64,000 bases of DNA. Source: Halomonas sp. JB37 (GTDB lineage Bacteria > Pseudomonadota > Gammaproteobacteria > Pseudomonadales > Halomonadaceae). Shown here one piece after another: positions 1 to 64,000 of this stretch. The notes beneath the pieces were generated by a model. That model did not search any database. It had not been told where the DNA came from and was given only the letters and a program-made list of their open reading frames with translations. The stretch covers positions 1,798,001 through 1,862,000 of the forward strand of contig NZ_NRGW01000001.1 in NCBI RefSeq assembly GCF_002332255.1. Reading direction: 5' to 3'. Position 1 is the stretch's first letter, and each line of letters begins with the position of its first letter. Made by a program: the position numbers and the translations under genes.

Positions 1-195
1 GCCATGCGTAACACGCCGCTGGACTTTATGCGCGAGTTAGGCGAAGAGAATATGCGCTTTTGGCAAAAGACGCTAAATCAATCTGCGCAAAGCGATGAAG
101 CTGACGCTGACGATCATCAAACGCCAGAGAGCAGCGTTAAGCCTGATGACGATGCCGGCGGAAGCAATAAAAAGAAACAGGACAAAACCACCTGA
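1..195 (+). CDS. C-terminal fragment of an unidentified acidic protein (5' cut by window)
   Basis: The frame is open from base 1 and ends at 195. An ATG at position 4 has no room for a visible ribosome binding site, so this is most likely the 3' end of a longer gene. The visible part has an amphipathic segment (LDFMRELGEENMRFWQ) followed by a low-complexity acidic tail and a final lysine-rich patch. The helix loosely recalls phasin-type or PHA granule-associated proteins, but that is a guess. It lies 66 bases upstream of purD on the same strand. Confidence 0.45.
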   Translation, partial: AMRNTPLDFMRELGEENMRFWQKTLNQSAQSDEADADDHQTPESSVKPDDDAGGSNKKKQDKTT

Positions 196-261
196 CCCCA
201 CTTGGGGCCGCGCTGTGGCATAATGCCGCCAATAACGCTCTCCCGTTTGAGAAGGATGAAC

Positions 262-1548
262 ATGAAGGTTTTGATGATTGGCGGCGGTGGTCGTGAGCAC
301 GCTTTAGCTTGGAAATTGGCTCAGTCGAGCCGCGTTGAACACGTCTTCGTTGCACCGGGCAATGCTGGTACGGCGACGGAAGTGAAGGTCACCAACGTCG
401 CGATTGCAGCAACGGATATCGATAGCCTGGTTGCATTTGCCCGTGATGAGCAGATTGGCTTGACGGTGGTTGGCCCGGAAGCGCCGCTGGTAGAAGGTGT
501 CGTTGATCGCTTTCAAGCGGCCGGCTTGACGATTTTTGGCCCTAATCAAGCCGCTGCACAGCTTGAGGGATCGAAGTCCTTCACCAAAGACTTTTTAGCA
601 CGCCATGATATTCCGTCAGCAGACTACCAAACGTTTACTGAAGTCGAGCCTGCACTTGCCTATCTGAGCAAAATGGGTGCACCCATTGTCATCAAAGCGG
701 ATGGCCTTGCCGCTGGCAAAGGCGTTATTGTCGCGATGAGCGAAGTAGAAGCAGCCGATGCCATTCGTGACATGTTGGAAGCTAATGCGTTTGGTGATGC
801 TGGCGCACGCGTAGTCATTGAAGAGTTTTTAGAAGGTGAAGAAGCCAGCTTTATTGTCATGGTGGATGGTGAGAACGTTGTTACCATGGCGACTAGCCAA
901 GACCATAAGCGTGCTTATGACGGCGACACTGGCCCTAATACTGGCGGCATGGGGGCTTACTCTCCGGCACCCGTGGTTACTGACGAGATTGACGCGCGTA
1001 TTATGGAGCAGGTTATTTGGCCTACCGTGCGCGGCATGGCCGCAGAGGGAAATGCTTACACCGGGTTCTTGTACGCAGGCCTGATGATTGACGCCGCAGG
1101 CAATCCCAAAGTGATTGAATATAACTGTCGTTTTGGTGATCCTGAAACCCAGCCTATTATGATGCGGCTAGTGTCTGACTTCGCTGAGCTCTGCTTAGCC
1201 GGCGCACAGGGAGCATTAGCAGGACATCGCTGCGAATGGGATCCGCGTGCGGCGGTCGGTGTGGTGATTGCGGCGGGTGGTTATCCTGGCGACTATCGGA
1301 AGGGCGATGTGATTCATGGCTTGGCAGCGGCGGAGCAAGACGGCTGTAAAGTATTTCATGCCGGCACCGCGCAGAACGCTCAAGGTGAGATTACTACTCA
1401 AGGTGGGCGCGTGCTGTGCGTAACGGCATTGGGCACGACGGTTTCAAAGGCACAGCAGTTAGCGTATCAAGGCGTTAAAGCGATTCGCTGGGACGGCGCT
1501 GAATACCGTCGTGATATTGCCTTTAGGGCAATCTCTCGCGAGGCCTAA
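262..1548 (+). CDS. purD: Phosphoribosylamine--glycine ligase (GAR synthetase)
   Basis: Cytoplasmic purine biosynthesis enzyme that joins glycine to 5-phosphoribosylamine with ATP. The N-terminus MKVLMIGGGGREHALAWK is the family signature, followed by an ATP-grasp core and a C-terminal domain. With this start the protein is 428 residues, matching the usual length of about 429. ATG 262 was preferred over ATG 256 because AAGG at 252-255 gives a 6-base spacer to 262 but none to 256. purH, the common operon partner, is not visible upstream; the preceding gene is an unrelated fragment. A thioesterase gene follows 57 bases downstream on the same strand. Confidence 0.96.
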   Translation: MKVLMIGGGGREHALAWKLAQSSRVEHVFVAPGNAGTATEVKVTNVAIAATDIDSLVAFARDEQIGLTVVGPEAPLVEGVVDRFQAAGLTIFGPNQAAAQLEGSKSFTKDFLARHDIPSADYQTFTEVEPALAYLSKMGAPIVIKADGLAAGKGVIVAMSEVEAADAIRDMLEANAFGDAGARVVIEEFLEGEEASFIVMVDGENVVTMATSQDHKRAYDGDTGPNTGGMGAYSPAPVVTDEIDARIMEQVIWPTVRGMAAEGNAYTGFLYAGLMIDAAGNPKVIEYNCRFGDPETQPIMMRLVSDFAELCLAGAQGALAGHRCEWDPRAAVGVVIAAGGYPGDYRKGDVIHGLAAAEQDGCKVFHAGTAQNAQGEITTQGGRVLCVTALGTTVSKAQQLAYQGVKAIRWDGAEYRRDIAFRAISREA

Positions 1549-1605
1549 AAAAACATTTGCGCCTATACAGCGTCATTCCTAACCAACACCGTCGAGGATG
1601 CAGGC

Positions 1606-2046
1606 ATGGAACGTGTCAAGCTGGACTTTCCCGCTGAAGCGGTTATTCACCGCCACCCCTTGACGGTGCGTGTAACCGATATGAATTACGGCCAACACTT
1701 AGGGCATGACGCGATAGTGTCGCTGCTTCACGAGGCTCGTGTGCAGGCTTTTTCGGCACTTAATTTGCCCGAGTGGGATATGTGCGGGCACCCCAGCCTG
1801 GTGGCTGATTTGGCGATACAGTATCTCAGTGAAGCGCGCTGGCCTGATGCGTTAATCATTGAAACCGCCGTGCCGGTACCTCAAGGCAAAGCGTTGACGA
1901 TTTATCAGCGCATTCGCCAGAGTGAATCTCAGAAAATCGTAGCAACGGCGCGCGTAAACCAGCTGCTGATTGATCTAAATACAGGAGCCCCTGTGGATGT
2001 GCCCGCTGACGTGAAACATGCGCTTTCTCTTGCGAGGAGTGGCTAA
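1606..2046 (+). CDS. Hotdog-fold acyl-CoA thioesterase (4HBT/YbgC-like)
   Basis: A 146-residue single-domain protein of the 4-hydroxybenzoyl-CoA thioesterase type, expected to hydrolyse acyl-CoA thioesters in the cytoplasm. The signature is the loop around residues 25-35 (VTDMNYGQHLGHD), with the acidic residue and following Asn/His expected of the 4HBT active site, then the long central helix (LLHEARVQAF). Its stop codon overlaps the next start (TAATG), so translation is probably coupled to the phosphoribulokinase gene. The substrate cannot be told from sequence. Confidence 0.8.
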   Translation: MERVKLDFPAEAVIHRHPLTVRVTDMNYGQHLGHDAIVSLLHEARVQAFSALNLPEWDMCGHPSLVADLAIQYLSEARWPDALIIETAVPVPQGKALTIYQRIRQSESQKIVATARVNQLLIDLNTGAPVDVPADVKHALSLARSG

Positions 2047-2918
2047 TGTCACGAGAGTACCCGGTAATTGCCGTGACCGGCTCCTCTGGGGCAGGCACAA
2101 CGACCGTAAGGCGCAGCTTCGAGCGTATGTTTTTGCGGGAAGATGTGCATGCAGCGATCGTCGATGGCGATGCTTTTCATCGCTACACCCGCGACGATTT
2201 GCACCGTATTTTCCGCGAAGAGCCTGAGCGCAAGAACGAACTCTCCCATTTTGCCGTTGAGGCTAACTTGCTGGATAGGCTAGAAGGGCTGTTCGGTGAG
2301 TACGGCGAGCATGGCTCCGGTACGTTTCGACACTATATTCACGCCGAAGATAAGCAGAAAATTGAAGCAGGCTGCCGCGTAGGCACTTTCACCGATTGGC
2401 AGTCGCTGCCTTGTGGTACTGACCTGCTTTTCTATGAAGGTTTGCACGGCGGGCTGGTAACTGAAGACTTTGATATTGCGCGTCATGTTGATCTTTTAGT
2501 CGGCGTTGCGCCGACCATGAACCTTGAATGGATCCAAAAGATTGATCGTGACACAAAGCTGCGCGGTTATTCACAAGAGGCGGTGATCGATACGATTTTA
2601 GGCAGAATGGATGACTATGTGCGCTACATTCAGCCGCAATTCTCACGCACCCACATCAATTTTCAGCGCGTGCCTACGGTTGATACCTCTAACCCCTTTG
2701 AGGTCCAGGACATTCCTACTGACGCTGAGTCGTTAGTGGTCATCCGCTTTAGGGACCCCTCCACCGTTGACTTTCCCTGGCTGCTGGCCATGATTAAAGA
2801 CTCCTTTATGACTCGCCCCCACACGCTGGTAGTGCCCGGGGCACTGATGTCATTGGCGATGGAGTTAATCCTCGCTCCTTTAGTTCGCCATTTGCTGGCA
2901 CAGCGGCGTTTTCGCTAA
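2046..2918 (+). CDS. prkB: Phosphoribulokinase-family kinase, PrkB type
   Basis: 290-residue P-loop kinase closely resembling the PrkB (YheL) proteins of gammaproteobacteria, which are about 289 residues. The Walker A motif GSSGAGTTT is near residues 12-20. DGDAFHRY, the YEGLHGG segment and the RIxRD-like stretch (IQKIDRDTKLRGYS) are family features. Calvin-cycle phosphoribulokinases share the fold, but no RuBisCO or carboxysome gene is present, so carbon fixation should not be inferred; the physiological role of PrkB is uncertain. It overlaps the thioesterase stop by one base and precedes hinT by 30 bases. Confidence 0.88.
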   Translation: MSREYPVIAVTGSSGAGTTTVRRSFERMFLREDVHAAIVDGDAFHRYTRDDLHRIFREEPERKNELSHFAVEANLLDRLEGLFGEYGEHGSGTFRHYIHAEDKQKIEAGCRVGTFTDWQSLPCGTDLLFYEGLHGGLVTEDFDIARHVDLLVGVAPTMNLEWIQKIDRDTKLRGYSQEAVIDTILGRMDDYVRYIQPQFSRTHINFQRVPTVDTSNPFEVQDIPTDAESLVVIRFRDPSTVDFPWLLAMIKDSFMTRPHTLVVPGALMSLAMELILAPLVRHLLAQRRFR

Positions 2919-2948
2919 TCCTTGCTGATAAAAGTAATGGAGTAATCT

Positions 2949-3290
2949 ATGGAATGCCTCTTTTGTAAAATCATCAATCGTGAAATTCCGGCCGATATTG
3001 TTTACGAAGATGAGCACGTTCTGGCTTTTAACGACATTGGCCCTCAGGCACCCACCCATCAGCTAATTATCCCTAAAAAGCATATCTCGACGCTGAATGA
3101 TATTGAAGAAGCCGATCTAGCAACCGTTGGCCGCCTTCAGCTCACCGCCGCTAAGCTCGCCCGTGAGCAGGGTTTTGATGAAGATGGGTACCGTGTGGTG
3201 ATGAACTGCAACGAAATGGGCGGGCAGACGGTCTATCATATTCACATGCATCTAATGGGCGGGCGTATCTTCACTTGGCCCCCCGGCTAG
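2949..3290 (+). CDS. hinT: HIT-family purine nucleoside phosphoramidase
   Basis: 113-residue HinT-like nucleotide hydrolase (AMP-lysine/phosphoramidate type). The histidine triad H97-I-H99-M-H101 followed by LMGG is complete, and the N-terminal [15 protein letters not shown] is typical of the branch. Length matches the family. It is the last gene of the purD-prkB strand run before coq7, with an AT-rich gap of 84 bases downstream. The start is supported by a purine-rich stretch (AATGGAG) ending a few bases upstream. Confidence 0.93.
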
Positions 3291-3374
3291 TAATTATGCT
3301 TAAGCAAGATAAGTTCGATTTGGTAATTAAGTACGCTTTAACCGGTAAGCTTAGTTAGGCAACGGAGTGTTCCC

Positions 3375-4016
3375 ATGGATCGTCAACAGAGTCGAGCCGA
3401 TAGACTGATTCACCAGTTTGATACCGTTTTGCGTACTCTTGCCCCTCATGCGGCATCTCCGCAGCGTGTCAGTCCCGCCAAGGATTTCACCGGAGAAAGA
3501 ATGGACGATCACGAGCGCCGTCATGCCGCTGGCTTAATGCGTATTCATCACACCGGTAGAGTGTGTTTGCAAGGACTGTATCAAGGGCAGGGCATCACCG
3601 CGCAGCTGCCCCATGCACGCAAGCAAATGGAGCAGTCGGCGTTCGAGAAAATCGATCATCTCGCTTGGTGTGACGAGCGCCTTGAGCAGTTACACAGCCG
3701 AACCAGCTATTTAAATCCGCTTTATTATATCACCGGGTTTGGAATAGGTGCAGCGACCGGTGCGGTAAGTGACCGCGTAAGCCTGGGCTTTTTGGCCGCG
3801 GCTGAAGAGCAGGCGGGTAAGTCTCTTGACCTACATCAGCAATCGTTGCCCGCAGGTGATGTCTGTTCGCGCACTATACTGCGTCAAATGGCGATTGATG
3901 AAGCGCATCATTCACATATCGCCATAGAGGCCGGAGGGTTGCGCTTTCCAGCGCCAATTAAGTGGCTAATGCGTTTAGGCGCTAAAATGGTGGCTAAGGG
4001 TGTCTATCACTTTTAA
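3375..4016 (+). CDS. coq7: Coq7-type demethoxyubiquinone hydroxylase homologue with altered iron site
   Basis: Full-length (213 residues) member of the Coq7 carboxylate-bridged di-iron family, which hydroxylates demethoxyubiquinol in ubiquinone synthesis at the membrane. RBS AACGGAG precedes ATG 3375 by 7 bases. Family landmarks are clear: the LYQGQ segment, DHLAWC, the SDRVSLGF stretch, the C-terminal GGLRFPAP. Known family ligands are two Glu, an ExxH, one Glu and a final ExxH. Here the first Glu position is Arg62 (RIHHTGRV instead of NHxGEV) and the first ExxH reads K92-I-D-H95, while E144 and E176/H179 are intact. The 30-residue spacing between positions 62 and 92 matches the human E60/E90 spacing, so this is not a misalignment. 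It may be inactive, use altered chemistry, or have a separate functional paralogue. Confidence 0.85.
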   Translation: MDRQQSRADRLIHQFDTVLRTLAPHAASPQRVSPAKDFTGERMDDHERRHAAGLMRIHHTGRVCLQGLYQGQGITAQLPHARKQMEQSAFEKIDHLAWCDERLEQLHSRTSYLNPLYYITGFGIGAATGAVSDRVSLGFLAAAEEQAGKSLDLHQQSLPAGDVCSRTILRQMAIDEAHHSHIAIEAGGLRFPAPIKWLMRLGAKMVAKGVYHF

Positions 4017-4067
4017 TATACAGGATTGATCGGCTGCTGATATCTGCGGTTCACATTCGCTGAAAAT

Positions 4068-4096
4068 AAAAAGGCTCCGCAGAGCGGAGCCTTTTT
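4068..4096. terminator. Bidirectional intrinsic terminator between coq7 and ettA
   Basis: Perfect 8-bp GC-rich stem GGCTCCGC / GCGGAGCC with an AGA loop, preceded by five A and followed by five T, so it can terminate transcription from both strands. It lies between the convergent coq7 (+) and ettA (-) genes. Confidence 0.93.
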
Positions 4097-4118
4097 AGGG
4101 CCATCATCTTATTTTGCG

Positions 4119-5780
4119 TCATGCATCAATGCGCTTATATTTCATGCGTTTAGGTGTGTCATTGCCCACACGCTTTCTATGGTCTGCTTCGTATTCTGCA
4201 TAGTTGCCTTCGAATAAGACGACCTCAGAATCACCCTCAAATGCCATTACGTGGGTGGCGATACGATCAAGGAACCAACGATCGTGTGAAATCACCATGG
4301 CACAGCCTGGGAATGCTAACAGTGCTTCTTCCAATGCCCGCAGCGTTTCGATATCCAGGTCGTTAGAGGGCTCATCAAGCAGCAGAACGTTTGCCCCTTG
4401 CTGCAACGTTTGCGCGAGCTGCAGGCGGCCACGCTCACCGCCAGACAGTTCTGCTAAGCGCTTCTGCTGGTCGTTGCCTTTAAAGTTAAAGCGACCAACG
4501 TACGCGCGTGATGACACTTCATAGCCGTTGATGTTGAGGATGTCCTGTCCACCAGAAACAGCTTCCCATACGGTCTGTTTGTCATCAAGAGCATCGCGTA
4601 GCTGCTCAACGTAAGCAATATCGACCGTCTCGCCAATGACTACGTCACCGACATCAGGCTGTTCTTTACCCGTTATCAGTTTAAATAAGGTCGATTTACC
4701 CGCACCGTTACCACCAACAATACCTACAATCGCACCATGTGGAATGGTGAAGGAGAGGTCTTGATAAAGTAACTTGTCCTCAAAGCGCTTGGCGACATTG
4801 CGAAACTCAATAACGTTATCGCCCAGACGCGGCCCCGGCGGAATATAAATTTCGTTAGTTTCATTACGCTTTTGGAAGTCGCCGGACTGCATTTCTTCGA
4901 AGCGGTTAAGGCGCGCTTTACTTTTAGCCTGTCGGCCTTTGGCATTGCTGCGCACCCATTCAAGCTCTTGCTTGATGGCTTTCTGGCGCGAAGCCTCTTG
5001 TTTGGCCTCTTGGTTCAGGCGCTGATCTTTCTGCTCTAACCACTGCGAGTAGTTACCCTCAAATGGGATACCTTGCCCACGGTCAAGTTCGAGTATCCAG
5101 CCTGCAACGTTATCCAGGAAGTAGCGGTCGTGAGTAATAGCGACCACGGTGCCGTTATAGTCATGCAGGAAGCGTTCAAGCCAAGCCACGGATTCAGCAT
5201 CAAGGTGGTTGGTGGGCTCGTCAAGCAGAAGCATGTCGGGGCTGGAAAGCAGTAGACGACAGAGCGCTACGCGGCGACGCTCACCGCCCGATAGATTGCC
5301 TACTTTGGCATCCCACGGGGGCAGGCGAAGGGCTTCCGCGGCCACTTCAAGCTTACGTTCTAAGTTGTGCGCATCGGCTGCTTCTATAATATTTTCAAGA
5401 CGCGCCTGTTCGCTTGCGAGTGCATCAAAGTCTGCGTCTGGCTCTGCATAGGCAGAGTAAACCGCATCAAGCTTCTCCTGCGCCTCTTTGATGGCACCGA
5501 GCGCTTCCTCTACGGTGTCACGGACGTTCTTCTCGTCATCTAACTGCGGCTCCTGAGGTAAGTAGCCAACATTGATGCCGGGCATCGGACGAGCTTCACC
5601 TTCAAACTCTTTATCAACACCGGCCATAATTCGCAGCAGTGTAGATTTACCCGAACCGTTGAGGCCCAGCACGCCGATTTTGGCACCTGGGAAAAACGAT
5701 AACGAAATATTCTTAAGAATTTGCTTTTTGGGTGGCACTACTTTGCCAACCCTATTCATGGTGAAAACGTATTGCGCCAT
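4119..5780 (-). CDS. ettA: Energy-dependent translational throttle protein EttA (ABC-F)
   Basis: 553-residue ABC-F ATPase (E. coli EttA is 555) that binds the ribosomal E site and gates entry to elongation according to ATP/ADP level. Two ATPase domains are complete: Walker A GLNGSGKST at 39-47 and a second GGNGAGKST in the C-terminal half; signature LSGGE in both; Walker B regions EPTNHLD (188-194) and EPSNDLD. The charged linker rich in Lys/Arg/Gln (KQEASRQKAIKQELEWV) between the domains is the family P-site contact region. No transmembrane segments. The Shine-Dalgarno sequence is weak. The gene shares the terminator with coq7. Confidence 0.96.
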   Translation of the reverse strand: MAQYVFTMNRVGKVVPPKKQILKNISLSFFPGAKIGVLGLNGSGKSTLLRIMAGVDKEFEGEARPMPGINVGYLPQEPQLDDEKNVRDTVEEALGAIKEAQEKLDAVYSAYAEPDADFDALASEQARLENIIEAADAHNLERKLEVAAEALRLPPWDAKVGNLSGGERRRVALCRLLLSSPDMLLLDEPTNHLDAESVAWLERFLHDYNGTVVAITHDRYFLDNVAGWILELDRGQGIPFEGNYSQWLEQKDQRLNQEAKQEASRQKAIKQELEWVRSNAKGRQAKSKARLNRFEEMQSGDFQKRNETNEIYIPPGPRLGDNVIEFRNVAKRFEDKLLYQDLSFTIPHGAIVGIVGGNGAGKSTLFKLITGKEQPDVGDVVIGETVDIAYVEQLRDALDDKQTVWEAVSGGQDILNINGYEVSSRAYVGRFNFKGNDQQKRLAELSGGERGRLQLAQTLQQGANVLLLDEPSNDLDIETLRALEEALLAFPGCAMVISHDRWFLDRIATHVMAFEGDSEVVLFEGNYAEYEADHRKRVGNDTPKRMKYKRIDA

Positions 5781-5964
5781 GGAGATCCGTTAGGTTGATG
5801 AAAGAAAAAACGATAGCCGTATGCGGCTAGCTATTCACTGATGATAGAGGTCTGCGCCGTGAAAGGCTAGGTTATGAGAAGTGTTCTGCTAGCTAAGCCT
5901 ACCCATAGAGCGAGAAGGCTAAGCTGGTGGATGGCAGTACTGGCAAGCGGGGAGAAGCGAATGG

Positions 5965-6177
5965 CTACTCTTCTTCATCCCAGTCATCTTCAATGACGCG
6001 CTGCAATCGGCGTTCTTCTAACCAAGCTTCAACCTGGCGTCGAGAGCGCAAACTGTCGGCTTTGCTGGGTTTGCTTTTGCTGTAATGGTCATCATTAACA
6101 GCATCTAAGCTTTCGAACTCGTCTGAGTCGACGCTATCGGTAGTAAAGGTTTCACGACTTAAGGGGTCACGGCTCAT
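5965..6177 (-). CDS. Small acidic protein, possible PA3496-type family
   Basis: 70-residue soluble, strongly charged protein. The start is supported by GGAGGG 7 bases upstream of the ATG. The N-terminal half is polar and acidic (disordered in appearance); the C-terminal half has RSRRQVEAWLEERRLQRVIEDDW, a helix resembling the conserved RRxIExxLExRRL pattern of the small PA3496-type proteins of pseudomonads. That family is named for a putative envelope role, but nothing here shows localisation. It lies alone between ettA and the LOV gene, with 184 and 171 non-coding bases on either side that hold no recognised feature. Confidence 0.6.
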   Translation of the reverse strand: MSRDPLSRETFTTDSVDSDEFESLDAVNDDHYSKSKPSKADSLRSRRQVEAWLEERRLQRVIEDDWDEEE

Positions 6178-6348
6178 GATATGCCCTCCAACCCAGCCGG
6201 CGTACCGGCATCACAACGGCTTCATTAGTAAACGCGTTTGGTCTACAAAGTGAAGCGCCTAGCGCAGTTTAAGCGCCTTGCCGCTATATAACGCCAGTTG
6301 AGCTGAAGTTCAAGTCTTGTTGGTTTTTTTGCGTTAAAAAGTTAATTT

Positions 6349-6783
6349 TTAGCTTATTTCTTGCTGTTTTTGTACTTCAGCCAAGGCAAGCTGTGCTTCT
6401 ATGCGTTCGGTTATATCCTTCTGTACACCAATGTAATACATCAGCTTATCCGCCTCGTCGTAAACTGGCGTAATGGAAAGCTCATTCCAAAACATGGTGC
6501 CGTCTTTGCGGTAGTTGCGCAGCACTTCACGAGACGGCCGACCTGCTTTTAACGCTTCTCGAATGGCGCCAAGTGCGTCCTGATCGCGGTCTTCGTTTTG
6601 TAAAAAACGACAGTCGCGATATAAAATTTCGTCCGCGCTGTAGCCCGTCAAACGCTCAAAGCCTTTATTGACGTAGATGAGGATATTTTCATCCCCTTCC
6701 TGTTCGGCAACCACAATGCCATCTTCAGATGCATCAATAATGCGTTCGAGCAGTTCTGGGCTGATCAAGGGAGATCGTTTCAT
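6349..6783 (-). CDS. Short LOV-domain blue-light photoreceptor
   Basis: 144-residue stand-alone LOV (PAS) protein, very similar in layout to the Pseudomonas putida PpSB1-LOV/PpSB2-LOV short LOV proteins (about 142-150 residues). The flavin-adduct cysteine is C58 in DCRFLQNEDRDQ, where most LOV proteins have NCRFLQ; the Asp variant is also what I recall for PpSB1. RNYRKDGTMFWNELSITPV and YYIGVQKDITERIEAQ are the expected FMN-contact strands and the C-terminal helix. No output domain is attached. ATG 6783 was chosen over the upstream in-frame ATG at 6867 because AGGAA lies 7 bases upstream and the protein then starts as the known ones do. Expected to bind FMN and signal by dimer rearrangement to an unknown partner. 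Confidence 0.88.
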   Translation of the reverse strand: MKRSPLISPELLERIIDASEDGIVVAEQEGDENILIYVNKGFERLTGYSADEILYRDCRFLQNEDRDQDALGAIREALKAGRPSREVLRNYRKDGTMFWNELSITPVYDEADKLMYYIGVQKDITERIEAQLALAEVQKQQEIS

Positions 6784-7158
6784 CAAAGGGTTCCTGTTGC
6801 AGCTCCTGTCCTTTCCGGAGACCATGCCTTTCACTCTATGCTTGGTCCGAGCGGGATTTTTACTCACTTTTAGAGGCTAGATAGCCAATGTGTCAGTCCG
6901 TAACGGCTATCGAGCTCCATCATGGCGAGCGTTGCGATGCATTGCAATCGTCAACGCACTCTTAGGATCGGACGCGAGGTGTTTTTTACGTCTATCTTGG
7001 CCGCTGATAATTAAACGACATGCATCAAACGAAAGGGTAGCGATGTATAGAACGTAACGCCATTAAGACTGGCAGGTGGTTGTTTCCTGTTTCAAGCTAA
7101 CTCGACATGACAGAATGGCGCTTAAAGAGACCCTATTAATCTGACGGGAAGATTAGAA
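6784..7158. other. Divergent intergenic region between LOV and SelW-like genes, with near-palindrome
   Basis: About 375 bases without a gene. It must contain the promoters for the LOV gene (-) and the SelW/DMT pair (+). The one structure seen is a 16-base near-palindrome at 6932-6947 (TTGCGATGCATTGCAA, 14 of 16 symmetric), centred on ATGCAT, which would suit a dimeric regulator. No clear sigma70 pair could be chosen. Confidence 0.4.
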
Positions 7159-7428
7159 ATGTCACGTGTTCAAATTCGCTATTGCACGCAGTGCCAATGG
7201 CTGCTGCGCAGTGCTTGGTATGCTCAGGAGCTGCTTTCGACCTTCGGTGAAGGTTTAGATGAAGTGGCACTGATGCCATCTCATGGCGGCACTTTTGAGA
7301 TTTGGTATGAGGATGTGCTGCTATGGGAGCGCAAACGCGACGGTGGTTTTCCGGATATCAAGCGCCTCAAACAAAGTGTGCGTGACCAGCTAGAGCCTGG
7401 GCGTGATTTAGGCCATATCGACCGATGA
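7159..7428 (+). CDS. SelT/SelW/SelH (Rdx) family thioredoxin-fold protein
   Basis: 89-residue protein of the bacterial selenoprotein-W-like family. The redox motif is C9-T-Q-C12 close to the N-terminus, i.e. the cysteine form of CxxU; the GGTFEIWYED and GGFPDIKRLKQ segments are typical of the family. Probably a small cytoplasmic redox protein; its physiological partner is unknown. Its last four bases overlap the start of the DMT transporter gene (ATGA), suggesting translational coupling. Confidence 0.85.
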   Translation: MSRVQIRYCTQCQWLLRSAWYAQELLSTFGEGLDEVALMPSHGGTFEIWYEDVLLWERKRDGGFPDIKRLKQSVRDQLEPGRDLGHIDR

Positions 7429-8306
7429 ATAAGGATCGCCAAGCCATCCTTTATGGACTAGGGGCCGTTGCGCTGTGGTCGACCGTAGCGACGGCGTTCA
7501 AAGTGGCTCTTGCTTGGATGAGCCCATTAGAATTGATGTGGCTCGCAGTGCTTGTGTCCTGGGCATTAATGGGGGCGCTCGTTATAAAGCAGGGCAATCT
7601 TGCTACGGCGCTGCGCACCGGTTGGAAGACTGCCGCGTGGGCGGGGTTAATGAACCCCGTTGCCTACTATTTGGTGCTCTTTGCTGCGTATGACCGACTT
7701 CCAGGGCAGGAGGCGATGGCGCTCAACTACACCTGGGCGTTGGCGATGGCATTCTTAGCCGTGCCCTTGCTGGGACAACGCTTAACGCGCATGGATATCA
7801 TCGCTGGATTGATTGCGTATGCCGGGGTGTGGGTGATTGCAACGCGTGGCGCGGTGTTCAATGTCTCTTTTGCTGACCCGTTAGGGGTTGTTCTGGCTCT
7901 CGCTTCAACATTGCTGTGGGCGCTTTATTGGCTGCTTAATGCGCGCGACTCACGCCCGGCATTAGTGGGCCAATGGCAAAATTTTACGGTGGGTTTGCCG
8001 GTGCTAACCATCCTGTTATTACTAGGCCCTGGCTTTCAGTGGCATGGCTGGGGGGCGTTAGGGGCAGGCGTTTACGTCGGGCTGTTTGAAATGGGCATAG
8101 CATTCATTTTATGGCAGATGGCTGTCCACAAGGTGTCGCGCACTGCAAAGGTTTCTAATCTTATTTTTCTCTCACCCCCGGTATCACTGATGCTGCTTTT
8201 TTTGGTGGTTGGAGAGCCTATTTTGCCATCAACCCTAATGGGACTGGTGTTAATACTTTTAGGGTTAGGGATGCAAACCCAGCAGAAGCAGCCAGAGGGG
8301 GGGTAG
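7425..8306 (+). CDS. DMT-superfamily (EamA) transporter
   Basis: 293-residue inner-membrane protein with about ten hydrophobic helices arranged as two EamA repeats of five. The first repeat begins at ILYGLGAVALWSTVATAFKVAL, the second near GLLIAYAGVWVIAT/FADPLGVVLALASTLLWALYW. Members export or import amino acids and other small metabolites; the substrate cannot be inferred. Coupled to the SelW-like gene by a four-base overlap. No terminator stem was seen downstream, only an AT-rich stretch that begins the cellulose operon promoter region. Confidence 0.88.
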   Translation: MNKDRQAILYGLGAVALWSTVATAFKVALAWMSPLELMWLAVLVSWALMGALVIKQGNLATALRTGWKTAAWAGLMNPVAYYLVLFAAYDRLPGQEAMALNYTWALAMAFLAVPLLGQRLTRMDIIAGLIAYAGVWVIATRGAVFNVSFADPLGVVLALASTLLWALYWLLNARDSRPALVGQWQNFTVGLPVLTILLLLGPGFQWHGWGALGAGVYVGLFEMGIAFILWQMAVHKVSRTAKVSNLIFLSPPVSLMLLFLVVGEPILPSTLMGLVLILLGLGMQTQQKQPEGG

Positions 8307-8368
8307 TCTGGGTAGTAAAATATTTCTTTTTGTCTTTTTTTATTATTTTAATTCTTGAAGTGAAATGT

Positions 8369-8402
8369 GAACTAGTATAAAAGTCAAACAAAATACTAGT
8401 TC
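8369..8402. promoter_or_regulatory. Perfect inverted repeat in the cellulose operon promoter region
   Basis: Arms GAACTAGTAT (8369-8378) and ATACTAGTTC (8393-8402) are exact reverse complements, separated by 14 AT-rich bases. Each arm contains the palindrome ACTAGT; the two centres are 24 bp apart. It lies 105-138 bases upstream of the first bcs gene, within a 200-base AT-rich gap. A TTGAAG (8355) / TATAAA (8376) pair with a 15-base spacer overlaps it, so the repeat could be an operator. A simple RNA hairpin without a following T-run is the alternative. Confidence 0.5.
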
Positions 8403-8506
8403 TGAAGTATGAGTACATTTTCTTAAATAATGGAATGTGACCATAACGATACATTAATCTTCAGCTGAGCCGATAGCTACGGCTAGAGAGAGGTTATAAC
8501 AAAGGC

Positions 8507-8935
8507 ATGGAGAAGAGCATAGACATTGGTGTGTTGAGCGAGCAGTTCGGGGCGGATTTTGAGTATCAGCAATTTAGGTCTGACGAGGCTTATTCACACG
8601 ATCAGCAGCGTTGGAAATTGCTTGATGGGATTGCCAAGCAAGCGCCGGGCGCCTCGCCAAAAAGCGTTGAGAGGTCTAGGCCTATTGCTGTGCCTCCGGT
8701 TTATGCCCAGGAGCGTGAACAGCCGCCGGTGCAGCAGGCGGTGCCGTATCGACTAGAAAATAAACAACCGACATCAGGTGTTGATGCTTCTCACCAGCAC
8801 CCGGTTGACAAGCCAGCAACGCAGCGTTCTTTTGGCCATTTATTTCAGTCTTATACAGATAGTAATGATGATGCTCAAAGTAATCACCGTCAGGGAACAT
8901 CGCTAAAAGCGTTGATAAGGCAAATCAATAAATGA
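8507..8935 (+). CDS. BcsR-like domain with proline-rich tail (cellulose synthesis accessory)
   Basis: 142-residue first gene of the cellulose operon. Residues 5-44 (DIGVLSEQFGADFEYQQF...QRWKLLDGIA) align with the short E. coli BcsR pattern DIxxLxxxFxxxxxxY...RWPLLxxxA, allowing one gap. BcsR binds BcsQ and supports assembly of the synthase. The rest is Pro/Gln-rich and ends in FGHLFQSY...SLKALIRQIN, a layout resembling the proline-rich BcsO/BcsP proteins. So it may combine BcsR and BcsP-like functions in one chain. It overlaps bcsQ by four bases, which fits a BcsR-BcsQ complex. Start: AAAGG is only one base from the ATG and GAGAGG is further away, so the start is not firmly fixed. Confidence 0.6.
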   Translation: MEKSIDIGVLSEQFGADFEYQQFRSDEAYSHDQQRWKLLDGIAKQAPGASPKSVERSRPIAVPPVYAQEREQPPVQQAVPYRLENKQPTSGVDASHQHPVDKPATQRSFGHLFQSYTDSNDDAQSNHRQGTSLKALIRQINK

Positions 8936-9714
8936 CGCTTATTTGTGTTGCCTCTCCTAAAGGGGGAGTTGGTAAAACAACGTTGACTGCTAATCTTGCT
9001 TACACTTTGCAACGCCAAGGTTTAAATGTCACTGTCATTGACTTTGATAGCCAAGATGCATTGAAGCTTCACTTCGGTATTGCTTTTAATGATGCTCAAG
9101 GCTATGTCGTTGAAGCCGCGTCTACTCCCTATTGGGGTGAAATGGCCCGAACAACGGCAAGCGGCATTGACGTGCTTGCCTATGGCTGTACAACTAGAGA
9201 GCAGCGCCATCGCTTCGAAACGTTTCTTGCCAATGATCCAAGAGCCCTATATCAAGCGCTTAGCGGCTTTTATAACTCCCCAAACGATGTGCTGTTAGTT
9301 GACTTGCCGCCAGGGCACTCCGTAGCACTAGAGGCTGTTTGCCAGTTAAAGCCACTGTGCATCACTATGCTGATGGCCGATAGCGCCTCTTTGGCCGTTC
9401 TACCCTCTATTGAAAGTGGTGGCTTTTATCCTGATACCATTGGCAGGCATTTGTACTATGTCGCCAATCAGCTAGACCTTCGTAATGACCTAAGTCGCGA
9501 CGTATACGCGCTTTTAAAAGAGCGTTTGAAGGCATCACTGCTAGGGGCGGTTCACCGTGACGCAGCAGTGTCCGAAGCACACGCACTGCAGGTTTCTGTG
9601 CTGCAACATGCGTATACCTCTGCGGTTGTTAATGATATTGAGGCTATCGCCCATAATCTCATTCGTTTAATGCAAGATGCCGAGCTATCTCAAGTACGCA
9701 AAGAGGGTGAATAA
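8932..9714 (+). CDS. bcsQ: Cellulose biosynthesis protein BcsQ (MinD/ParA-like ATPase)
   Basis: 260-residue SIMIBI-class ATPase of the BcsQ (YhjQ) family, involved in polar localisation and assembly of the cellulose synthase complex. The deviant Walker A K10-G-G-V-G-K-T-T is at the N-terminus, with VIDFDSQDALKLHFG and LLVDLPPGHS as the following nucleotide-binding motifs. Typical length is about 250. It overlaps the preceding gene by four bases and its stop overlaps the BcsA-B start by one base, so the three products are likely made in step. Confidence 0.92.
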   Translation: MTLICVASPKGGVGKTTLTANLAYTLQRQGLNVTVIDFDSQDALKLHFGIAFNDAQGYVVEAASTPYWGEMARTTASGIDVLAYGCTTREQRHRFETFLANDPRALYQALSGFYNSPNDVLLVDLPPGHSVALEAVCQLKPLCITMLMADSASLAVLPSIESGGFYPDTIGRHLYYVANQLDLRNDLSRDVYALLKERLKASLLGAVHRDAAVSEAHALQVSVLQHAYTSAVVNDIEAIAHNLIRLMQDAELSQVRKEGE

Positions 9715-12700
9715 TGAAAACCCTTATGTATAAAGCGTGGATCGCTCTATTACTACTTCTTTGTACCCCTGTCATGTTAATTGTTGTTACAACGCCGATG
9801 ACGTTGAATAACCAACTGGCCTTTGGGGGCGTTACCGCTGTTTTTTTATTAATCATGGGGCAGGTCGATTCTCCACGCATACGTTTAGCAATGGCATTAG
9901 TAACCGTCATGACGGCAACTCGCTATCTCTATTGGCGGGTAACTGAAACGCTCATTACGGATGGTTTTATAGAGCCGATATTGAGCTTTGGGCTATTGGC
10001 GGCAGAAGGTTACTGCTGGGTTGTCTTGGTGCTGAGCTTCTTTCAGTCGGCGTGGTTGCTTGATCGTAAAGTTGTCCCACTGCCTAAAGACATCACTAAG
10101 TGGCCAACGGTAGACGTATATATTCCGACGTATAACGAAAGCTTAGACGTAGTTCGTGATACTGTTTTGGCAGCGCAAAATATTGACTATCCAGCTGATA
10201 AAGTAAATGTTTATCTTTTAGATGATGGTAAGCGAGCTGAGTTTAGCGCTTTCGCATCTCAGGCGGGCGTTGGATATATTACTCGCACAGATAATAAGCA
10301 TGCGAAAGCGGGTAATTTAAATAATGCGCTCCAGAAAACGTCCGGCGAGCTTATTTGTATTTTTGACTGTGACCATATTGCCACGCGGGCTTTTTTACAG
10401 GCGACGGTGGGCTCTTTTCTTGTTGATCAGAAGCAAGCACTTATACAGACGCCCCATCATTTTTATTCGCCTGATCCCTTTGAACGGAATTTAGTCAGTG
10501 GCCGGGAAGTGCCACACGAAGGTGAGCTTTTTTATGGTCCTATTCAAAAGGGCAATGACTATTGGAATGCAGCCTTTTTTTGTGGCTCGTGTGCAGTTAT
10601 TCGGCGCAGTGCACTAGAGGAAATAGGTGGGTTTGCGGTTGAAACAGTCACAGAGGATGCGCATACCGCATTAAAACTACAAAGAAAAGGATGGTCTACC
10701 GCTTACTTAGGCATACCCCTTGCCGCTGGGTTAGCGACGGAACGACTAGCGTTGCATATTGTTCAGCGTGCGCGTTGGGCACGGGGTATGACGCAGATAT
10801 TACGGCGTGATAACCCCCTGTTAGGCCGAGGGTTGAGCATTCCTCAGCGGCTCTGCTATTTAAGCGCGATGTTGCACTTTCAGTTTCCGTTAGTGCGCTT
10901 TATTTTTTTAACGGCCCCGTTGGCTTACATGCTGTTTGGACTCAATATTATTCAAGCATCGCCTCAGGCCGTTGCTGTCTATGTACTTCCTCACTTATTT
11001 GCAGCCGTTTATACCAATGCGAAGCTGGTAGGGCAGTATCGCTACACGTTCTGGAATGAAATATATGAAACGGTTTTAACCTTTCATTTGCTCAAGCCTT
11101 CTCTTGTAACATTGTTTAACCCCAATCGAGGCAAGTTTGATGTCACGGAAAAAGGTGGGCGACTCGAGCAAAGCTTTTTTGATTTTAATGTGACGCGGCC
11201 TCATCTGTTTTTACTGGCATTACTGGCTGCGGGCCTAGTATGGGGTGTCGTACGCTTAGTTTGGTGGAATCCTGAAGGTGAGCAAGTAAGCGTATTGCTG
11301 TTTAACGTAGCATGGGCCTCATTTAGCGCAATTTTTCTGATGGCGGCGATCGCTGTTGGCAGCGAACAAAAGCAGGTGCGTGAGTACGTACGAATCAAGT
11401 TAAGCCGGCCTGTGGTATTACATCTCTCTGGCGGTTACACGCTGTCGTCTACGACGCAAAATTTGTCTATGGGTGGTATGCAGCTTGCTGCAGTGGCTGG
11501 CTTTTCAAAGGATGCGCGGATTGACTTTATCGAAATGGAGTTCGATGGTAATCCGATCCTATTTCCTGTGCACATAGTAAGCCGTGATGAACAGCATATA
11601 CGTCTGCGGTTTGGTACGTTAAATGTGGTTCAGCGCCGCCAGTTAGTGAAGCTTGTCATGGGTCGTGCAGATGCTTGGATACAGAAACGCAAGCTTCCCC
11701 ACGACCAGCCACTGCGTTCGATGTGGACTGTCATTCGCGCCGTCACGGGGCTTTTTTTCCGCAACTGGAAGGAGCGACGTTTATTTGCCGGTGGTGGCGA
11801 AAGTACAAGCAAAGCACGCCAAGCAGATGCACGTTCTGGTAGTTCTGCATCGATGGCAACGGCTGCTACAGCGATATCCACACCTGTCTCCACCTGGGTA
11901 TGGCGAATGGTTCTCGTCGCGTTGATTATGGTAGGCATCATGTCTACCCAGCGAGCATGGAGCCAATCACTAGATGTTCAGGCCGCTAGGCCGTTAATGC
12001 TAGAGATGTTGCCAAGCGAGGCTGCGACGTTGCCTGATGTCGCGGTGAATGCTCGGGGCAGCTTGGCTTTCAATATGCCCGTGGAGACTCGGGAACGAAT
12101 TTATCCACTGTTGCAGCGTATCGATGAAGGCGAGCCTGAACCACTTCGCATTCAGGGAAACGGCGCTCAGGCGGGTATCGAGTTTTCTTTGCGTAGTGAT
12201 GAAGTATCTACCGGCGCTGTGCTGCACTTAGATATACGTTATTCAGATGCTCTTTTAGAGGGACTTAGCCGATTTGACGTTACCCTGAATGGCATTGTCA
12301 TCGAGACACTCGAACTTGATCGGTTTACGGCTGAGCACCTAGTAGCTGAAGTCGCGATTCCGCCTGAGCTAATCATTACCTACAACACACTATTGCTAAG
12401 CGTAGCCGGCCAAACACTCGAACAATGTAATAATTTGCTCAGCGAAGATATTTGGGTCGAGGTTTTACCAAGCTCGACGCTCAACGTGAATGTTCAGTCG
12501 TTACCTCCACTTAACGGGTTAGCCAATTTACCTGCCCCTTTCGCTGATGCAGCCGACATGGAGCGGCTAGTATTGCCTTTCATTATGCCCTCTATGCCTT
12601 CAGAAACGCTACTGAGTACCAGCGCAATATTAGCATCGTATTTTGCGATTAAAGCGGATTTTAGAGGTGCTGACTTCCCCGTTCATCATACTCAGATACC

Positions 12701-14240
12701 GGATCAACATGCGGTCGTAATAGGAACTCCCGAACAAATGCCTTTAGGAGTAGAGCTGCCGAGCATTGAGGGCCCTACCTTACTTCAACTGGCTAATCCT
12801 AATAATGCTATGTATCGGTTATTGATCGTCACGGGAGTAACAGAGCAAGACGTAAAAAGCGCCGCTGCATATCTAGCCCACTATCAAGAGCGTTTAAGCG
12901 GCGATAGTGAAACGGTAAGTGCGCCCCAGCTAGCTCTTAGAGAGGCCTATGATGCACCTAACTGGCAGGCGCTTAATGAGCCGATCTATCTTGATAAAAT
13001 GGCTGGTGAGAATGAAATGCTCGGTGAGGGTATTCGCCCATCGCCGCAAAATTATAGCTTTCGCCTGCCCCCAAACATGCATTTATGGCCGGGTGATAAT
13101 GTAACGTTAGAAGTGGGCTATGAGTTCCCGCGTGGCGAATGGCTAAACGAAGATGAGTCACGACTGGAGATTGCTCTTAACGGCACTTATCTAGCCTCTT
13201 TACCCGTTGAGAAGCGTTCTTTAGCCTGGGAAGCTTGGCGCTTTCTGGGAAATGATATTCGTAAAGAGCGCGCTACGTTACGCATTCCCCAGGAAAAGTT
13301 ATACGGTAATAACCAGCTCAGCTTTTATTTTAATATGGCAGTGAACATGCCGGAAAATGGATGTGAGCTTGGCCTTCCTGATCGAATTGAAACGCGCCTG
13401 TACCCTGATTCTTATTTGGATATGAGCGATGCACAGTATTTTGCAGCACTGCCAGAGCTCTCATACTGGCTAAGTGCGGGCTTTCCCTTTACACAGTGGG
13501 CCGATTTGTCCCACACGACGCTGCTGCTTGCCACTGAACCTGATGCCGTTGAGATTAGTACCGCGCTTGGGCTCATTGGGCGCATGGGGGCCTCTACGGG
13601 ATACCCCAGTCTGGCACTGGATGTGCGCAAGGGGCTAACGCTTAACGACAACTTGTCAGAGCGCGATATATTGGTTGTTGCGCGTGCTGATCAGTTGGAG
13701 CGTAGTGAGCTTAATGGTTTTCTTGGGCCTTTCAGTATTGAGCAAGGAGCTTTACGCGTCACGCCTTTGAACTTAGTGACTAGATTAAATCTTTGGGCAC
13801 AAGCCCAGTGGGGACGAGATACCGAGCGTGCTCGCAATAGGATTGGCAGCCAGTCCCCTAAACAGATATTACTAGGCGTTCGGTCACCGCTGAACCCCAC
13901 GCGAAGCATTATCGTAGCCACTGCTTTTCATGATGAAGGCATGCGCACGCTACCGGCCGTGATTGATCAGCCCCAAGTTAGTCGTCAAGCCGTGGGGGAT
14001 TTAGTCATGGTGTCGCCGAGCCAAGAGGTCAGTGCTTATCAGGTTGGGCCGCGGACGCCTCGAGGTGAAATGGTCTGGCATCGTCTTATCCGCTGGTACA
14101 CCGGCCAATACATTATTCCCATGTTATTAGCTATGGGCATTGTTCTGCTTTTACTGTCCGGACTTCTTTATAGCACTCTCAAACGCCGAGCACTGCGTCG
14201 AGCAAATGCTGGTAGCAAAACGCACTCAGGCGGAGAATAA
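9714..14240 (+). CDS. bcsAB: Fused cellulose synthase: BcsA catalytic subunit plus BcsB periplasmic subunit
   Basis: 1508 residues, uninterrupted. Residues 1 to about 690 are BcsA, a GT2 glycosyltransferase polymerising UDP-glucose to beta-1,4-glucan while translocating it: DDG at 170-172, FDCDH with D218/D220, FFCGSC, TED 313-315, QRARW 351-355. A PilZ domain follows with R556xxxR560 and N583-x-S-x-x-G588, so the c-di-GMP site is intact. After a Gly/Ser/Ala/Thr-rich linker (about 690-730) comes a signal-anchor-like hydrophobic segment (732-750), the BcsB periplasmic carbohydrate-binding/flavodoxin-like modules, and a C-terminal tail anchor (YIIPMLLAMGIVLLLLSG). Separate BcsA and BcsB are usual; the fusion resembles AcsAB of Komagataeibacter (about 1550 residues). 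Retaining the internal membrane segment keeps the BcsB part periplasmic. Confidence 0.95.
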   Translation: MKTLMYKAWIALLLLLCTPVMLIVVTTPMTLNNQLAFGGVTAVFLLIMGQVDSPRIRLAMALVTVMTATRYLYWRVTETLITDGFIEPILSFGLLAAEGYCWVVLVLSFFQSAWLLDRKVVPLPKDITKWPTVDVYIPTYNESLDVVRDTVLAAQNIDYPADKVNVYLLDDGKRAEFSAFASQAGVGYITRTDNKHAKAGNLNNALQKTSGELICIFDCDHIATRAFLQATVGSFLVDQKQALIQTPHHFYSPDPFERNLVSGREVPHEGELFYGPIQKGNDYWNAAFFCGSCAVIRRSALEEIGGFAVETVTEDAHTALKLQRKGWSTAYLGIPLAAGLATERLALHIVQRARWARGMTQILRRDNPLLGRGLSIPQRLCYLSAMLHFQFPLVRFIFLTAPLAYMLFGLNIIQASPQAVAVYVLPHLFAAVYTNAKLVGQYRYTFWNEIYETVLTFHLLKPSLVTLFNPNRGKFDVTEKGGRLEQSFFDFNVTRPHLFLLALLAAGLVWGVVRLVWWNPEGEQVSVLLFNVAWASFSAIFLMAAIAVGSEQKQVREYVRIKLSRPVVLHLSGGYTLSSTTQNLSMGGMQLAAVAGFSKDARIDFIEMEFDGNPILFPVHIVSRDEQHIRLRFGTLNVVQRRQLVKLVMGRADAWIQKRKLPHDQPLRSMWTVIRAVTGLFFRNWKERRLFAGGGESTSKARQADARSGSSASMATAATAISTPVSTWVWRMVLVALIMVGIMSTQRAWSQSLDVQAARPLMLEMLPSEAATLPDVAVNARGSLAFNMPVETRERIYPLLQRIDEGEPEPLRIQGNGAQAGIEFSLRSDEVSTGAVLHLDIRYSDALLEGLSRFDVTLNGIVIETLELDRFTAEHLVAEVAIPPELIITYNTLLLSVAGQTLEQCNNLLSEDIWVEVLPSSTLNVNVQSLPPLNGLANLPAPFADAADMERLVLPFIMPSMPSETLLSTSAILASYFAIKADFRGADFPVHHTQIPDQHAVVIGTPEQMPLGVELPSIEGPTLLQLANPNNAMYRLLIVTGVTEQDVKSAAAYLAHYQERLSGDSETVSAPQLALREAYDAPNWQALNEPIYLDKMAGENEMLGEGIRPSPQNYSFRLPPNMHLWPGDNVTLEVGYEFPRGEWLNEDESRLEIALNGTYLASLPVEKRSLAWEAWRFLGNDIRKERATLRIPQEKLYGNNQLSFYFNMAVNMPENGCELGLPDRIETRLYPDSYLDMSDAQYFAALPELSYWLSAGFPFTQWADLSHTTLLLATEPDAVEISTALGLIGRMGASTGYPSLALDVRKGLTLNDNLSERDILVVARADQLERSELNGFLGPFSIEQGALRVTPLNLVTRLNLWAQAQWGRDTERARNRIGSQSPKQILLGVRSPLNPTRSIIVATAFHDEGMRTLPAVIDQPQVSRQAVGDLVMVSPSQEVSAYQVGPRTPRGEMVWHRLIRWYTGQYIIPMLLAMGIVLLLLSGLLYSTLKRRALRRANAGSKTHSGGE

Positions 14241-14242
14241 CC

Positions 14243-17200
14243 ATGCGTACGCCCGTACCAACGTTAATGAAATTAAAAAATCGGCTTTTGCTGAGTGCCT
14301 TAGTTAGCTGTGCGCCGATGACGGCAGCATGGGGACAGGAAAACTCGCAGTCGGCCTTAGATGCTTTATTGCGCCAAGCTGATTTTTGGCAGGAAAATCA
14401 GCGTCCTGACTTAGCGCGCCAAGCGCTTGAGCGCTATCTTGCCGGGCGGCCTGATGACCCCGAAGTGCTTTACAGGCTAGCGCGCCAAGCAGTGATAGAT
14501 GACCAGCCCGATCAAGTAGCGCAGTGGACGCAGCGATTGGAGCAGGCGTCACCTAATAGCCAGTACTTGATTGAGTTAGACCAATTGCAGCAGGGCAATC
14601 AATTAGACACAACGCAGTTGAATCGCGCCCGTCAGCTAGCACGCGCGAATCGCTATGAAGAGTCGGCATCGGCATATCGCTCTTTATTTGGTGGCGATAC
14701 GCCTCCCCGCGGTCTCGCCGTTGAGTACTATCAAACACTGGCTGGTGGCACTGATGCCCAATGGCGAGAAGCGCGTGATGGCCTGCGCCAGTTTAGTGAC
14801 GACTATCCTACTGATGCTCCTTTAAAGCGTGCATTGAGCGAAGTATTAACCTATCGCGAAGGTACTCGCCGTGAGGGTATTAGCCAACTGGCTCAGTTAG
14901 CGCGACAAGGCGGCTCTGAAGCCGTTGCTGCAAGAAGCGGCTGGCGGCAAGCGCTGCTGTGGTTAGAAGCCACGCCGGCTGATGAAACGCTTTATCAGGT
15001 TTATGCGCAGGTTAATCCAGACGATAACGACGTGCCCCAGCATTTTGAAGATTCAACTGCTCAGAATACACGCGCCGTAGGTTTCACAGCCTTACAGGCG
15101 GGGCAACTGGGAAGTGCCGAAGAGTCATTTCGGCAGGCGTTGGAAGAAAATCCACAAGATGCTGAGGCGAAAGGTGGATTAGGGCTCATATTGCTGCGTA
15201 GGCAGCAGTTTGCTGAAGCCAGAGGCCTGCTGTCACAAGCTATGGATCAGGCGCCAGAGCGGCGAGAGCAGTGGGCCGCCGCGTATCAAAGTGCGGCCTT
15301 TTATGCTCGCTTAGGTGAGGCGCGTCGTTTAGCGGCAGCCAACAATCTTGACCAAGCACTTGGGCAAGTGCGGCCACTTACTCAGCAGAGCGGCGATGCT
15401 GGACGCGCCGCACGCTTGCTGGAAGCCGATATTTTGCGTCGTCAAAAGCGTTTAGATGCCGCAGAACAGGCTTATCGCGCCATGCTGGAAACGCGTCAAA
15501 GCGATGTTGACGCGCGAGTAGGACTCGTTCAAGTGCTTTCTGACAAAGGTGACTGGGCGGCTGCACAACAAATAGCTCAGGCGTTGCCGGAAAGCAGGCG
15601 CGCTCAGATGAGTGGGTTAGCCACGGCCCAAGTAGAAGCGCTGCGCCTTCAAGCGCGCCAGCAAGATGATTTTGGCGCGGAAACGGCACTTCGAGAAGCA
15701 CTCGAGCTGGTGCCTAACAACCCTTGGGCGCGCCTTGATCTAGCTCGTTTGCTGGCGGGGCAATCGCGCCCAGATGAAGCGCAGGTGTTGATGAGGCCCT
15801 TTCTTGCAAGTGATGCCTCGCTAGATCAGCGTTATGCCGCAGCGCTGTTTGCGTCGGAGCAGGGGCGTTGGTCGGAAACCCAGCGACTGCTGTCGAATAT
15901 ACCGTCAGATTCGCTAACAGTTGAGATGACGTCTCTGCAGCAACGGGCTCAGATCCAGCAGCCTCTGAATCAGGCATTAGCGCAGCTAGAGCAAGGAAAT
16001 AAGTCTGCAGCGATTGCCTCACTGCAGCAACTTTATCTGCGTTCTGAAGGGGCCGGCCTTACGCCTAGCCAGGTTAGTCAAATTGCGGGGGCTTTGTCAG
16101 AAGCGGGTGCTAAAAGTGAGGCTTTACGCTGGGTAGAGCGCGATTTAGCACGTGGTATTGATGAACAAATACCCAATGATTATATCAATCATACGCTGGT
16201 GATGGCTCAGGCCGGTCGATCTGACGCTGCCCAGCAATTGCTCAATCGTTTAGCCGCTTCTCCTCAGTGGCGTGAGGATTCCAACGCCTTGGCCGCTGAG
16301 CGTGGTTTAGCCATTATTAAAGCCGATCAGTTGCGTCAGAGTGGCCGTTTAGCCAGCGCTTATGACGTGTTGGCAGAGCCGATGCAGCAGTCGCCAGATG
16401 ACGAGGACTTGTTGTTGGCGATGGGGCGTTTATACGCTGAAGGTGATCGTCAAGCCCAAGCTGAGCAGATATATACCTATGTGCTCACGCGTCACCCTGA
16501 AAGTGAGCAGGCGTTGCAGGGAGCGGTGCAGACGGCACTTGCTAACAATCGCTCGCGCCAAGCAAGTCAGCTTCTGAGTCGTTATGGACCCGAGCAACAA
16601 ACCCCCGATACCTTACTGCTCAGCGCCCAGGTCGCTAGGGCTAATGGCGAAAGCTTAAAAGCGCTCGCCTTACTCAGCCAAGCTCGCCAGCGGTTAAGTG
16701 GACAAGAAGACGGTGCGGCGGCCCTTGTACAGAGGCAAAACCCGTTTACCGACAGATCGCAAGGTGCGCGTGCGTCACAACGACCTAACTGGTTGCCGGG
16801 CGCTAGTCGTGAGGTCAGTTATGACATCGCAATGACTGAATCGGAAGCGTTGACGCCATCTACCAGCCAGCAGATAGATGAGCTTTCTCGCCAGATCAGG
16901 CGTGAGAGAGCGCCAACGGTGGCCACTGAATTCGCCTTTAACCTGCGTGATGGCGAGAGCGGCCTTAGTCGACAGGACCGTGTCGAAGCCCCCGTGCGCT
17001 TTTCACTAATGCCGTTTGGAGAAGGGCGTTTTGAGATAGCCGTAACCCCAACTCAGGTAACCGCCGGCATGCCTGAAGGCGATGCTTTGCGTCGCTACGG
17101 GCGTAGCGGGCTCGCGGAAAGTGCTGCTTCTCTCAATGAATCGCTTAGCGGTGTGACTCCGATTCTGGACCAAATTCAGACTACCGTTACTAATTTCTTC

Positions 17201-18394
17201 ACGGCCCAAAGTAATCTGGATGCTGCGGTTAATGAGCAAGAGCGGGTACGCTTGGCGGCTGTGTTAGAAGAGGCTAGGCGTTTTTACGATGCCGCCCTTG
17301 AGCGTAACCCTTTGTTTGAAGCTGGTTTGACGGTCGCAAGCCTTACCGATCAGCAGCGCGAGCTTTTCAATCAATATCTAGCAGGTAATAGTGTCGATTT
17401 TGAGGCATTAAGTTTTGACGGAGAGTCGCTGAGTGCCTTTGTCGAGAGCCGCCAGCAAATAGAAACGGCCCTCGCTGGCATTCAGAGCCGGCTGCAGTCG
17501 ACGGCACAGTCAGCCAGACCATCCAGTTTACGTGACAGCGGTGCGGGGCTAGCGCTGAGCTATGAAAATGGCAGTGTCAATCTTGATATTGGCAGTACGC
17601 CCCTTGGGTTTGAAGAAACTAATCTAGTGGGTGGCATACATTGGCAACCGGAGATCGCTGAGAATACAACGCTGAATTTCACTGCGGAACGAAGGGCTGT
17701 AAAAGATAGCGTGCTGTCATATGCGGGCGCTTACGATGCCTATAGTGGTGATACGTGGGGTGGCGTTGTGCGCACCGGTGGTCGCGCAGGCATCAACTAT
17801 GACACTGAGGCGGGTGGCCTGTATGCAGATATTGGCACCTATCGCTATACCGGCCATAACGTCGCTGATAACCAGTCTTACAATCTCTCTTTAGGTGGCT
17901 ATGCTCGCCCGGTCAATAATGAACGCCGCCAGCTGCAAGCCGGTGTACATGTTTCCGCCATGGCCTTCGATGATGATCTGAGCCATTTCACTTATGGCCA
18001 CGGTGGCTATTTCAGCCCCCAAGATTATGTCAGCGTCGCTTTTCCTATTAACTATCGTGAGAATTTCACCGACCAACTGACGCTGGGCGGCTATGTGGCG
18101 CCGGGCTTCCAAAGTTATAGCACCGATGACAGCGACTATTTCCCGACAGATCCAGAGGCGCAGGCACTTCTTGATGTATTTTCTGCTCTCGGGGCTACGC
18201 CGGCATCACGCTATTCAGGAGAAAGTGAAAGTGGGATAGGGCTTTCTTTTGGCGGTGCTATGGAGTACCAAATGACCCCTGATCTTGCTCTTGGCGGACG
18301 GGTGGATTTCAACAGCTTCGGTGATTACAACGATACATCCGCTAGCATGTTTATGAACTATACCTTTGGAGATAGCGGTGAACGAGCCAGATAA
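14243..18394 (+). CDS. bcsC: Cellulose synthase outer-membrane export protein BcsC
   Basis: 1383 residues. A signal peptide covers about 1-31 (LLLSALVSCAPMTAAWG), followed by many TPR repeats up to about residue 840 that span the periplasm, then a BcsC-type C-terminal beta-barrel (aromatic/glycine-rich strands such as ETNLVGGIHWQPEIAENTTL through ALGGRVDFNSFGDYND) forming the exit pore for cellulose. The extreme C-terminus is GDSGERAR after MFMNYTF, so a short polar tail follows the usual terminal aromatic residue. Starts two bases after bcsAB ends. The last 17 bases overlap bcsD. Length is somewhat larger than the E. coli protein (1157) and like those of type I operons. Confidence 0.93.
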   Translation: MRTPVPTLMKLKNRLLLSALVSCAPMTAAWGQENSQSALDALLRQADFWQENQRPDLARQALERYLAGRPDDPEVLYRLARQAVIDDQPDQVAQWTQRLEQASPNSQYLIELDQLQQGNQLDTTQLNRARQLARANRYEESASAYRSLFGGDTPPRGLAVEYYQTLAGGTDAQWREARDGLRQFSDDYPTDAPLKRALSEVLTYREGTRREGISQLAQLARQGGSEAVAARSGWRQALLWLEATPADETLYQVYAQVNPDDNDVPQHFEDSTAQNTRAVGFTALQAGQLGSAEESFRQALEENPQDAEAKGGLGLILLRRQQFAEARGLLSQAMDQAPERREQWAAAYQSAAFYARLGEARRLAAANNLDQALGQVRPLTQQSGDAGRAARLLEADILRRQKRLDAAEQAYRAMLETRQSDVDARVGLVQVLSDKGDWAAAQQIAQALPESRRAQMSGLATAQVEALRLQARQQDDFGAETALREALELVPNNPWARLDLARLLAGQSRPDEAQVLMRPFLASDASLDQRYAAALFASEQGRWSETQRLLSNIPSDSLTVEMTSLQQRAQIQQPLNQALAQLEQGNKSAAIASLQQLYLRSEGAGLTPSQVSQIAGALSEAGAKSEALRWVERDLARGIDEQIPNDYINHTLVMAQAGRSDAAQQLLNRLAASPQWREDSNALAAERGLAIIKADQLRQSGRLASAYDVLAEPMQQSPDDEDLLLAMGRLYAEGDRQAQAEQIYTYVLTRHPESEQALQGAVQTALANNRSRQASQLLSRYGPEQQTPDTLLLSAQVARANGESLKALALLSQARQRLSGQEDGAAALVQRQNPFTDRSQGARASQRPNWLPGASREVSYDIAMTESEALTPSTSQQIDELSRQIRRERAPTVATEFAFNLRDGESGLSRQDRVEAPVRFSLMPFGEGRFEIAVTPTQVTAGMPEGDALRRYGRSGLAESAASLNESLSGVTPILDQIQTTVTNFFTAQSNLDAAVNEQERVRLAAVLEEARRFYDAALERNPLFEAGLTVASLTDQQRELFNQYLAGNSVDFEALSFDGESLSAFVESRQQIETALAGIQSRLQSTAQSARPSSLRDSGAGLALSYENGSVNLDIGSTPLGFEETNLVGGIHWQPEIAENTTLNFTAERRAVKDSVLSYAGAYDAYSGDTWGGVVRTGGRAGINYDTEAGGLYADIGTYRYTGHNVADNQSYNLSLGGYARPVNNERRQLQAGVHVSAMAFDDDLSHFTYGHGGYFSPQDYVSVAFPINYRENFTDQLTLGGYVAPGFQSYSTDDSDYFPTDPEAQALLDVFSALGATPASRYSGESESGIGLSFGGAMEYQMTPDLALGGRVDFNSFGDYNDTSASMFMNYTFGDSGERAR

Positions 18395-18857
18395 TCATTC
18401 CAAACACATTGAGCATTATGCTCAGCGCCATTGCAGCACCCAGTGGCGGCTTTTCCTAGAACTGGTTTTTGATGAGCTTTTCAATAGCGCAGGCAAAGAA
18501 GAGTCTTCGGGTTTCTGGCGTCACATTGGCAGCCGTATGGCGATAGAAATGCCTATGGGCGAGTGCGCTACCTTAGAAAGCCTGGAGAAGGCCATTAATG
18601 AGGCATTAAATCTGCTAGATTGGGGATATGTCAGCATCATTGCTGAGCATCAAAAAATGCGGATTTGCCATTCTGCATGCCCTATCCCAGGCGACTCCCA
18701 AGAGGGTATCGACATCGGTTTGCTAGCAATGTCTGCCTTGTTAGAAGGATTATATAAAGGTTGGCTAAGCCAGCAGGGGGGGGATATGGAGGTGCCTATT
18801 ACCTGCATTAGCTGTAATGCTGAGCAACGTGAATGCACCTTTCTTTATGGACGTTAG
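18378..18857 (+). CDS. bcsD: Cellulose synthase subunit D (BcsD)
   Basis: 159-residue protein of the BcsD/AcsD family, a periplasmic octameric cylinder that guides and aligns glucan chains for crystallisation in type I operons. Length matches the Komagataeibacter protein (about 156). Conserved-looking parts are the N-terminal HYAQRHCSTQWRLFLELVF helix and the C-terminal CTFLYGR. GTG 18378 was chosen because GGAG at 18368-18371 lies 6 bases upstream; an in-frame TTG at 18366 would add four residues. The gene starts inside the end of bcsC. Its presence, with no bcsE/F/G genes here, classifies the operon as type I. Confidence 0.88.
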   Translation: MNEPDNHSKHIEHYAQRHCSTQWRLFLELVFDELFNSAGKEESSGFWRHIGSRMAIEMPMGECATLESLEKAINEALNLLDWGYVSIIAEHQKMRICHSACPIPGDSQEGIDIGLLAMSALLEGLYKGWLSQQGGDMEVPITCISCNAEQRECTFLYGR

Positions 18858-18900
18858 CCGTTCCTGATAGTGGAACTGCGCATTTAAGGGATAACTCGTT

Positions 18901-19905
18901 ATGCTGCGTCGGCTTATGTTAGGCACTGGGCTTATTGTTTGTATGTTGGTGGGGGCCTGCGCAGCTCAGGCAGATACGCCTTGGAGCACATATAAAGAAC
19001 GCTTCATCGATGCCAATGGGCGGGTCATTGACACCGGCAATAATAATATCAGCCACTCGGAGGGGCAGGGCTGGGGCATGATGCTTGCTCAGCATCATAA
19101 TGACCAAGAAGCGTTTGATCAGCTTTGGCAATGGACTCGCCGGCACTTGAGTCGCCCTGATGTCTCTCTCTTCTCGTGGCGCTACGATCCTCGCGATAAG
19201 CCTGCGGTGCGTGACCTTAACAATGCGACGGATGGCGACTTATTTATCGCCTGGGCTCTGTACCTGGCCGCAGAGCGCTGGAACAACGCGAATTACGCGA
19301 GTGCTTCTCGAAGTATCCGCCGCGCGGTGTTAGAAAACCTGACTTATGAGATTGCGGGTTACCAAGTGCTTCTACCCGCTATAGAAGGATTTCGACGCGA
19401 TCAAGAGGTCGACATCAATCTTTCTTACTGGTTTTTACCGGCACTAAGAGATTTTGCTGACATTGAGCCTGAACAACCCTGGCAGCGCCTGATTGATGAC
19501 GGCGTTGTCGTACTGGATGAAGCACGCTTTGGTGCTTATCTATTACCCACTGATTGGGTGGTTGTTAATCAACGAGGCGAGGTTGCACCGGCATCCAACT
19601 GGGCGCCTAGGTTTAGCTTTGACGCAGTCCGCATTCCGCTCTATTTTGTCTGGGGTGGGCGCGACGAAGCGCGCGCTATTGGCAGTATAACTGCTTTTTG
19701 GAATGACCCTGCGCATCAACCTCCATCAGCATGGGTTGATGTAGTGAGTGACGAGCGTGCGGAATACCCAATTTCGCGCGGCGTGGATGCGATTAGGGCC
19801 TATGCGAGCGGCGAAAAACTACCCAGCGCAACGCCCCAATCAGAAGATGATTATTTTTCAGCGACACTTTTGCTGTTGGCGCATATGGCTGAGGATATGC
19901 GTTAG
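18901..19905 (+). CDS. bcsZ: Cellulose-operon endoglucanase BcsZ (GH8)
   Basis: 334-residue family 8 glycoside hydrolase, secreted to the periplasm, that trims beta-1,4-glucan and modulates cellulose output. The general acid is predicted as E54 in SEGQGWGMM and the substrate-binding acidic residue as D111 in NNATDGD, both diagnostic for GH8 BcsZ. The N-terminus is hydrophobic and ends LVGAC20AAQA-D: cleavage after AQA by signal peptidase I, or lipidation at C20, are both possible. Last gene of the operon; it ends three bases before the convergent tesA, with no terminator seen between. Confidence 0.93.
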   Translation: MLRRLMLGTGLIVCMLVGACAAQADTPWSTYKERFIDANGRVIDTGNNNISHSEGQGWGMMLAQHHNDQEAFDQLWQWTRRHLSRPDVSLFSWRYDPRDKPAVRDLNNATDGDLFIAWALYLAAERWNNANYASASRSIRRAVLENLTYEIAGYQVLLPAIEGFRRDQEVDINLSYWFLPALRDFADIEPEQPWQRLIDDGVVVLDEARFGAYLLPTDWVVVNQRGEVAPASNWAPRFSFDAVRIPLYFVWGGRDEARAIGSITAFWNDPAHQPPSAWVDVVSDERAEYPISRGVDAIRAYASGEKLPSATPQSEDDYFSATLLLLAHMAEDMR

Positions 19906-19908
19906 GAT

Positions 19909-20598
19909 TTAAGACAGATGGGCATCGACTGAGGATTCTTCAAGAAGCGACTCAAGCTCAGGCCATACATTGTCTAAAATAATCGGCTGTGCTTCAGCAG
20001 TAGGATGAATACCGTCGCTTTGCATCAGCTGTGCATCTAAGGCGATGTCTTCAAGTAAGAAGGGCACTAGCGCCACGTCGTACTCCTCCGCCAATGAGTG
20101 AAATACGCCCGTAAACGCATCGCGGTACGCTTGGCCATAGTTCGGCGGAATATCAATACCCAGCAGCAGCACCTGCGCCCCGGCTTCTTGACTCTGCTCA
20201 ATCATGCTAGCTAGGTTTGCCTGCATTTGATTAGGTGCCAAGCCGCGCAAGCCGTCATTACCGCCCAGTTCAAGTAGAACAATATCGGGCTGTCGTTGTC
20301 CGATGATGTCAGTGAATCTTTGTAGCCCCCCAGACGTCGTTTCACCGCTAATGCTGGCATTGATAACCTGTGCTTTATCGTCTAGGCGCTCGGCCAGTAA
20401 ACTCACCCAGCCCTCTTCACGCTCAATGCCGTAAGCGGCGCTTAGGCTGTCGCCCATTACCAGTAGGGTGGGGCGCGTGTCTTCACTGACCGGTTCTGCG
20501 TTGACTGAGGTTGAGGTCCAGGTGGCTACCAGTACTAGTACCCATACGGTTACCATACGGTTCAGCCCACACCAAGCTTTAGGGATGTCATGCTTCAT
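19909..20598 (-). CDS. tesA: SGNH-family esterase/lysophospholipase (TesA-like)
   Basis: 229-residue SGNH hydrolase of the TesA (acyl-CoA thioesterase I/protease I/lysophospholipase L1) type, acting in the periplasm. Blocks are complete: GDSLSAAYG with nucleophile S51, the Gly block, GGNDGLRG, and DGIHPTAEAQ carrying the catalytic Asp and His. A signal peptide ends near VNA34-EP. The start at 20598 is backed by GAGGAG about six bases upstream. It is divergent from the ABC exporter genes, the same order as tesA-ybbA-ybbP in E. coli. Known family substrates are fatty acyl thioesters and lysophospholipids. Confidence 0.92.
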   Translation of the reverse strand: MKHDIPKAWCGLNRMVTVWVLVLVATWTSTSVNAEPVSEDTRPTLLVMGDSLSAAYGIEREEGWVSLLAERLDDKAQVINASISGETTSGGLQRFTDIIGQRQPDIVLLELGGNDGLRGLAPNQMQANLASMIEQSQEAGAQVLLLGIDIPPNYGQAYRDAFTGVFHSLAEEYDVALVPFLLEDIALDAQLMQSDGIHPTAEAQPIILDNVWPELESLLEESSVDAHLS

Positions 20599-21433
20599 GC
20601 CTTACTCCTCTGATCAAACTGAAAACTCAGCTGCACACGCCTCGTCAACGACCGAACACTCAAATGGTATCCGCCGCCCTCTTACAGACACCCCCGCGGC
20701 GCATAATGTTCCTCATGGCGTTTCCGGGTACCCCGTTCTACATGCCGACAGGCTCTCGAAAAAAGTCACCAGCGGAGAGCGCTCGCTAACTATTTTACAT
20801 GAGCTGTCGTTAAGCGTAGAAGCGGGTGAAAGCGTTGCGATTTTAGGCAAAAGCGGTGCGGGTAAATCAACATTGTTGGGGCTGTTGGCGGGTCTGGATA
20901 CACCCAGTGATGGTGAGCTTATGCTCTTCGGTCAAGCGCTCAGCCGATTAGATGAAGATGGCCGTGCGGCACTAAGAGCGGGGAGAGTAGGTTTCGTGTT
21001 TCAAAATTTTCAGTTATTACCTACGTTGAGTGCGCTGGAAAACGTCATGCTGCCATTGGAGCTTTCCCCCCGTGCCGGCGAAACACAAACCGCGACTAAG
21101 TGGTTAGCGCGCGTGGGGCTTGGCGAGCGCGTCGATCATCTCCCTAAGCAGCTGTCTGGCGGCGAGCAGCAGCGGGTGGCGGTGGCTCGCGCTTTCGTCA
21201 CTGACCCTGAGCTGGTGTTTGCCGATGAACCAACCGGCAATCTTGACCCGGATACCGGCGCTCAAGTTATTGATCTGCTTTTTACCTTGAACCGTGAAGC
21301 GGGCACTACGCTCATTTTGGTTACCCATGATCACGCTCTGGCCCGTCGCTGTGACCGCTGTCTGCGCCTGGATCAAGGCAAGTTAGAACCTTTTGTGCCA
21401 GTAGCCGCCTCGGTAGATGAGGGGACGCAATGA
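20597..21433 (+). CDS. ybbA: ABC transporter ATP-binding protein, YbbA-like
   Basis: ATPase of the MacB/LolD-like branch that partners the large permease encoded next. Walker [11 protein letters not shown]-loop [16 protein letters not shown], signature [10 protein letters not shown], Walker [13 protein letters not shown] and the H-loop are complete. The start is uncertain: the only late in-frame ATGs are 20585 and 20597, giving an unusually long N-terminal extension (278 residues versus about 228 in E. coli) that overlaps the divergent tesA start. The extension to about residue 50 is low-complexity and may not be translated, or a non-ATG start is used. Overlaps ybbP by four bases. Confidence 0.88.
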
Positions 21434-23997
21434 GCGATGTGAATTGGCGCTTAGCGATGCGCAGTCTTAAACGAGACCTTCGCGCTGCCGACGTGCGCGC
21501 TCTGTTTATCGCTCTGGTACTGGCCGTTGCGGCATCGACGATGATCGCTTTCTTTTTGGACCGTTTAGAACGTGGCTTGGAGCGTCAAGCAAGCCAAATG
21601 CTGGGCGGCGACTTAGTGTTAGAGCAGCGCGATCCTTTTTCCGAAGAGCTGCGGGCCACTCTGGAAAATGCCGGCTTTACGTTAAGTGACCAGGTTGATC
21701 TCGTTTCCATGATTAGCCGCGGCGAGCGCTTTCAGCCCGCGAGCCTCAAAGCTGTCGATGATGTTTATCCTCATTACGGCGTATCACACGTAGATTTTGG
21801 CGATGGCACTGAGGAGGTTGCATCAGGTCCCGCGCCCGGCGAAGCATGGGCTGACCCGCGGCTAATGCAGTTAGTCGAGATACAGCTCGGTGATCAAGTG
21901 CAGGTAGGCCAAACCGAGCTTACCGTGACGGGTATTGTAGAGCGTGAGGCAGACCAGTCCGCTGGATTTAGCAACTTTAACCCGCGCTTAATGATGAACA
22001 CCGCGGATGTTGAAGCGACTGGCCTAATCCAGCCTGGCTCACGCATAGAGTTTGAAATATTAGCGGCAGGCTCGCCAGCGGCACTAGAGCGGGTTCAAGA
22101 CCTGCTGGCGGAACTCCGCCGCGACGGCGTCGAGGTTCGCGACGTGCGAGTCGATCGGCCTCAGCTGGGGAACGCTTTACAGCGCGCTGAACGCTATCTA
22201 GGACTTGCCGGGTTAGCCGCCGTACTGCTGGCAGGCGTGGCTGTCGCAATGTCGACCCGGCGCTACGTCGAGCGTCACTTAGACACCGCTGCGCTGCTGC
22301 GCTGCTTTGGCGCCAGTCAGCGCCAGTTAGTATCAATTTTTACTCTTCAACTGCTCGGGCTAGCCCTGGTCGCAGCAGTGCTTGGGGCGCTGCTTGGGCT
22401 TGTTGGACAAGCCGTTTTACTCCGGTTGCTGGTGAGCTTTCTGCCCATGACGCTCCCGCCACCGGGGCTGATGCCGCTAGGGCTGGGCGTTTTCACAGCG
22501 CTTGCTGTGTTAGTCGGGTTTGCTGGGCCAACCTTGCTGCGTATTAAGCAAGTTAGCGCGTTGAAAGTGCTGCGTCGCGAGCTCGATCCGTTGCCACCTT
22601 CTGCATGGCTGGTGGTGGGGGTGGCGGGCATTGTGTTTGGCGGGTTGCTATGGCTTTACTCGGGCAGCCTGGTGCTAGCGATTGCGCTATTAATCGGCGG
22701 GGCGATGCTGCTCGGTTTGCTGTGGCTGATTAGCGCCTTTTTACTCAGCGCTTTATTGCGGGGTGTCCAAAGAGTAACGGGAAGCAATGAGTGGTCGCAG
22801 GCGCTACGTTTAGGCGGTCGTCAGTTGGCTCGCAGACGCCAGGCAGGACTGGGTCAGCTGCTAGCATTTTCGGTGACTTTCTTTGCGATGGCGATGATTG
22901 TATTAGTGCGCGGTGATCTGTTGAGCACCTGGCAAGATCAGCTGCCTGAAAATACCCCTAATTATTTCGCGATCAACATTCAACCCTCCGAGCGGGATCC
23001 TTTTGAAACGGTCGTTTCACCGCGTGTAGAAACTCAAAGCACCCTGTACCCAATGGTACGCGGTCGCGTTATTGCTATTAATGATCAGCCCCCAGAGGAT
23101 GCCGTGCCGCAGGATGCGCGTGGCGATGGCTCGCTACGCCGTGAGTTAAACCTCACCTGGCAAGCAGAGCTGCCCGATGGTAACGAGTTAGTCGCCGGAG
23201 AATGGTTTTCAACAGTGCAAGCAAGCGACGCAAGCCAGGGGTGGATGAGTGCAGTTGAGGCAACGCCGCAAGCAACCCCTGTGCCTATTTCGATGGAAGA
23301 TGGGCTGGCTGAAAGGTTAGGCCTAGGCATTGGCGACGAGATCACCTTCTCAGTCGGTAGCGACGAGATAGCGACACAGATTACCAGCCTGCGTAGCCTT
23401 CACTGGGACAGCTTTCAGCCTAATTTTTTCGTTATCTTTCCGCCGGGCGTGCTGGAGCAATTTGGCCACAGCTACATTACGGCCTTTCATTTGCCTGAAG
23501 CGGAAAGTGGCCTGATTAGAGAGCTTATTACCGATTTCCCCGGTGTGTCGTTGCTCAATGTGGATGCCATCTTAGGCCAAGTGCGCGACGTGCTTAGCCA
23601 AGTGACGCGTGCTGTGGAGTTGGTGCTTGCGCTGGTACTCTTAGCCGGGGTTAGCGTGCTTTATGCGGCGTTAACCGCAAGCCTTCCTGTGCGCGCCCAT
23701 GAAAGCGGTTTGTTGCGTGTCTTTGGGGCAGGCAGCCGGATGATTTCACGCGTGCAGGGAGCCGAGTATGCGCTGCTAGGCTTTGCCAGTGGTTTGATGG
23801 GGGCGGTATTGGCAGAGTTTGCCACGGCAGCACTGTATATTTACTGGCTAGATCTCACGCCAACCTTCCACCTAGGGCTATGGATATTATTGCCACTCGG
23901 CGGGGCTGTGCTGATTGGCGTGATCGGCCACGCGCTATCACGTGGCTTGCGTCGCCAAGCCCCAGCGGCCAGCTTAGGGCTTCTCGGGGAGGCGTAG
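21430..23997 (+). CDS. ybbP: ABC transporter permease, FtsX-like (YbbP family)
   Basis: 855-residue inner-membrane permease with the YbbP layout: an N-terminal transmembrane helix (RALFIALVLAVAASTMIAFFL), a large periplasmic domain, a block of transmembrane helices (about 255-430), a second periplasmic domain and three C-terminal helices with an FtsX domain (VELVLALVLLAGVSVLYAALTAS to the end). Such systems move lipophilic substrates or do mechanical work in the envelope rather than import solutes; the substrate is unknown. Starts within the end of ybbA (ATGA overlap). The tesA neighbour suggests a lipid-related role. Confidence 0.9.
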   Translation: MSDVNWRLAMRSLKRDLRAADVRALFIALVLAVAASTMIAFFLDRLERGLERQASQMLGGDLVLEQRDPFSEELRATLENAGFTLSDQVDLVSMISRGERFQPASLKAVDDVYPHYGVSHVDFGDGTEEVASGPAPGEAWADPRLMQLVEIQLGDQVQVGQTELTVTGIVEREADQSAGFSNFNPRLMMNTADVEATGLIQPGSRIEFEILAAGSPAALERVQDLLAELRRDGVEVRDVRVDRPQLGNALQRAERYLGLAGLAAVLLAGVAVAMSTRRYVERHLDTAALLRCFGASQRQLVSIFTLQLLGLALVAAVLGALLGLVGQAVLLRLLVSFLPMTLPPPGLMPLGLGVFTALAVLVGFAGPTLLRIKQVSALKVLRRELDPLPPSAWLVVGVAGIVFGGLLWLYSGSLVLAIALLIGGAMLLGLLWLISAFLLSALLRGVQRVTGSNEWSQALRLGGRQLARRRQAGLGQLLAFSVTFFAMAMIVLVRGDLLSTWQDQLPENTPNYFAINIQPSERDPFETVVSPRVETQSTLYPMVRGRVIAINDQPPEDAVPQDARGDGSLRRELNLTWQAELPDGNELVAGEWFSTVQASDASQGWMSAVEATPQATPVPISMEDGLAERLGLGIGDEITFSVGSDEIATQITSLRSLHWDSFQPNFFVIFPPGVLEQFGHSYITAFHLPEAESGLIRELITDFPGVSLLNVDAILGQVRDVLSQVTRAVELVLALVLLAGVSVLYAALTASLPVRAHESGLLRVFGAGSRMISRVQGAEYALLGFASGLMGAVLAEFATAALYIYWLDLTPTFHLGLWILLPLGGAVLIGVIGHALSRGLRRQAPAASLGLLGEA

Positions 23998-24012
23998 CGG
24001 TATCGCTGCGTA

Positions 24013-24105
24013 TTAGCGTGCGAGCCAAAAGCCGACCACGGCGGCGCTGATAACAGCAATGAGAAAGACAAGATTACGGGCGCGAGTATCGCGGCGTGGT
24101 TTCAT
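24013..24105 (-). CDS. Possible 30-residue single-pass membrane microprotein
   Basis: A short frame on the minus strand in the 235-base gap between ybbP and the hydrolase gene, both on the plus strand. It starts with a basic segment (MKPRRDTRARN) followed by an uninterrupted hydrophobic stretch of about 18 residues (LVFLIAVISAAVVGFWLA) and a terminal Arg, i.e. a positive-inside single-pass pattern. GGTG lies five bases upstream of the ATG; this is a weak site. It is unidentified and may be chance, but such a clean topology pattern in a gap is notable. Confidence 0.4.
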   Translation of the reverse strand: MKPRRDTRARNLVFLIAVISAAVVGFWLAR

Positions 24106-24232
24106 GGCAACACCAAAATAAGCGTGGAGAGAAAAGCAGCAAAAGTATTACGCCGGGCATGGTACCGTTTGTTGCCCGCGTCGTCATCTTGACTGCCTTC
24201 ACGCAGCGTTATTGGCCCAGGACTTTTAGCTT

Positions 24233-25138
24233 ATGTACCACTCTGATCTAACGGCTTCCCGCGTTTTTGCGCCGCAGCCGCTTTTGCTTGCCGAAGGCCG
24301 CCTTGCCGCGCTGAGCTGGGGGCGCTCGGATGCTCCCACGTGGCTGGCGTTGCACGGCTGGTTAGATAACGCAGCCAGTTTTTCACGCTTGGCACCGCTG
24401 CTAGTTGAGGCGCTAGGTATCCGCATTGTAGCGGTGGATTTTCGGGGGCATGGGCACTCTTCACATGTGCCTGAAGGCGTCGACTATGCATTGTGGGACT
24501 ATTGTCACGACGTGCTCGATGTCATGGACACGCTCGGATTAGAGCAAGCCAGCTTGCTGGCCCACTCAATGGGCGCGGCAGTGGCATGTCTAGTGGCCGC
24601 GGCGTTGCCTGAGCGGGTAGTGCGCTTAACCTTGATTGACGGATTAGGCGCGCTCAATACACCGCTGGAGGAGACCGCCAGCCAACTGCGCAAAGGATTG
24701 GCAGCTTATCGACGGCCGCGTTCTCGGGCCCCACGCTATGCGGATATAGAAAGCGCGATCGCTGCGCGTGTGGCGGGCGGTGTGACGCCGCTAGATAGTA
24801 TAACGGCCGCGCCGCTTGTGGAGCGCAATACGCAGCCTACCGCCGATGGCCATGTGCAAATGCGTACTGACGGCCGTCTACTGAAGCCATCGCTGGTGCG
24901 TTTTACGCCGGAGCAAGTGCTGTCATTGCTGGCAGATATTAATGCTCCGGTTCTCTTGATTGAAGGCGATAGCGGCATTCTGGGTCAACGTGAGTGGGCC
25001 GCTCAAGCGCGGCAGGCAGTCAAAGATTTACACCGCCACGTGCTCATTGGCGGCCATCATTTGCACCTGGAGCCTCGTGCAGTGGCGCAAGTCGCGACGA
25101 TTATTGGCGGTCACTGGGACAAGACCGATAATCGCTAA
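24233..25138 (+). CDS. Alpha/beta-hydrolase fold esterase
   Basis: 301-residue soluble alpha/beta hydrolase. LHGWLDNAASF is the oxyanion-hole block, VDFRGHGHS the following strand, and the nucleophile elbow is A-H-S112-M-G with Ala where Gly is usual. The acid is likely in LLIEGDSGI and the histidine in GGHHLHLE near the C-terminus. Resembles the SERHL/MhpC-like esterases; the substrate is unknown. No strong ribosome site is seen at ATG 24233 (AGGA is about 12 bases away). A patatin gene follows 14 bases downstream on the same strand, so the two may form a lipid/ester-hydrolysing operon. Confidence 0.85.
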   Translation: MYHSDLTASRVFAPQPLLLAEGRLAALSWGRSDAPTWLALHGWLDNAASFSRLAPLLVEALGIRIVAVDFRGHGHSSHVPEGVDYALWDYCHDVLDVMDTLGLEQASLLAHSMGAAVACLVAAALPERVVRLTLIDGLGALNTPLEETASQLRKGLAAYRRPRSRAPRYADIESAIAARVAGGVTPLDSITAAPLVERNTQPTADGHVQMRTDGRLLKPSLVRFTPEQVLSLLADINAPVLLIEGDSGILGQREWAAQARQAVKDLHRHVLIGGHHLHLEPRAVAQVATIIGGHWDKTDNR

Positions 25139-25152
25139 GGAAGGACGTTAGC

Positions 25153-26160
25153 ATGAATGAATTGGCTCACTTGGCCAGTGGCAACAAAGTTGCCTTGGTG
25201 CTGGGTAGCGGCGGTGCGCGTGGCTACGCGCATATTGGTGTTATTGAAGCATTAGAAGCCCGTGGTTTTGAGATTATTGCCGTGTCTGGTTGCTCAATGG
25301 GCGCGCTGATCGGCGGCATTTACGCCGCGGGTAAGCTGCCGGAGTACCGCGAGTGGGTATGTAACCTGGATTACTTTGATGTGCTCAAACTGGTTGATGT
25401 GACGTGGAGCCCTATGGGCGCGATGCGTGCCAGCAAAGTGATGAGTAAACTAGAAGCGCTGGTAGGCGACATTTTGATGGAAGATTTGTCGATTCCGGTG
25501 ACAACCGTGGCGACTGACTTAGTGCGCCAACGCGAGGTGTGGTTTCAAAAGGGCTCTCTTTTGCGCGCTATTCGCGCGTCTATCGCAGTGCCCGGTGTTA
25601 TTACCCCTGTTCATCTTGGTGAGCAAGTCTTGGTCGACGGCGGGCTGCTCAACCCTTTACCCATTATGCCCGTGGTCGCTGCCCATCAGGCGGATTTTGT
25701 CGTGGCGGTTAACGTCACCGCGCACAGCCCGCTACCGGTTACATTAGAGGAACTGCTTCCCAAAGAAGAAGAGGCCACCGATAGCCGCAGTGAAAATGAG
25801 CGCGAGCGTGACCAAAGTATGGGTAAGTGGATTGGCGATGTTCGTGCGGCGACGCGTAAACTTTGGGGTGGGCTGGGTGCCAACGGGGATGAAGAGCCTG
25901 ATGAGACCACGGAAGCCCGCGGTAAGCGTGAGTGGAGCAAGCTGGATATGATTTTGGAGTCGTTTGATATTACCCAGGCGGCGCTGGCTAAATATAAAGT
26001 GGCGGGTTACCCACCCGATGTGCTGATTGAAATACCCAAGACCGTCTGTAGCACCTATGAATTTCATCGCGGTAGAGATTTGATCCGCTTAGGTCGTCAC
26101 TTGGCGGATCAGGCGTTAGAGCGGCGAATGCCAAGCATTGCTTCGGATGCCGCTGAGTAG
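25153..26160 (+). CDS. Patatin-like phospholipase (RssA/YchK-like)
   Basis: 335-residue patatin-family hydrolase. It has the glycine-rich oxyanion motif GSGGARGYAHIGV (18-30), nucleophile S48 in GCSMG and the catalytic Asp in D162-G-G, the full Ser-Asp dyad set. A charged, acidic and probably flexible insert lies around residues 200-250 (KEEEATDSRSENERERDQ). No signal peptide, so a cytoplasmic or membrane-peripheral lipid acyl hydrolase is likely. Follows the alpha/beta hydrolase gene closely; its 3' end is three bases from the convergent smr gene. Confidence 0.9.
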   Translation: MNELAHLASGNKVALVLGSGGARGYAHIGVIEALEARGFEIIAVSGCSMGALIGGIYAAGKLPEYREWVCNLDYFDVLKLVDVTWSPMGAMRASKVMSKLEALVGDILMEDLSIPVTTVATDLVRQREVWFQKGSLLRAIRASIAVPGVITPVHLGEQVLVDGGLLNPLPIMPVVAAHQADFVVAVNVTAHSPLPVTLEELLPKEEEATDSRSENERERDQSMGKWIGDVRAATRKLWGGLGANGDEEPDETTEARGKREWSKLDMILESFDITQAALAKYKVAGYPPDVLIEIPKTVCSTYEFHRGRDLIRLGRHLADQALERRMPSIASDAAE

Positions 26161-26163
26161 CGG

Positions 26164-26733
26164 CTAAAGGCCACGTTTACGTAGCAGGATATACACGGCG
26201 CCGGTGCCACCATCGACGGGCACCGCCGAACAGAATGCCAGCACCCCTGGCCATTCGCGCAGCCATGTATTGGTGTGGCTTTTGAGTACGGGGAAATCAG
26301 ACGTGGTGCCCCATGCTTTGCCGTGCACCACGAGTACGCAGCGCAGCTCTTGGCTGGCTGAATCGCGTAGAAAACTCTCAAGCTCCGTACGCGCCTCTTC
26401 TAGCGTATAGCCATGTAAATCCAACCCCGACTGCCACGCGGTTTGGCCGCGTTTTAGCTGGCTGAAGGTACGTAGCGGCAGGTCAACAACGCTGAACTCC
26501 AGATATTCAGACGGGCGTACGGCCTCCACGCGGCCATCCGACGTGCGCCCGCTGACCTGCTTAGCATCGCTTTGCACCGCCGCGTGGCGGCGCGCCTCAT
26601 GTGCCTTTCCATCTTGTTTAGGTTTGCCTGGATCGGCCTGATTGGTCGCGATACGGCGTACGCCCGCCGCGGTTAACGCTTCACGGAAGGCACTGATATC
26701 ATCATCATTGGGAAGGTGGCGGCGTCGCGTCAT
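26164..26733 (-). CDS. Smr-domain endonuclease (SmrA/SmrB-like)
   Basis: 189-residue protein with an N-terminal basic, low-complexity half and a C-terminal Smr domain: LDLHGYTLEEAR (the catalytic DLH), VVHGKAWG and GGTGAVYILLRKRG. Genome context, divergent from prmB and followed by aroC, is that of E. coli smrB, whose product cuts mRNA at collided ribosomes. However, the motif details (VLKSHTNTWL...VLAFCSA.P..GGTGA) read more like the SmrA/YdaL branch, so I give no symbol. Acts in the cytoplasm. Confidence 0.85.
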   Translation of the reverse strand: MTRRRHLPNDDDISAFREALTAAGVRRIATNQADPGKPKQDGKAHEARRHAAVQSDAKQVSGRTSDGRVEAVRPSEYLEFSVVDLPLRTFSQLKRGQTAWQSGLDLHGYTLEEARTELESFLRDSASQELRCVLVVHGKAWGTTSDFPVLKSHTNTWLREWPGVLAFCSAVPVDGGTGAVYILLRKRGL

Positions 26734-26920
26734 GGCAGGCTCAGGTATGAAAAATAGGTGTCAAAACGGTAAGTCAGCGTAAAGAGGCACAGTATAGCGG
26801 GCTGAGCGTTGCTGTGAACCTGGCGGCGTGAAAGGTACAATCTTTTATTCGTCATGTGGATAAAGCGTTATCAGGCATGGCCTGGCTGCATCCAAGATTA
26901 TCGTTAACCCAGGAGTCGCT

Positions 26921-27880
26921 GTGACCACGCATCTCAACGCTGAGCATTCTCACTCAACCCTTTCCCTGCCAGAGTCGGCGCTGGTGAGCGAACTCTTCAC
27001 ACTGCGTGACTATTTACGCTGGGTATCCAGCGAGTTTTATCTGGCCGGTTTGCATTATGGCCATGGTACCGACTCCGCCTGGGACGAGGCCGTTGCGCTT
27101 TGTTTGGGCGCTTTGCATCTGCCGTGGAGCGTTGACCCCGGGGTATTAGAGGCGCGGCTGCTGCCCATTGAGCGCCTGCGTATCATTGGCTTAGCGCGCG
27201 AACGTATTACCACGCGTCGGCCGCTGCCCTATTTGCTGGGTGAAAGTTTTTTTGCCGGCCATCCGTTTCACGTTGATGAGCGCGTGCTGATTCCACGTTC
27301 ACCGATTGCCGAACTCATTGAAGATGGCTTTGCGGCTTGGTTTCCAGAAGAGCCTCCCGCTAAGGTGCTAGACCTATGCACGGGCTCTGGGTGTATTGGT
27401 ATTGCCACGGCGCTGTATTTGCCCACCTGCGAAGTAGCGCTGGCGGATATTAGCCAAGATGCCTTAGCCGTGTCGCGGCAAAATATTACCCGCCACGATG
27501 TGGGCAATCGCGTGCGCGCGCTGGAGTCGGATGTCTTTAATAGCCTGGAAGGCCAGCGCTTTGATTTGATTGTCTCTAACCCGCCCTACGTGGATGCGCG
27601 TGATCTTGCGTTGATGCCCGCTGAGTTCCGCCATGAGCCGTCATTGGCACTGGGTGCCGGTAGTGACGGTTTGGATATTGTGCGGCGTATACTGCGTGAA
27701 GCGCGGCAACATTTGACCGATGAGGGCTGGCTGATCGTTGAGGTTGGTAACTCAGATTGCCATGTGAAAGCAGCATTTCCGGATGTTCCTTTTTTGTGGC
27801 TTGAATTCGAGCGTGGCGGCCAGGGCGTGTTTGTCCTGAGCGCCGCTGAACTCGACGCCCATGCGGCGTCTTTCGTGTAA
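26921..27880 (+). CDS. prmB: Ribosomal protein uL3 glutamine N5-methyltransferase
   Basis: 319-residue class I methyltransferase. SAM-binding motif [14 protein letters not shown] and the Gln-methyltransferase motif N220-P-P-Y223 are present; the N-terminal helical region ([22 protein letters not shown]) is the PrmB type rather than PrmC. PrmB methylates a glutamine in ribosomal protein L3 during 50S assembly. The start is GTG, with AGGAG 6 bases upstream. aroC follows 13 bases downstream, the gammaproteobacterial order prmB-aroC. Confidence 0.93.
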
Positions 27881-27893
27881 GGAATTAACGGCC

Positions 27894-28985
27894 ATGTCTG
27901 GCAATACGTTTGGCAAATTATTCAGTGTCACAACCTTTGGTGAAAGCCACGGCACCGCGCTTGGCGCAATCGTTGATGGCTGCCCGCCAGGGCTTCCGCT
28001 TTGCGAGGCGGACCTGCAGCACGACTTGGATCGCCGCAGGCCGGGAAGCTCGCGACATACGACCCAGCGCAAAGAGCCGGATCAGGTGCGGATTCTGTCA
28101 GGCGTTTTTGAAGGTAAAACGACCGGTACGTCGATTGGTTTACTGATTGAAAACACCGATCAGCGATCTAACGATTACTCGAAAATTAAAGATCAGTTCC
28201 GGCCCGCGCATGCGGACTACACCTATCATCATAAATATGGCCACCGAGACTATCGGGGCGGCGGGCGCTCCAGCGCACGAGAAACTGCTATGCGGGTAGC
28301 CGCTGGGGCCATCGCCAAGAAATATTTGGCGGCTCAAGGTGTACAGATTCGTGGCTATATGAGTCAGCTAGGGCCGATCAAAATTGACTTCAAACAGTGG
28401 GAATCGGTAGCGCAAAATGCTTTTTTCTGCCCTGACCCGGAGCGCGTAGCCGAGCTTGAAGCCTATATGGATCAACTGCGGCGTGATCAAGACTCAGTGG
28501 GCGCTGAAATTACCGTGATTGCTGAAGGTGTTCCCGTGGGGCTGGGTGAGCCGGTATTTGACCGCCTGGACGCTGAGCTTGCGCATGGCCTGATGAGCAT
28601 CAATGCCGTAAAGGGCATTGAAATCGGTGCAGGCTTTGGGTGTATTGCCCAGCGCGGCAGCGAACATCGCGATGAGATGACGCCCGAAGGGTTTCTGTCT
28701 AATCATGCAGGCGGCGTGCTTGGCGGTATTTCCAGCGGCCAACCAATCGTTGCGCGGTTGGCGCTAAAACCGACGTCGAGCATTACCACCCCGGGCCGCT
28801 CTATTGATGTGCATGGTCAAGCGGTCGACGTGATCACAAAAGGGCGACACGACCCCTGCGTGGGTATTCGCGCGACGCCTATTGCTGAAGCGATGATGGC
28901 CATAACGCTGTTGGACCACTGGTTACGCCAGCGAGGCCAAAATGGTGACGTTAGCGTTGATACCCCGCGTTTAACGCAGCTTTAA
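27894..28985 (+). CDS. aroC: Chorismate synthase
   Basis: 363-residue final enzyme of the shikimate pathway, converting EPSP to chorismate with reduced FMN. Signatures TTFGESHG near the start, [29 protein letters not shown] and [17 protein letters not shown] are complete. ATG 27894 gives the standard N-terminus [12 protein letters not shown] and has AAGGAA upstream; a start further upstream would overlap prmB. Length matches E. coli AroC (361). Confidence 0.97.
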
Positions 28986-29092
28986 AGTCCCGGTGAAGTG
29001 GGCTTATCGCTGCTACACTCAGACAAAACCCCGGTGTCGGTGAAATTAGTATCGATAAAGTGAGTGTCGGTAAAACTTGGCAGGAGCCGCCT

Positions 29093-29539
29093 ATGAAGAT
29101 TAACGTTGAGTTTGATCTTACCCCTGATGAGTTTCGCCAATCACTGGGGCTGCCTGATGTAGAGGAATTCCAAAAGCATCTGCTAGAAAATATTCAGCGG
29201 CAAATGGAATCCGGTGTTGAAGGCTATGACCCTATGAGCCTTATGCGGCCTTTCTTACAACAGCCGATGATGCAGCAAGGGCTTTCAGAAGGACTCTCCA
29301 AGGGGCTTTCCCAAGGTTTAGCGAACTTCGGCACCTACCAGCAAATGATGCTGGATATGCTGCGTCAAGCGAGTAATGCTGCTGCGTCTGATGATTCTTC
29401 TACTGCGGATGAAGAGGCCAGCCCAGGTGCATCGCGTAAAGACACATCGTCGGCAGGAGCGCCGGACTCAGGCAGTTCAAGCGCGAAGGGCGCGAAGGCG
29501 AAAACAACCGCTTCTTCGCGATCTCGAGCGAAAGGTTAG
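29093..29539 (+). CDS. DUF6489-like protein of the PHA region
   Basis: 148 residues. The N-terminus MKINVEFDLTPDEFRQSLGLPDVEEFQ resembles proteins I know as DUF6489, with a conserved MKI..D.TPEEFR.x.GLPDV block. The middle is Met/Gln-rich amphipathic helix (MMQQGLSEGLSKGLSQGL, a short internal repeat of GLS), and the C-terminal third is low-complexity Ser/Ala/Lys like the basic tails of granule-associated proteins. AGGAG lies 7 bases before ATG 29093. Located 190 bases upstream of a phasin gene; a PHA-granule role is inferred from position only. Confidence 0.6.
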   Translation: MKINVEFDLTPDEFRQSLGLPDVEEFQKHLLENIQRQMESGVEGYDPMSLMRPFLQQPMMQQGLSEGLSKGLSQGLANFGTYQQMMLDMLRQASNAAASDDSSTADEEASPGASRKDTSSAGAPDSGSSSAKGAKAKTTASSRSRAKG

Positions 29540-29600
29540 AAGGTAAGAAGGTAAGGATACTTTCTAGAGTAGTTTGCAACCCCGTATGTCAGCGGCTACT

Positions 29601-29638
29601 CGTTTTTGCAGTGCGTTTTTGCAGTGCGTTTTTCAGTG
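29601..29638. repeat. 13-bp tandem repeat upstream of phasin gene
   Basis: CGTTTTTGCAGTG occurs twice exactly (29601-29613, 29614-29626), then once lacking one G (29627-29638). It lies in the 190-base gap between the DUF6489-like gene and the phasin gene, about 90 bases before the phasin start. Confidence 0.85.
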
Positions 29639-29729
29639 CAGCAATGCTACGTCACCATGAGTCACTCCAGGCGTTTTACATGTGTAGCCTAAGGCTCATG
29701 CCAGGGATCCATCGAGAGGAGCAGACACT

Positions 29730-30140
29730 ATGCAAGATAATATGACGGACGCCTTTAACGCCCAAACGCGTCAAATGTTTGAGCCTATGCGCAAAATCAA
29801 TTCGCTGATGCTCAACAATATGGAAAAAATGACCCAGTATCAGTTGGAAGCAATGCAACGCTATAGCCAAATGGGTACCGAGCGTATGCGCAGCGCTACT
29901 GAAATCAAAGATGCCGAAGGCCTGCGCGATTTTAGTACTAAGCAAGCAGAAATGATGAACGAAGTGTCCCAGCAGATGCAGGAAGATGCGCGGGCAATGA
30001 GCGAGATGAGCCAGCAGTTCAAATCTGAAGTGGAAAAGATGTTTAGCGAAGCCGGGCAGCAAATGTCCGGGCAAGCCAAGGCTGCGACTAAAGGCGCGCA
30101 ATCGGCCAAAGCCTCTAGTCAGGCGTCGCGTAAAAGCTGA
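29730..30140 (+). CDS. phaP: Phasin (PHA granule-associated protein)
   Basis: 136-residue, almost entirely helical, Met/Gln/Glu-rich protein of the phasin_2 type, which coats polyhydroxyalkanoate granules. Core: FEPMRKINSLMLNNMEKMTQ through MSEMSQQFKSEVEKMFSEA; the C-terminus is an Ala/Lys/Ser tail. GAGGAG precedes the ATG by about nine bases. A strong hairpin follows, then the synthase gene on the same strand, the arrangement known from Halomonas. Confidence 0.88.
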   Translation: MQDNMTDAFNAQTRQMFEPMRKINSLMLNNMEKMTQYQLEAMQRYSQMGTERMRSATEIKDAEGLRDFSTKQAEMMNEVSQQMQEDARAMSEMSQQFKSEVEKMFSEAGQQMSGQAKAATKGAQSAKASSQASRKS

Positions 30141-30150
30141 GTGAGATCAC

Positions 30151-30183
30151 CATCGCGGCGCCTTAGGGCGCCGCGATGCTTTT
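30151..30183 (+). terminator. Hairpin between phaP and phaC
   Basis: Perfect 12-bp stem CATCGCGGCGCC / GGCGCCGCGATG with loop TTAG, followed by CTTTTA. The T-run is short, so partial termination is likely, which would let the phasin be made in excess over the synthase. Confidence 0.8.
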
Positions 30184-30255
30184 ATCATCCTGATTTATGG
30201 CCTCGCCGGTCGACAGCGTTTGGTGCGCCTGAGAGTAGGCGCAGGGAGAGTAAGT

Positions 30256-32127
30256 ATGCAGTCAGCGTGGCAGAATCCGTTTCAGGCTATATCTCAAAAA
30301 CTCTCTGAAGGGCTTTCTCAAGCGGAAGCCGATGCTTGGGCTATCCAGCTTAGCGATATTAGCGACAAGTATCAGGGACTGATGCAGGACTTACTTTCCC
30401 GTATTGCACCCAGCGAAGCTGCCGACTCTATCTATGCCGATATGCGTGAAAGCTTTGAGGCTGGGGCGCAGTCGCTGATGCAAAATCCTACTCTGTTGCT
30501 TGAAACCCAAACACGTTTACTACAAGACCAGTGGCTGTTGTGTCAGCAGGCGATGCGAGGCATGGCCGGCGAACAAGTCTCACCACTGATAACCCCTGCA
30601 AAAAATGATCGTCGCTTTAAAGACAGTGCGTGGACCCACGAGCCGTATTACATGGCGATCATGCAGCAGTATTTACTGTTTTCGCAGGTCGTTGAAGAGC
30701 TGGTTGAAAGCTTGGGCGGCTTGGATGAAACCCATAAGCGCAACTTGATGTTTTACGCGCGCCAGTTGGTGAACGCGATGGCGCCGACGAATTTTATGAC
30801 CACTAATCCCGAGGTCATGCGTAAAACGCTGGAAACACGTGGCCAGAACTTGGTTGATGGCTTAGCGAGTTTACGTGAAGATTTGGCCAACTCCGCCGAG
30901 GGAATCAATGTCCGCATGACGGACCGCGGCGCTTTTGGTGTGGGTCACAACATTGCAGTGACGCCCGGTGCGGTGGTGTATGAAAATGAATTAATCCAAT
31001 TAATTCAGTACACCCCAACCACAGAGAAAACGTTTAAAACGCCGCTGCTGATGGTGCCACCGTGGATCAATAAGTATTACATTCTTGATCTGCGTGACGA
31101 TAACTCCATGGTCAAGTGGCTAGTAGGGCAAGGGCATACAGTGTTCTTGATTTCCTGGCGTAATCCTGGCTCTGAGCAGCGTGATATCACGTGGGCCGAC
31201 TATATGCAGATGGGGCCCATTAGTGCGATGGATGCCATCGAGCAAGCTTGTGGCGAGAAGTCGGTGAACCTACTTAGCTATTGTGTTGGCGGTACGCTAA
31301 CGGCTTCAACGGTGGCTTACCTTACGAGTACTCGGCGTGGGCGGAAAGTGAAGTCGGTGACCTATATGGCAACGCTGCAGGACTTTCGCGATCCTGGCGA
31401 TATCGGCGTCTTTCTCAACGAGCGTGTGGTTGAAGGTATTGAGCAAACGCTGCAGCTGAAAGGCTATTTGGACGGCCGTTCAATGGCCTATACCTTTAAT
31501 TTACTGCGTGAAAATGATTTGTTTTGGTCGTTCTACATCAGTAACTATTTGAAGGGTGAAACGCCTGCCGCTTTTGATCTGCTTTACTGGAATACCGATG
31601 GCACCAATTTGGCTGCAGGTACCCATGCATGGTACTTGCGTCATATGTATTTGGAGAACAGCTTGGTTGAACCAAACGGCATTGAATTAGATGGCGTGAA
31701 GATTGATCTGCGCAAAATATCAACGCCCAGCTATTTTGTATCGACTAAAGAAGACCATATCGCTAAATGGAACAGCACCTACTACGGGGCATTGCTGCCC
31801 AAGGGGCCGGCAACCTTTGTGCTCGGCGGTTCAGGGCATATTGCGGGTATTGTTAATCCGCCCAGTAAGAACAAGTATGGATACTGGACCAACGATGCAT
31901 TGCCGGAAAACCATGAAGCGTGGCTGGAAAGCGCTAGTGAGCATGAGGGCTCATGGTGGCCTCATTGGCAGGCGTGGATGACTGACAATGGCTATGCCGA
32001 CAGCGAGAAAATGGTACCTGTGCGCCAACCTGGCGATGGCGCACTTTCCATCATCGAGCCGGCACCAGGGCGCTATGTCAAGATGACCATTCCTGAGGTG
32101 CTAGGAGAAATACCGACGACGCCGTAA
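30256..32127 (+). CDS. phaC: Class I polyhydroxyalkanoate synthase
   Basis: 623-residue PhaC polymerising hydroxyacyl-CoA (probably 3-hydroxybutyryl-CoA) at granule surfaces. The N-terminal PhaC_N domain is followed by an alpha/beta-hydrolase domain with catalytic C343 in S-Y-C-V-G, D500 (TKEDH) and H528 (GSGHIAG). The nucleophile box begins with Ser instead of the usual Gly (GxCxG), a variant known from Halomonas synthases. ATG 30256 is preferred because GGGAGAG lies upstream and the N-terminus then starts MQSAWQNPF; an upstream GTG at 30220 would overlap the leader region. No phaA/phaB or phaE in the window. Confidence 0.95.
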   Translation: MQSAWQNPFQAISQKLSEGLSQAEADAWAIQLSDISDKYQGLMQDLLSRIAPSEAADSIYADMRESFEAGAQSLMQNPTLLLETQTRLLQDQWLLCQQAMRGMAGEQVSPLITPAKNDRRFKDSAWTHEPYYMAIMQQYLLFSQVVEELVESLGGLDETHKRNLMFYARQLVNAMAPTNFMTTNPEVMRKTLETRGQNLVDGLASLREDLANSAEGINVRMTDRGAFGVGHNIAVTPGAVVYENELIQLIQYTPTTEKTFKTPLLMVPPWINKYYILDLRDDNSMVKWLVGQGHTVFLISWRNPGSEQRDITWADYMQMGPISAMDAIEQACGEKSVNLLSYCVGGTLTASTVAYLTSTRRGRKVKSVTYMATLQDFRDPGDIGVFLNERVVEGIEQTLQLKGYLDGRSMAYTFNLLRENDLFWSFYISNYLKGETPAAFDLLYWNTDGTNLAAGTHAWYLRHMYLENSLVEPNGIELDGVKIDLRKISTPSYFVSTKEDHIAKWNSTYYGALLPKGPATFVLGGSGHIAGIVNPPSKNKYGYWTNDALPENHEAWLESASEHEGSWWPHWQAWMTDNGYADSEKMVPVRQPGDGALSIIEPAPGRYVKMTIPEVLGEIPTTP

Positions 32128-32147
32128 CTGCTGCTGACGATCATAAG

Positions 32148-32205
32148 AAAGCCCGCTGACGTTGAGCTGACCCTCAACAGTAGTTCAACCCAGCGGGCTT
32201 TTTTT
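32148..32205. terminator. Terminator between convergent phaC and ahpF
   Basis: AAAGCCCGCTG at 32148-32158 pairs with CAGCGGGCTTT from 32191, followed by a run of T. The loop holds a second small hairpin GTTGAG/CTCAAC (32161-32178), giving a branched structure. A-rich on one side and T-rich on the other, so it can work for both genes. Confidence 0.88.
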
Positions 32206-32219
32206 GGATTTCTCAATCG

Positions 32220-33776
32220 TTAATTACGAATGAGATAGTCAAACGCGCCGAGCGATGCTTTAGCGCCTTCGCCCATGGCAATAATGATTTGCTTGTAGGG
32301 CACGGTGGTAACATCGCCAGCGGCGAAGACGCCGGGTACCGACGTCATGCCGTGTGCATCGACGATGATCTCCCCGCGTGGCGTCATTTCAATCGGCGAG
32401 CCTTTAAGCCATTCAGTATTGGGCACCAGTCCAATTTGTACAAAAATACCTTCCAACGCGATGGATTTGCTTTCATCGTTGGTACGATCTTTGTAGATCA
32501 AACCGTTGACCCGGCTGCCGTCGCCAGTGACTTCAGTGCTCTGTGCATTAAGAATAATATCGACGTTGGTCAGGCTCTTAAGCTTTTTCTGCAGCACTGC
32601 ATCGGCGCGCATCTCGCCCATAAACTCGATCAGTGTCACGTGGCCGACGATTCCCGCTAAGTCGATAGCGGCTTCAACGCCAGAGTTGCCGCCGCCAATA
32701 ACGGCAACGCGTTTGCCTTTGAACAGCGGGCCATCGCAGTGAGGGCAGTAGGCAACGCCTTTGTTACGGTACTGCTGCTCGCCGGGAACGTTCATTTCGC
32801 GCCAACGAGCACCGGTCGCGAGCACGAGCGTTTTACTCTTAAGTGTCGCGCCGGAATCAAACGACACTTCATGCAGGCCGCCTTGAGCCTCAGCTGCTTT
32901 AAAGCTAGTGGCGAGCTGCAGATTCATGATATCGACTTCATAATCTTTTACGTGCTCTTCAAGCGCGCTGACAAGCTTAGGGCCTTCGGTATGCGAAACG
33001 GAGATGAAGTTTTCAATCCCCATGGTATCGGCCACCTGACCGCCAAAGCGTCCCGCGGCTATGCCGGTGTTAATGCCTTTACGGGCTGAATAGATCGCTG
33101 CCGCCGCACCCGCGGGGCCACCGCCAATCACGAGCGTGTCAAAGGCCGCTTTTTCGCTGAGCTTTTTGGCATCGCGCTCAGCCGCGCCGGTGTCGACCTT
33201 GGCTAAAATCTGCTCAAGCGTCATGCGGCCCTGATCAAACGGCTTGCCGTTCAAATACACGCTCGGCACCGACATGATTTCACGAGACTCAACTTCATCC
33301 TGAAACAGCGCGCCGTCAATCGCAACGTGACGGACGTTGGGATTAAAGATGGCCATGAGATTAAGCGCCTGAACAACGTCTGGGCAGTTCTGGCAGGAAA
33401 GTGAGTAGTAGGTCTCAAACAGCATTTCGCCGTCGAGTGCCCTGATTTGATCCAGCAGTTTGTCAGAGGTTTTAGGCGGATGGCCGCCTACTTGCAGCAG
33501 CGCGAGAACCAGCGAGGTAAATTCGTGGCCCATCGGGATGCCAGCGAAAACTACGCCGGTGTCTTCGCCGGAGCGGTTAATTGCAAACGACGGCGTGCGG
33601 GCATCTTGACCGTCGCTGTGCAGGGTAATCTTATCGCTTAGGCTGCTGATGTCTTCCAAAAGACCCAGCAGTTCTTGTGACTTGGCTCCGTCATCGAGGG
33701 ACGCAACGATCTCGAACGGCTGAGTCACTTTCTCCAGATACGTTTTCAACTGGGATTTTAAATTGGCGTCCAGCAT
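32220..33776 (-). CDS. ahpF: Alkyl hydroperoxide reductase subunit F
   Basis: 518-residue flavoprotein that passes electrons from NADH to AhpC. The N-terminal tandem thioredoxin-fold domain carries C128-Q-N-C131, and the thioredoxin reductase-like domain carries C344-P-H-C347; FAD motif [17 protein letters not shown] and the NAD(P) motif [13 protein letters not shown] are present. Positions match E. coli AhpF (C129/132, C345/348). ATG 33776 was chosen with GAGGAAG upstream; the longer frame to 33848 has no support. Downstream of ahpC on the same strand with two hairpins between. Confidence 0.96.
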
Positions 33777-33815
33777 GACAGTAGCTTCCTCGCAGTACTC
33801 TGAGCAGAAACAGAA

Positions 33816-33875
33816 CACCCGGGCAGGACCCGGGTGCTGAGGTATCACTAGCCGCCAAAGCTAAGCTTGGCGGCT
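33816..33875 (-). terminator. Two hairpins between ahpC and ahpF
   Basis: Hairpin A has arms CACCCGGG (33816-33823) and CCCGGGTG (33829-33836). Hairpin B has arms AGCCGCCAA (33850-33858) and TTGGCGGCT (33867-33875). Neither has a long T-run on the minus strand. They probably act as attenuator and/or 3'-protecting structure giving more ahpC than ahpF message. Confidence 0.65.
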
Positions 33876-33894
33876 GGTTAGATCGATAGGCGGT

Positions 33895-34458
33895 TTAGAT
33901 TTTGCCTACCAGATCTAAAGAAGGCGCCAGCGTTTCTTCGCCTTCTTTCCATTTAGCCGGGCAAACTTCGTTCGGATTAGCGCGAACGTATTGAGCGGCT
34001 TTCACTTTACGCAGTAGCTCTTCGGCATTACGGCCGATGTTGCCAGCATTGATTTCGACAATCTGGATTTTGCCGTCAGGATCGACAACAAAGGTACCGC
34101 GCTCAGCAAGGCCAGCGTCTTCAATCAGGACTTCAAAGTTGCGTGAAATGCGCAGCGTCGGATCAGCGATCATGGGGTACTGCAGCTTGCCGATGGTGTC
34201 AGAGCTGTCGTGCCATGCTTTGTGCGTGAAGTGGGTATCAGTAGAAACACTGTAGATTTCAACGCCCAGTTTTTTAAACTCAGCGTAGTGATCGGCTAGG
34301 TCACCAAGCTCAGTTGGGCATACAAAGGTGAAATCAGCTGGGTAGAAGAAAAAGATAGACCACTGACCTTGTATGTCGGTTTCAGTAACATCGACAAATT
34401 CACCGTTAACATAAGCTGTTGCTTTAAATGGCTTAACTTCAGTGTTGATTAAAGACAT
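33895..34458 (-). CDS. ahpC: Alkyl hydroperoxide reductase subunit C (2-Cys peroxiredoxin)
   Basis: 187-residue typical 2-Cys peroxiredoxin reducing H2O2, organic peroxides and peroxynitrite, recycled by AhpF. Peroxidatic C47 in FTFVCPTEL and resolving C166 in EVCPAKW. GGAG lies 10 bases before ATG. Length equals the E. coli protein. An OxyR-like operator lies 78-114 bases upstream of the start. Confidence 0.97.
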
Positions 34459-34535
34459 TCGGGTAATCTCCGTGATTGATGAACAAAGGGTTAAGAAGTG
34501 ATGATAATACTAAGGGCTAACGGATAATGAATAAA

Positions 34536-34572
34536 ATTAAGAATAGCCATTAGTTTGATAGTATTTAGCTAT
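34536..34572 (-). promoter_or_regulatory. Candidate OxyR-binding site upstream of ahpC
   Basis: The OxyR consensus is four 4-base elements, ATAG-N7-CTAT-N7-ATAG-N7-CTAT. On the plus strand the same spacing is seen with ATTA (34536), CCAT (34547), ATAG (34558) and CTAT (34569); the inner pair ATAG-TATTTAG-CTAT is exact and CCAT differs by one base. Position and gene context fit peroxide induction of ahpCF. The remaining part of the 353-base gap (34459-34811) holds the divergent promoters and nothing else I recognise. Confidence 0.55.
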
Positions 34573-34811
34573 TGGTGGACTGGCCGGCGTCGCCGCACTG
34601 CTGTTAAGTGGGGCCGATGGTGCGGAATACAAGAATTTTTCACATTGTCTTGCGATAGGGGCTCACGCACCGCAAAATTCGCACGGCTAGTATGATGGCC
34701 TACGCTGTTTGAGTGGCAGACAGCTCGCCACGGGGAATACGTGGCACAATAATCGCTTAGAACCGTGTTGAAAAGATCGCGTAGCTAGATATAGATAATA
34801 GGAGCAGTAAT

Positions 34812-35915
34812 ATGGGGAACATTCACAAACTTTCCGCGGCCGTTGCGGCTATTTCGTTCGCCGCAGCGGCTAGCACTACCTACGCCAATGAGGTGCGGGT
34901 GTTTAACTGGTCAGATTACATTGCTCCGGAAACGCTTGAAAAATTTACTGAGCGCACCGGCATTGACGTGACCTATGATGTTTACGATAGCAACGAAACG
35001 CTTGATGCCGCCTTGCTTGCCGGCCGTTCTGGCTATGATGTGGTCGTGCCTTCTAGCCAATATTTCACGCGTCAGTTGAGTGCGGGCGTTTATCAGCCCC
35101 TTGACCATGAGTTGTTGAGCAACCTTGGCAACCTTGATCCAGATTTGATGGCTAATCTGGAACACATCGACGGAACGAATGAGTATGCAGTCCCTTATAT
35201 GTGGGGAACCAACGGTATCGGCTATAACACCGATCGTATCGAAGAAATTCTTGGCGAAGACGCCCCTGTCGACAGCTGGGCGCTTCTGTTTGATCCAGAA
35301 ATTACCGGTGCGCTGAGCGCTGCGGGCTGCGGTATCTCGCTAATGGATTCTGGTATAGAAATGCTGCCAGCAGCGCTGTCCTACCTGGGGCTCGACCCAC
35401 AAAGTAATGATAGCGACGATCTAGAAGCCGCAGGTGAGGTGATAACCGGCATTCGCGACGACATTACCTACTTTCATTCCTCACGTTACATTGCCGATCT
35501 AGCGAATGGCGATATTTGCGTTGCGGCCGGTTATTCGGGCGATATCTTTCAGGCCGCCGAGCGCGCACAAGAGGCGGGGCGTGATTTCACTGTCGCTTAT
35601 AGCATTCCCAAGGAAGGCTCTGAGCTGTGGTTTGACATGATGGCGATCCCTGCTGACGCACCCAATGCTGAGAACGCGCACGCATTTATCAATTTTATTC
35701 TTGACCCCGAGATAGCGGCTGAAATTACTGAATACGTTCGCTACGCCAATCCAAACTTGGCGGCGAATGACTATCTCTCTGACGAGATCATTAATGATCC
35801 AGCTATCTACCCGGAAGCCGAGGTGTTACAGAATTCATTTGTACCCTTGGAAAAGCCGCAAAACGTTCAGCGCGTCCTGACACGCACCTGGAATCGCGTT
35901 AAATCTGGTCATTAA
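34812..35915 (+). CDS. potF: Polyamine ABC transporter substrate-binding protein
   Basis: 367-residue periplasmic binding protein of the PotD/PotF family. Signal peptide about 1-25 (ending TTYA-NEV), then VRVFNWSDYIAPETLEKF, SGYDVVVPSSQYF and YMWGTNGIGYN, the typical polyamine-binding protein blocks. Downstream genes encode the matching ATPase and two permeases, so it is the receptor of a putrescine/spermidine importer; which polyamine is not decidable here. GGAGCAG precedes the ATG. A hairpin follows the stop. Confidence 0.92.
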   Translation: MGNIHKLSAAVAAISFAAAASTTYANEVRVFNWSDYIAPETLEKFTERTGIDVTYDVYDSNETLDAALLAGRSGYDVVVPSSQYFTRQLSAGVYQPLDHELLSNLGNLDPDLMANLEHIDGTNEYAVPYMWGTNGIGYNTDRIEEILGEDAPVDSWALLFDPEITGALSAAGCGISLMDSGIEMLPAALSYLGLDPQSNDSDDLEAAGEVITGIRDDITYFHSSRYIADLANGDICVAAGYSGDIFQAAERAQEAGRDFTVAYSIPKEGSELWFDMMAIPADAPNAENAHAFINFILDPEIAAEITEYVRYANPNLAANDYLSDEIINDPAIYPEAEVLQNSFVPLEKPQNVQRVLTRTWNRVKSGH

Positions 35916-35933
35916 TAATTGTATCGTCTGGCG

Positions 35934-35960
35934 GCGAGACAAGCATTGTGCTTGTCTCGC
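35934..35960 (+). terminator. Intra-operon hairpin between potF and potG
   Basis: 12-bp perfect stem GCGAGACAAGCA / TGCTTGTCTCGC with loop TTG, 18 bases after the potF stop and followed by TGTTTGTCTTT. Likely a partial terminator or 3'-stabiliser that raises binding protein over membrane components, as is common in ABC importer operons. Confidence 0.75.
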
Positions 35961-36009
35961 TGTTTGTCTTTAAACGCTCGAGTTGTCGGGCTTTTGATGG
36001 GAGTGGCGA

Positions 36010-37191
36010 ATGGTCACTACGCCCCTGTCGAACGAGGCTTCATCCACCCCACCTATCAGCACGACTGCACCACGCGCCCAGGGCAAGGCCCCACGGTTTG
36101 CTGAAGATGTCGTGCTGGAAGTCAAACGCTTAAGCAAGCGATTTGATGATGCGCTGGCGGTGGATGATGTCAACTTGCAGGTTAAGCGCGGCGAAATTTT
36201 CGCGCTACTAGGTGGTTCCGGGTCGGGTAAATCTACTCTGCTGCGAATGCTCGCGGGTTTTGAGACACCTACCGAAGGCCGCATTTTATTAGACGGTGAC
36301 AATATCACCGCGATGCCGCCGCATAAGCGGCCTATTAACATGATGTTTCAGTCTTATGCGCTGTTTCCGCATATGACGGTAGCGCAAAACATCGCTTTTG
36401 GTTTGAAGCAGGACAAGCTTTCTAAAGCGGATATTGATGTCCGCGTAGCGCAAATGCTCAAGCTGGTGCATATGGAGCGCTTTGCCAAGCGCAAGCCACA
36501 CCATTTGTCGGGCGGTCAGCGTCAGCGAGTGGCGTTGGCGCGCTCGCTGGCTAAGCGGCCCAAAATTTTATTGCTAGATGAGCCCATGGGCGCACTGGAT
36601 AAAAAGCTGCGCACTGAGATGCAGCTAGAGGTCGTCGAGATCATCGAGCAGGTAGGCGTTACCTGCATTATGGTGACTCACGATCAAGAAGAGGCGATGA
36701 CCATGGCGGATCGCGTAGCGATTATGGCCGATGGTTGGATTGAGCAGGTGGGCTCTCCGGTGGATATTTATGAAAGTCCGGTTAGCCGCATGGTGGCTGA
36801 GTTCGTCGGCACGGTGAATGTCTTTGAAGGCGAGATCATCGAAGATGCCGCTGATCATTGCCGAATTACTGCCCCCGCGCTCGAGCGGCCTATTTATATC
36901 GACCATGGTATTACCACCCAGGCGATGGACCGGCGAGTGTGGGTTGCACTGCGCCCTGAAAAAATTTGGTTAACGCGTGAAAAGCCTACGACGGAATATA
37001 ACTGGGCAGAAGGTAGGGTTGACGATATTGCTTACCTAGGTGGGTTCTCGCTGTATTACGTGCGCACACCTTCCGGCCAGATGATTAAGGTCAGTATGGC
37101 TAATACCGAGCGTCGTGGTGATCGGCCTACCTGGGAAGACCGCGTGTATGTCTACTGGGAAGACCACAGTATCATTGTGTTGAACCGTTAG
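36010..37191 (+). CDS. potG: Polyamine ABC transporter ATP-binding protein
   Basis: 393-residue importer ATPase: Walker A GGSGSGKST, Q-loop FQSYALFPHMTVAQNIAFGL, signature LSGGQRQRVALARSL, Walker B ILLLDEPMGALD, and a C-terminal TOBE-type regulatory domain (RPEKIWLTREKP onward). The N-terminal extension of about 35 residues (SSTPPISTTAPRAQGKAP) is typical of PotG proteins. GGGAGTGG lies just upstream of ATG 36010. Provides energy to the PotH/PotI pore. Confidence 0.95.
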   Translation: MVTTPLSNEASSTPPISTTAPRAQGKAPRFAEDVVLEVKRLSKRFDDALAVDDVNLQVKRGEIFALLGGSGSGKSTLLRMLAGFETPTEGRILLDGDNITAMPPHKRPINMMFQSYALFPHMTVAQNIAFGLKQDKLSKADIDVRVAQMLKLVHMERFAKRKPHHLSGGQRQRVALARSLAKRPKILLLDEPMGALDKKLRTEMQLEVVEIIEQVGVTCIMVTHDQEEAMTMADRVAIMADGWIEQVGSPVDIYESPVSRMVAEFVGTVNVFEGEIIEDAADHCRITAPALERPIYIDHGITTQAMDRRVWVALRPEKIWLTREKPTTEYNWAEGRVDDIAYLGGFSLYYVRTPSGQMIKVSMANTERRGDRPTWEDRVYVYWEDHSIIVLNR

Positions 37192-37227
37192 ATGGGTGCA
37201 CTTTTTACTGCGAGGAAATTGCCTTAA

Positions 37228-38136
37228 ATGAAGCCATCTCGTTCTTCAGCGCTGCTCAAACGCTGGCAGCTGGGGCGTCGGGCGGTGATTGCGTTGCCGC
37301 TAGTTTGGTTGGCACTGTTTTTCTTGCTGCCTTTTGCGCTGGTGCTCAAAATCAGTCTTTCCGACGCGGCGGTAGCCATTCCACCTTATGGCCCGTTACT
37401 GGAATATGCTGATCAAACCCTGCATGTATTTCTGAATGTGGGCAATTATATTTTTCTGCTCTCCGATTCGCTGTATATCGCTGCTTATTGGGGCTCAGTA
37501 AAAACCGCTTTTATATCCACTGCCGCCTGCTTGCTGATTGGCTATCCGATGGCCTATGCAATGTCGCGGGCGCCAGCACGCTGGCAACTGCTTTTATTGC
37601 TGCTTGTGATGCTACCGTCATGGACCTCATTTTTGATTCGCGTCTATGCCTGGATGGGTATTTTAAGTAACAGCGGTCTCATTAATAATTTGCTGATGGG
37701 ACTTGGGCTCATAGAATCGCCATTGCGCATGATGAATACCCAGTTTGCGGTCACTATCGGCATTGTGTATGCCTACCTGCCGTTTATGGTGTTGCCACTG
37801 TATGCCCATCTCACGCGGATGGATAACTCGCTGCTTGAAGCCGCCGCCGACCTTGGTTCGCGTAAGCTGAATACCTTCATCAAAGTGACCCTGCCGCTTT
37901 CGATGGGCGGTATTGTGGCAGGCTCAATGCTGGTGTTTATACCGGCAGTAGGGGAGTTTGTCATTCCTGAGCTGCTTGGCGGCCCCGATACGTTAATGAT
38001 TGGTAAGGTGCTTTGGGAGGAGTTTTTCCTTAATCGTGATTGGCCTGTCGCTTCGGCGTTAGCCATTGTCATGTTATTGCTGCTGTTGGTGCCAATCGTC
38101 TGGTTCCATCGCTATCAGTCGCGCGAACTTGAATAG
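37228..38136 (+). CDS. potH: Polyamine ABC transporter permease PotH
   Basis: 302-residue inner-membrane permease with about six helices and the binding-protein-dependent transport (EAA) motif near LLEAAADLGSRKLNTFIKVTLPLS. The N-terminal loop after the first helix (SDAAVAIPPYGPLLEY) is characteristic of PotH/PotB. Next to the ATPase gene, 36 bases downstream, and followed by potI. Confidence 0.93.
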   Translation: MKPSRSSALLKRWQLGRRAVIALPLVWLALFFLLPFALVLKISLSDAAVAIPPYGPLLEYADQTLHVFLNVGNYIFLLSDSLYIAAYWGSVKTAFISTAACLLIGYPMAYAMSRAPARWQLLLLLLVMLPSWTSFLIRVYAWMGILSNSGLINNLLMGLGLIESPLRMMNTQFAVTIGIVYAYLPFMVLPLYAHLTRMDNSLLEAAADLGSRKLNTFIKVTLPLSMGGIVAGSMLVFIPAVGEFVIPELLGGPDTLMIGKVLWEEFFLNRDWPVASALAIVMLLLLLVPIVWFHRYQSRELE

Positions 38137-38164
38137 TGGATGTTTGAATAATGAGTTATCAAGA

Positions 38165-39004
38165 ATGAGGTTTGTGCGGCGAATTAATTTTTCGACGGTC
38201 ATGTTAGTGCTTGGGCTGCTGTTTCTTTATCTGCCGATGGTGGTGCTGGTTGTCTATTCATTTAATGAATCCAAGCTAGTCACGGTATGGTCTGGCTTTT
38301 CAACGAAATGGTATGGCGAGCTGTTCCGGGACCAGCAGATTTTATCGGCCGTGTGGACAAGCCTGAAAATCGCCTTTTTCGCGGCGAGCATGGCGGTTTG
38401 CCTGGGCACCGTAGCAGCCTTTGTAATGACGCGCTATGGGCACTTTAGAGGTAAAACGGCGCTTTCCAGTATGGTCACCGCGCCTCTGGTCATGCCGGAA
38501 GTGATTACCGGCCTGTCGTTGCTGTTGCTGTTCGTGCAAATGGCGCAGATTACCGGGTGGCCTGCCGATCGGGGTATGGCGACTATCTGGATTGCCCATA
38601 CGACCTTTTGCAGTGCCTATGTGGCAGTAGTGGTCGCTGCTCGGCTGCGAGAAGTGGATCGTTCAATTGAAGAAGCCGCCATGGATTTAGGCTCACCGCC
38701 GTTGAAAACGTTTTTTTTCATCACGCTGCCGATTATTTCGCCAGCGCTGGCTGCAGGCTGGCTATTGGCCTTTACGCTGTCGCTCGATGATTTGGTAATT
38801 GCCAGCTTTGTCTCGGGCCCTGGGGCAAACACGCTACCGATGGTGGTGTTTTCATCGGTGCGTCTAGGCGTGTCGCCGAAGATTAACGCGCTGGCGACGC
38901 TGATTATTTTGGTAGTGTCGCTTGCGACCTTATTAGCGTGGTTCTTTATGCGGCGCAGTGAAACTAAACGCAAACTGGCCGTTAAGCAGGGCGATACGGC
39001 TTAG
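38165..39004 (+). CDS. potI: Polyamine ABC transporter permease PotI
   Basis: 279-residue permease (E. coli PotI 281) with six helices; VVYSFNESKLVTVWSGFSTKWY is the usual PotI/PotC periplasmic segment and the EAA loop is IEEAAMDLGSPPLKTFFFITLP. ATG 38165 gives the family N-terminus; a longer frame beginning at 38066 would overlap potH and is low-complexity cysteine-rich. Shine-Dalgarno is weak. Last gene of the pot operon; the convergent small gene follows six bases later. Confidence 0.92.
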   Translation: MRFVRRINFSTVMLVLGLLFLYLPMVVLVVYSFNESKLVTVWSGFSTKWYGELFRDQQILSAVWTSLKIAFFAASMAVCLGTVAAFVMTRYGHFRGKTALSSMVTAPLVMPEVITGLSLLLLFVQMAQITGWPADRGMATIWIAHTTFCSAYVAVVVAARLREVDRSIEEAAMDLGSPPLKTFFFITLPIISPALAAGWLLAFTLSLDDLVIASFVSGPGANTLPMVVFSSVRLGVSPKINALATLIILVVSLATLLAWFFMRRSETKRKLAVKQGDTA

Positions 39005-39010
39005 CTATCA

Positions 39011-39220
39011 TTACATAACGTCGTCATCGCGGCCCGCTACGACGCTTTCAAGTTCGCCATTCATAGGGGAGACGATAATCTGCAACTGGATAGGCGAGCA
39101 GCACTGATGACAATCTTCCCAGGTGTCGTGGCTGCCCTGAGAGACATCAATGACGAAGGTCAGCGGTGAATCGCAGTAAGGGCAGTGGAAATCATAATTA
39201 ATCAGGGCGTCGTCATGCAT
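39011..39220 (-). CDS. CPXCG-type cysteine-rich zinc-ribbon protein
   Basis: 69-residue protein with two knuckles, C13-P-Y-C16 and C37-H-Q-C40, spaced as in the CPXCG motif-containing family (small zinc-ribbon proteins of gammaproteobacteria). The second knuckle is followed by C41. AAGGTAG lies about seven bases upstream of the ATG. Function unknown. Confidence 0.85.
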   Translation of the reverse strand: MHDDALINYDFHCPYCDSPLTFVIDVSQGSHDTWEDCHQCCSPIQLQIIVSPMNGELESVVAGRDDDVM

Positions 39221-39349
39221 CGTTAACTACCTTTTAAGCGGGTGTATCAAAATGCTTAAGTGTAGCAGTCTGATGGCTAGGTGAGGCATCGACGAATGGA
39301 ATCAGGTAGGATATTCGCAGGTTCCTAAAGCAACGCAGTGAGAGTAGCG

Positions 39350-39778
39350 ATGATGTTACGTAACATGGCAGTAGCGGCCCTGGTGGCCTTTCCGATGGTC
39401 GCGTTGGCTGAGACCCCCAACGTGAAGCCTGGTGAGTGGGAATTTGTGAGCACCACCAGTATTAGTGGCGAAATGGACATTCCGGATCAAACGGAAACTG
39501 AGCGTCAGTGCATTACTCAAGAAGAGCTTGAAGGCTCAGAGTTTGGCTTTATCGAAGAAGAAGAAGGCTGTGAGTTACTTGACGAGAATATGACCGCGGA
39601 TGGCCTAACGTATAGCATGGTATGCCGTGCAGAAGGCGGTGAAGCGACGATCGACGGCGAAATGCGTTTTATGGGCGAACTCATTGAAGGCAGCGTCGAT
39701 ATCCTTACTCAGTCTCCAATGGGTGAGCTGAGCATGAATACGGTCATTGAAGGCGAGCACGTCGGTGAGTGTGAATAA
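39350..39778 (+). CDS. DUF3617 periplasmic protein
   Basis: 142 residues. A signal peptide (AALVAFPMVALA-ETP) is followed by the DUF3617 core: NVKPGEWEFVSTTSISGEMDIP, QCITQEEL, and three further cysteines in the acidic C-terminal half, likely disulfide-forming. Strongly acidic, as expected for an exported protein of a halophile. ATG 39350 has GAGAG about six bases upstream; an in-frame GTG at 39338 is less likely. Function unknown. Confidence 0.8.
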   Translation: MMLRNMAVAALVAFPMVALAETPNVKPGEWEFVSTTSISGEMDIPDQTETERQCITQEELEGSEFGFIEEEEGCELLDENMTADGLTYSMVCRAEGGEATIDGEMRFMGELIEGSVDILTQSPMGELSMNTVIEGEHVGECE

Positions 39779-39784
39779 CCGCCA

Positions 39785-39867
39785 GGCTTGAAGTGCCATC
39801 AGATTTGAAGCACCACTAGGCTTGAAGTGCCAGCAGTATTGAAGTGCCTCAGTCTTGAAGTGCTTAG
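39785..39867. repeat. Five-copy imperfect 16-17 bp tandem repeat
   Basis: Units start at 39785, 39802, 39819, 39836 and 39852 with core NNYTTGAAGYRCC; e.g. GGCTTGAAGTGCCATCA and GGCTTGAAGTGCCAGCA. Located right after the DUF3617 stop and before its terminator, so it would be in the 3' untranslated region of that message. Confidence 0.85.
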
Positions 39868-39871
39868 CATT

Positions 39872-39902
39872 AAGGGCGTTCCGTTAAGGGACGCCCTTTT
39901 TT
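39872..39902. terminator. Terminator after DUF3617 gene
   Basis: Stem AAGGGCGT (39872-39879) / ACGCCCTT (39891-39898) with an 11-base loop, followed by TTTT. Sits between convergent DUF3617 (+) and the RND pump gene (-). Confidence 0.85.
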
Positions 39903-39911
39903 CGGCGCCTG

Positions 39912-42900
39912 TTAACGCTCCGGCGGCTCGCTGTGTAACTGGCTGGTTGAGTTCAGGGTGTTCGATGCGCCGGCGATCTCATCCTCGAGCTGGCGTTTGA
40001 CTGCCCCTGGTGAGCCTGTATAGCGTGCCAGCAGGTCATAAGCTACGGGAACGACAAAGAGTGTAAACAGCGTAGCAGAGCCCACGCCGGCCATGATCAC
40101 GGTGCCAATAACAAGGCGCGATTCTGCGCCCGGCCCGGTTGAAATTATCAGCGGAATAGCGCCGGCCATTGTAGTCACCGCGGTCATCAAAATAGGCCTC
40201 AGGCGCGTCACGGAGGCTTCAATTAACGCCGCTCTAAACGCATGGCCTTCATCGCGCAGCTGGTTGGCAAACTCGACAATTAAAATACCGTTCTTAGCTG
40301 CCAAACCAATCAGTAGTACTAGCCCCACCTGGCTGTAAATATTCAACGACTGCCCGCTTAGCAGTAGGGCAAGCAAAGCGCCACTCATGGCTAATGGCAC
40401 CGTGAGCATGATTACAAAGGGGTGAATAAGGCTTTCAAACTGCGCCGCTAGCACTAAAAAGACCACTAGCGCACCAAGTATCAACAGGAAGGCAGTGGCG
40501 CCACTGGCCTGTTGGAAGTCGCGTGAGGCGCCTGTCACATTAGTTTGCGCCTCGACTGGCAGCAGCTCAGCAGCGCTTTCTTCCAGGTACGCTAACGCTT
40601 CACCCAAGGGATATCCGTCGGCTAGGTTGGCTTCAATGGTGATTGATCTAATGCGGTCAAAGCGATTCAACGTGCTGGCGCCCGCAAAGTCAGAGAGCGT
40701 GACAAGGCTGGCCAGCGGGATGAGTGCGCCTGAGCGTGCCGAGCGCACCTGAATGTTGTCCAGCGCGCGTGGGCTGTTTTGGCTGCTGCGATCACCCTCT
40801 AAGATCACATCGTACTCTTCACCATTGTCAACGTAGCGTGTGACATTGCGCCCACCCAGCAATACTTCTAGCGTTCGGCCTATTTCAGTGACGGTTACGC
40901 CTAGCGCAGCGGCTCGCTGGTAATTAATATCCACGCGCAGCTGAGGCTGTGTTTCGTTGTAATTGCTCTCTAGCGCCATTAAGTTTGGATTGTTTTCACG
41001 CACGTGGTTGATCAGCGTATCGCGCCAGCGGGCAAGCTGTTCGTAAGTACCTCCTCCCAGCACAAACTGCACCGGTTTTTGAGTGCGCTGCCCAAAGCCT
41101 TGGCGCATGACCGGAAAGGCCTGTACGCCCGGCTGCGTGCTGAGGGTTTGGCGCACTTCGGCCATAATTTCCCACGCACTGCGTCGACTTCCCCAGTCGG
41201 CCATGTTGACAATAATAAAGCCGCTATTGAAGTTCTCAATATTGCCGTAGCCGCGTGGGGCACGAACTACCACGCGCTCCAGTTCACCACTGGCTACCAG
41301 CGGGGCCAAACGCGCCTCGATTTCGTCCATGTAATCCATCATGTAGCTGAAGGTAGCGCCTTCTGGCCCGTTGACTAAGACGATGAAGTTGCCGCGATCT
41401 TCCTGTGGCGTGTATTCATTCGGTAGAGCTGTGGCGAGCCAAGCGGTGGCGGCAATCAGCAGGATAAACATAGCCACGACCAGCCAGCGCATCCTAAGCA
41501 TCCACTCCAAGGATGTTTGATAGCGGCGCTGCGTGCCGTTAAGCAGCCACTGTACTGACTTACCAATACGGCTATCGTGCATGCCGGGCTTAAGAATCTT
41601 TGAAGCCATCATTGGCGTTAGCGTCAGCGCTAATAACGTTGAGATAACGACGGCCGCGGCCATGGTCAGCGCAAATTCGGAAAACAGTCGCCCGATATCA
41701 CCTTGCAACATGCTGAGTGGAACGAAAACGGCGACGAGCACGAGAGTGGTGGCAATCACCGCAAAGGCAATTTGCCGAGTGCCGCGAAAGGCCGCGACGA
41801 GGGGCGTTTCACCGTAGTCGTGCATACGACGATTGATGTTCTCAAGCACCACGATGGCATCATCCACAATCAGGCCAATCGCCAGCACCAGGGCAAGCAG
41901 GGTGAGTAGATTGATCGAGAAGTTCATCGCGGCAAGGGCGGTAAACGAACCAATAACCGCAATAGGTACGGTGACGGCGGGCACCAATGTCGTGCGTAGA
42001 TTACCTAAAAAAAGAAAAATCACGACCACAACTAGGGCCATGGCTATAAAGAGCGTCATGACAACCTGGTCGATGGCACCGGAGACGAACAGCGAAGCGT
42101 CGTAATCTAAACTCAGCGACATTCCTTCTGGCAGAGTGCCTTGCAGGCGTTCAAGCTCTATTTTTACCGCATCAGATAGCTCAATGACGTTGGCTGTCGA
42201 TTGCATGATCATGCCAAGACCTACCATGGGGACTCCGTTGGAGCGGAATACTGTACGGTCTTCAACGGCGCCAACTTCAACGCGGGCAACATCAGCAAGG
42301 CGCACAAGATAGCCATTGTCACCTTGATTGAGCGCGAGGCGCTGAAAGTCTTCGGCACTTGCAAAGCTGCGTGGAAGGCGAACAATAAACTGACGATCCT
42401 GTGATTCAATCGAGCCCGCCGGCAGTTCGACATTTTCTGCCCGTAGTGAATCTTCAATATCACTGACCGTTAATCCACGCGCGGCCAGCGCATTGCGATT
42501 AACCCACACGCGCATGGCGTAGTCGCTGCCGCCACCGACACGAACGCGTGCCACGCCTGGCTGCACAGAAAGGCTATCGACCAAGAAGCGGTTCGCATAG
42601 TCGGTCAGCTCGGTAATGGAGTAGTCTTCGCCAGAAAGGCTCATCCACACAACGATTTCTTCGCTGCTGTCGGCTTTGGTGACTTCAGGGTTGTCAGCGT
42701 CATCGGGCAGGTTGCGCAGCGCCCCGGAAATGCGGTCGCGGATATCATTGGCGGCGGCATCGATATCCATGTCTAACGAGAATTCTATTTCAATCCGAGA
42801 GCGGCCATCCTCGCTTTGTGAGGTAATTAGATCAATGCCTTCCACGCCGGCAATGCGGTCTTCAAGCACCTGGGTAATGCGCGTTTCAACGACGCTTGCG

Positions 42901-43064
42901 GACGCGCCAGGGTAGCGGGTGTCAATCGTGACCACGGGTGGATCAATGGTCGGATATTCTTGTAGCGGTAGGCGGTTAAGCGCCATTAAGCCAAAGGCAA
43001 TAATGAGTGCCGCGATCACCATCGCCAGTACCGGGCGCTGAACAGAAATATCCGATAATCGCAT
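39912..43064 (-). CDS. RND multidrug efflux pump, inner-membrane component (HAE1 family)
   Basis: 1050-residue AcrB/MexB/MdtB-like proton antiporter. N-terminal MRLSDISVQRPVLAMVIAALIIAFG, GASASVVETRITQVLEDRIAGVEG and the transmembrane helix with the proton-relay acidic pair (GLIVDDAIVVLENI) are family hallmarks; two large periplasmic loops and about twelve membrane helices. Exports toxic compounds through a tripartite complex; no outer-membrane factor is encoded nearby, so TolC-like protein must come from elsewhere. Start overlaps the preceding adaptor stop (TAATG). Confidence 0.93.
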   Translation of the reverse strand: MRLSDISVQRPVLAMVIAALIIAFGLMALNRLPLQEYPTIDPPVVTIDTRYPGASASVVETRITQVLEDRIAGVEGIDLITSQSEDGRSRIEIEFSLDMDIDAAANDIRDRISGALRNLPDDADNPEVTKADSSEEIVVWMSLSGEDYSITELTDYANRFLVDSLSVQPGVARVRVGGGSDYAMRVWVNRNALAARGLTVSDIEDSLRAENVELPAGSIESQDRQFIVRLPRSFASAEDFQRLALNQGDNGYLVRLADVARVEVGAVEDRTVFRSNGVPMVGLGMIMQSTANVIELSDAVKIELERLQGTLPEGMSLSLDYDASLFVSGAIDQVVMTLFIAMALVVVVIFLFLGNLRTTLVPAVTVPIAVIGSFTALAAMNFSINLLTLLALVLAIGLIVDDAIVVLENINRRMHDYGETPLVAAFRGTRQIAFAVIATTLVLVAVFVPLSMLQGDIGRLFSEFALTMAAAVVISTLLALTLTPMMASKILKPGMHDSRIGKSVQWLLNGTQRRYQTSLEWMLRMRWLVVAMFILLIAATAWLATALPNEYTPQEDRGNFIVLVNGPEGATFSYMMDYMDEIEARLAPLVASGELERVVVRAPRGYGNIENFNSGFIIVNMADWGSRRSAWEIMAEVRQTLSTQPGVQAFPVMRQGFGQRTQKPVQFVLGGGTYEQLARWRDTLINHVRENNPNLMALESNYNETQPQLRVDINYQRAAALGVTVTEIGRTLEVLLGGRNVTRYVDNGEEYDVILEGDRSSQNSPRALDNIQVRSARSGALIPLASLVTLSDFAGASTLNRFDRIRSITIEANLADGYPLGEALAYLEESAAELLPVEAQTNVTGASRDFQQASGATAFLLILGALVVFLVLAAQFESLIHPFVIMLTVPLAMSGALLALLLSGQSLNIYSQVGLVLLIGLAAKNGILIVEFANQLRDEGHAFRAALIEASVTRLRPILMTAVTTMAGAIPLIISTGPGAESRLVIGTVIMAGVGSATLFTLFVVPVAYDLLARYTGSPGAVKRQLEDEIAGASNTLNSTSQLHSEPPER

Positions 43065-44146
43065 TAACGGTCGGCCTCTAGCAGCGCTCGAATGCTGGTT
43101 TCGTCGTCAGCGATACCAAGCAGACGTGCCTCCTGGCCATCGCGTGCCAACTGCAGTCCGTGAACCACAACGAGTTCGCCGGCGGCTAACCCTTCCAAAA
43201 TTTCAACTTCGCCATAGCGTCTCTCGCCAATCGAAACAATCCGCTTGGCGAGGCGCGTGCTATCTTCGCTTTGCTCGATAAGCATGATTGAGTGTCGGTC
43301 ACCGCTGGGCTCAATGGCGGCTTCAGGAATCACTACCGCGTCGCGAACCCGCTGCTGAACAATGACTTGCATTAACATCCCCGGCCGTAGCCGGCCATCG
43401 GTATTGTCGAGTACTGCGCGCACATTAACGCTACGCGTAACCGGGTCCACGCGCGTGCCAATAGTGGCGATTTGACCATTAAAGATGTCGTCAGGGTACG
43501 TGGCGGTAGCGGTATGTAGCATTAGGCCTGGTGAGATTCGGCCAAGAAACACTTCTGGGACACTGAAGTCGAGCTTCATTACATCCAGTTTATCGAGCGT
43601 CACCAAGTCCATTCCTGGTGTTACCAGCGCGCCGATGCTGATATTGCGAAATCCAACGCGGCCGCTGAAGGGCGCGCGCAGCCGGTAATTTGCCAGCTGG
43701 GCTTCTATGGCTTGAATATCGGCTTCTGCTTGGCGCAGCCGCGATTGGCTATCTTCAACGTCGGCTCTGGCTGCTAGGTTACGTTCTTGTAATTGAGAGG
43801 CGCGGTTCGAGGCATTACGTCTTTCATCGCGCAACGCCTGAGAGGATCTTAGTTGAGCCTGTTCTTCTGTATCCTCTAAGCGGATGAGTAGCTGCCCCTC
43901 TTCAACCTGCTCACCGTCTTCAAAATTGATCTGGGCCACTATCTCAGTCACCGTGGTGGATAGCACGACGCTTTCCTCCGCACTGAGCGTTCCTAGCGCC
44001 TCTAAAGGATCAGACCATGTGGTCATAACCGCACGCGTGCCGATGACTGAGGGCGGTAATTGAGCAAACGTTAGACTGGATAGCAACAGAGTGAGAGTAA
44101 CTAGGATGAGTCGCGAAAATAGCCGTCGGCGAAAGGGAAAATGCAT
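43064..44146 (-). CDS. RND efflux periplasmic adaptor (membrane fusion protein)
   Basis: 360-residue HlyD/AcrA-type adaptor. Signal peptide about 1-28 (LLLSSLTFA-QLPP), then a lipoyl half-motif (VVLSTTVTEIVAQINFEDGEQVEEGQLL), a coiled-coil hairpin (about 110-165), the second lipoyl half (YRLRAPFSGRVGF), and the beta-barrel domain with TATYPDDIFNGQIATIGTRVD. No lipobox cysteine, so it is predicted as a soluble or N-terminally processed adaptor. Translationally coupled to the pump gene. Confidence 0.92.
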   Translation of the reverse strand: MHFPFRRRLFSRLILVTLTLLLSSLTFAQLPPSVIGTRAVMTTWSDPLEALGTLSAEESVVLSTTVTEIVAQINFEDGEQVEEGQLLIRLEDTEEQAQLRSSQALRDERRNASNRASQLQERNLAARADVEDSQSRLRQAEADIQAIEAQLANYRLRAPFSGRVGFRNISIGALVTPGMDLVTLDKLDVMKLDFSVPEVFLGRISPGLMLHTATATYPDDIFNGQIATIGTRVDPVTRSVNVRAVLDNTDGRLRPGMLMQVIVQQRVRDAVVIPEAAIEPSGDRHSIMLIEQSEDSTRLAKRIVSIGERRYGEVEILEGLAAGELVVVHGLQLARDGQEARLLGIADDETSIRALLEADR

Positions 44147-44239
44147 AGTTATCTCAGTGTTAGTCGATAATTTTAAGGCCTGACCCTGTTAGAATGTTTG
44201 TTTGTACAGAGTAAGTGGCCCTTTTATGAGCAGTTTCTT

Positions 44240-45424
44240 ATGATTTATGACGTTGTCGTTATCGGTGCTGGAGCGGCTGGATTGATGTGTGCTGCTCAAG
44301 CGGGCTATGCCGGCAAACGTACCTTAGTACTAGATCATGCGAATAAAGCGGGCAAAAAGATTTTGATGTCCGGCGGCGGCCGTTGCAACTTTACCAATCT
44401 TGGCACTACGCCACAGCACTTTTACTCGTTAAATCCATACTTTTGCATTTCGGCGCTTCAACGTTACCGTCCTGAGCACTTTGTTGAGTTGATAGAACGA
44501 CACGGAGTGGAGTACGTCGAGAAAACACCAGGCCAATTATTTTGCGCAGTCTCGGCTAAAGAAATAGTGTGCACGCTGATAACCGAGTGCGAATGGGCAG
44601 GGGTTGATATCCAGCTGAGTACTCAAATCAGCGCCGTAGAGCGAAAAGGCGACGCTATGCGGCTTAGCACGTCGGCGGGAGCGATTGATGCTGGAGTGGT
44701 AGTGGTGGCAACCGGAGGGCTTTCGATTCCAACCATGGGCGCGACAGGCTTTGGCTATGACTTAGCTCGCCAGTTTGGTTTAGAGGTTTTAGCGACGCGG
44801 CCTGGGCTAGTGCCTTTTACGCTCAGCGATACATGGAAAGACCGCGCGGCTCAGCTCTCAGGCGTCAGTGCATCGGTGGCAGTAAGTGCCGGTGATCGCT
44901 GTTTTGTAGAACCCATGTTATTTACCCACCGCGGCTTATCCGGCCCCGGCATACTACAGATATCCAGTGTTTGGCAGCCGGGGCAAGGCATCAGTATTAA
45001 TTTACTCCCGAGTGAAAATGCGGCTAGTGCCCTGCGTGATGCTCGTCAGCATATGCCCAAACGTCAGCTTTCCACATGGCTGGGCGAACGCTTTCCTAAG
45101 CGCTTGGCCCAAGCACTATTAGAGTGGTATCCCGAGGATGATGCTGCACGGCCCTTGGCTCACTATTCTAATCAGGCCTTGGATACGTGGGCGCAAAGGT
45201 TAAATGCCTGGCAACTAAAGCCATCTGGCACCGAAGGGTGGCGCACTGCAGAGGTGACAATGGGGGGGATTAATACCGATCAGCTGTCGTCAAAGACCTT
45301 TGAAGTTAAGGACTTGCCTCAACTGCGTTTTATCGGTGAAGTTTTGGATGTAACGGGCGAATTGGGGGGGTACAACTTTCAGTGGGCGTGGGCCAGTGGG
45401 GTAGCCTGTGGGCAATCTTGCTAG
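44240..45424 (+). CDS. HI0933/YhiN-family flavoprotein
   Basis: 394-residue FAD-dependent oxidoreductase of the YhiN family (E. coli YhiN is 400). GAGAAGLMCAAQAGYAGKRTLVLDHANKAGKK is the FAD-binding Rossmann fold; SGGGRCNFTN and the C-terminal VTMGGINTDQLSSKT / GEVLDVTGELGGYNFQWAWASG are family signatures. Redox substrate unknown. ATG 44240 was preferred over the frame's earlier start at 44198 because the family begins with this short N-terminus; the ribosome site is weak. Confidence 0.9.
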   Translation: MIYDVVVIGAGAAGLMCAAQAGYAGKRTLVLDHANKAGKKILMSGGGRCNFTNLGTTPQHFYSLNPYFCISALQRYRPEHFVELIERHGVEYVEKTPGQLFCAVSAKEIVCTLITECEWAGVDIQLSTQISAVERKGDAMRLSTSAGAIDAGVVVVATGGLSIPTMGATGFGYDLARQFGLEVLATRPGLVPFTLSDTWKDRAAQLSGVSASVAVSAGDRCFVEPMLFTHRGLSGPGILQISSVWQPGQGISINLLPSENAASALRDARQHMPKRQLSTWLGERFPKRLAQALLEWYPEDDAARPLAHYSNQALDTWAQRLNAWQLKPSGTEGWRTAEVTMGGINTDQLSSKTFEVKDLPQLRFIGEVLDVTGELGGYNFQWAWASGVACGQSC

Positions 45425-45472
45425 GACCTGACTAGACTAACTGCGCCAAAGCCATGGCATGATAAAAATCGG

Positions 45473-45514
45473 TGCCAAGGCCTCGTTTTTCATTCAATTC
45501 ACGAGGCATTGGCA
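45473..45514. repeat. Inverted repeat between convergent genes
   Basis: Arms TGCCAAGGCCTCG (45473-45485) and CGAGGCATTGGCA (45502-45514) match at 12 of 13 positions, with a 16-base AT-rich loop that starts with TTTTT. Located in the gap between the YhiN-like gene and the yqjK-like gene; it may serve as a terminator for either side. Confidence 0.5.
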
Positions 45515-45547
45515 GCGGTTCACGCCGATCAACTGCTCGCTATCGTT

Positions 45548-45859
45548 TTAAGTCGCCACTTTGGCTAATAGTTTAAGTTTTTTGAAGAGCATATAGCCCG
45601 CAAGCGCTTTCCTGCCTGCTGCCATAGCGCCCCCTGGGTGGCGTACCAGCTTCAGCGCAGCAACGCCACCAATGAAATAAAGCGGAAGTTTGAAGCTTTT
45701 CCAGCTTTTATCTAGCGGTGACGTTGCCTGCTGTAAAAATGCACTTTCTATCAAGATGTCCACACGCTGTTGTTCCAGCTCAGCAAGTAGCTGTGCCTTG
45801 CGCTGAGAGCGGCTTAAAGGCTGAACTAACGGCTTAGCTGTTTTTGCGGATGGTTTCAT
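45548..45859 (-). CDS. yqjK: YqjK-like protein
   Basis: 103-residue basic protein with a conserved RSQRKAQLLAELEQQRVDILIESAFLQQAT region and one hydrophobic stretch (LPLYFIGGVAALKLV), the YqjK family arrangement. It follows yqjE with a 26-base overlap and completes the E. coli-like yqjD-yqjE-yqjK set. ATG 45859 is backed by GAGGAG 7 bases upstream. Function unknown; the set is linked to stress and stationary phase in enterics. Confidence 0.75.
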   Translation of the reverse strand: MKPSAKTAKPLVQPLSRSQRKAQLLAELEQQRVDILIESAFLQQATSPLDKSWKSFKLPLYFIGGVAALKLVRHPGGAMAAGRKALAGYMLFKKLKLLAKVAT

Positions 45860-46238
45860 CCTCATGCTCCTCAAGCAATGCTCTATCAGCCGTAAGCTGT
45901 TTAAGCGTTTCTTTCAAGAGCGAGTGGCGCTTCGATTGGCGAATCGCAATAACAGCAAATAGCACGCTGGCGCCTATCAAAACGGCGGCACTAACGGCAA
46001 TAGCCGTTAAGCGGTAGGTATCCCAAAATAGCACGACTACCAGTGCGGTCAGGGTGGCAATGCCTAATAACAGCAGAACCAAGCTTGCCCCTGCCAAAAG
46101 AAGCAGAACTGCTAGGCGAGCACGCTCTTCTTCTAATTCAAGTACCGCCAAACGCAGGCGGGTTTCGCTATTAGCAATCAGCGAGTTCAGCAAGCGTTTG
46201 GCGGCAGAGAAGACGCGTTGGGTAGGACCCAAGGCCAT
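45834..46238 (-). CDS. yqjE: YqjE-like phage-holin-family membrane protein (DUF1469)
   Basis: 134-residue integral membrane protein with two adjacent hydrophobic helices (ARLAVLLLLAGASLVLLLLGIATLTALVVVLFW and LTAIAVSAAVLIGASVLFAVIAI) separated by a short loop, preceded by an amphipathic helix. Typical of YqjE/phage holin family III. It starts at an ATG overlapping the YqjD stop (TAATG), so translation is coupled. Confidence 0.8.
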   Translation of the reverse strand: MALGPTQRVFSAAKRLLNSLIANSETRLRLAVLELEEERARLAVLLLLAGASLVLLLLGIATLTALVVVLFWDTYRLTAIAVSAAVLIGASVLFAVIAIRQSKRHSLLKETLKQLTADRALLEEHEDETIRKNS

Positions 46239-46570
46239 TAGCGACGACCGAGCAGCATACCCACAACTAGGCCTGCCGCTGCGCCAATACCAATGCTTGT
46301 CCAAGGATTGTCATGGACGTAACGATCACAAGCATCAGCTTGGTGGTTCAGTGAATCACGCGCTTCATCATAGATACGCTCACCGCGTTCTTCCAAACGA
46401 GCGCGAGTATCTTTAAGGCGGCGCTCGGCACGCGAGCGAAGGTCGTTCATCTCACCGCTAGCGTCCTTTGCCGTCGCGTTCATAAGTTCTTCAACCGTTT
46501 CACTCAAATGACGCAGGTCGTCTTTAAGTTGATCTGACTGAGAAGAGAAGGGGAGTTGACGTTTAGCCAT
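46238..46570 (-). CDS. yqjD: ElaB/YqjD/DUF883 family membrane-anchored ribosome-binding protein
   Basis: 110-residue protein: amphipathic helical body (LRHLSETVEELMNATAKDASGEMNDL...) and a C-terminal tail anchor (TSIGIGAAAGLVVGMLLGRR). E. coli YqjD/ElaB attach stationary-phase ribosomes to the inner membrane, which is family knowledge. AAGGAAAG precedes ATG 46570. First gene of the yqjDEK operon. Confidence 0.88.
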   Translation of the reverse strand: MAKRQLPFSSQSDQLKDDLRHLSETVEELMNATAKDASGEMNDLRSRAERRLKDTRARLEERGERIYDEARDSLNHQADACDRYVHDNPWTSIGIGAAAGLVVGMLLGRR

Positions 46571-46649
46571 GGTGTCTTTCCTTTGACGAGTGAATGATTG
46601 AGGCTGCTGTAAGCATAGCAGCCACATCGTAAGAGACAAGTAAATGCTG

Positions 46650-47693
46650 CTATCGGTTCAGCCCTGTCGCACTAAATAATGGATTTAAGCTAAAACCAAT
46701 ACTCAGGCGATGAACGCGATTGTCATAATCTATCAGGCTTTCACCATAGCCGTAGTAATACTGCACATGCGCCCTCAGCGTATTAAACGCTGGCCAGCTA
46801 TAATCAATTTGGGTGCCATAGTTGCCTGCGCTTGGATTGCCGCGCAGCAGGCCGCTCATTTCATGGTTATTATTAAGACGTTTCGCTAGGCGGATGTCGC
46901 CGTAACCCATAAAACGTTCGATGTCTGGGTTGTCGTCATCTTCTTGCGACTCCGGTACCCGCCAGTGCGGCGCCACGGTGAAGGCCCAGTCACCGCGCTG
47001 AAAGGTGCTTTCCAGATAGACCCGGTTCCAGCTACGGGACAGCGGGTCTGAGCGGCCATTAGACTGATGGTTAAACGATACGCGGTTGAGGGTATTCACC
47101 CAACCAAGTGCACTCCAGGCATTATTAAAGTCGATGAATATTTCAGGCTCATAGTTAGTTTCCCGAAAGGGCGATGAGGCATCTGTGTTGTAGGCCTGCC
47201 ACCAGCTGCGCTGAGTGTAGCCAAAAAAGACATCACCATAATTACCAAATGCCTGCTCGGCGAGATTAACCTTGGCGCTGAATTGGAATTTCAATTCCAC
47301 GCTATCCACTGAAGCATCTTCAGTAATATTGCGAAAATTTTCGCGGTTCTGGTTGGCGTTATAGCTGACCGGGAACAGATAATTCGTACGGTGCGTTGTG
47401 ATCGAAAATGGGTTTTGGCTCGATTCCTGTTCAAGCAGCCGGCGCTCGCTTAAGTCTTCCAGCGCCACTTCCTGCGGCAGCGGCTCCACCGGTAAGCCAA
47501 GCGCTGCGTCTTCGGGGCTTGTTACTTGCTGAAGCTGCTGACGAAGCTCATAAAGCTCGGTATTGAGGGCATTAATACGCGCCTCAATTTCTGCCTGTGA
47601 GTCAGCAAAGGCATTTGCACTCGCGGCGCTCACAGCAGTGGCGAGGCTGAGCAGCGTAATAAGTTTTCGCAACGACCGTTTTCGGATGACCAT
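46650..47693 (-). CDS. pldA: Outer-membrane phospholipase A (OMPLA)
   Basis: 347 residues. Signal peptide ends at about AFA30-DSQ. Residues 31-57 form an unusual amphipathic coiled-coil-like prefix (EARINALNTELYELRQQLQQ) before the beta-barrel, not found in enteric OMPLA. The catalytic triad is predicted as H209 and S211 in NHQSNGRSD and N223 in SRSWNR, with spacing +2/+12 identical to E. coli H142/S144/N156. Acts in the outer membrane on misplaced phospholipids. ATG 47693 gives the signal peptide; no strong Shine-Dalgarno was seen. Confidence 0.9.
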   Translation of the reverse strand: MVIRKRSLRKLITLLSLATAVSAASANAFADSQAEIEARINALNTELYELRQQLQQVTSPEDAALGLPVEPLPQEVALEDLSERRLLEQESSQNPFSITTHRTNYLFPVSYNANQNRENFRNITEDASVDSVELKFQFSAKVNLAEQAFGNYGDVFFGYTQRSWWQAYNTDASSPFRETNYEPEIFIDFNNAWSALGWVNTLNRVSFNHQSNGRSDPLSRSWNRVYLESTFQRGDWAFTVAPHWRVPESQEDDDNPDIERFMGYGDIRLAKRLNNNHEMSGLLRGNPSAGNYGTQIDYSWPAFNTLRAHVQYYYGYGESLIDYDNRVHRLSIGFSLNPLFSATGLNR

Positions 47694-47857
47694 CAAGGTG
47701 GCTCGCAAAATGATTAAAAGAGGCAAATGCCAAGGTTGTTTCTATCACGCTACATCGTGAAGTCAATACCTCTGATTGCGCTAGCTATCAGAACGTCTGA
47801 CAATGGGGCAATTATCCGTGTTTGCGGAGCTTTCGATGTCAACGAGGCATAAGTAAC

Positions 47858-50800
47858 GTGGTTAGATACGCCGGTAAATGGTTAGTAACGTGTTTGTTTC
47901 TGCTGGCCATCAGCAGCACTGCTATTTCTCAAGCTTATGCCTCGCTTCAGGCCGATGCGCTGGATGGCGTGCCCGAACAAGCTGAATTGGCATCAAGGCT
48001 CGCTCAATTAGAATCAAATGAAGGAGCGTTAACGAACCAGCAGGCCAGCGATAAAAAAGCCTTAGAGGCGGCACTAGATGCGTACGAAAGGCTGGTGTCC
48101 GTCGATGAGCGATTGAATGCCTTAGACTCCCGTGTTGAGCAGGCCCCAGAGCTGCTGGCAAGTTTACAGCGTGATTTAAGCGATGCTCAAGAAGCTTCGC
48201 AGCAGCTTTCAGTGGCTAATTTAAGCGATCGGCCGCTAGATGAGCTAGAAACAATGCAAACGCAGGCAGTGGTCAAGCTTCAGCAACTGCAAAGCCAGTT
48301 AGCCGAAGTGAACTCACAGCTACTTGCTGCCCAGACGCTCCCAGAGCGCGCTCAGCAAAATATTGCTGAAACGCTTCAGCGCGCCGAGAGTTTACGCCGA
48401 CAGCACGATGAGCGCGAGGCTTTGTTAGCAGATCGACAGCTTTCCGCACTGAATGATGCGGCCCTGATTCAGCTGCGCCTTGAGCGAATACTGGCCGATC
48501 GTGAAGTGAGTTTTAATCAGCGAGAGCTAAGCGCTAATAGCCGGCTACGTGAGCTAGCTCAACAGCGCCGCGATGTACTGATGCTGCAGATCGATTACCA
48601 AGAACAGCAGTTGGGCATGCTGCAAGGTGTGATAGATCAGCAGCGACGCCTGGCCTCTGAGCAGGCCATCGCTGACGCCGCGCGAGATGACCCGTTAATT
48701 GCCGCCGGGCATCCAGTGGTGCTGCAAGTACAGCAAACCAATCAAACTTTAAGCCAAGAGTTATTGCGCGCAACGGATCGTGCTAACAGCATTGTGCGCG
48801 AAAACATAGAAGCCCAGCGCCAGCTAGAGCATGTGCGACAGCTGCAGCGCAGCCTCAATGAGCAGATTGATGCGATACGCGGTAGTCAGCTGCTGTCGCG
48901 TATTCTGCGCGAACAGCGCCAGTCGCTACCGCCGCTATCAGTGCGGAGAGACTTGCAGGATGAAATAGCGGACCTGCGTTTAAAGCAGTTTGATTTGGTA
49001 CGTCAGCGAGACCAGCTTCGTCAGAGCGCACAGTTTGCCGAGACGCGCTTAGAAGAGGCGGGCATAGAGGCAACCCCGGGGCTGGTAGACTCACTTTCTC
49101 GACTGTATCAGTCGCGCCGTGAGCTGGTTGAACAGTTAGAGCAATCCTATGGAAGCCTGTTAAGCGCGGCGATTGAGCTTCAACTGAATCAGCAGCAGTT
49201 GCTTATTACCACCAGCGAGCTGCGCGAAACGATTGATGAGCAGCTTTTCTGGGTCGCCAATAGCCGCCCGCTGGACTTTGGCTGGCTGCGGCAATTGCCT
49301 CACAATTTGTTGTTAGAGTGGAGTGAAGGAGAGTGGCGCGCTATTTTGCCTACCCGCTGGCAGGGACTTTCTTGGGAAGTATTAAAGGGAGCGCCGATTT
49401 TCTTACTTGGCATCGTACTAATGGGCTTGCGGCGCAAAATCAAAACGCGCCTGGCCGACATACATTCGCAAATTGGTCGGCTGAAAAGCGACACTCAGCT
49501 ACATACTCCCAAAGCAGTGCTGTTTAATGCACTGCTGGCTCTTCCGGGCCCGCTCGCGCTAGCCGGCATTGGCATTGGGCTGCTTGAAGTGGCTGGGCCT
49601 TTAGCCACTAGCGTTGCGCCAGGGTTGCTTCAGTTGGCCTTAAGTTGGGGCGTGGTGGCATGGGTGCGCAGGCTGCTGGTCGCGGATGGAGTCGCAGAGC
49701 GCCACTTTACCTGGTCGCCGCAATATACCGCACGGTTGCGTCAACTTCTGGGAGGATTCGGCGTTGCCCTGGTGCCGGTCATTGCGATTGCGACGATGTC
49801 GGATGAAATGGAAACGCCGTTAGCACTGCGCCCCGTCGCTTTTGCGCTATTGTCGTTTGGCTTATTAGCCATGAGCTGGTGGCTAGCGCAGTTAATACTG
49901 GCGCATATCCCTGTATTTGGTGTGCGGCTGTTTCGCTTATTGCTGGGGCTTGCGATGGCAGCGGTTCCGCTGATGCTGCTTGGCCTTGTGGTGTGGGGGT
50001 ACGAATATACCGCGCTGCGCTTAGTGGGCAGGTTTGCCATTACGCTTTATCTGCTGGGGTTGTGGGTGGTGGTGGAAGCGACGCTGGTGAGAAGCTTGGC
50101 CGTAGCTGCTCGACGCCTCGCTTATCGCCGTGCGCTGGCTCGCCGTCGTGCTCAGGTGCAGGAGGGTGCGGAAGGCGGGCTGGAGGTAGTCGAAGAGCCG
50201 CCGCTCGATATGGAGCAAATTAACAGCCAATCCTTACGGCTTTCTAAGTTGATTGTACTGATTGGCTTCAGCGCGCTGCTCTATTTAGTGTGGGCAGACT
50301 TATTGTCAGTGCTTGGCTATTTAGACCATGTGTCGCTTTGGGAGTCTCAAGAGGGTGATTTAGTCGACAGCGTACTGTCAATCTCCGACGTCTTTACTGC
50401 GCTGCTGGTCGTCGCTATTACCTTTATTATGGCGCGTAACCTGCCCGGTCTGCTGGAAGTGATGGTGCTATCCAGGCTGTCGTTGAAACAGGGCAGCGCC
50501 TATGCAATTAGCTCGCTGCTCTCTTATACCATTGTGGGCACTGGGGTGGTGATGGGGCTGGCCACGCTCGGCGTGTCTTGGGATAAACTGCAGTGGCTCG
50601 TGGCAGCATTGAGTGTGGGGTTAGGCTTTGGCCTGCAGGAGATTTTCGCCAACTTTATCTCTGGGCTTATCATTTTGTTTGAGCGCCCAATACGGATAGG
50701 CGACACCATCACGATAGGTAATCTACATGGGACTGTCAGCCGTATTCGTATCCGTGCGACCACGGTTACCGATTTTGATCGTAAAGAGATCATTATTCCC

Positions 50801-51220
50801 AATAAGACATTTGTAACCGACCAGCTGATTAACTGGTCGTTGTCGGATAACGTGACGCGCGTGGTGCTCACCTATGGCGTGGCTCACGGCTCGGATATGC
50901 CCAAGGTGCACCAACTACTGCGCCAGGCTGCCGATGAAAACCACCGAGTGTTAACCGACCCGGAGCCGCAGGTTTTTTGCTTAAACTACGGGCAGCACAG
51001 CCTTAATTTTGAGCTGCGTATTTTTGTTAATGACTTGGTCGACCGCCTGTTTGCCGCCGATGAAGTCAACTGCCGGGTAGATGAGCTATTCCGTGAAGAG
51101 AATGTTCGCGTAGCGTTTGAGCAGATGGATGTATGGTTACACCGAGATCAGGGCGATGCGGTTAAGGTACAGTCTGCAGCGCGGCCGTCCTCAAACGTGC
51201 TACGCCCTGATCCAAGCTAA
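47858..51220 (+). CDS. Large mechanosensitive channel, MscK/MscM (KefA/YjeP) type
   Basis: About 1120 residues. A signal peptide (KWLVTCLFLLAISSTAISQAYA) leads a long periplasmic coiled-coil region (about 40-470), followed by about eleven membrane helices and the C-terminal MscS core: VAALSVGLGFGLQEIFANFISGLIILFERP, NLHGTVSRIRIRATTV and IPNKTFVT. Releases solutes on hypoosmotic shock, which suits a halophile. No ATG is available; the GTG at 47858 is preferred, with GAGG ten bases upstream, over a TTG at 47822. MscK and MscM cannot be told apart here. Confidence 0.9.
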   Translation: MVRYAGKWLVTCLFLLAISSTAISQAYASLQADALDGVPEQAELASRLAQLESNEGALTNQQASDKKALEAALDAYERLVSVDERLNALDSRVEQAPELLASLQRDLSDAQEASQQLSVANLSDRPLDELETMQTQAVVKLQQLQSQLAEVNSQLLAAQTLPERAQQNIAETLQRAESLRRQHDEREALLADRQLSALNDAALIQLRLERILADREVSFNQRELSANSRLRELAQQRRDVLMLQIDYQEQQLGMLQGVIDQQRRLASEQAIADAARDDPLIAAGHPVVLQVQQTNQTLSQELLRATDRANSIVRENIEAQRQLEHVRQLQRSLNEQIDAIRGSQLLSRILREQRQSLPPLSVRRDLQDEIADLRLKQFDLVRQRDQLRQSAQFAETRLEEAGIEATPGLVDSLSRLYQSRRELVEQLEQSYGSLLSAAIELQLNQQQLLITTSELRETIDEQLFWVANSRPLDFGWLRQLPHNLLLEWSEGEWRAILPTRWQGLSWEVLKGAPIFLLGIVLMGLRRKIKTRLADIHSQIGRLKSDTQLHTPKAVLFNALLALPGPLALAGIGIGLLEVAGPLATSVAPGLLQLALSWGVVAWVRRLLVADGVAERHFTWSPQYTARLRQLLGGFGVALVPVIAIATMSDEMETPLALRPVAFALLSFGLLAMSWWLAQLILAHIPVFGVRLFRLLLGLAMAAVPLMLLGLVVWGYEYTALRLVGRFAITLYLLGLWVVVEATLVRSLAVAARRLAYRRALARRRAQVQEGAEGGLEVVEEPPLDMEQINSQSLRLSKLIVLIGFSALLYLVWADLLSVLGYLDHVSLWESQEGDLVDSVLSISDVFTALLVVAITFIMARNLPGLLEVMVLSRLSLKQGSAYAISSLLSYTIVGTGVVMGLATLGVSWDKLQWLVAALSVGLGFGLQEIFANFISGLIILFERPIRIGDTITIGNLHGTVSRIRIRATTVTDFDRKEIIIPNKTFVTDQLINWSLSDNVTRVVLTYGVAHGSDMPKVHQLLRQAADENHRVLTDPEPQVFCLNYGQHSLNFELRIFVNDLVDRLFAADEVNCRVDELFREENVRVAFEQMDVWLHRDQGDAVKVQSAARPSSNVLRPDPS

Positions 51221-51975
51221 GCTTCTGTCGCTGCATGTAAAAGAAACTCGCGATTGCCGTCGCTGCCGGTGATAGGGCTCTCCTGCCAGTGGCGTATGGT
51301 GAGCCCGCAGTCGTGACAAGCGCTTCGAATGCTAGCCTCTACATCGGCAAAAAGTGTCGCATCGCGCACTACGCCGCGTTTGTCCAACGCGCCGGGGCTT
51401 AACTCAAACTGCGGCTTAACCAGTGAGATTAACTGCCCGTCAGGCGGTAATAGCGCGGCAACCTCGGGCAAAATTAGCGTTTGGGATATGAACGAAACAT
51501 CCATTATGGCAACGTGTATTGGCTGGTCCGCAAGAACGTGAATGAGCGGCGTTGCGCTGCTCATGTGCCGTGCGTTGAGGCCTTCCAGACAGGTAACGCG
51601 TGGATCAGTACGCAGCTGTTCTGCAAGCTGGCCATGGCCGACCTCCACGCCAATGACATGGCGAGCACCGAACCGTAGCGCACAGTCAGTAAAGCCACCG
51701 GTTGACTGGCCAATATCCAAAACAACGCAGCCGTCAAAGCGAAGGCCAAGCGCTGTAAGCACTCCTTCCAGTTTCAAGCCTGCGCGGGATACGTAGCGCT
51801 CCTCGGGGTCATCTTCAACGATAAAGCGAGTAGTGTCGGGCCATTTTTCAGACACTTTAGTGAGTACTCTGCCACTGTTAGCTAGGCTGACCCGGCCATG
51901 GCGAATCAGTCGTTGGGCGCGCGTACGTGAGTTGGCCAGCCCTAGGCTGACCAACAGTTGATCAAGTCGTATCAT
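51217..51975 (-). CDS. tlyA: TlyA-family rRNA methyltransferase
   Basis: 252 residues: N-terminal S4 RNA-binding domain (IRLDQLLVSLGLANSRTRAQRLIRHGRVSL) and a FtsJ-like Rossmann methyltransferase domain (VLDIGQSTGGFTDCALRFGARHVIGVEVG). TlyA 2'-O-methylates 16S/23S rRNA; the historic hemolysin label is doubtful. Tail-to-tail 4-base overlap with the mechanosensitive channel gene. No clear Shine-Dalgarno. Confidence 0.9.
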   Translation of the reverse strand: MIRLDQLLVSLGLANSRTRAQRLIRHGRVSLANSGRVLTKVSEKWPDTTRFIVEDDPEERYVSRAGLKLEGVLTALGLRFDGCVVLDIGQSTGGFTDCALRFGARHVIGVEVGHGQLAEQLRTDPRVTCLEGLNARHMSSATPLIHVLADQPIHVAIMDVSFISQTLILPEVAALLPPDGQLISLVKPQFELSPGALDKRGVVRDATLFADVEASIRSACHDCGLTIRHWQESPITGSDGNREFLLHAATEA

Positions 51976-52016
51976 GAGTATATGGGGTGTCGTTAAGCAG
52001 CTTGGTTATCCCATGC

Positions 52017-54065
52017 CTAGGGTGCATTGGGGGCTAAAGATGCATTTGGTCCAGCATCTGCCTGGAGTTCGGTAGGCGGCAAGCGCGCAGCGCCCCAGCT
52101 ACGGTGTAGGTAGTGTTTGACGCTTTCAAGCTCCTCGCTCGTCACAGAGACTATTTCACCACGCTCTAGAGGATCATAGTGATAAATATACAGCCGCGAG
52201 ACGAAGCGCTCAAAAGGTAGCGATGCTTCGCCAAAGCGCTCACCGTTGCCAGACGTACTGACGAGAACGCCGTTACCCCAGTCCTGCCCACTGTCATTGT
52301 TGGGGTTATAGAAATAAATCCGCATGACGTCTGAAGGATCGAGAGACGCACGCAATATAGTAATCGCATGCCAGCCGATGAAGCGCGCTGCGCTATCGGT
52401 AATGGCAATACCCGCAGGCTGCGGATGAATCAGCGGCTGATTGCCATTGTAATAAGGATGATAGCAGGCGTAGAAATGGCGCACGAAATCATCCACATCG
52501 ATTAGCTGGCCCGTCGCTACATCGACATTAATACGAAAACCACGCCCCGACCACCAGCCGTGGAACTCAGGGTTTACCCAGCGGTGAGGGTCGCCTTCTC
52601 GGCCAATGCAACGACGACCCATTTCTGCATAGATACGATCCAGGTGGGGCACCACAATCAGCGACACCGGATCGAGATCCATCGGTAGCTCAGTGGCAAC
52701 GCCAGACAGGCTTTCCATTGATGAGATGGCCTGCCCCTCAAAATGCATAATGATTTCGTCATCGCGTGCTGCCCACGCCACCATCTGTAGCAAATAGTCG
52801 GGGTCGTTATAGGCCCACATCGAAAGTGCGCGGGCAGATTGGCAGGTGGGGTTATTACCCTGGCCAACCCCCAGCGGCAATCCCAGCATGCACAGCACGC
52901 CTTCAATGAGACGCGCTCGAGGAGAAACGCTGTCGCCGTAAGCGATGTTAAGCCGAGACTGCGCCCACTCAGATAGCGGCAAGTTCAGCTGGCGCCACAT
53001 TGCTGGCGCGACCGGCGGCTGGTAAAGAATGCCTCGCTCCAACATTAACGCAAGCCCATAGACCGCCTGCGCCGTAGCAGGATAAACGCCGCCACGAATC
53101 AGCGCCTGGACCAGTTCGCGGTAACACAACAGGCAGTCGCGGCCGGTAGATGAAAGGCCCAGTGCTTCAGAAAGCAAGTGGTCGCCTTCTTCCAGCAAAT
53201 GTCTGAGCAGCACGGTATGGTAAGGCGATACTAGCCCGGTATCATGCATCGCTCGGGCAAAGCCGGTGGATTCAGCCTGTAAAGCGGCTTGATCCATGTG
53301 TTCAAGTCGTTCGCGATAAACGTCGACACCGGGATCTTCGCGACAGGTTTGGGTGGTGCCATAGAGAGAACTGACCAGCCGATCGGCGCCTTGGCCGCTA
53401 ATGCCAAGATCAATCGCAGGATTAGCCTGGCACAGTGCAATCTGGGTAATCATCTGTTTGATCGAATCAACTTGGATCGGACGCTGCTTCAAAATGCGCC
53501 AAATCTCTTCAATCAGTTGATCAATGATGTGTTCGTAGCCAATTCTGTCGGCTAAATGCTGGAAAAGCTGGCGGGGAATAGTGGCCAGCCGGCCTTGGGT
53601 TTCGCGCTCCGCTTCGCTCGGTGCCAAAAAAAGCAGCCACAGATTAATGGCCATGACTTGCGTCAGATAATGGTGGGCATTCTCTTTGGAAATGAGCGAA
53701 TGCTCGACATCGCCCTTGGCCACAGCGAGGAGCCTGAGTTCGCTTAATGCCTCAATCACGAGGACATTGGCATCCGCGCTTTTTAGCGCGAAGGTTGTCA
53801 GCGTAGGCACTAAATATTGAGGTGTTTCCCAATCCGAGCCTAAGAATATGCCAGCATCCTCATACGCTTTCGCGCGAGATTCTAGCGCATCACAACCGCC
53901 ATCCTGTAGTAGCACGCGCCGCGCAGTGTCGAGTACGCGCGGCAGCTTAGCGGGCTTTGAGAACGCGGGCGCCTGCGTAAGCAGGCGCACAGCATCATCA
54001 AATTTGCTCAATAGTGCACTGAGCTTACTATCTTCCTGAGAAGACGCGAGTTGATCTGTCTTCAC
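52017..54065 (-). CDS. Unrecognised 682-residue protein with candidate papain-like triad
   Basis: I do not recognise a named family. Residues 1-390 are mostly alpha-helical and repeat-like, without signal peptide or membrane segments. The second half shows a candidate papain-like cysteine hydrolase/transglutaminase arrangement: C408 in GNNPTCQSARALSMWA, H566 in FIGWHAITILR and N587 in IYFYNPNNDSG. The helix after the Cys, the HAxxI strand and the following strand ending in Asn-Pro-Asn are typical of that fold, and the H-to-N distance of 21 fits. It is encoded 30 bases downstream of an ATP-grasp ligase on the same strand, so they probably work together. Possible roles, all inference: processing, transglutamination or unmodification of a conjugated product. 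Confidence 0.65.
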   Translation of the reverse strand: MKTDQLASSQEDSKLSALLSKFDDAVRLLTQAPAFSKPAKLPRVLDTARRVLLQDGGCDALESRAKAYEDAGIFLGSDWETPQYLVPTLTTFALKSADANVLVIEALSELRLLAVAKGDVEHSLISKENAHHYLTQVMAINLWLLFLAPSEAERETQGRLATIPRQLFQHLADRIGYEHIIDQLIEEIWRILKQRPIQVDSIKQMITQIALCQANPAIDLGISGQGADRLVSSLYGTTQTCREDPGVDVYRERLEHMDQAALQAESTGFARAMHDTGLVSPYHTVLLRHLLEEGDHLLSEALGLSSTGRDCLLCYRELVQALIRGGVYPATAQAVYGLALMLERGILYQPPVAPAMWRQLNLPLSEWAQSRLNIAYGDSVSPRARLIEGVLCMLGLPLGVGQGNNPTCQSARALSMWAYNDPDYLLQMVAWAARDDEIIMHFEGQAISSMESLSGVATELPMDLDPVSLIVVPHLDRIYAEMGRRCIGREGDPHRWVNPEFHGWWSGRGFRINVDVATGQLIDVDDFVRHFYACYHPYYNGNQPLIHPQPAGIAITDSAARFIGWHAITILRASLDPSDVMRIYFYNPNNDSGQDWGNGVLVSTSGNGERFGEASLPFERFVSRLYIYHYDPLERGEIVSVTSEELESVKHYLHRSWGAARLPPTELQADAGPNASLAPNAP

Positions 54066-54095
54066 GGTGACTCCTTATCCCAGCATTAGCAGGGA

Positions 54096-55319
54096 TTATA
54101 CATAGAAGTCGAGATCTTCTTGGCGTTTTAGCAGATCGCGAATCGTATGCGCGTCCTCGCCTTTAAAGTAGATCAGACCCCAATGGGTACCAAACGCGGT
54201 GCGCTTGGTCACGGTTTCTTCTACCGGTGAGGTTAACTCATGAGACTCAAAGTACGGGTGATCTTCCGTTTCTTCCGGGATTTCCAGGCGGCTGACCACT
54301 CGGCGACGTGGGTAAACGCCAAAGCAACCGGCAAAGCCATTGGCATCGACCACTTCTTTTGGGAAGAAGTTTGCCACTTCTTCTTTGCTGCTTTTCGGGT
54401 CAAATACCAGCATAGAGGCTTGGTAGGCATTGAAGCCGTAAACCCGCTCAAGCAGTTCAAATACTTTGAAGCCCGGCGGACGGTAGGCAACCTCGCCAAA
54501 GTACATTTCACCGTCGCTAGTGACAAAGTATTCCGGATGGATCAAGCCAAACTCAATATCAAAGGCTTTGATAAGCTTTTCGATTTGTTGAGTAATTTGT
54601 TCTCGGTATTTTTCAAGCTCTGGAGACGCGGGCACAAACACTGAATAGCCCAATGTTACGTATTCAGAGATGTTCAGGAAGGCGATTTTACCATCATGAA
54701 TCCACGCTTCGACAGCAAATTCCCAGCCGTCCAGGTGTGATTCCATCAGCACCGGGAACTCTTCGTCGGGGATGGTATCTACTTCATCCGGCGTACGAAT
54801 AACACGGTGGCCTAGGCACCCCGCTTTATCAAAGGCCTTGAGGTGAATCGGGTCGTTGGGGTCACCATCTAGCTTAAGCAGCGTTTGGTTAACCCGCTTG
54901 AGAAAGCGCACAACGTCTTCTTTGTCGTGGGCTTCTTCAAAGATACCTACGCGGATGCCGCCTAGCTGTGCACGGCGCTTCATGAGTGCCTTATCGCGGA
55001 GCAGTAGCGACTGACCGTAAATGCGCGGATTATCAAGCAGCAAAGAGTTGATAGCGCCCGCCCACTCAACGGTTTCTTCGTAGAGCGGAATGGCAACATC
55101 AACGCCTTTTTCTTTGAGTGTCTCGGCAATCTCAATGGAGCGATCATTGAGGCGTTCAAAGTTCCAGGGCACGTAGGGAATATTGTGTTGTTGGCAATAC
55201 TCTTCAGCCCAATCAGGTGCAACGACAATGTAGCGACGGTCAAAATTTTCGGCCGCTTCAATCGCATTGAGGCTCCAGCCTAACAGGGCGATATAGCCCT
55301 TATTTGGATCCTTTTGCAT
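54096..55319 (-). CDS. ATP-grasp ligase of unknown substrate
   Basis: 407-residue stand-alone ATP-grasp enzyme: N-terminal Rossmann-like preATP domain (YIALLGWSLNAIEAA, YIVVAPDW), the ATP-binding region with LKAFDKAG and FPVLMESHLDGWEFAVEAW, and the metal-binding end HPEYFVTSDGEMYFGEVAYRPPG where E276 is the conserved acidic ligand. Such enzymes form an amide or ester via an acyl phosphate. ATG 55319 was chosen because AGGAG lies 7 bases upstream; the frame is open to 55379. Next gene is the papain-like protein; divergent neighbour is DUF1820. Substrate not predictable, and no peptide precursor was seen in the window. Confidence 0.85.
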   Translation of the reverse strand: MQKDPNKGYIALLGWSLNAIEAAENFDRRYIVVAPDWAEEYCQQHNIPYVPWNFERLNDRSIEIAETLKEKGVDVAIPLYEETVEWAGAINSLLLDNPRIYGQSLLLRDKALMKRRAQLGGIRVGIFEEAHDKEDVVRFLKRVNQTLLKLDGDPNDPIHLKAFDKAGCLGHRVIRTPDEVDTIPDEEFPVLMESHLDGWEFAVEAWIHDGKIAFLNISEYVTLGYSVFVPASPELEKYREQITQQIEKLIKAFDIEFGLIHPEYFVTSDGEMYFGEVAYRPPGFKVFELLERVYGFNAYQASMLVFDPKSSKEEVANFFPKEVVDANGFAGCFGVYPRRRVVSRLEIPEETEDHPYFESHELTSPVEETVTKRTAFGTHWGLIYFKGEDAHTIRDLLKRQEDLDFYV

Positions 55320-55510
55320 GTTGATGGCTCCTACTTGGTTAACGAACAGAATTACCAAACTACGTGCATCACCATACACGAAGGCAGCTAGGCTCGGCTA
55401 ATGGGGCGCGCTAAACCATTAACGCTGGGATAGCTAAAGGCGTAGAGGGGTGTCTATGGTAAGCTAGGCGGTTCAACTTCATGTACAAGTGGCAAGAGGA
55501 ATAGGCCAAG

Positions 55511-55840
55511 ATGGCGGCCAAGCCGATCTACCGTGTAGTGGTTCACCAGCAGGGTGAAATATGGGATTTATACGTCAGAGAAATCTTTCAAAGCGAACTC
55601 TGGGGCTTTATTGAAGTCGAGGAGTTTGTCTTTGACGATGCTAGCCGTGTAGTGGTTGATCCTACGACTGAGAAGCTACAGCGAACTTTCGAGGGCGTTA
55701 AGCGAAGTTATCTGCCGTTGAATGCTATTGTTCGCATCGATGAAGTAGAGCGCGAAGGCCCTTTGAAAGCAGTCAAAACCGATGCGCGGGTAGCAGAGTT
55801 CCCCCGTCCCTTTCCGTTGCCACCGCGCGGAGAAGGTTAA
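55511..55840 (+). CDS. DUF1820 family protein
   Basis: 109-residue cytoplasmic protein of a family confined to proteobacteria, with the conserved PIYRVVFxNQGEVYELYARxV-like N-terminus (here IYRVVVHQQGEIWDLYVREI) and GFIEVEEFVF followed by DPTTEKLQRTFEGV and YLPLNAIVRIDEV. Function unknown. AAGAGGAATAGG lies upstream of the ATG. Divergent from the ATP-grasp gene. Confidence 0.88.
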   Translation: MAAKPIYRVVVHQQGEIWDLYVREIFQSELWGFIEVEEFVFDDASRVVVDPTTEKLQRTFEGVKRSYLPLNAIVRIDEVEREGPLKAVKTDARVAEFPRPFPLPPRGEG

Positions 55841-55928
55841 GCGTATAAGATAAGCGCACCGCTAAGTTAAGCGATAAGCGCTGTTGGCTTCGTCCGCCTC
55901 GCAGCGTTTTTAACTAGGACATGATGTC

Positions 55929-56564
55929 ATGCACGTAAATAAAATTCGTATTCATTATTACGCCGCTGCGGCCGGTGTTTTGCTCAGTGTGGCGAGTATT
56001 AATGCTACTGCCCAGTCTGATAATCAGGCGTGGGTAACCGATGAGCTTAGCACCTACGTGCGTAGCGGTCCGACCGATGGCTACCGCATTATTGGTACGC
56101 TTAATGCCGGTGAGCAGGTCGATGTGCTGGAGACCAGCGGCAATTACACGCGGGTTCGCAACGGTGATGGCAATGCGGTTTGGGTGTTGAGCGATGAGCT
56201 TCAGCAAACCCCTAGTGCGGTCGAACAGTTGCCCGCGTTAGAGTCGCAGGTAGAAGAATTAACCGCTGAACTCGATGGCATTAATGACACCTGGGAGCAG
56301 CGAGTTTCTTCAATGACTGAAACGCTAGACGTGCGTGAGCGTAGGATTGCGGAGCTTGAAGCCAGCAATCAAGAGCTCGATAGCCAATCAGAAACGTCTC
56401 GCCAGCAGGTAAGGGGGCTTCAGGCCCGCTTAGAAACGCAGGAAGAAGACCTTCTGATGCGCTACTTTATGTATGGCGGCGGTGTGGCGGGCGCGGGCTT
56501 GCTGGTGGGCCTGATTGTTCCACACTTGCCGCGTCGGCGTAAAAAGCGTGACCGCTGGTTCTAA
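55929..56564 (+). CDS. SH3-domain membrane-anchored protein (YgiM/TIGR04211 type)
   Basis: 211 residues: signal peptide or N-terminal anchor (YYAAAAGVLLSVASINATA), a bacterial SH3 domain (about 35-95; TYVRSGPTDGYRIIGTLNAGEQV), a coiled coil (about 100-175), a transmembrane helix (MYGGGVAGAGLLVGLIVPHL) and a basic cytoplasmic tail (PRRRKKRDRW). This is the YgiM arrangement, an envelope protein of unknown function. tpm follows after 51 bases. Confidence 0.85.
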   Translation: MHVNKIRIHYYAAAAGVLLSVASINATAQSDNQAWVTDELSTYVRSGPTDGYRIIGTLNAGEQVDVLETSGNYTRVRNGDGNAVWVLSDELQQTPSAVEQLPALESQVEELTAELDGINDTWEQRVSSMTETLDVRERRIAELEASNQELDSQSETSRQQVRGLQARLETQEEDLLMRYFMYGGGVAGAGLLVGLIVPHLPRRRKKRDRWF

Positions 56565-56615
56565 TTCGCTACGGATAAGCGTTTGAGTGATCACAAGCAG
56601 CAAGGCGGCTAGATA

Positions 56616-57248
56616 ATGAGCGAGCAATGGCGCAAGCGCTGGCAGGAAGGGCGTATTGGTTTTCATCTGCAGCAAGCGCATCCGGCGTTGCTGCGTCATT
56701 GGGCCTCGCTGGATGTTGATGTCGACACTAAAGTGCTGGTGCCGCTGTGTGGTAAGAGTGTCGATATGCGCTGGTTGGCCGATATAGGCCATTCAGTGCT
56801 GGGTATTGAGTTTGCGCCCGAGGCTATCGAACAGTTTTTGCTACAGCGCAGCACTGCGGTATCACGCTATAGCCAGGCGGGTTTTACCGTTTCCCGGCAA
56901 GGCAGCGTCGAACTATGGTGTGGCGACTTCTTTCATCTGCACATTCAACAGGCTGCTGAGATTGGGGCGTTTTATGATCGCGCTTCGCTGATTGCACTGC
57001 CGCCAGCGACGCGTCAGCGCTATGCGTTTCATCTTGCTCAATTGGTGCCGCCAGGTGCCAAAGGCCTGTTGATTAGTTTGTCACACAGCGAAGAGGGGGC
57101 TGGGCCACCCTACAGTGTGCCGGCCAGCGAGATTGAAAACCTGTTCAAAGCTAACTTCACGCTAACGTTTTTGGAGGAAGGTAGCCCGGATGAGCGTGGT
57201 CGAACAGAAAGTATATGGGCGCTAGAACGACGCGGGCCACGCCTATAG
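56616..57248 (+). CDS. tpm: Thiopurine S-methyltransferase-type protein
   Basis: 210-residue Tpm (human TPMT-like) methyltransferase; family length is about 217. RWQEGRIGFHLQQAHPAL, the SAM motif VLVPLCGKSVDMRWLADIGHSVLGIE and GDFFHL...IGAFYDRASLIALPP are diagnostic. Bacterial members methylate thiopurines and selenium/tellurium species such as selenite or selenomethionine; the exact substrate is not decidable. Starts 51 bases after the SH3 gene. Its stop codon lies in a hairpin loop. Confidence 0.92.
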   Translation: MSEQWRKRWQEGRIGFHLQQAHPALLRHWASLDVDVDTKVLVPLCGKSVDMRWLADIGHSVLGIEFAPEAIEQFLLQRSTAVSRYSQAGFTVSRQGSVELWCGDFFHLHIQQAAEIGAFYDRASLIALPPATRQRYAFHLAQLVPPGAKGLLISLSHSEEGAGPPYSVPASEIENLFKANFTLTFLEEGSPDERGRTESIWALERRGPRL

Positions 57249-57260
57249 CGGCGTGGCCCG
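57233..57260. terminator. Hairpin overlapping the tpm stop codon
   Basis: 11-bp perfect stem CGGGCCACGCC (57233-57243) / GGCGTGGCCCG (57250-57260), loop TATAGC. The TAG stop of tpm (57246-57248) is in the loop. Weak T content follows, so termination efficiency is uncertain, but it lies between convergent tpm and yajG-like genes. Confidence 0.65.
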
Positions 57261-57289
57261 TATCAATAACGCTAGGCAAGACAAGCAGA

Positions 57290-57883
57290 TTAGCGAGCCA
57301 GCAGTCGACCTAACTCAGGGTCGCTAAAGGCACGATTCATTCCATCACTGAGTAGATCGCTCAGCATGCGCGCATTGCTGTCGGCGTCAGGCTTAAGCGC
57401 GTATCCCTGGGTGCGGCGTGATGTATAGGTACCGGTGTAGGTGGTACCCTTATTTTTCGCGATAGCGCGAAATACGCCTTCCAGACGCGCTTCATCGACT
57501 AACGGCTGGCCGCTCTCGCCTCGGGCGTAGTTCAGGTTGGCCAGTTCTAGCGTTAGGCTTGGGCGCCCGTTGGCCGGCTCGGTGGTCGGGCTAAAGCCCA
57601 TGTCACGCACGGCGCGCTCGGCCTCTTCCTGCAAACGCGGAATCAGCTCGTGGCTACTAACCGTAATCTGCGCCGTCGACATATTGCCGCCGGCGCGATT
57701 GCCGATAATGTCGCTGTCGCGTCCATCCTGAGCAATCACCGTGACCTGTTGGCCTGAGCCAGTTTGCGGCACATCGGCGTTGCGCTCAGGGCTGAGCTGC
57801 AAATATTGCGGGCTAGCACAGCCAGCTAGCCATGCACTGGCAAGCAGTACACCTGACATGCGTATAAATTGACGCCGAAGCAT
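57290..57883 (-). CDS. YajG-family lipoprotein
   Basis: 197 residues with a lipoprotein signal, the lipobox ending LAGC22, after a basic N-terminus (MLRRQFIRM). The mature part has YLQLSPERNADVPQTGSGQQVTV, a mid-domain ELIPRLQEEAERAVRDMGF and a C-terminal RMLSDLLSDGMNRAFSDPELGRLL, matching the YajG layout. GGAGGAAGACC precedes the ATG. Outer-membrane or periplasmic, function unknown. Confidence 0.85.
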   Translation of the reverse strand: MLRRQFIRMSGVLLASAWLAGCASPQYLQLSPERNADVPQTGSGQQVTVIAQDGRDSDIIGNRAGGNMSTAQITVSSHELIPRLQEEAERAVRDMGFSPTTEPANGRPSLTLELANLNYARGESGQPLVDEARLEGVFRAIAKNKGTTYTGTYTSRRTQGYALKPDADSNARMLSDLLSDGMNRAFSDPELGRLLAR

Positions 57884-57943
57884 GGTCTTCCTCCACGGTG
57901 GCTAAAATACCAGTATAACGCGCCCTGAGCGTTGGTGGTATGC

Positions 57944-59038
57944 TCAAGCTAGGTGTGTTTGTGCCGCTGTATTCAACGCCACCTTAGGGAAGCGTCGCCA
58001 GTGGCGCGGATGGGCGAATAAGCGCTGCCCGCGGCGCAATGCCAAGTGCTCAAAGTCAGTATGACGCACGGTGGCCAGCCATGGTTGGGCTAGCCAATCT
58101 GCCTCTAGCTCTACGCGCACTTCAGCCCCGACGGGCGAAATCGCAGTGATGGTGACCGGCAGGTGGCTTTCTGATGTGGGCTGCTCGGTTAGGCGCACTT
58201 CGTGGGGTCGTAGCAGTAGTTCCTCATGTCCATCCGGCAGGTCAACGTGCCAATAGGCGTCGCCGCAGGTTAATACGCCATTGCTGACGTTACCTTCTAG
58301 GTGATTGACGTCGCCCAGGAACTCAAACACAAAGCGATTCTTGGGGGCGCGGTAAAGCTCATCAGGCGTATCAATCTGCTCGATACGGCCGTTGCTCATG
58401 ACCACGACGCGGTCAGACAACTCCAACGCTTCTTCCTGATCGTGGGTCACAAATACGCTGGTGAAGTTGAGTTCATCGTGTAAATGGCGCAGCCAGCGAC
58501 GAAGCTCTTGGCGTACCTTGGCGTCAAGGGCGCCAAACGGCTCATCCAATAGCAGCACCTCAGGCTCGACCGCCAGGGCGCGAGCCAGCGAAACGCGCTG
58601 CTGCTGACCACCTGAAAGCTGCGCAGGGTAGCGATTTGCTAGATGCTCCAATTTGACCATTTCCAGCAATCTAAACGCCCGGGCGCGAATCTCGCCGCTG
58701 CTAGGGCGGCGTTTGCGCGGCAGAACAGTAAGCCCAAATGCGACGTTGTCATACACGCTCATATGGCGAAACAGCGCATAGTGCTGAAACACGAAGCCGA
58801 TGCGCCGATCGCGCACATGTACATTCGTCACGTCGCGGTCGCCAAACAAAATTTTACCCGGCTGTGCAGAATGATCGGCATTTTCCAAGCCCGCAATAAT
58901 GCGCAGCAAGGTGGTTTTGCCTGACCCTGATGGTCCCAGCAGGCCGACCAGTTCGCCTTCATGAATATCTAAATTGATAGGTTCTAGGGCCTGGGTGCTG
59001 CCGAAATGCTTGGCAATATTATGTAAACGGATGCTCAT
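57944..59038 (-). CDS. cysA: Sulfate/thiosulfate ABC transporter ATP-binding protein
   Basis: 364-residue importer ATPase (E. coli CysA 365). Walker [11 protein letters not shown]-loop [15 protein letters not shown], signature [15 protein letters not shown], Walker [13 protein letters not shown], and a C-terminal TOBE-like domain. ATG 59038 has GGGAGG upstream and overlaps the cysW stop (ATGA), giving the order sbp-cysT-cysW-cysA. Couples ATP hydrolysis to sulfate or thiosulfate uptake. Confidence 0.96.
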
Positions 59039-59862
59039 GCAAATGCCTCCCGGCGCGATGCGCGCCATTCCAGCCCAGCCTTGGCCGCGAGCGTGAGTAG
59101 GGCAATGAATGCGAGTAACGCTGCGCAGGCAAATGCGCCCACGGCGTTGTAATCCTGATAGAGCTGCTCAAGATGCAGTGGCAGGGTATTCGTTTTGCCA
59201 CGAATAGCGCCTGAGACCACGGAGACGGCCCCAAATTCGCCGACTGCACGGGCGTTGGTAAGAATGACGCCGTAAAGCAGCGCCCAGCGAATATTGGGTA
59301 GTGTGACGCGGCGAAAGGTGGTCCAACCTGAAGCACCAAGCGTGACGGCCGCCTCTTCTTCACGAGAGCCCTGCGCCTGCATGAGTGGAATAAGCTCTCG
59401 GGCAACGAACGGGCAGGTGACAAAAATGGTCACCATCAAAATGCCGGGCCACGCGAACATCAATTGAATGTCGTGAGTATCGAGCCAGCTACCGATCCAA
59501 CCGTTGCGGCCATAAAGCAGCAGATAAATAAGCCCGGCGACCACTGGCGATACTGCAAAGGGAATGTCGATTAACGTTTGCAGAATGCGCCGCCCAGGAA
59601 AGCTGAACCGAGTGACCAGCCAGGCCAGCGCAACCCCAAACACTAGGCAGACTGGAATGGTTAACAGCGCAATCATCAGAGTGAGGCCAATCGCATGCAA
59701 GGTGAAGGTGTTACCGACATTCGCCCAGAACACCATCACGCCTTGCGAAAACGCCTGGGCAAAAATGGCAATCAGTGGCAATAGCAAAAAAAGCGCTGAT
59801 AGTAGTAGGGCTGCACCCACTAGCAGGCGCCGGATAAGTGGCGAATCCCCAATTCGACGCAT
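59035..59862 (-). CDS. cysW: Sulfate/thiosulfate ABC transporter permease CysW
   Basis: 275-residue six-helix permease; [50 protein letters not shown] (EAA loop) and [34 protein letters not shown] are CysW signatures. Start overlaps the cysT stop by one base (TAATG) and its end overlaps cysA, so the three components are coupled. Confidence 0.94.
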
Positions 59863-60716
59863 TACCCTTTACCTCCGTGCAGGCGGCGCACAAAACGGCC
59901 CTGCCAAATATTAATAGCCAGCAGCAGGGCCAGCGATACAAATAGCACCACTGACGCAATCGCTGATGCGCCTGCGTAATCATATTCTTGCAGTTTGACG
60001 AAGATCATCAGCGCGGTGATTTCTGTTTCGTAAGGCATATTGCCAGCGATAAAGATAATGGCACCGAACTCGCCTAGCGAGCGCACAAAAGCGAGCCCCG
60101 TGCCGGTGACTAACGCAGGCCAAAGGTGGGGCATGATGACGCGACGAAAGGCGACCGCATCGGTTGCACCCAGCGACATAGCAGCTTCATCGACTTCAAT
60201 GGGCAGATCTTCCAGCACTGGCTGTACGGTACGAACAACAAACGGAATACTGGTAAATGCCATGGCGAGCGCAATGCCTACCCAGGTGTAGGCGACTTGA
60301 AAGCCCAGTGGCTCGAGTAATCGGCCCATCCAACCGCTGCTGGCGTAAAGCGTGGCCAGCGTAATGCCGGCAACGGCCGTCGGTAGCGCAAAGGGCAGAT
60401 CCATCAGCGCGTCTAGTAAGCGCTTGCCGGGAAACTCATAGCGCACCAGCACCCATGCTAGTAACAGCCCAAACACGGCGTTAATCAGCGCCGCCACTGC
60501 AGCTGCGCCAATGGTGACCATGTAGCTTGCCACCACGCGACCTTCCGTAATGATGGCCCAGTACTCGGCAAGGCTAAGCTTCGCTAACTGGCCGAACAGA
60601 CCGGTAATCGGTAGCATTAGCACCAGCGATATAAACAGCACGCTGATACCCATAGACAGGCCAAAGCCCGGCAGCACGCGTGTGCTACCGGTTCGCCAAG
60701 ATGCGAGTTGACTCAT
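59862..60716 (-). CDS. cysT: Sulfate/thiosulfate ABC transporter permease CysT (CysU)
   Basis: 284-residue six-helix permease: VLPGFGLSMGISVLFISLVLMLPITG N-terminus, DLPIEVDEAAMSLGATDAVAFRRVIMP (EAA loop), and RSLGEFGAIIFIAGNMPYETEI, which is the CysT C-terminal block. Follows sbp by 26 bases and overlaps cysW by one base. Forms the pore with CysW. Confidence 0.94.
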   Translation of the reverse strand: MSQLASWRTGSTRVLPGFGLSMGISVLFISLVLMLPITGLFGQLAKLSLAEYWAIITEGRVVASYMVTIGAAAVAALINAVFGLLLAWVLVRYEFPGKRLLDALMDLPFALPTAVAGITLATLYASSGWMGRLLEPLGFQVAYTWVGIALAMAFTSIPFVVRTVQPVLEDLPIEVDEAAMSLGATDAVAFRRVIMPHLWPALVTGTGLAFVRSLGEFGAIIFIAGNMPYETEITALMIFVKLQEYDYAGASAIASVVLFVSLALLLAINIWQGRFVRRLHGGKG

Positions 60717-60742
60717 AGTTGAGGCTTACTCATAGAGAGTTA

Positions 60743-61753
60743 TTAGCGACGCTGTAATTGGTCAAGAATGCCACCACTACCAAAGTGAGTGCCCATAACG
60801 TCATCCCAGCTACCAAACACGTCTTCTACTTTTAATAACTCAATTTCTGGGAATTGATCAGCGAATTCTTCTACCACGGTCTCGTTATGCACGCGGTAGT
60901 TGAAGCCCGCTAGCAGGCGCTGAGCCTCTTCAGTGTAAAGATAGTCCAAGTAGCTTTGCGCTAAGTCGCTGTTGCCATTACGCTCGGCGTTCTCTTCTAC
61001 CACGGCGACAGGAAATTCAGCTAAAACGCTGATCGGCGGTACGATCACTTCGTAATCGTCGCTGCCATATTCACGCCGAATATTGTTGACCTCAGACTCG
61101 AAGCTAATTAGCACATCGCCAATGTCGCGTTCGATAAAGCTAGTGGTTGCGCCACGACCGCCGGTATCAAATACGGCGACATTGGCTAAGAACGTGCGCA
61201 TGAAATCTTCAATCTGTTCTTCATCGCCATCAAACTCTTTATCGGCAAACCCCCATGCCGCTAAATAAGTGTAGCGACCATTGCCGGACGTTTTGGGGTT
61301 CGGAAAGACCATTGATACATCTTCTTTTACCAAATCGTCCCAGCTTTCAATCCCTTTTGGATTGCCTTTGCGGACCAGGAAAGCCGTCGTTGAGTAATAG
61401 GGTGACGCATTGTTTTCGAAGGCCTGCTGCCAATCTTCTGCAACGAGCCCGGCATCCGCGAGCACCTGAACATCGGTTACTTGGTTAAATGTGACCACAT
61501 CGGCGCGTAAACCTTGCAGAATGGCACGAGCCTGGGCAGAAGAGCCGCCGTGCGACTGGCTAATCTCAATTTCTTCGCCGTGCTCTTCTTGCCACTTCGC
61601 TTGAAACTCTGGATTGATGGCGGCAAACAGTTCTCGAGCCACATCGAACGATGAGTTAAGCAGTTCACGCTCTTGCGCTGCCGCAGCACCACTCACGGTA
61701 ACGCCTAGCGCGATGGCAATCAGGCTGCGGCTGAAAATGGTTGGCATTGACAT
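60743..61753 (-). CDS. sbp: Periplasmic sulfate-binding protein
   Basis: 336 residues. Signal peptide about 1-26 ([13 protein letters not shown]), then [38 protein letters not shown] (sulfate contact), [15 protein letters not shown] and [19 protein letters not shown], the Sbp/CysP blocks. ATG 61753 has GGAG 7 bases upstream; the frame extends six bases further to a TTG. Receptor of the downstream CysTWA importer; whether sulfate or thiosulfate is preferred is undecided. Confidence 0.94.
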
Positions 61754-61837
61754 GGACAAACTCCTTCGAGCGGTAGGCGCTTAGCAGCGCAATATTGGCA
61801 AGATTAAATCTATCAATGTGGAATTACAATCATGCTT

Positions 61838-61858
61838 TATATTCTATTTAAGAATATA
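61838..61858. promoter_or_regulatory. 21-bp dyad upstream of sbp, candidate CysB/LysR-type site
   Basis: Arms TATATTCT and AGAATATA are perfect complements around ATTTA (61838-61858), and the dyad contains a T-N11-A LysR-type core. CysB activation sites have convergent TTATTC-like half-sites, which this resembles. It is 85-105 bases upstream of sbp in the 246-base gap shared with the divergent rpe; assignment to CysB is inferred from the sulfate genes. Confidence 0.45.
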
Positions 61859-61999
61859 TGCTTGGCGGCCTATGCTGCTGCTTAGTAAGTGGCTTGGGTT
61901 TGGCTCTGGTAAGATAGGTCGCTGGCTATGCTTTCTTGCCTGTGCCCACAGGCATTCGGGAGCTAATCTCGTCTACTGATTAATAAGCAGGATTGGAAT

Positions 62000-62695
62000 A
62001 TGACCGCTGCGCAGGATTTTTTAATTGCCCCTTCTATTTTATCGGCTAATTTTGCCCGGCTGGGTGAGGAAGTGGATAACGTACTGGCTGCCGGTGCGGA
62101 TGTGGTTCACTTTGACGTGATGGACAATCACTACGTGCCCAATCTGACCATTGGGCCCATGGTGTGTAAAGCGCTGCGTAAGCACGGCGTGACGGCGCCT
62201 ATTGATGTGCATTTAATGGTCAAGCCGGTCGATCGTATGATTAATGATTTTATCGAAGCGGGTGCCAGCTACATTACCTTTCATCCGGAAGCTTCTGAGC
62301 ACGTGGACCGCTCGCTGCAGCTAATCCGCGACGGTGGATGTAAAGCTGGCCTGGTATTTAATCCTGCCACGCCGCTTTCCTACCTCGATTACGTGATGGA
62401 TAAAGTCGATATGGTGCTGCTAATGAGCGTCAATCCAGGCTTTGGTGGCCAGTCCTTTATCCCTGGAACGCTGGATAAGCTGCGCGAAGCGCGGGCGCGC
62501 ATCGATGCCTCTCCTTATGCTATGCGTTTGGAGATCGATGGTGGTGTGAAGGTAGGCAACATTGCCGATATTGCCGCCGCCGGCGCCGATACCTTTGTTG
62601 CCGGATCAGCTATCTTCAGTGCTCACCAGGCCAGCGATCCGCACGGCTACAATACGGTTATCAAACAGCTGCGCGCAGCGCTGGCAAAGGCGTAA
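62000..62695 (+). CDS. rpe: Ribulose-phosphate 3-epimerase
   Basis: 231-residue TIM-barrel enzyme interconverting ribulose-5-phosphate and xylulose-5-phosphate in the pentose phosphate pathway. [60 protein letters not shown] and LEIDGGVKV are all canonical, including the metal-binding His/Asp residues. TTGGA lies just upstream of the ATG. Convergent with the NADH dehydrogenase gene, 20 bases away. Confidence 0.97.
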
Positions 62696-62715
62696 TCGAC
62701 AAAATAGCGGGGTGT

Positions 62716-64000
62716 TTAGTGCAGCTTCATGCGCGGTTTTAAATAGCGATTGAGTTTGTCTACTAGCCAAGACAGTCCTGTTTTCGGCGCCCCGTGAATA
62801 GACAGCTGGTGCATGCGGTACAGCGAGGCGTATGCCTGACGAGCCAGCCAGCCTTCTAAAAACAATCCTTTGGAGGCTGAGCTGCGCATTAAATTGCCCA
62901 CCGCGTCGTAGCGCGCAAGTGATACCAGCGAGCCATGGTCACGGTAGCGGAAGTCAGCAAGCGGCTTGCCCGCTAAGTGATTGGCCAGATTTTTGGCAAG
63001 TAGCGTTGCCTGCTGGTGGGCCGCCTGTGCACGGGGTGGCACGGTACCGCTTTCACCCATCGGGCAGCTTGCGCAGTCGCCCAGAGCAAAGATTCTCTCG
63101 TCATCGACGCTTTGTAACGTGGTGGCTACGTTGATTTGGTTTTTAGTGTTGGTCGTTAATCCTAGCTCCGCCAGGAAGGGCGGTGCTTTGATGCCGGCTG
63201 CCCACACATTGATATCCGTTTCGATCACTTCGCCGTCATTGGTTACCAGCTGGTGCGCCTGGGCTTCTTTAATGGCGGTGTTGGTGTGAACGGTCACCCC
63301 CATGCTTTCAAGCTCAGTTTTAACCGTCTGGCTGATTCGCTCAGCAAGGCCTGGCAGCAAGCGCGGCGCCGCTTCCAATAAGTGAACGCTGATTGTCTGA
63401 TGATCTAATGACGTGACGCCGTAGGCATTCAACATGCGCGAGGCATCAAACAGCTCCGCTGCGAGTTCAACCCCGGTGGCGCCACCGCCGACGATGCCGA
63501 TGGTTAGCTGAGTATGCTGGCGCAGCGTCGGGTCGGTGTAGCGCAAAAAGGTGTTGATCATGTCGCGCTGGAAGGCTTTAGCCTGCTGCGGCGAATCGAT
63601 AAAGTGGCAGTGCTCAGCAACGCCGGGGGTGCCGAAGTCGTTTGAAATGCTGCCCAGCGCCATCACTAAATAGTCATACGAGAGCTCCCTGGCGGGCAAT
63701 ACTTCAAGGCCGTGCTCATCCTGAATCGGCGCTAGCTGCAGCCGTCGTTCCTCTCGGTTTATGCCCGTTAATGAGCCCCGTTGATAGCGATAAAAATGGG
63801 CAGACGAATGCCCGCGATAGTCCACCTCGTCCATGCTGGAATTAAGCACGCCGGTAGCCAGCTCATGGAGCAGCGGCTTCCAAACATGTGTGGTATCGCG
63901 ATCTAGCAACACAATTTCTGCGCGTTTTCGCTTACCTAAGGTACGTCCTAAGCGTGTGGCGAGGGCTAAGCCGCCCGCGCCGCCGCCGACAATCACAATG
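62716..64000 (-). CDS. ndh: Type II NADH dehydrogenase (5' end cut by window)
   Basis: At least 427 residues; the frame continues off the right edge (the terminal bases read IVIVGGGAGG, the usual second beta strand of Ndh), so the true start is outside. Two dinucleotide folds: FAD motif VGGGAGGLALATRLG and NADH motif GIVGGGATGVELAAEL; also VWAAGIKAPPFL and IFALGDCASCP. Single-subunit, non-proton-pumping oxidation of NADH with quinone, peripheral to the inner membrane. The C-terminal part ends basic (LNRYLKPRMKLH), matching the amphipathic membrane-anchoring tail of Ndh. Confidence 0.93.
   Translation of the reverse strand, partial: IVIVGGGAGGLALATRLGRTLGKRKRAEIVLLDRDTTHVWKPLLHELATGVLNSSMDEVDYRGHSSAHFYRYQRGSLTGINREERRLQLAPIQDEHGLEVLPARELSYDYLVMALGSISNDFGTPGVAEHCHFIDSPQQAKAFQRDMINTFLRYTDPTLRQHTQLTIGIVGGGATGVELAAELFDASRMLNAYGVTSLDHQTISVHLLEAAPRLLPGLAERISQTVKTELESMGVTVHTNTAIKEAQAHQLVTNDGEVIETDINVWAAGIKAPPFLAELGLTTNTKNQINVATTLQSVDDERIFALGDCASCPMGESGTVPPRAQAAHQQATLLAKNLANHLAGKPLADFRYRDHGSLVSLARYDAVGNLMRSSASKGLFLEGWLARQAYASLYRMHQLSIHGAPKTGLSWLVDKLNRYLKPRMKLH

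Follow-up and report, generated by a model that had tools for sequence, protein, structure and literature searches.

ATP-grasp ligases form amides via an acyl phosphate, and papain-like enzymes open or transfer amides via a thioester. With glutathionylspermidine synthetase/amidase and phytochelatin synthase, a ligase and a papain-like amidase or transpeptidase work on one amide. Pairs of an ATP-grasp enzyme and a protease are also known from systems of the RimK-RimB type (PMC12239564). According to the same paper, Pseudomonas aeruginosa without its RloA proteases fails in low-osmolarity medium and is rescued by deletion of rloC, the ATP-grasp gene of the operon (PMC12239564).

The window, which is the whole 64,000-nucleotide stretch analyzed here (G000:C1:1798001-1862000, G000 being its genome), encodes a pair of this general kind, on a chromosome that looks halomonad-like by the names given to the nearest homologues (Table 1). 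The first-pass annotation had marked 52017..55319 as a two-gene unit, and both open reading frames, their shared strand and the 30-base spacing (54066-54095) are as it described, with the ATP-grasp gene first and the 682-amino-acid (aa) gene downstream. Both enzymes fall into known superfamilies; the pair varies the ligase-plus-protease theme in a new way, and we found no paper describing it in the open-licence literature. Unlike glutathionylspermidine synthetase/amidase, the two activities reside on separate proteins, and the ligase is of another subfamily. The likeness to RimK-RimB and to RloA-RloB-RloC of Pseudomonas is that an ATP-grasp ligase is encoded with a protease (PMC12239564). The proteases of those systems are aspartic and retropepsin-like, whereas the partner here is predicted to be papain-like; RloA is secreted, whereas no signal peptide was seen by eye on the 682-aa protein; and, also by eye, no RloB-like membrane protein adjoins the pair in the window. 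Purine-rich stretches resembling ribosome-binding sites were noted by eye upstream of both starts. A gene that we named TlyA-like by eye (51217-51975, same strand) follows the 682-aa gene, and a divergent 109-codon gene (55511-55840) lies upstream of the ATP-grasp gene.

Table 1. Positions in the window of the two genes and of their candidate functional residues and regions.
Feature	Position	Strand	Remarks
ATP-grasp ligase gene, type I copy, L-amino-acid-ligase-like	54096..55319	-	407 aa; ATG start at 55319, stop ends at 54096
ATP-grasp Glu263 codon, candidate Mg ligand	54531..54533	-	invariant 40/40; aligns with Glu of L-amino-acid ligase 3vot
ATP-grasp Glu276 codon, candidate Mg ligand	54492..54494	-	invariant 40/40; aligns with Glu of 3vot
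Papain-like cysteine enzyme gene (predicted hydrolase or transacylase)	52017..54065	-	682 aa; open reading frame; GTG start at 54065, stop ends at 52017
Alpha-helical N-terminal region, residues 1-390	52896..54065	-	secondary structure of the model; mean identity 34% to 117 distant homologues
Papain-like catalytic region, residues 391-640	52146..52895	-	from the model; mean identity 55% to the same 117 distant homologues
Gln402 codon, candidate oxyanion-hole residue	52860..52862	-	kept in 238/238; six positions before Cys408
Cys408 codon, candidate nucleophile	52842..52844	-	kept in 238/238; opens helix 408-420 of the model
His566 codon	52368..52370	-	kept in 238/238; inside model strand 562-575
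Asn587 codon	52305..52307	-	kept in 238/238; immediately follows model strand 581-586

The ATP-grasp protein matches one family at threshold, PF13535, by a narrow pass (27.7 against a gathering score of 27), and the same family is matched at E <= 0.001 by all 40 ligase relatives. Its model is of moderate confidence (pLDDT 68.6). Among the structural matches listed for this model, the top five rows are L-amino-acid (dipeptide) ligases, followed by PurK-type enzymes; the closest fold among them is that of an L-amino-acid ligase, and the candidate catalytic Glu/Glu/Arg set is present. Its arginine, Arg280, stands four residues past Glu276, is invariant in 40/40 and aligns with an Arg of 3vot. The fold is shared by model, but identity to the L-amino-acid ligases RizA (4wd3), BL00235 (3vot), BacD/YwfE (3vmm), 3wnz and 3wo1 is 11-15%. 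The ATP-grasp enzyme probably builds amide bonds.

The 682-aa protein had been described at first pass as belonging to an unknown family, and our searches agree: it has no match in Pfam, NCBIfam or PADLOC, no named clan CA peptidase family (e.g. calpain C2 or papain C1) reached the cut-off for it or for ten relatives, and comparison with solved structures by sequence and profile searches gave chance-level matches only. A profile-profile comparison of the hydrolase with the ligase gave no match. The name ZorC, attached in UniRef to the homologue P0187, was unsupported by Pfam or PADLOC and was set aside. Among 8,000 candidates scored, 2,669 homologues were identified at E <= 0.001. We aligned the window protein with 237 of the 240 listed homologues (three of <=600 aa were excluded), and Gln402, Cys408, His566 and Asn587 are each invariant across these 238 sequences. 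The last three had been proposed from the sequence as a catalytic triad, with variability of Cys408 or His566 as the warning sign; their positions are correct, their codons are confirmed in the window sequence, and none of them varies. Spacing is equally constrained, with Gln-Cys fixed at 6 and His-Asn at 21 in 238/238, and Cys-His ranging from 155 to 160. The residue invariance and the number of homologues together indicate that the 682-aa gene is more than a chance open reading frame.

An AlphaFold2 model of this protein (pLDDT 92.9) has a helical N-terminal region and a C-terminal catalytic domain. Among the matches listed, calpain cores are the best solved structures for the C-terminal domain, with moderate scores, and helical-repeat proteins match the N-terminal region at a middling level only. 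In papain the catalytic residues occur in the order Cys-His-Asn, with a Gln six positions before the Cys. Calpain, staphopain and papain, all clan CA peptidases, share this order and this Gln with the window enzyme, and the model has a papain-like fold; the window enzyme differs from them in having its own large helical N-terminal region and no sequence-family match. Between the two folds suggested at first pass, papain-like or transglutaminase, the papain-like one is supported by the catalytic residues and, with moderate scores, by the predicted fold, and a transglutaminase fold is not favored because the residue order and the Gln six before the Cys are those of papain. The enzyme probably cuts or transfers amide bonds.

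Conservation of the two genes as neighbors, which the first-pass annotation had named as a check, is borne out. Named genomes contributed 80 loci, and at 69 of these a full-length ligase gene lies upstream of the hydrolase gene, on the same strand and 14-234 bases away. In the other 11, the ligase is aligned over 391 of its 407 residues (L013), is truncated where the contig stops (L080), is reduced to a C-terminal remnant (five loci: L020, L022, L023, L035 and L085), is missing near the hydrolase (three loci: L021, L055 and L070) or lies approximately 7.5 kb away on the opposite strand (L065). All nine genomes behind the remnant, no-ligase and L065 loci carry a full-length ligase elsewhere, and in G963, G964 and G966 this distant ligase adjoins another hydrolase copy. 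G966 may be a mixed bin; one of its contigs is common to the record of L068.

In more distant genomes the arrangement of the pair changes. It is convergent in, e.g., L104, L150-L156 and L158-L161, tandem in L107, L162, L167 and L168, divergent in L108 and L109, and tandem with the order reversed (hydrolase before ligase) in L105. At 15 of 54 more distant loci, the stretch covered is without a ligase, and most of these loci hold a second hydrolase paralogue; all 15 are in genomes with a ligase (G399 included). No third gene recurs beside the pair outside close relatives among the 33 largest neighbor clusters of the 54 loci.

To compare presence across whole genomes, we merged class, family and order samples (which overlap in G000, G272, G171 and G025) into 416 distinct genomes. 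Both genes are present in 58, neither is present in 358, and no genome has one alone; the count leaves out a weak hydrolase match in G697. By sample, the two genes occur in an identical set of 8/274 class genomes (hydrolase at E <= 1e-3, ligase at E <= 1e-60), and the family has both in the same 35/61 (both at E <= 1e-60). Presence is mixed even within genera of the family sample, as G951 has both genes and G907, G926 and G940 have neither, and G910 has both and G931 and G944 have neither. In the order of G171, the ligase is found in 17/85 genomes (E <= 1e-60) and the hydrolase in 18/85 (E <= 1e-3), 17 of which are the same genomes; the 18th is G697, with a match of 117 residues at 6.3e-5. A phylum sample of 398 genomes was searched with the hydrolase, and the ligase was checked near its matches: 11 genomes have a hydrolase, and in 11/11 a ligase lies within 1.5 kb of one. 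In another class, hydrolases are found in 3/190 genomes, each adjoined by a ligase (L107, L167 and L168).

Copy numbers are less regular, and both genes have paralogous copies. Two ligases accompany one hydrolase in G000, G314 and G573; G937 combines a single ligase with three hydrolase matches, G949 has two of each, and in the order sample ten genomes carry a single ligase alongside two hydrolase matches. Of three hydrolase matches in G733, two are pieces at contig ends, and in G912 the reading frame of the ligase is broken and the hydrolase match starts late. Across the 416 genomes compared, the two genes are inseparable in genome content, and they very likely work together as a single, previously undescribed unit. 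Since they were not found apart and yet vary in order and orientation, a shared molecule is the best explanation, the product of one enzyme being the substrate of the other.

Many marine and halophilic bacteria carry the pair, ectoine-producing halomonads among them. The names among the homologues listed are mostly those of genera known as marine or saline; the exceptions are two binned genomes that bear the labels Pseudonocardia and Actinophytocola. Ectoine synthase EctC (PF06339) is over cut-off in 39/274 genomes of the class sample, including 8/8 of those with the pair (hypergeometric 8.7e-8, a figure that ignores the relatedness of the genomes). The link with ectoine producers is an association, and the 31 of 39 ectC genomes without the pair indicate that making ectoine does not require it. 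The pair was not found inside an ect operon (ectABC). The ectC gene lies in an ectABC-like run in G000, G158, G269, G160 and G181, as well as in G202 and at one G171 locus (EctA and EctB by eye), and that of G000 is away from the pair (C1:2419188, L282).

We give about an even chance to a writer-eraser reading in which the ligase and a thiol acyl-enzyme act on the same amide, hydrolysis is the main cysteine step and the system serves salt adaptation. The conjugation/deconjugation or storage-peptide system suggested at first pass is partly supported, by the papain-like residues and fold and by the conserved pairing. The two genes would belong to a single module in which both enzymes are obligate. 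The ATP-grasp protein would use ATP to turn a carboxylate into an acyl phosphate and couple it with an amine; small molecules, amino acids for instance, are the most likely partners on both sides. Cys408 of the 682-aa enzyme, which would be cytoplasmic, would attack the same kind of amide and form a thioester, assisted by His566, Asn587 and Gln402, and the acyl group would then be released or re-transferred, with the eraser role taken as most likely. The helical N-terminal part may recognize the substrate or the ligase, and the amide product would be used in salt adaptation. A ligase without its hydrolase, or the reverse, would be useless or harmful. By analogy, the pair probably keeps a balance in the manner of RimK/RimB or RloC/RloA in the service of salt adaptation. 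The exact co-occurrence predicts that deletion of the ligase gene would suppress the effect of deleting the hydrolase gene. If this reading is true, a papain-like family that has no curated model would be a further case of a protease keeping an ATP-grasp ligase in balance. More tentatively, the pair could be a small-peptide or amide system of salt-adapted bacteria, in which an amide, perhaps of an amino acid and an amine from the ectoine pathway or a polyamine, accumulates or marks targets under salt stress, the new papain-like family being an obligatory eraser or transferase and neither gene being tolerated alone.

A two-step synthesis is possible, though clearly less probable than writing and erasing. 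The ligase would make a dipeptide-like block, and the cysteine enzyme would be a transacylase joining or remodelling such units; papain-like phytochelatin synthase acts thus with glutathione. The same enzyme classes and the exact co-occurrence fit this arrangement as well, as does the resemblance of the ligase to dipeptide ligases, and paralogous cysteine enzymes beside one ligase (G937 and the Salinisphaera-type genomes) could represent different downstream steps. Nothing in the sequence separates hydrolysis from transfer, however, and we know of no precedent for such a synthesis with this pair of families.

It is less likely again that the pair is a protein-tag module of the RimK and RimB kind, in which the ligase would extend a protein with amino acids that its partner then trims. 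The N-terminal region, large and helical, could serve to bind a protein, and the ligase is strongly conserved, with 75-88% identity across a set of 15 sequences; pairs of an ATP-grasp enzyme and a protease of this type are known (PMC12239564). Against this, the ligase model is nearest, among the matches listed, to ligases of free amino acids and then to PurK-type enzymes, although RimK may follow further down the same ranking.

Conjugation of a polyamine or an ectoine intermediate, in the manner of glutathionylspermidine synthetase/amidase, appears improbable, and the evidence for it comes from neighbors seen at one or two loci each. ABC transporter genes, which we take to be of polyamine type, lie ahead of the hydrolase at L110 only, and HDAC-family genes adjoin the hydrolase at L105 and L106 only; both were kept as hints. 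An ectC gene lies beside the ligase in 2/132 distinct ligase neighborhoods (L105 and L267), but no neighbor recurs widely. In G260, ectC is 104 bases downstream of the ligase on the same strand, and in G962 (Halomonas salicampi, the genome from which the L035 record comes) it is 109 bases away and convergent; the matching stretch of G965 is without ectC. By a rough estimate, approximately 0.1 such adjacencies are expected by chance (approximately 1.3 ectC per 3,600 genes, on two sides), which makes the 2/132 suggestive only. Solitary ectC genes exist whose function is called unresolved in PMC5924519, but the ectC of G260 is not clearly of a special solitary kind because it is 90% identical to the ectC of the ectABC-like run in G171.

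That the two genes are one mobile unit that travels together and performs unrelated reactions is highly improbable: presence is patchy within genera, but order and orientation vary and the partners stay in one genome even when unlinked, which hitch-hiking does not explain, and the ligase has one plasmid record (1.8 Mb, Halomonas, E <= 1e-30) and no phage match at E <= 1e-10.

Neither window protein, nor any of three hydrolase relatives, matched a PADLOC defence model (0 families). No RNA element reached the gathering score in the window stretch 46000-62000, and none lies beside the pair in L186, L104, L107, L108, L162 or L081, where the only elements found were a tRNA and an FMN riboswitch at other positions. 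An aliphatic amidase gene near L104 is a single case and was set aside. G000 carries its second (type-II) ligase copy at L186:9924-11231, next to a gene for OvoA (TIGR04344, 671 bits). This adjacency occurs in 1/7 of the type-II neighborhoods first examined (L186 and L247-L252, L248 stopping at a contig end) and in 0 of those added later (L271 duplicates L249). OvoA is over cut-off in 13/274 class genomes, including 4/8 pair-bearing ones, and an ovothiol link as the function of the pair was rejected on the single adjacency and this 4/8. A BCCT transporter gene near the type-II ligase, present in G000 and G314 only, was kept as a hint.

C-terminal remnants of the ligase, about 40-105 residues long and 60-70% identical, lie immediately upstream of the hydrolase gene in five loci, as listed below. 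A TlyA-like gene (window 51217-51975) follows the window's hydrolase gene on the same strand, 41 bases downstream; in five inspected halomonad loci, such a gene likewise sits beside the hydrolase.

Ligase C-terminal remnants immediately upstream of hydrolase genes
Locus	Coordinates
L020	9655-9968
L022	9849-9968
L023	9848-9967
L035	9829-9966
L085	9625-9747

The ectoine synthase gene ectC occurs beside the ligase in two arrangements. In L105, from a binned genome, genes for the hydrolase, an HDAC-family deacetylase, the ATP-grasp enzyme and EctC follow in that order on a single strand (342-5437); this hydrolase is 78% identical to one labeled Nitrococcus. In Halomonas salicampi (L267:9016-10828), a type-II ATP-grasp gene and the gene for a 131-aa EctC are convergent, and that EctC is absent from the matching place in L274.

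The window's own genome encodes a second ATP-grasp copy of 435 aa, 80% identical, flanked by genes for a BCCT-type transporter and the ovothiol synthase OvoA; the whole stretch spans L186:8095-14020 (contig C1, about 746394-752319). By eye, integrase/transposase-like genes lie close to this copy. Type-II ATP-grasp genes, among them those in L186, L247, L108 and L109, also share, by eye, a TTGG...CCAA-like stretch 5' of their start, which may be a regulator site.

A hydrolase paralogue in L110, with no ligase nearby, directly follows solute-binding and permease genes of an ABC transporter, presumably of the polyamine type (4941-10870).

Because the L068 contig of one binned Halomonas genome recurs in G966 (as L275), the genome reached via L085, one of these two bins may be mixed.
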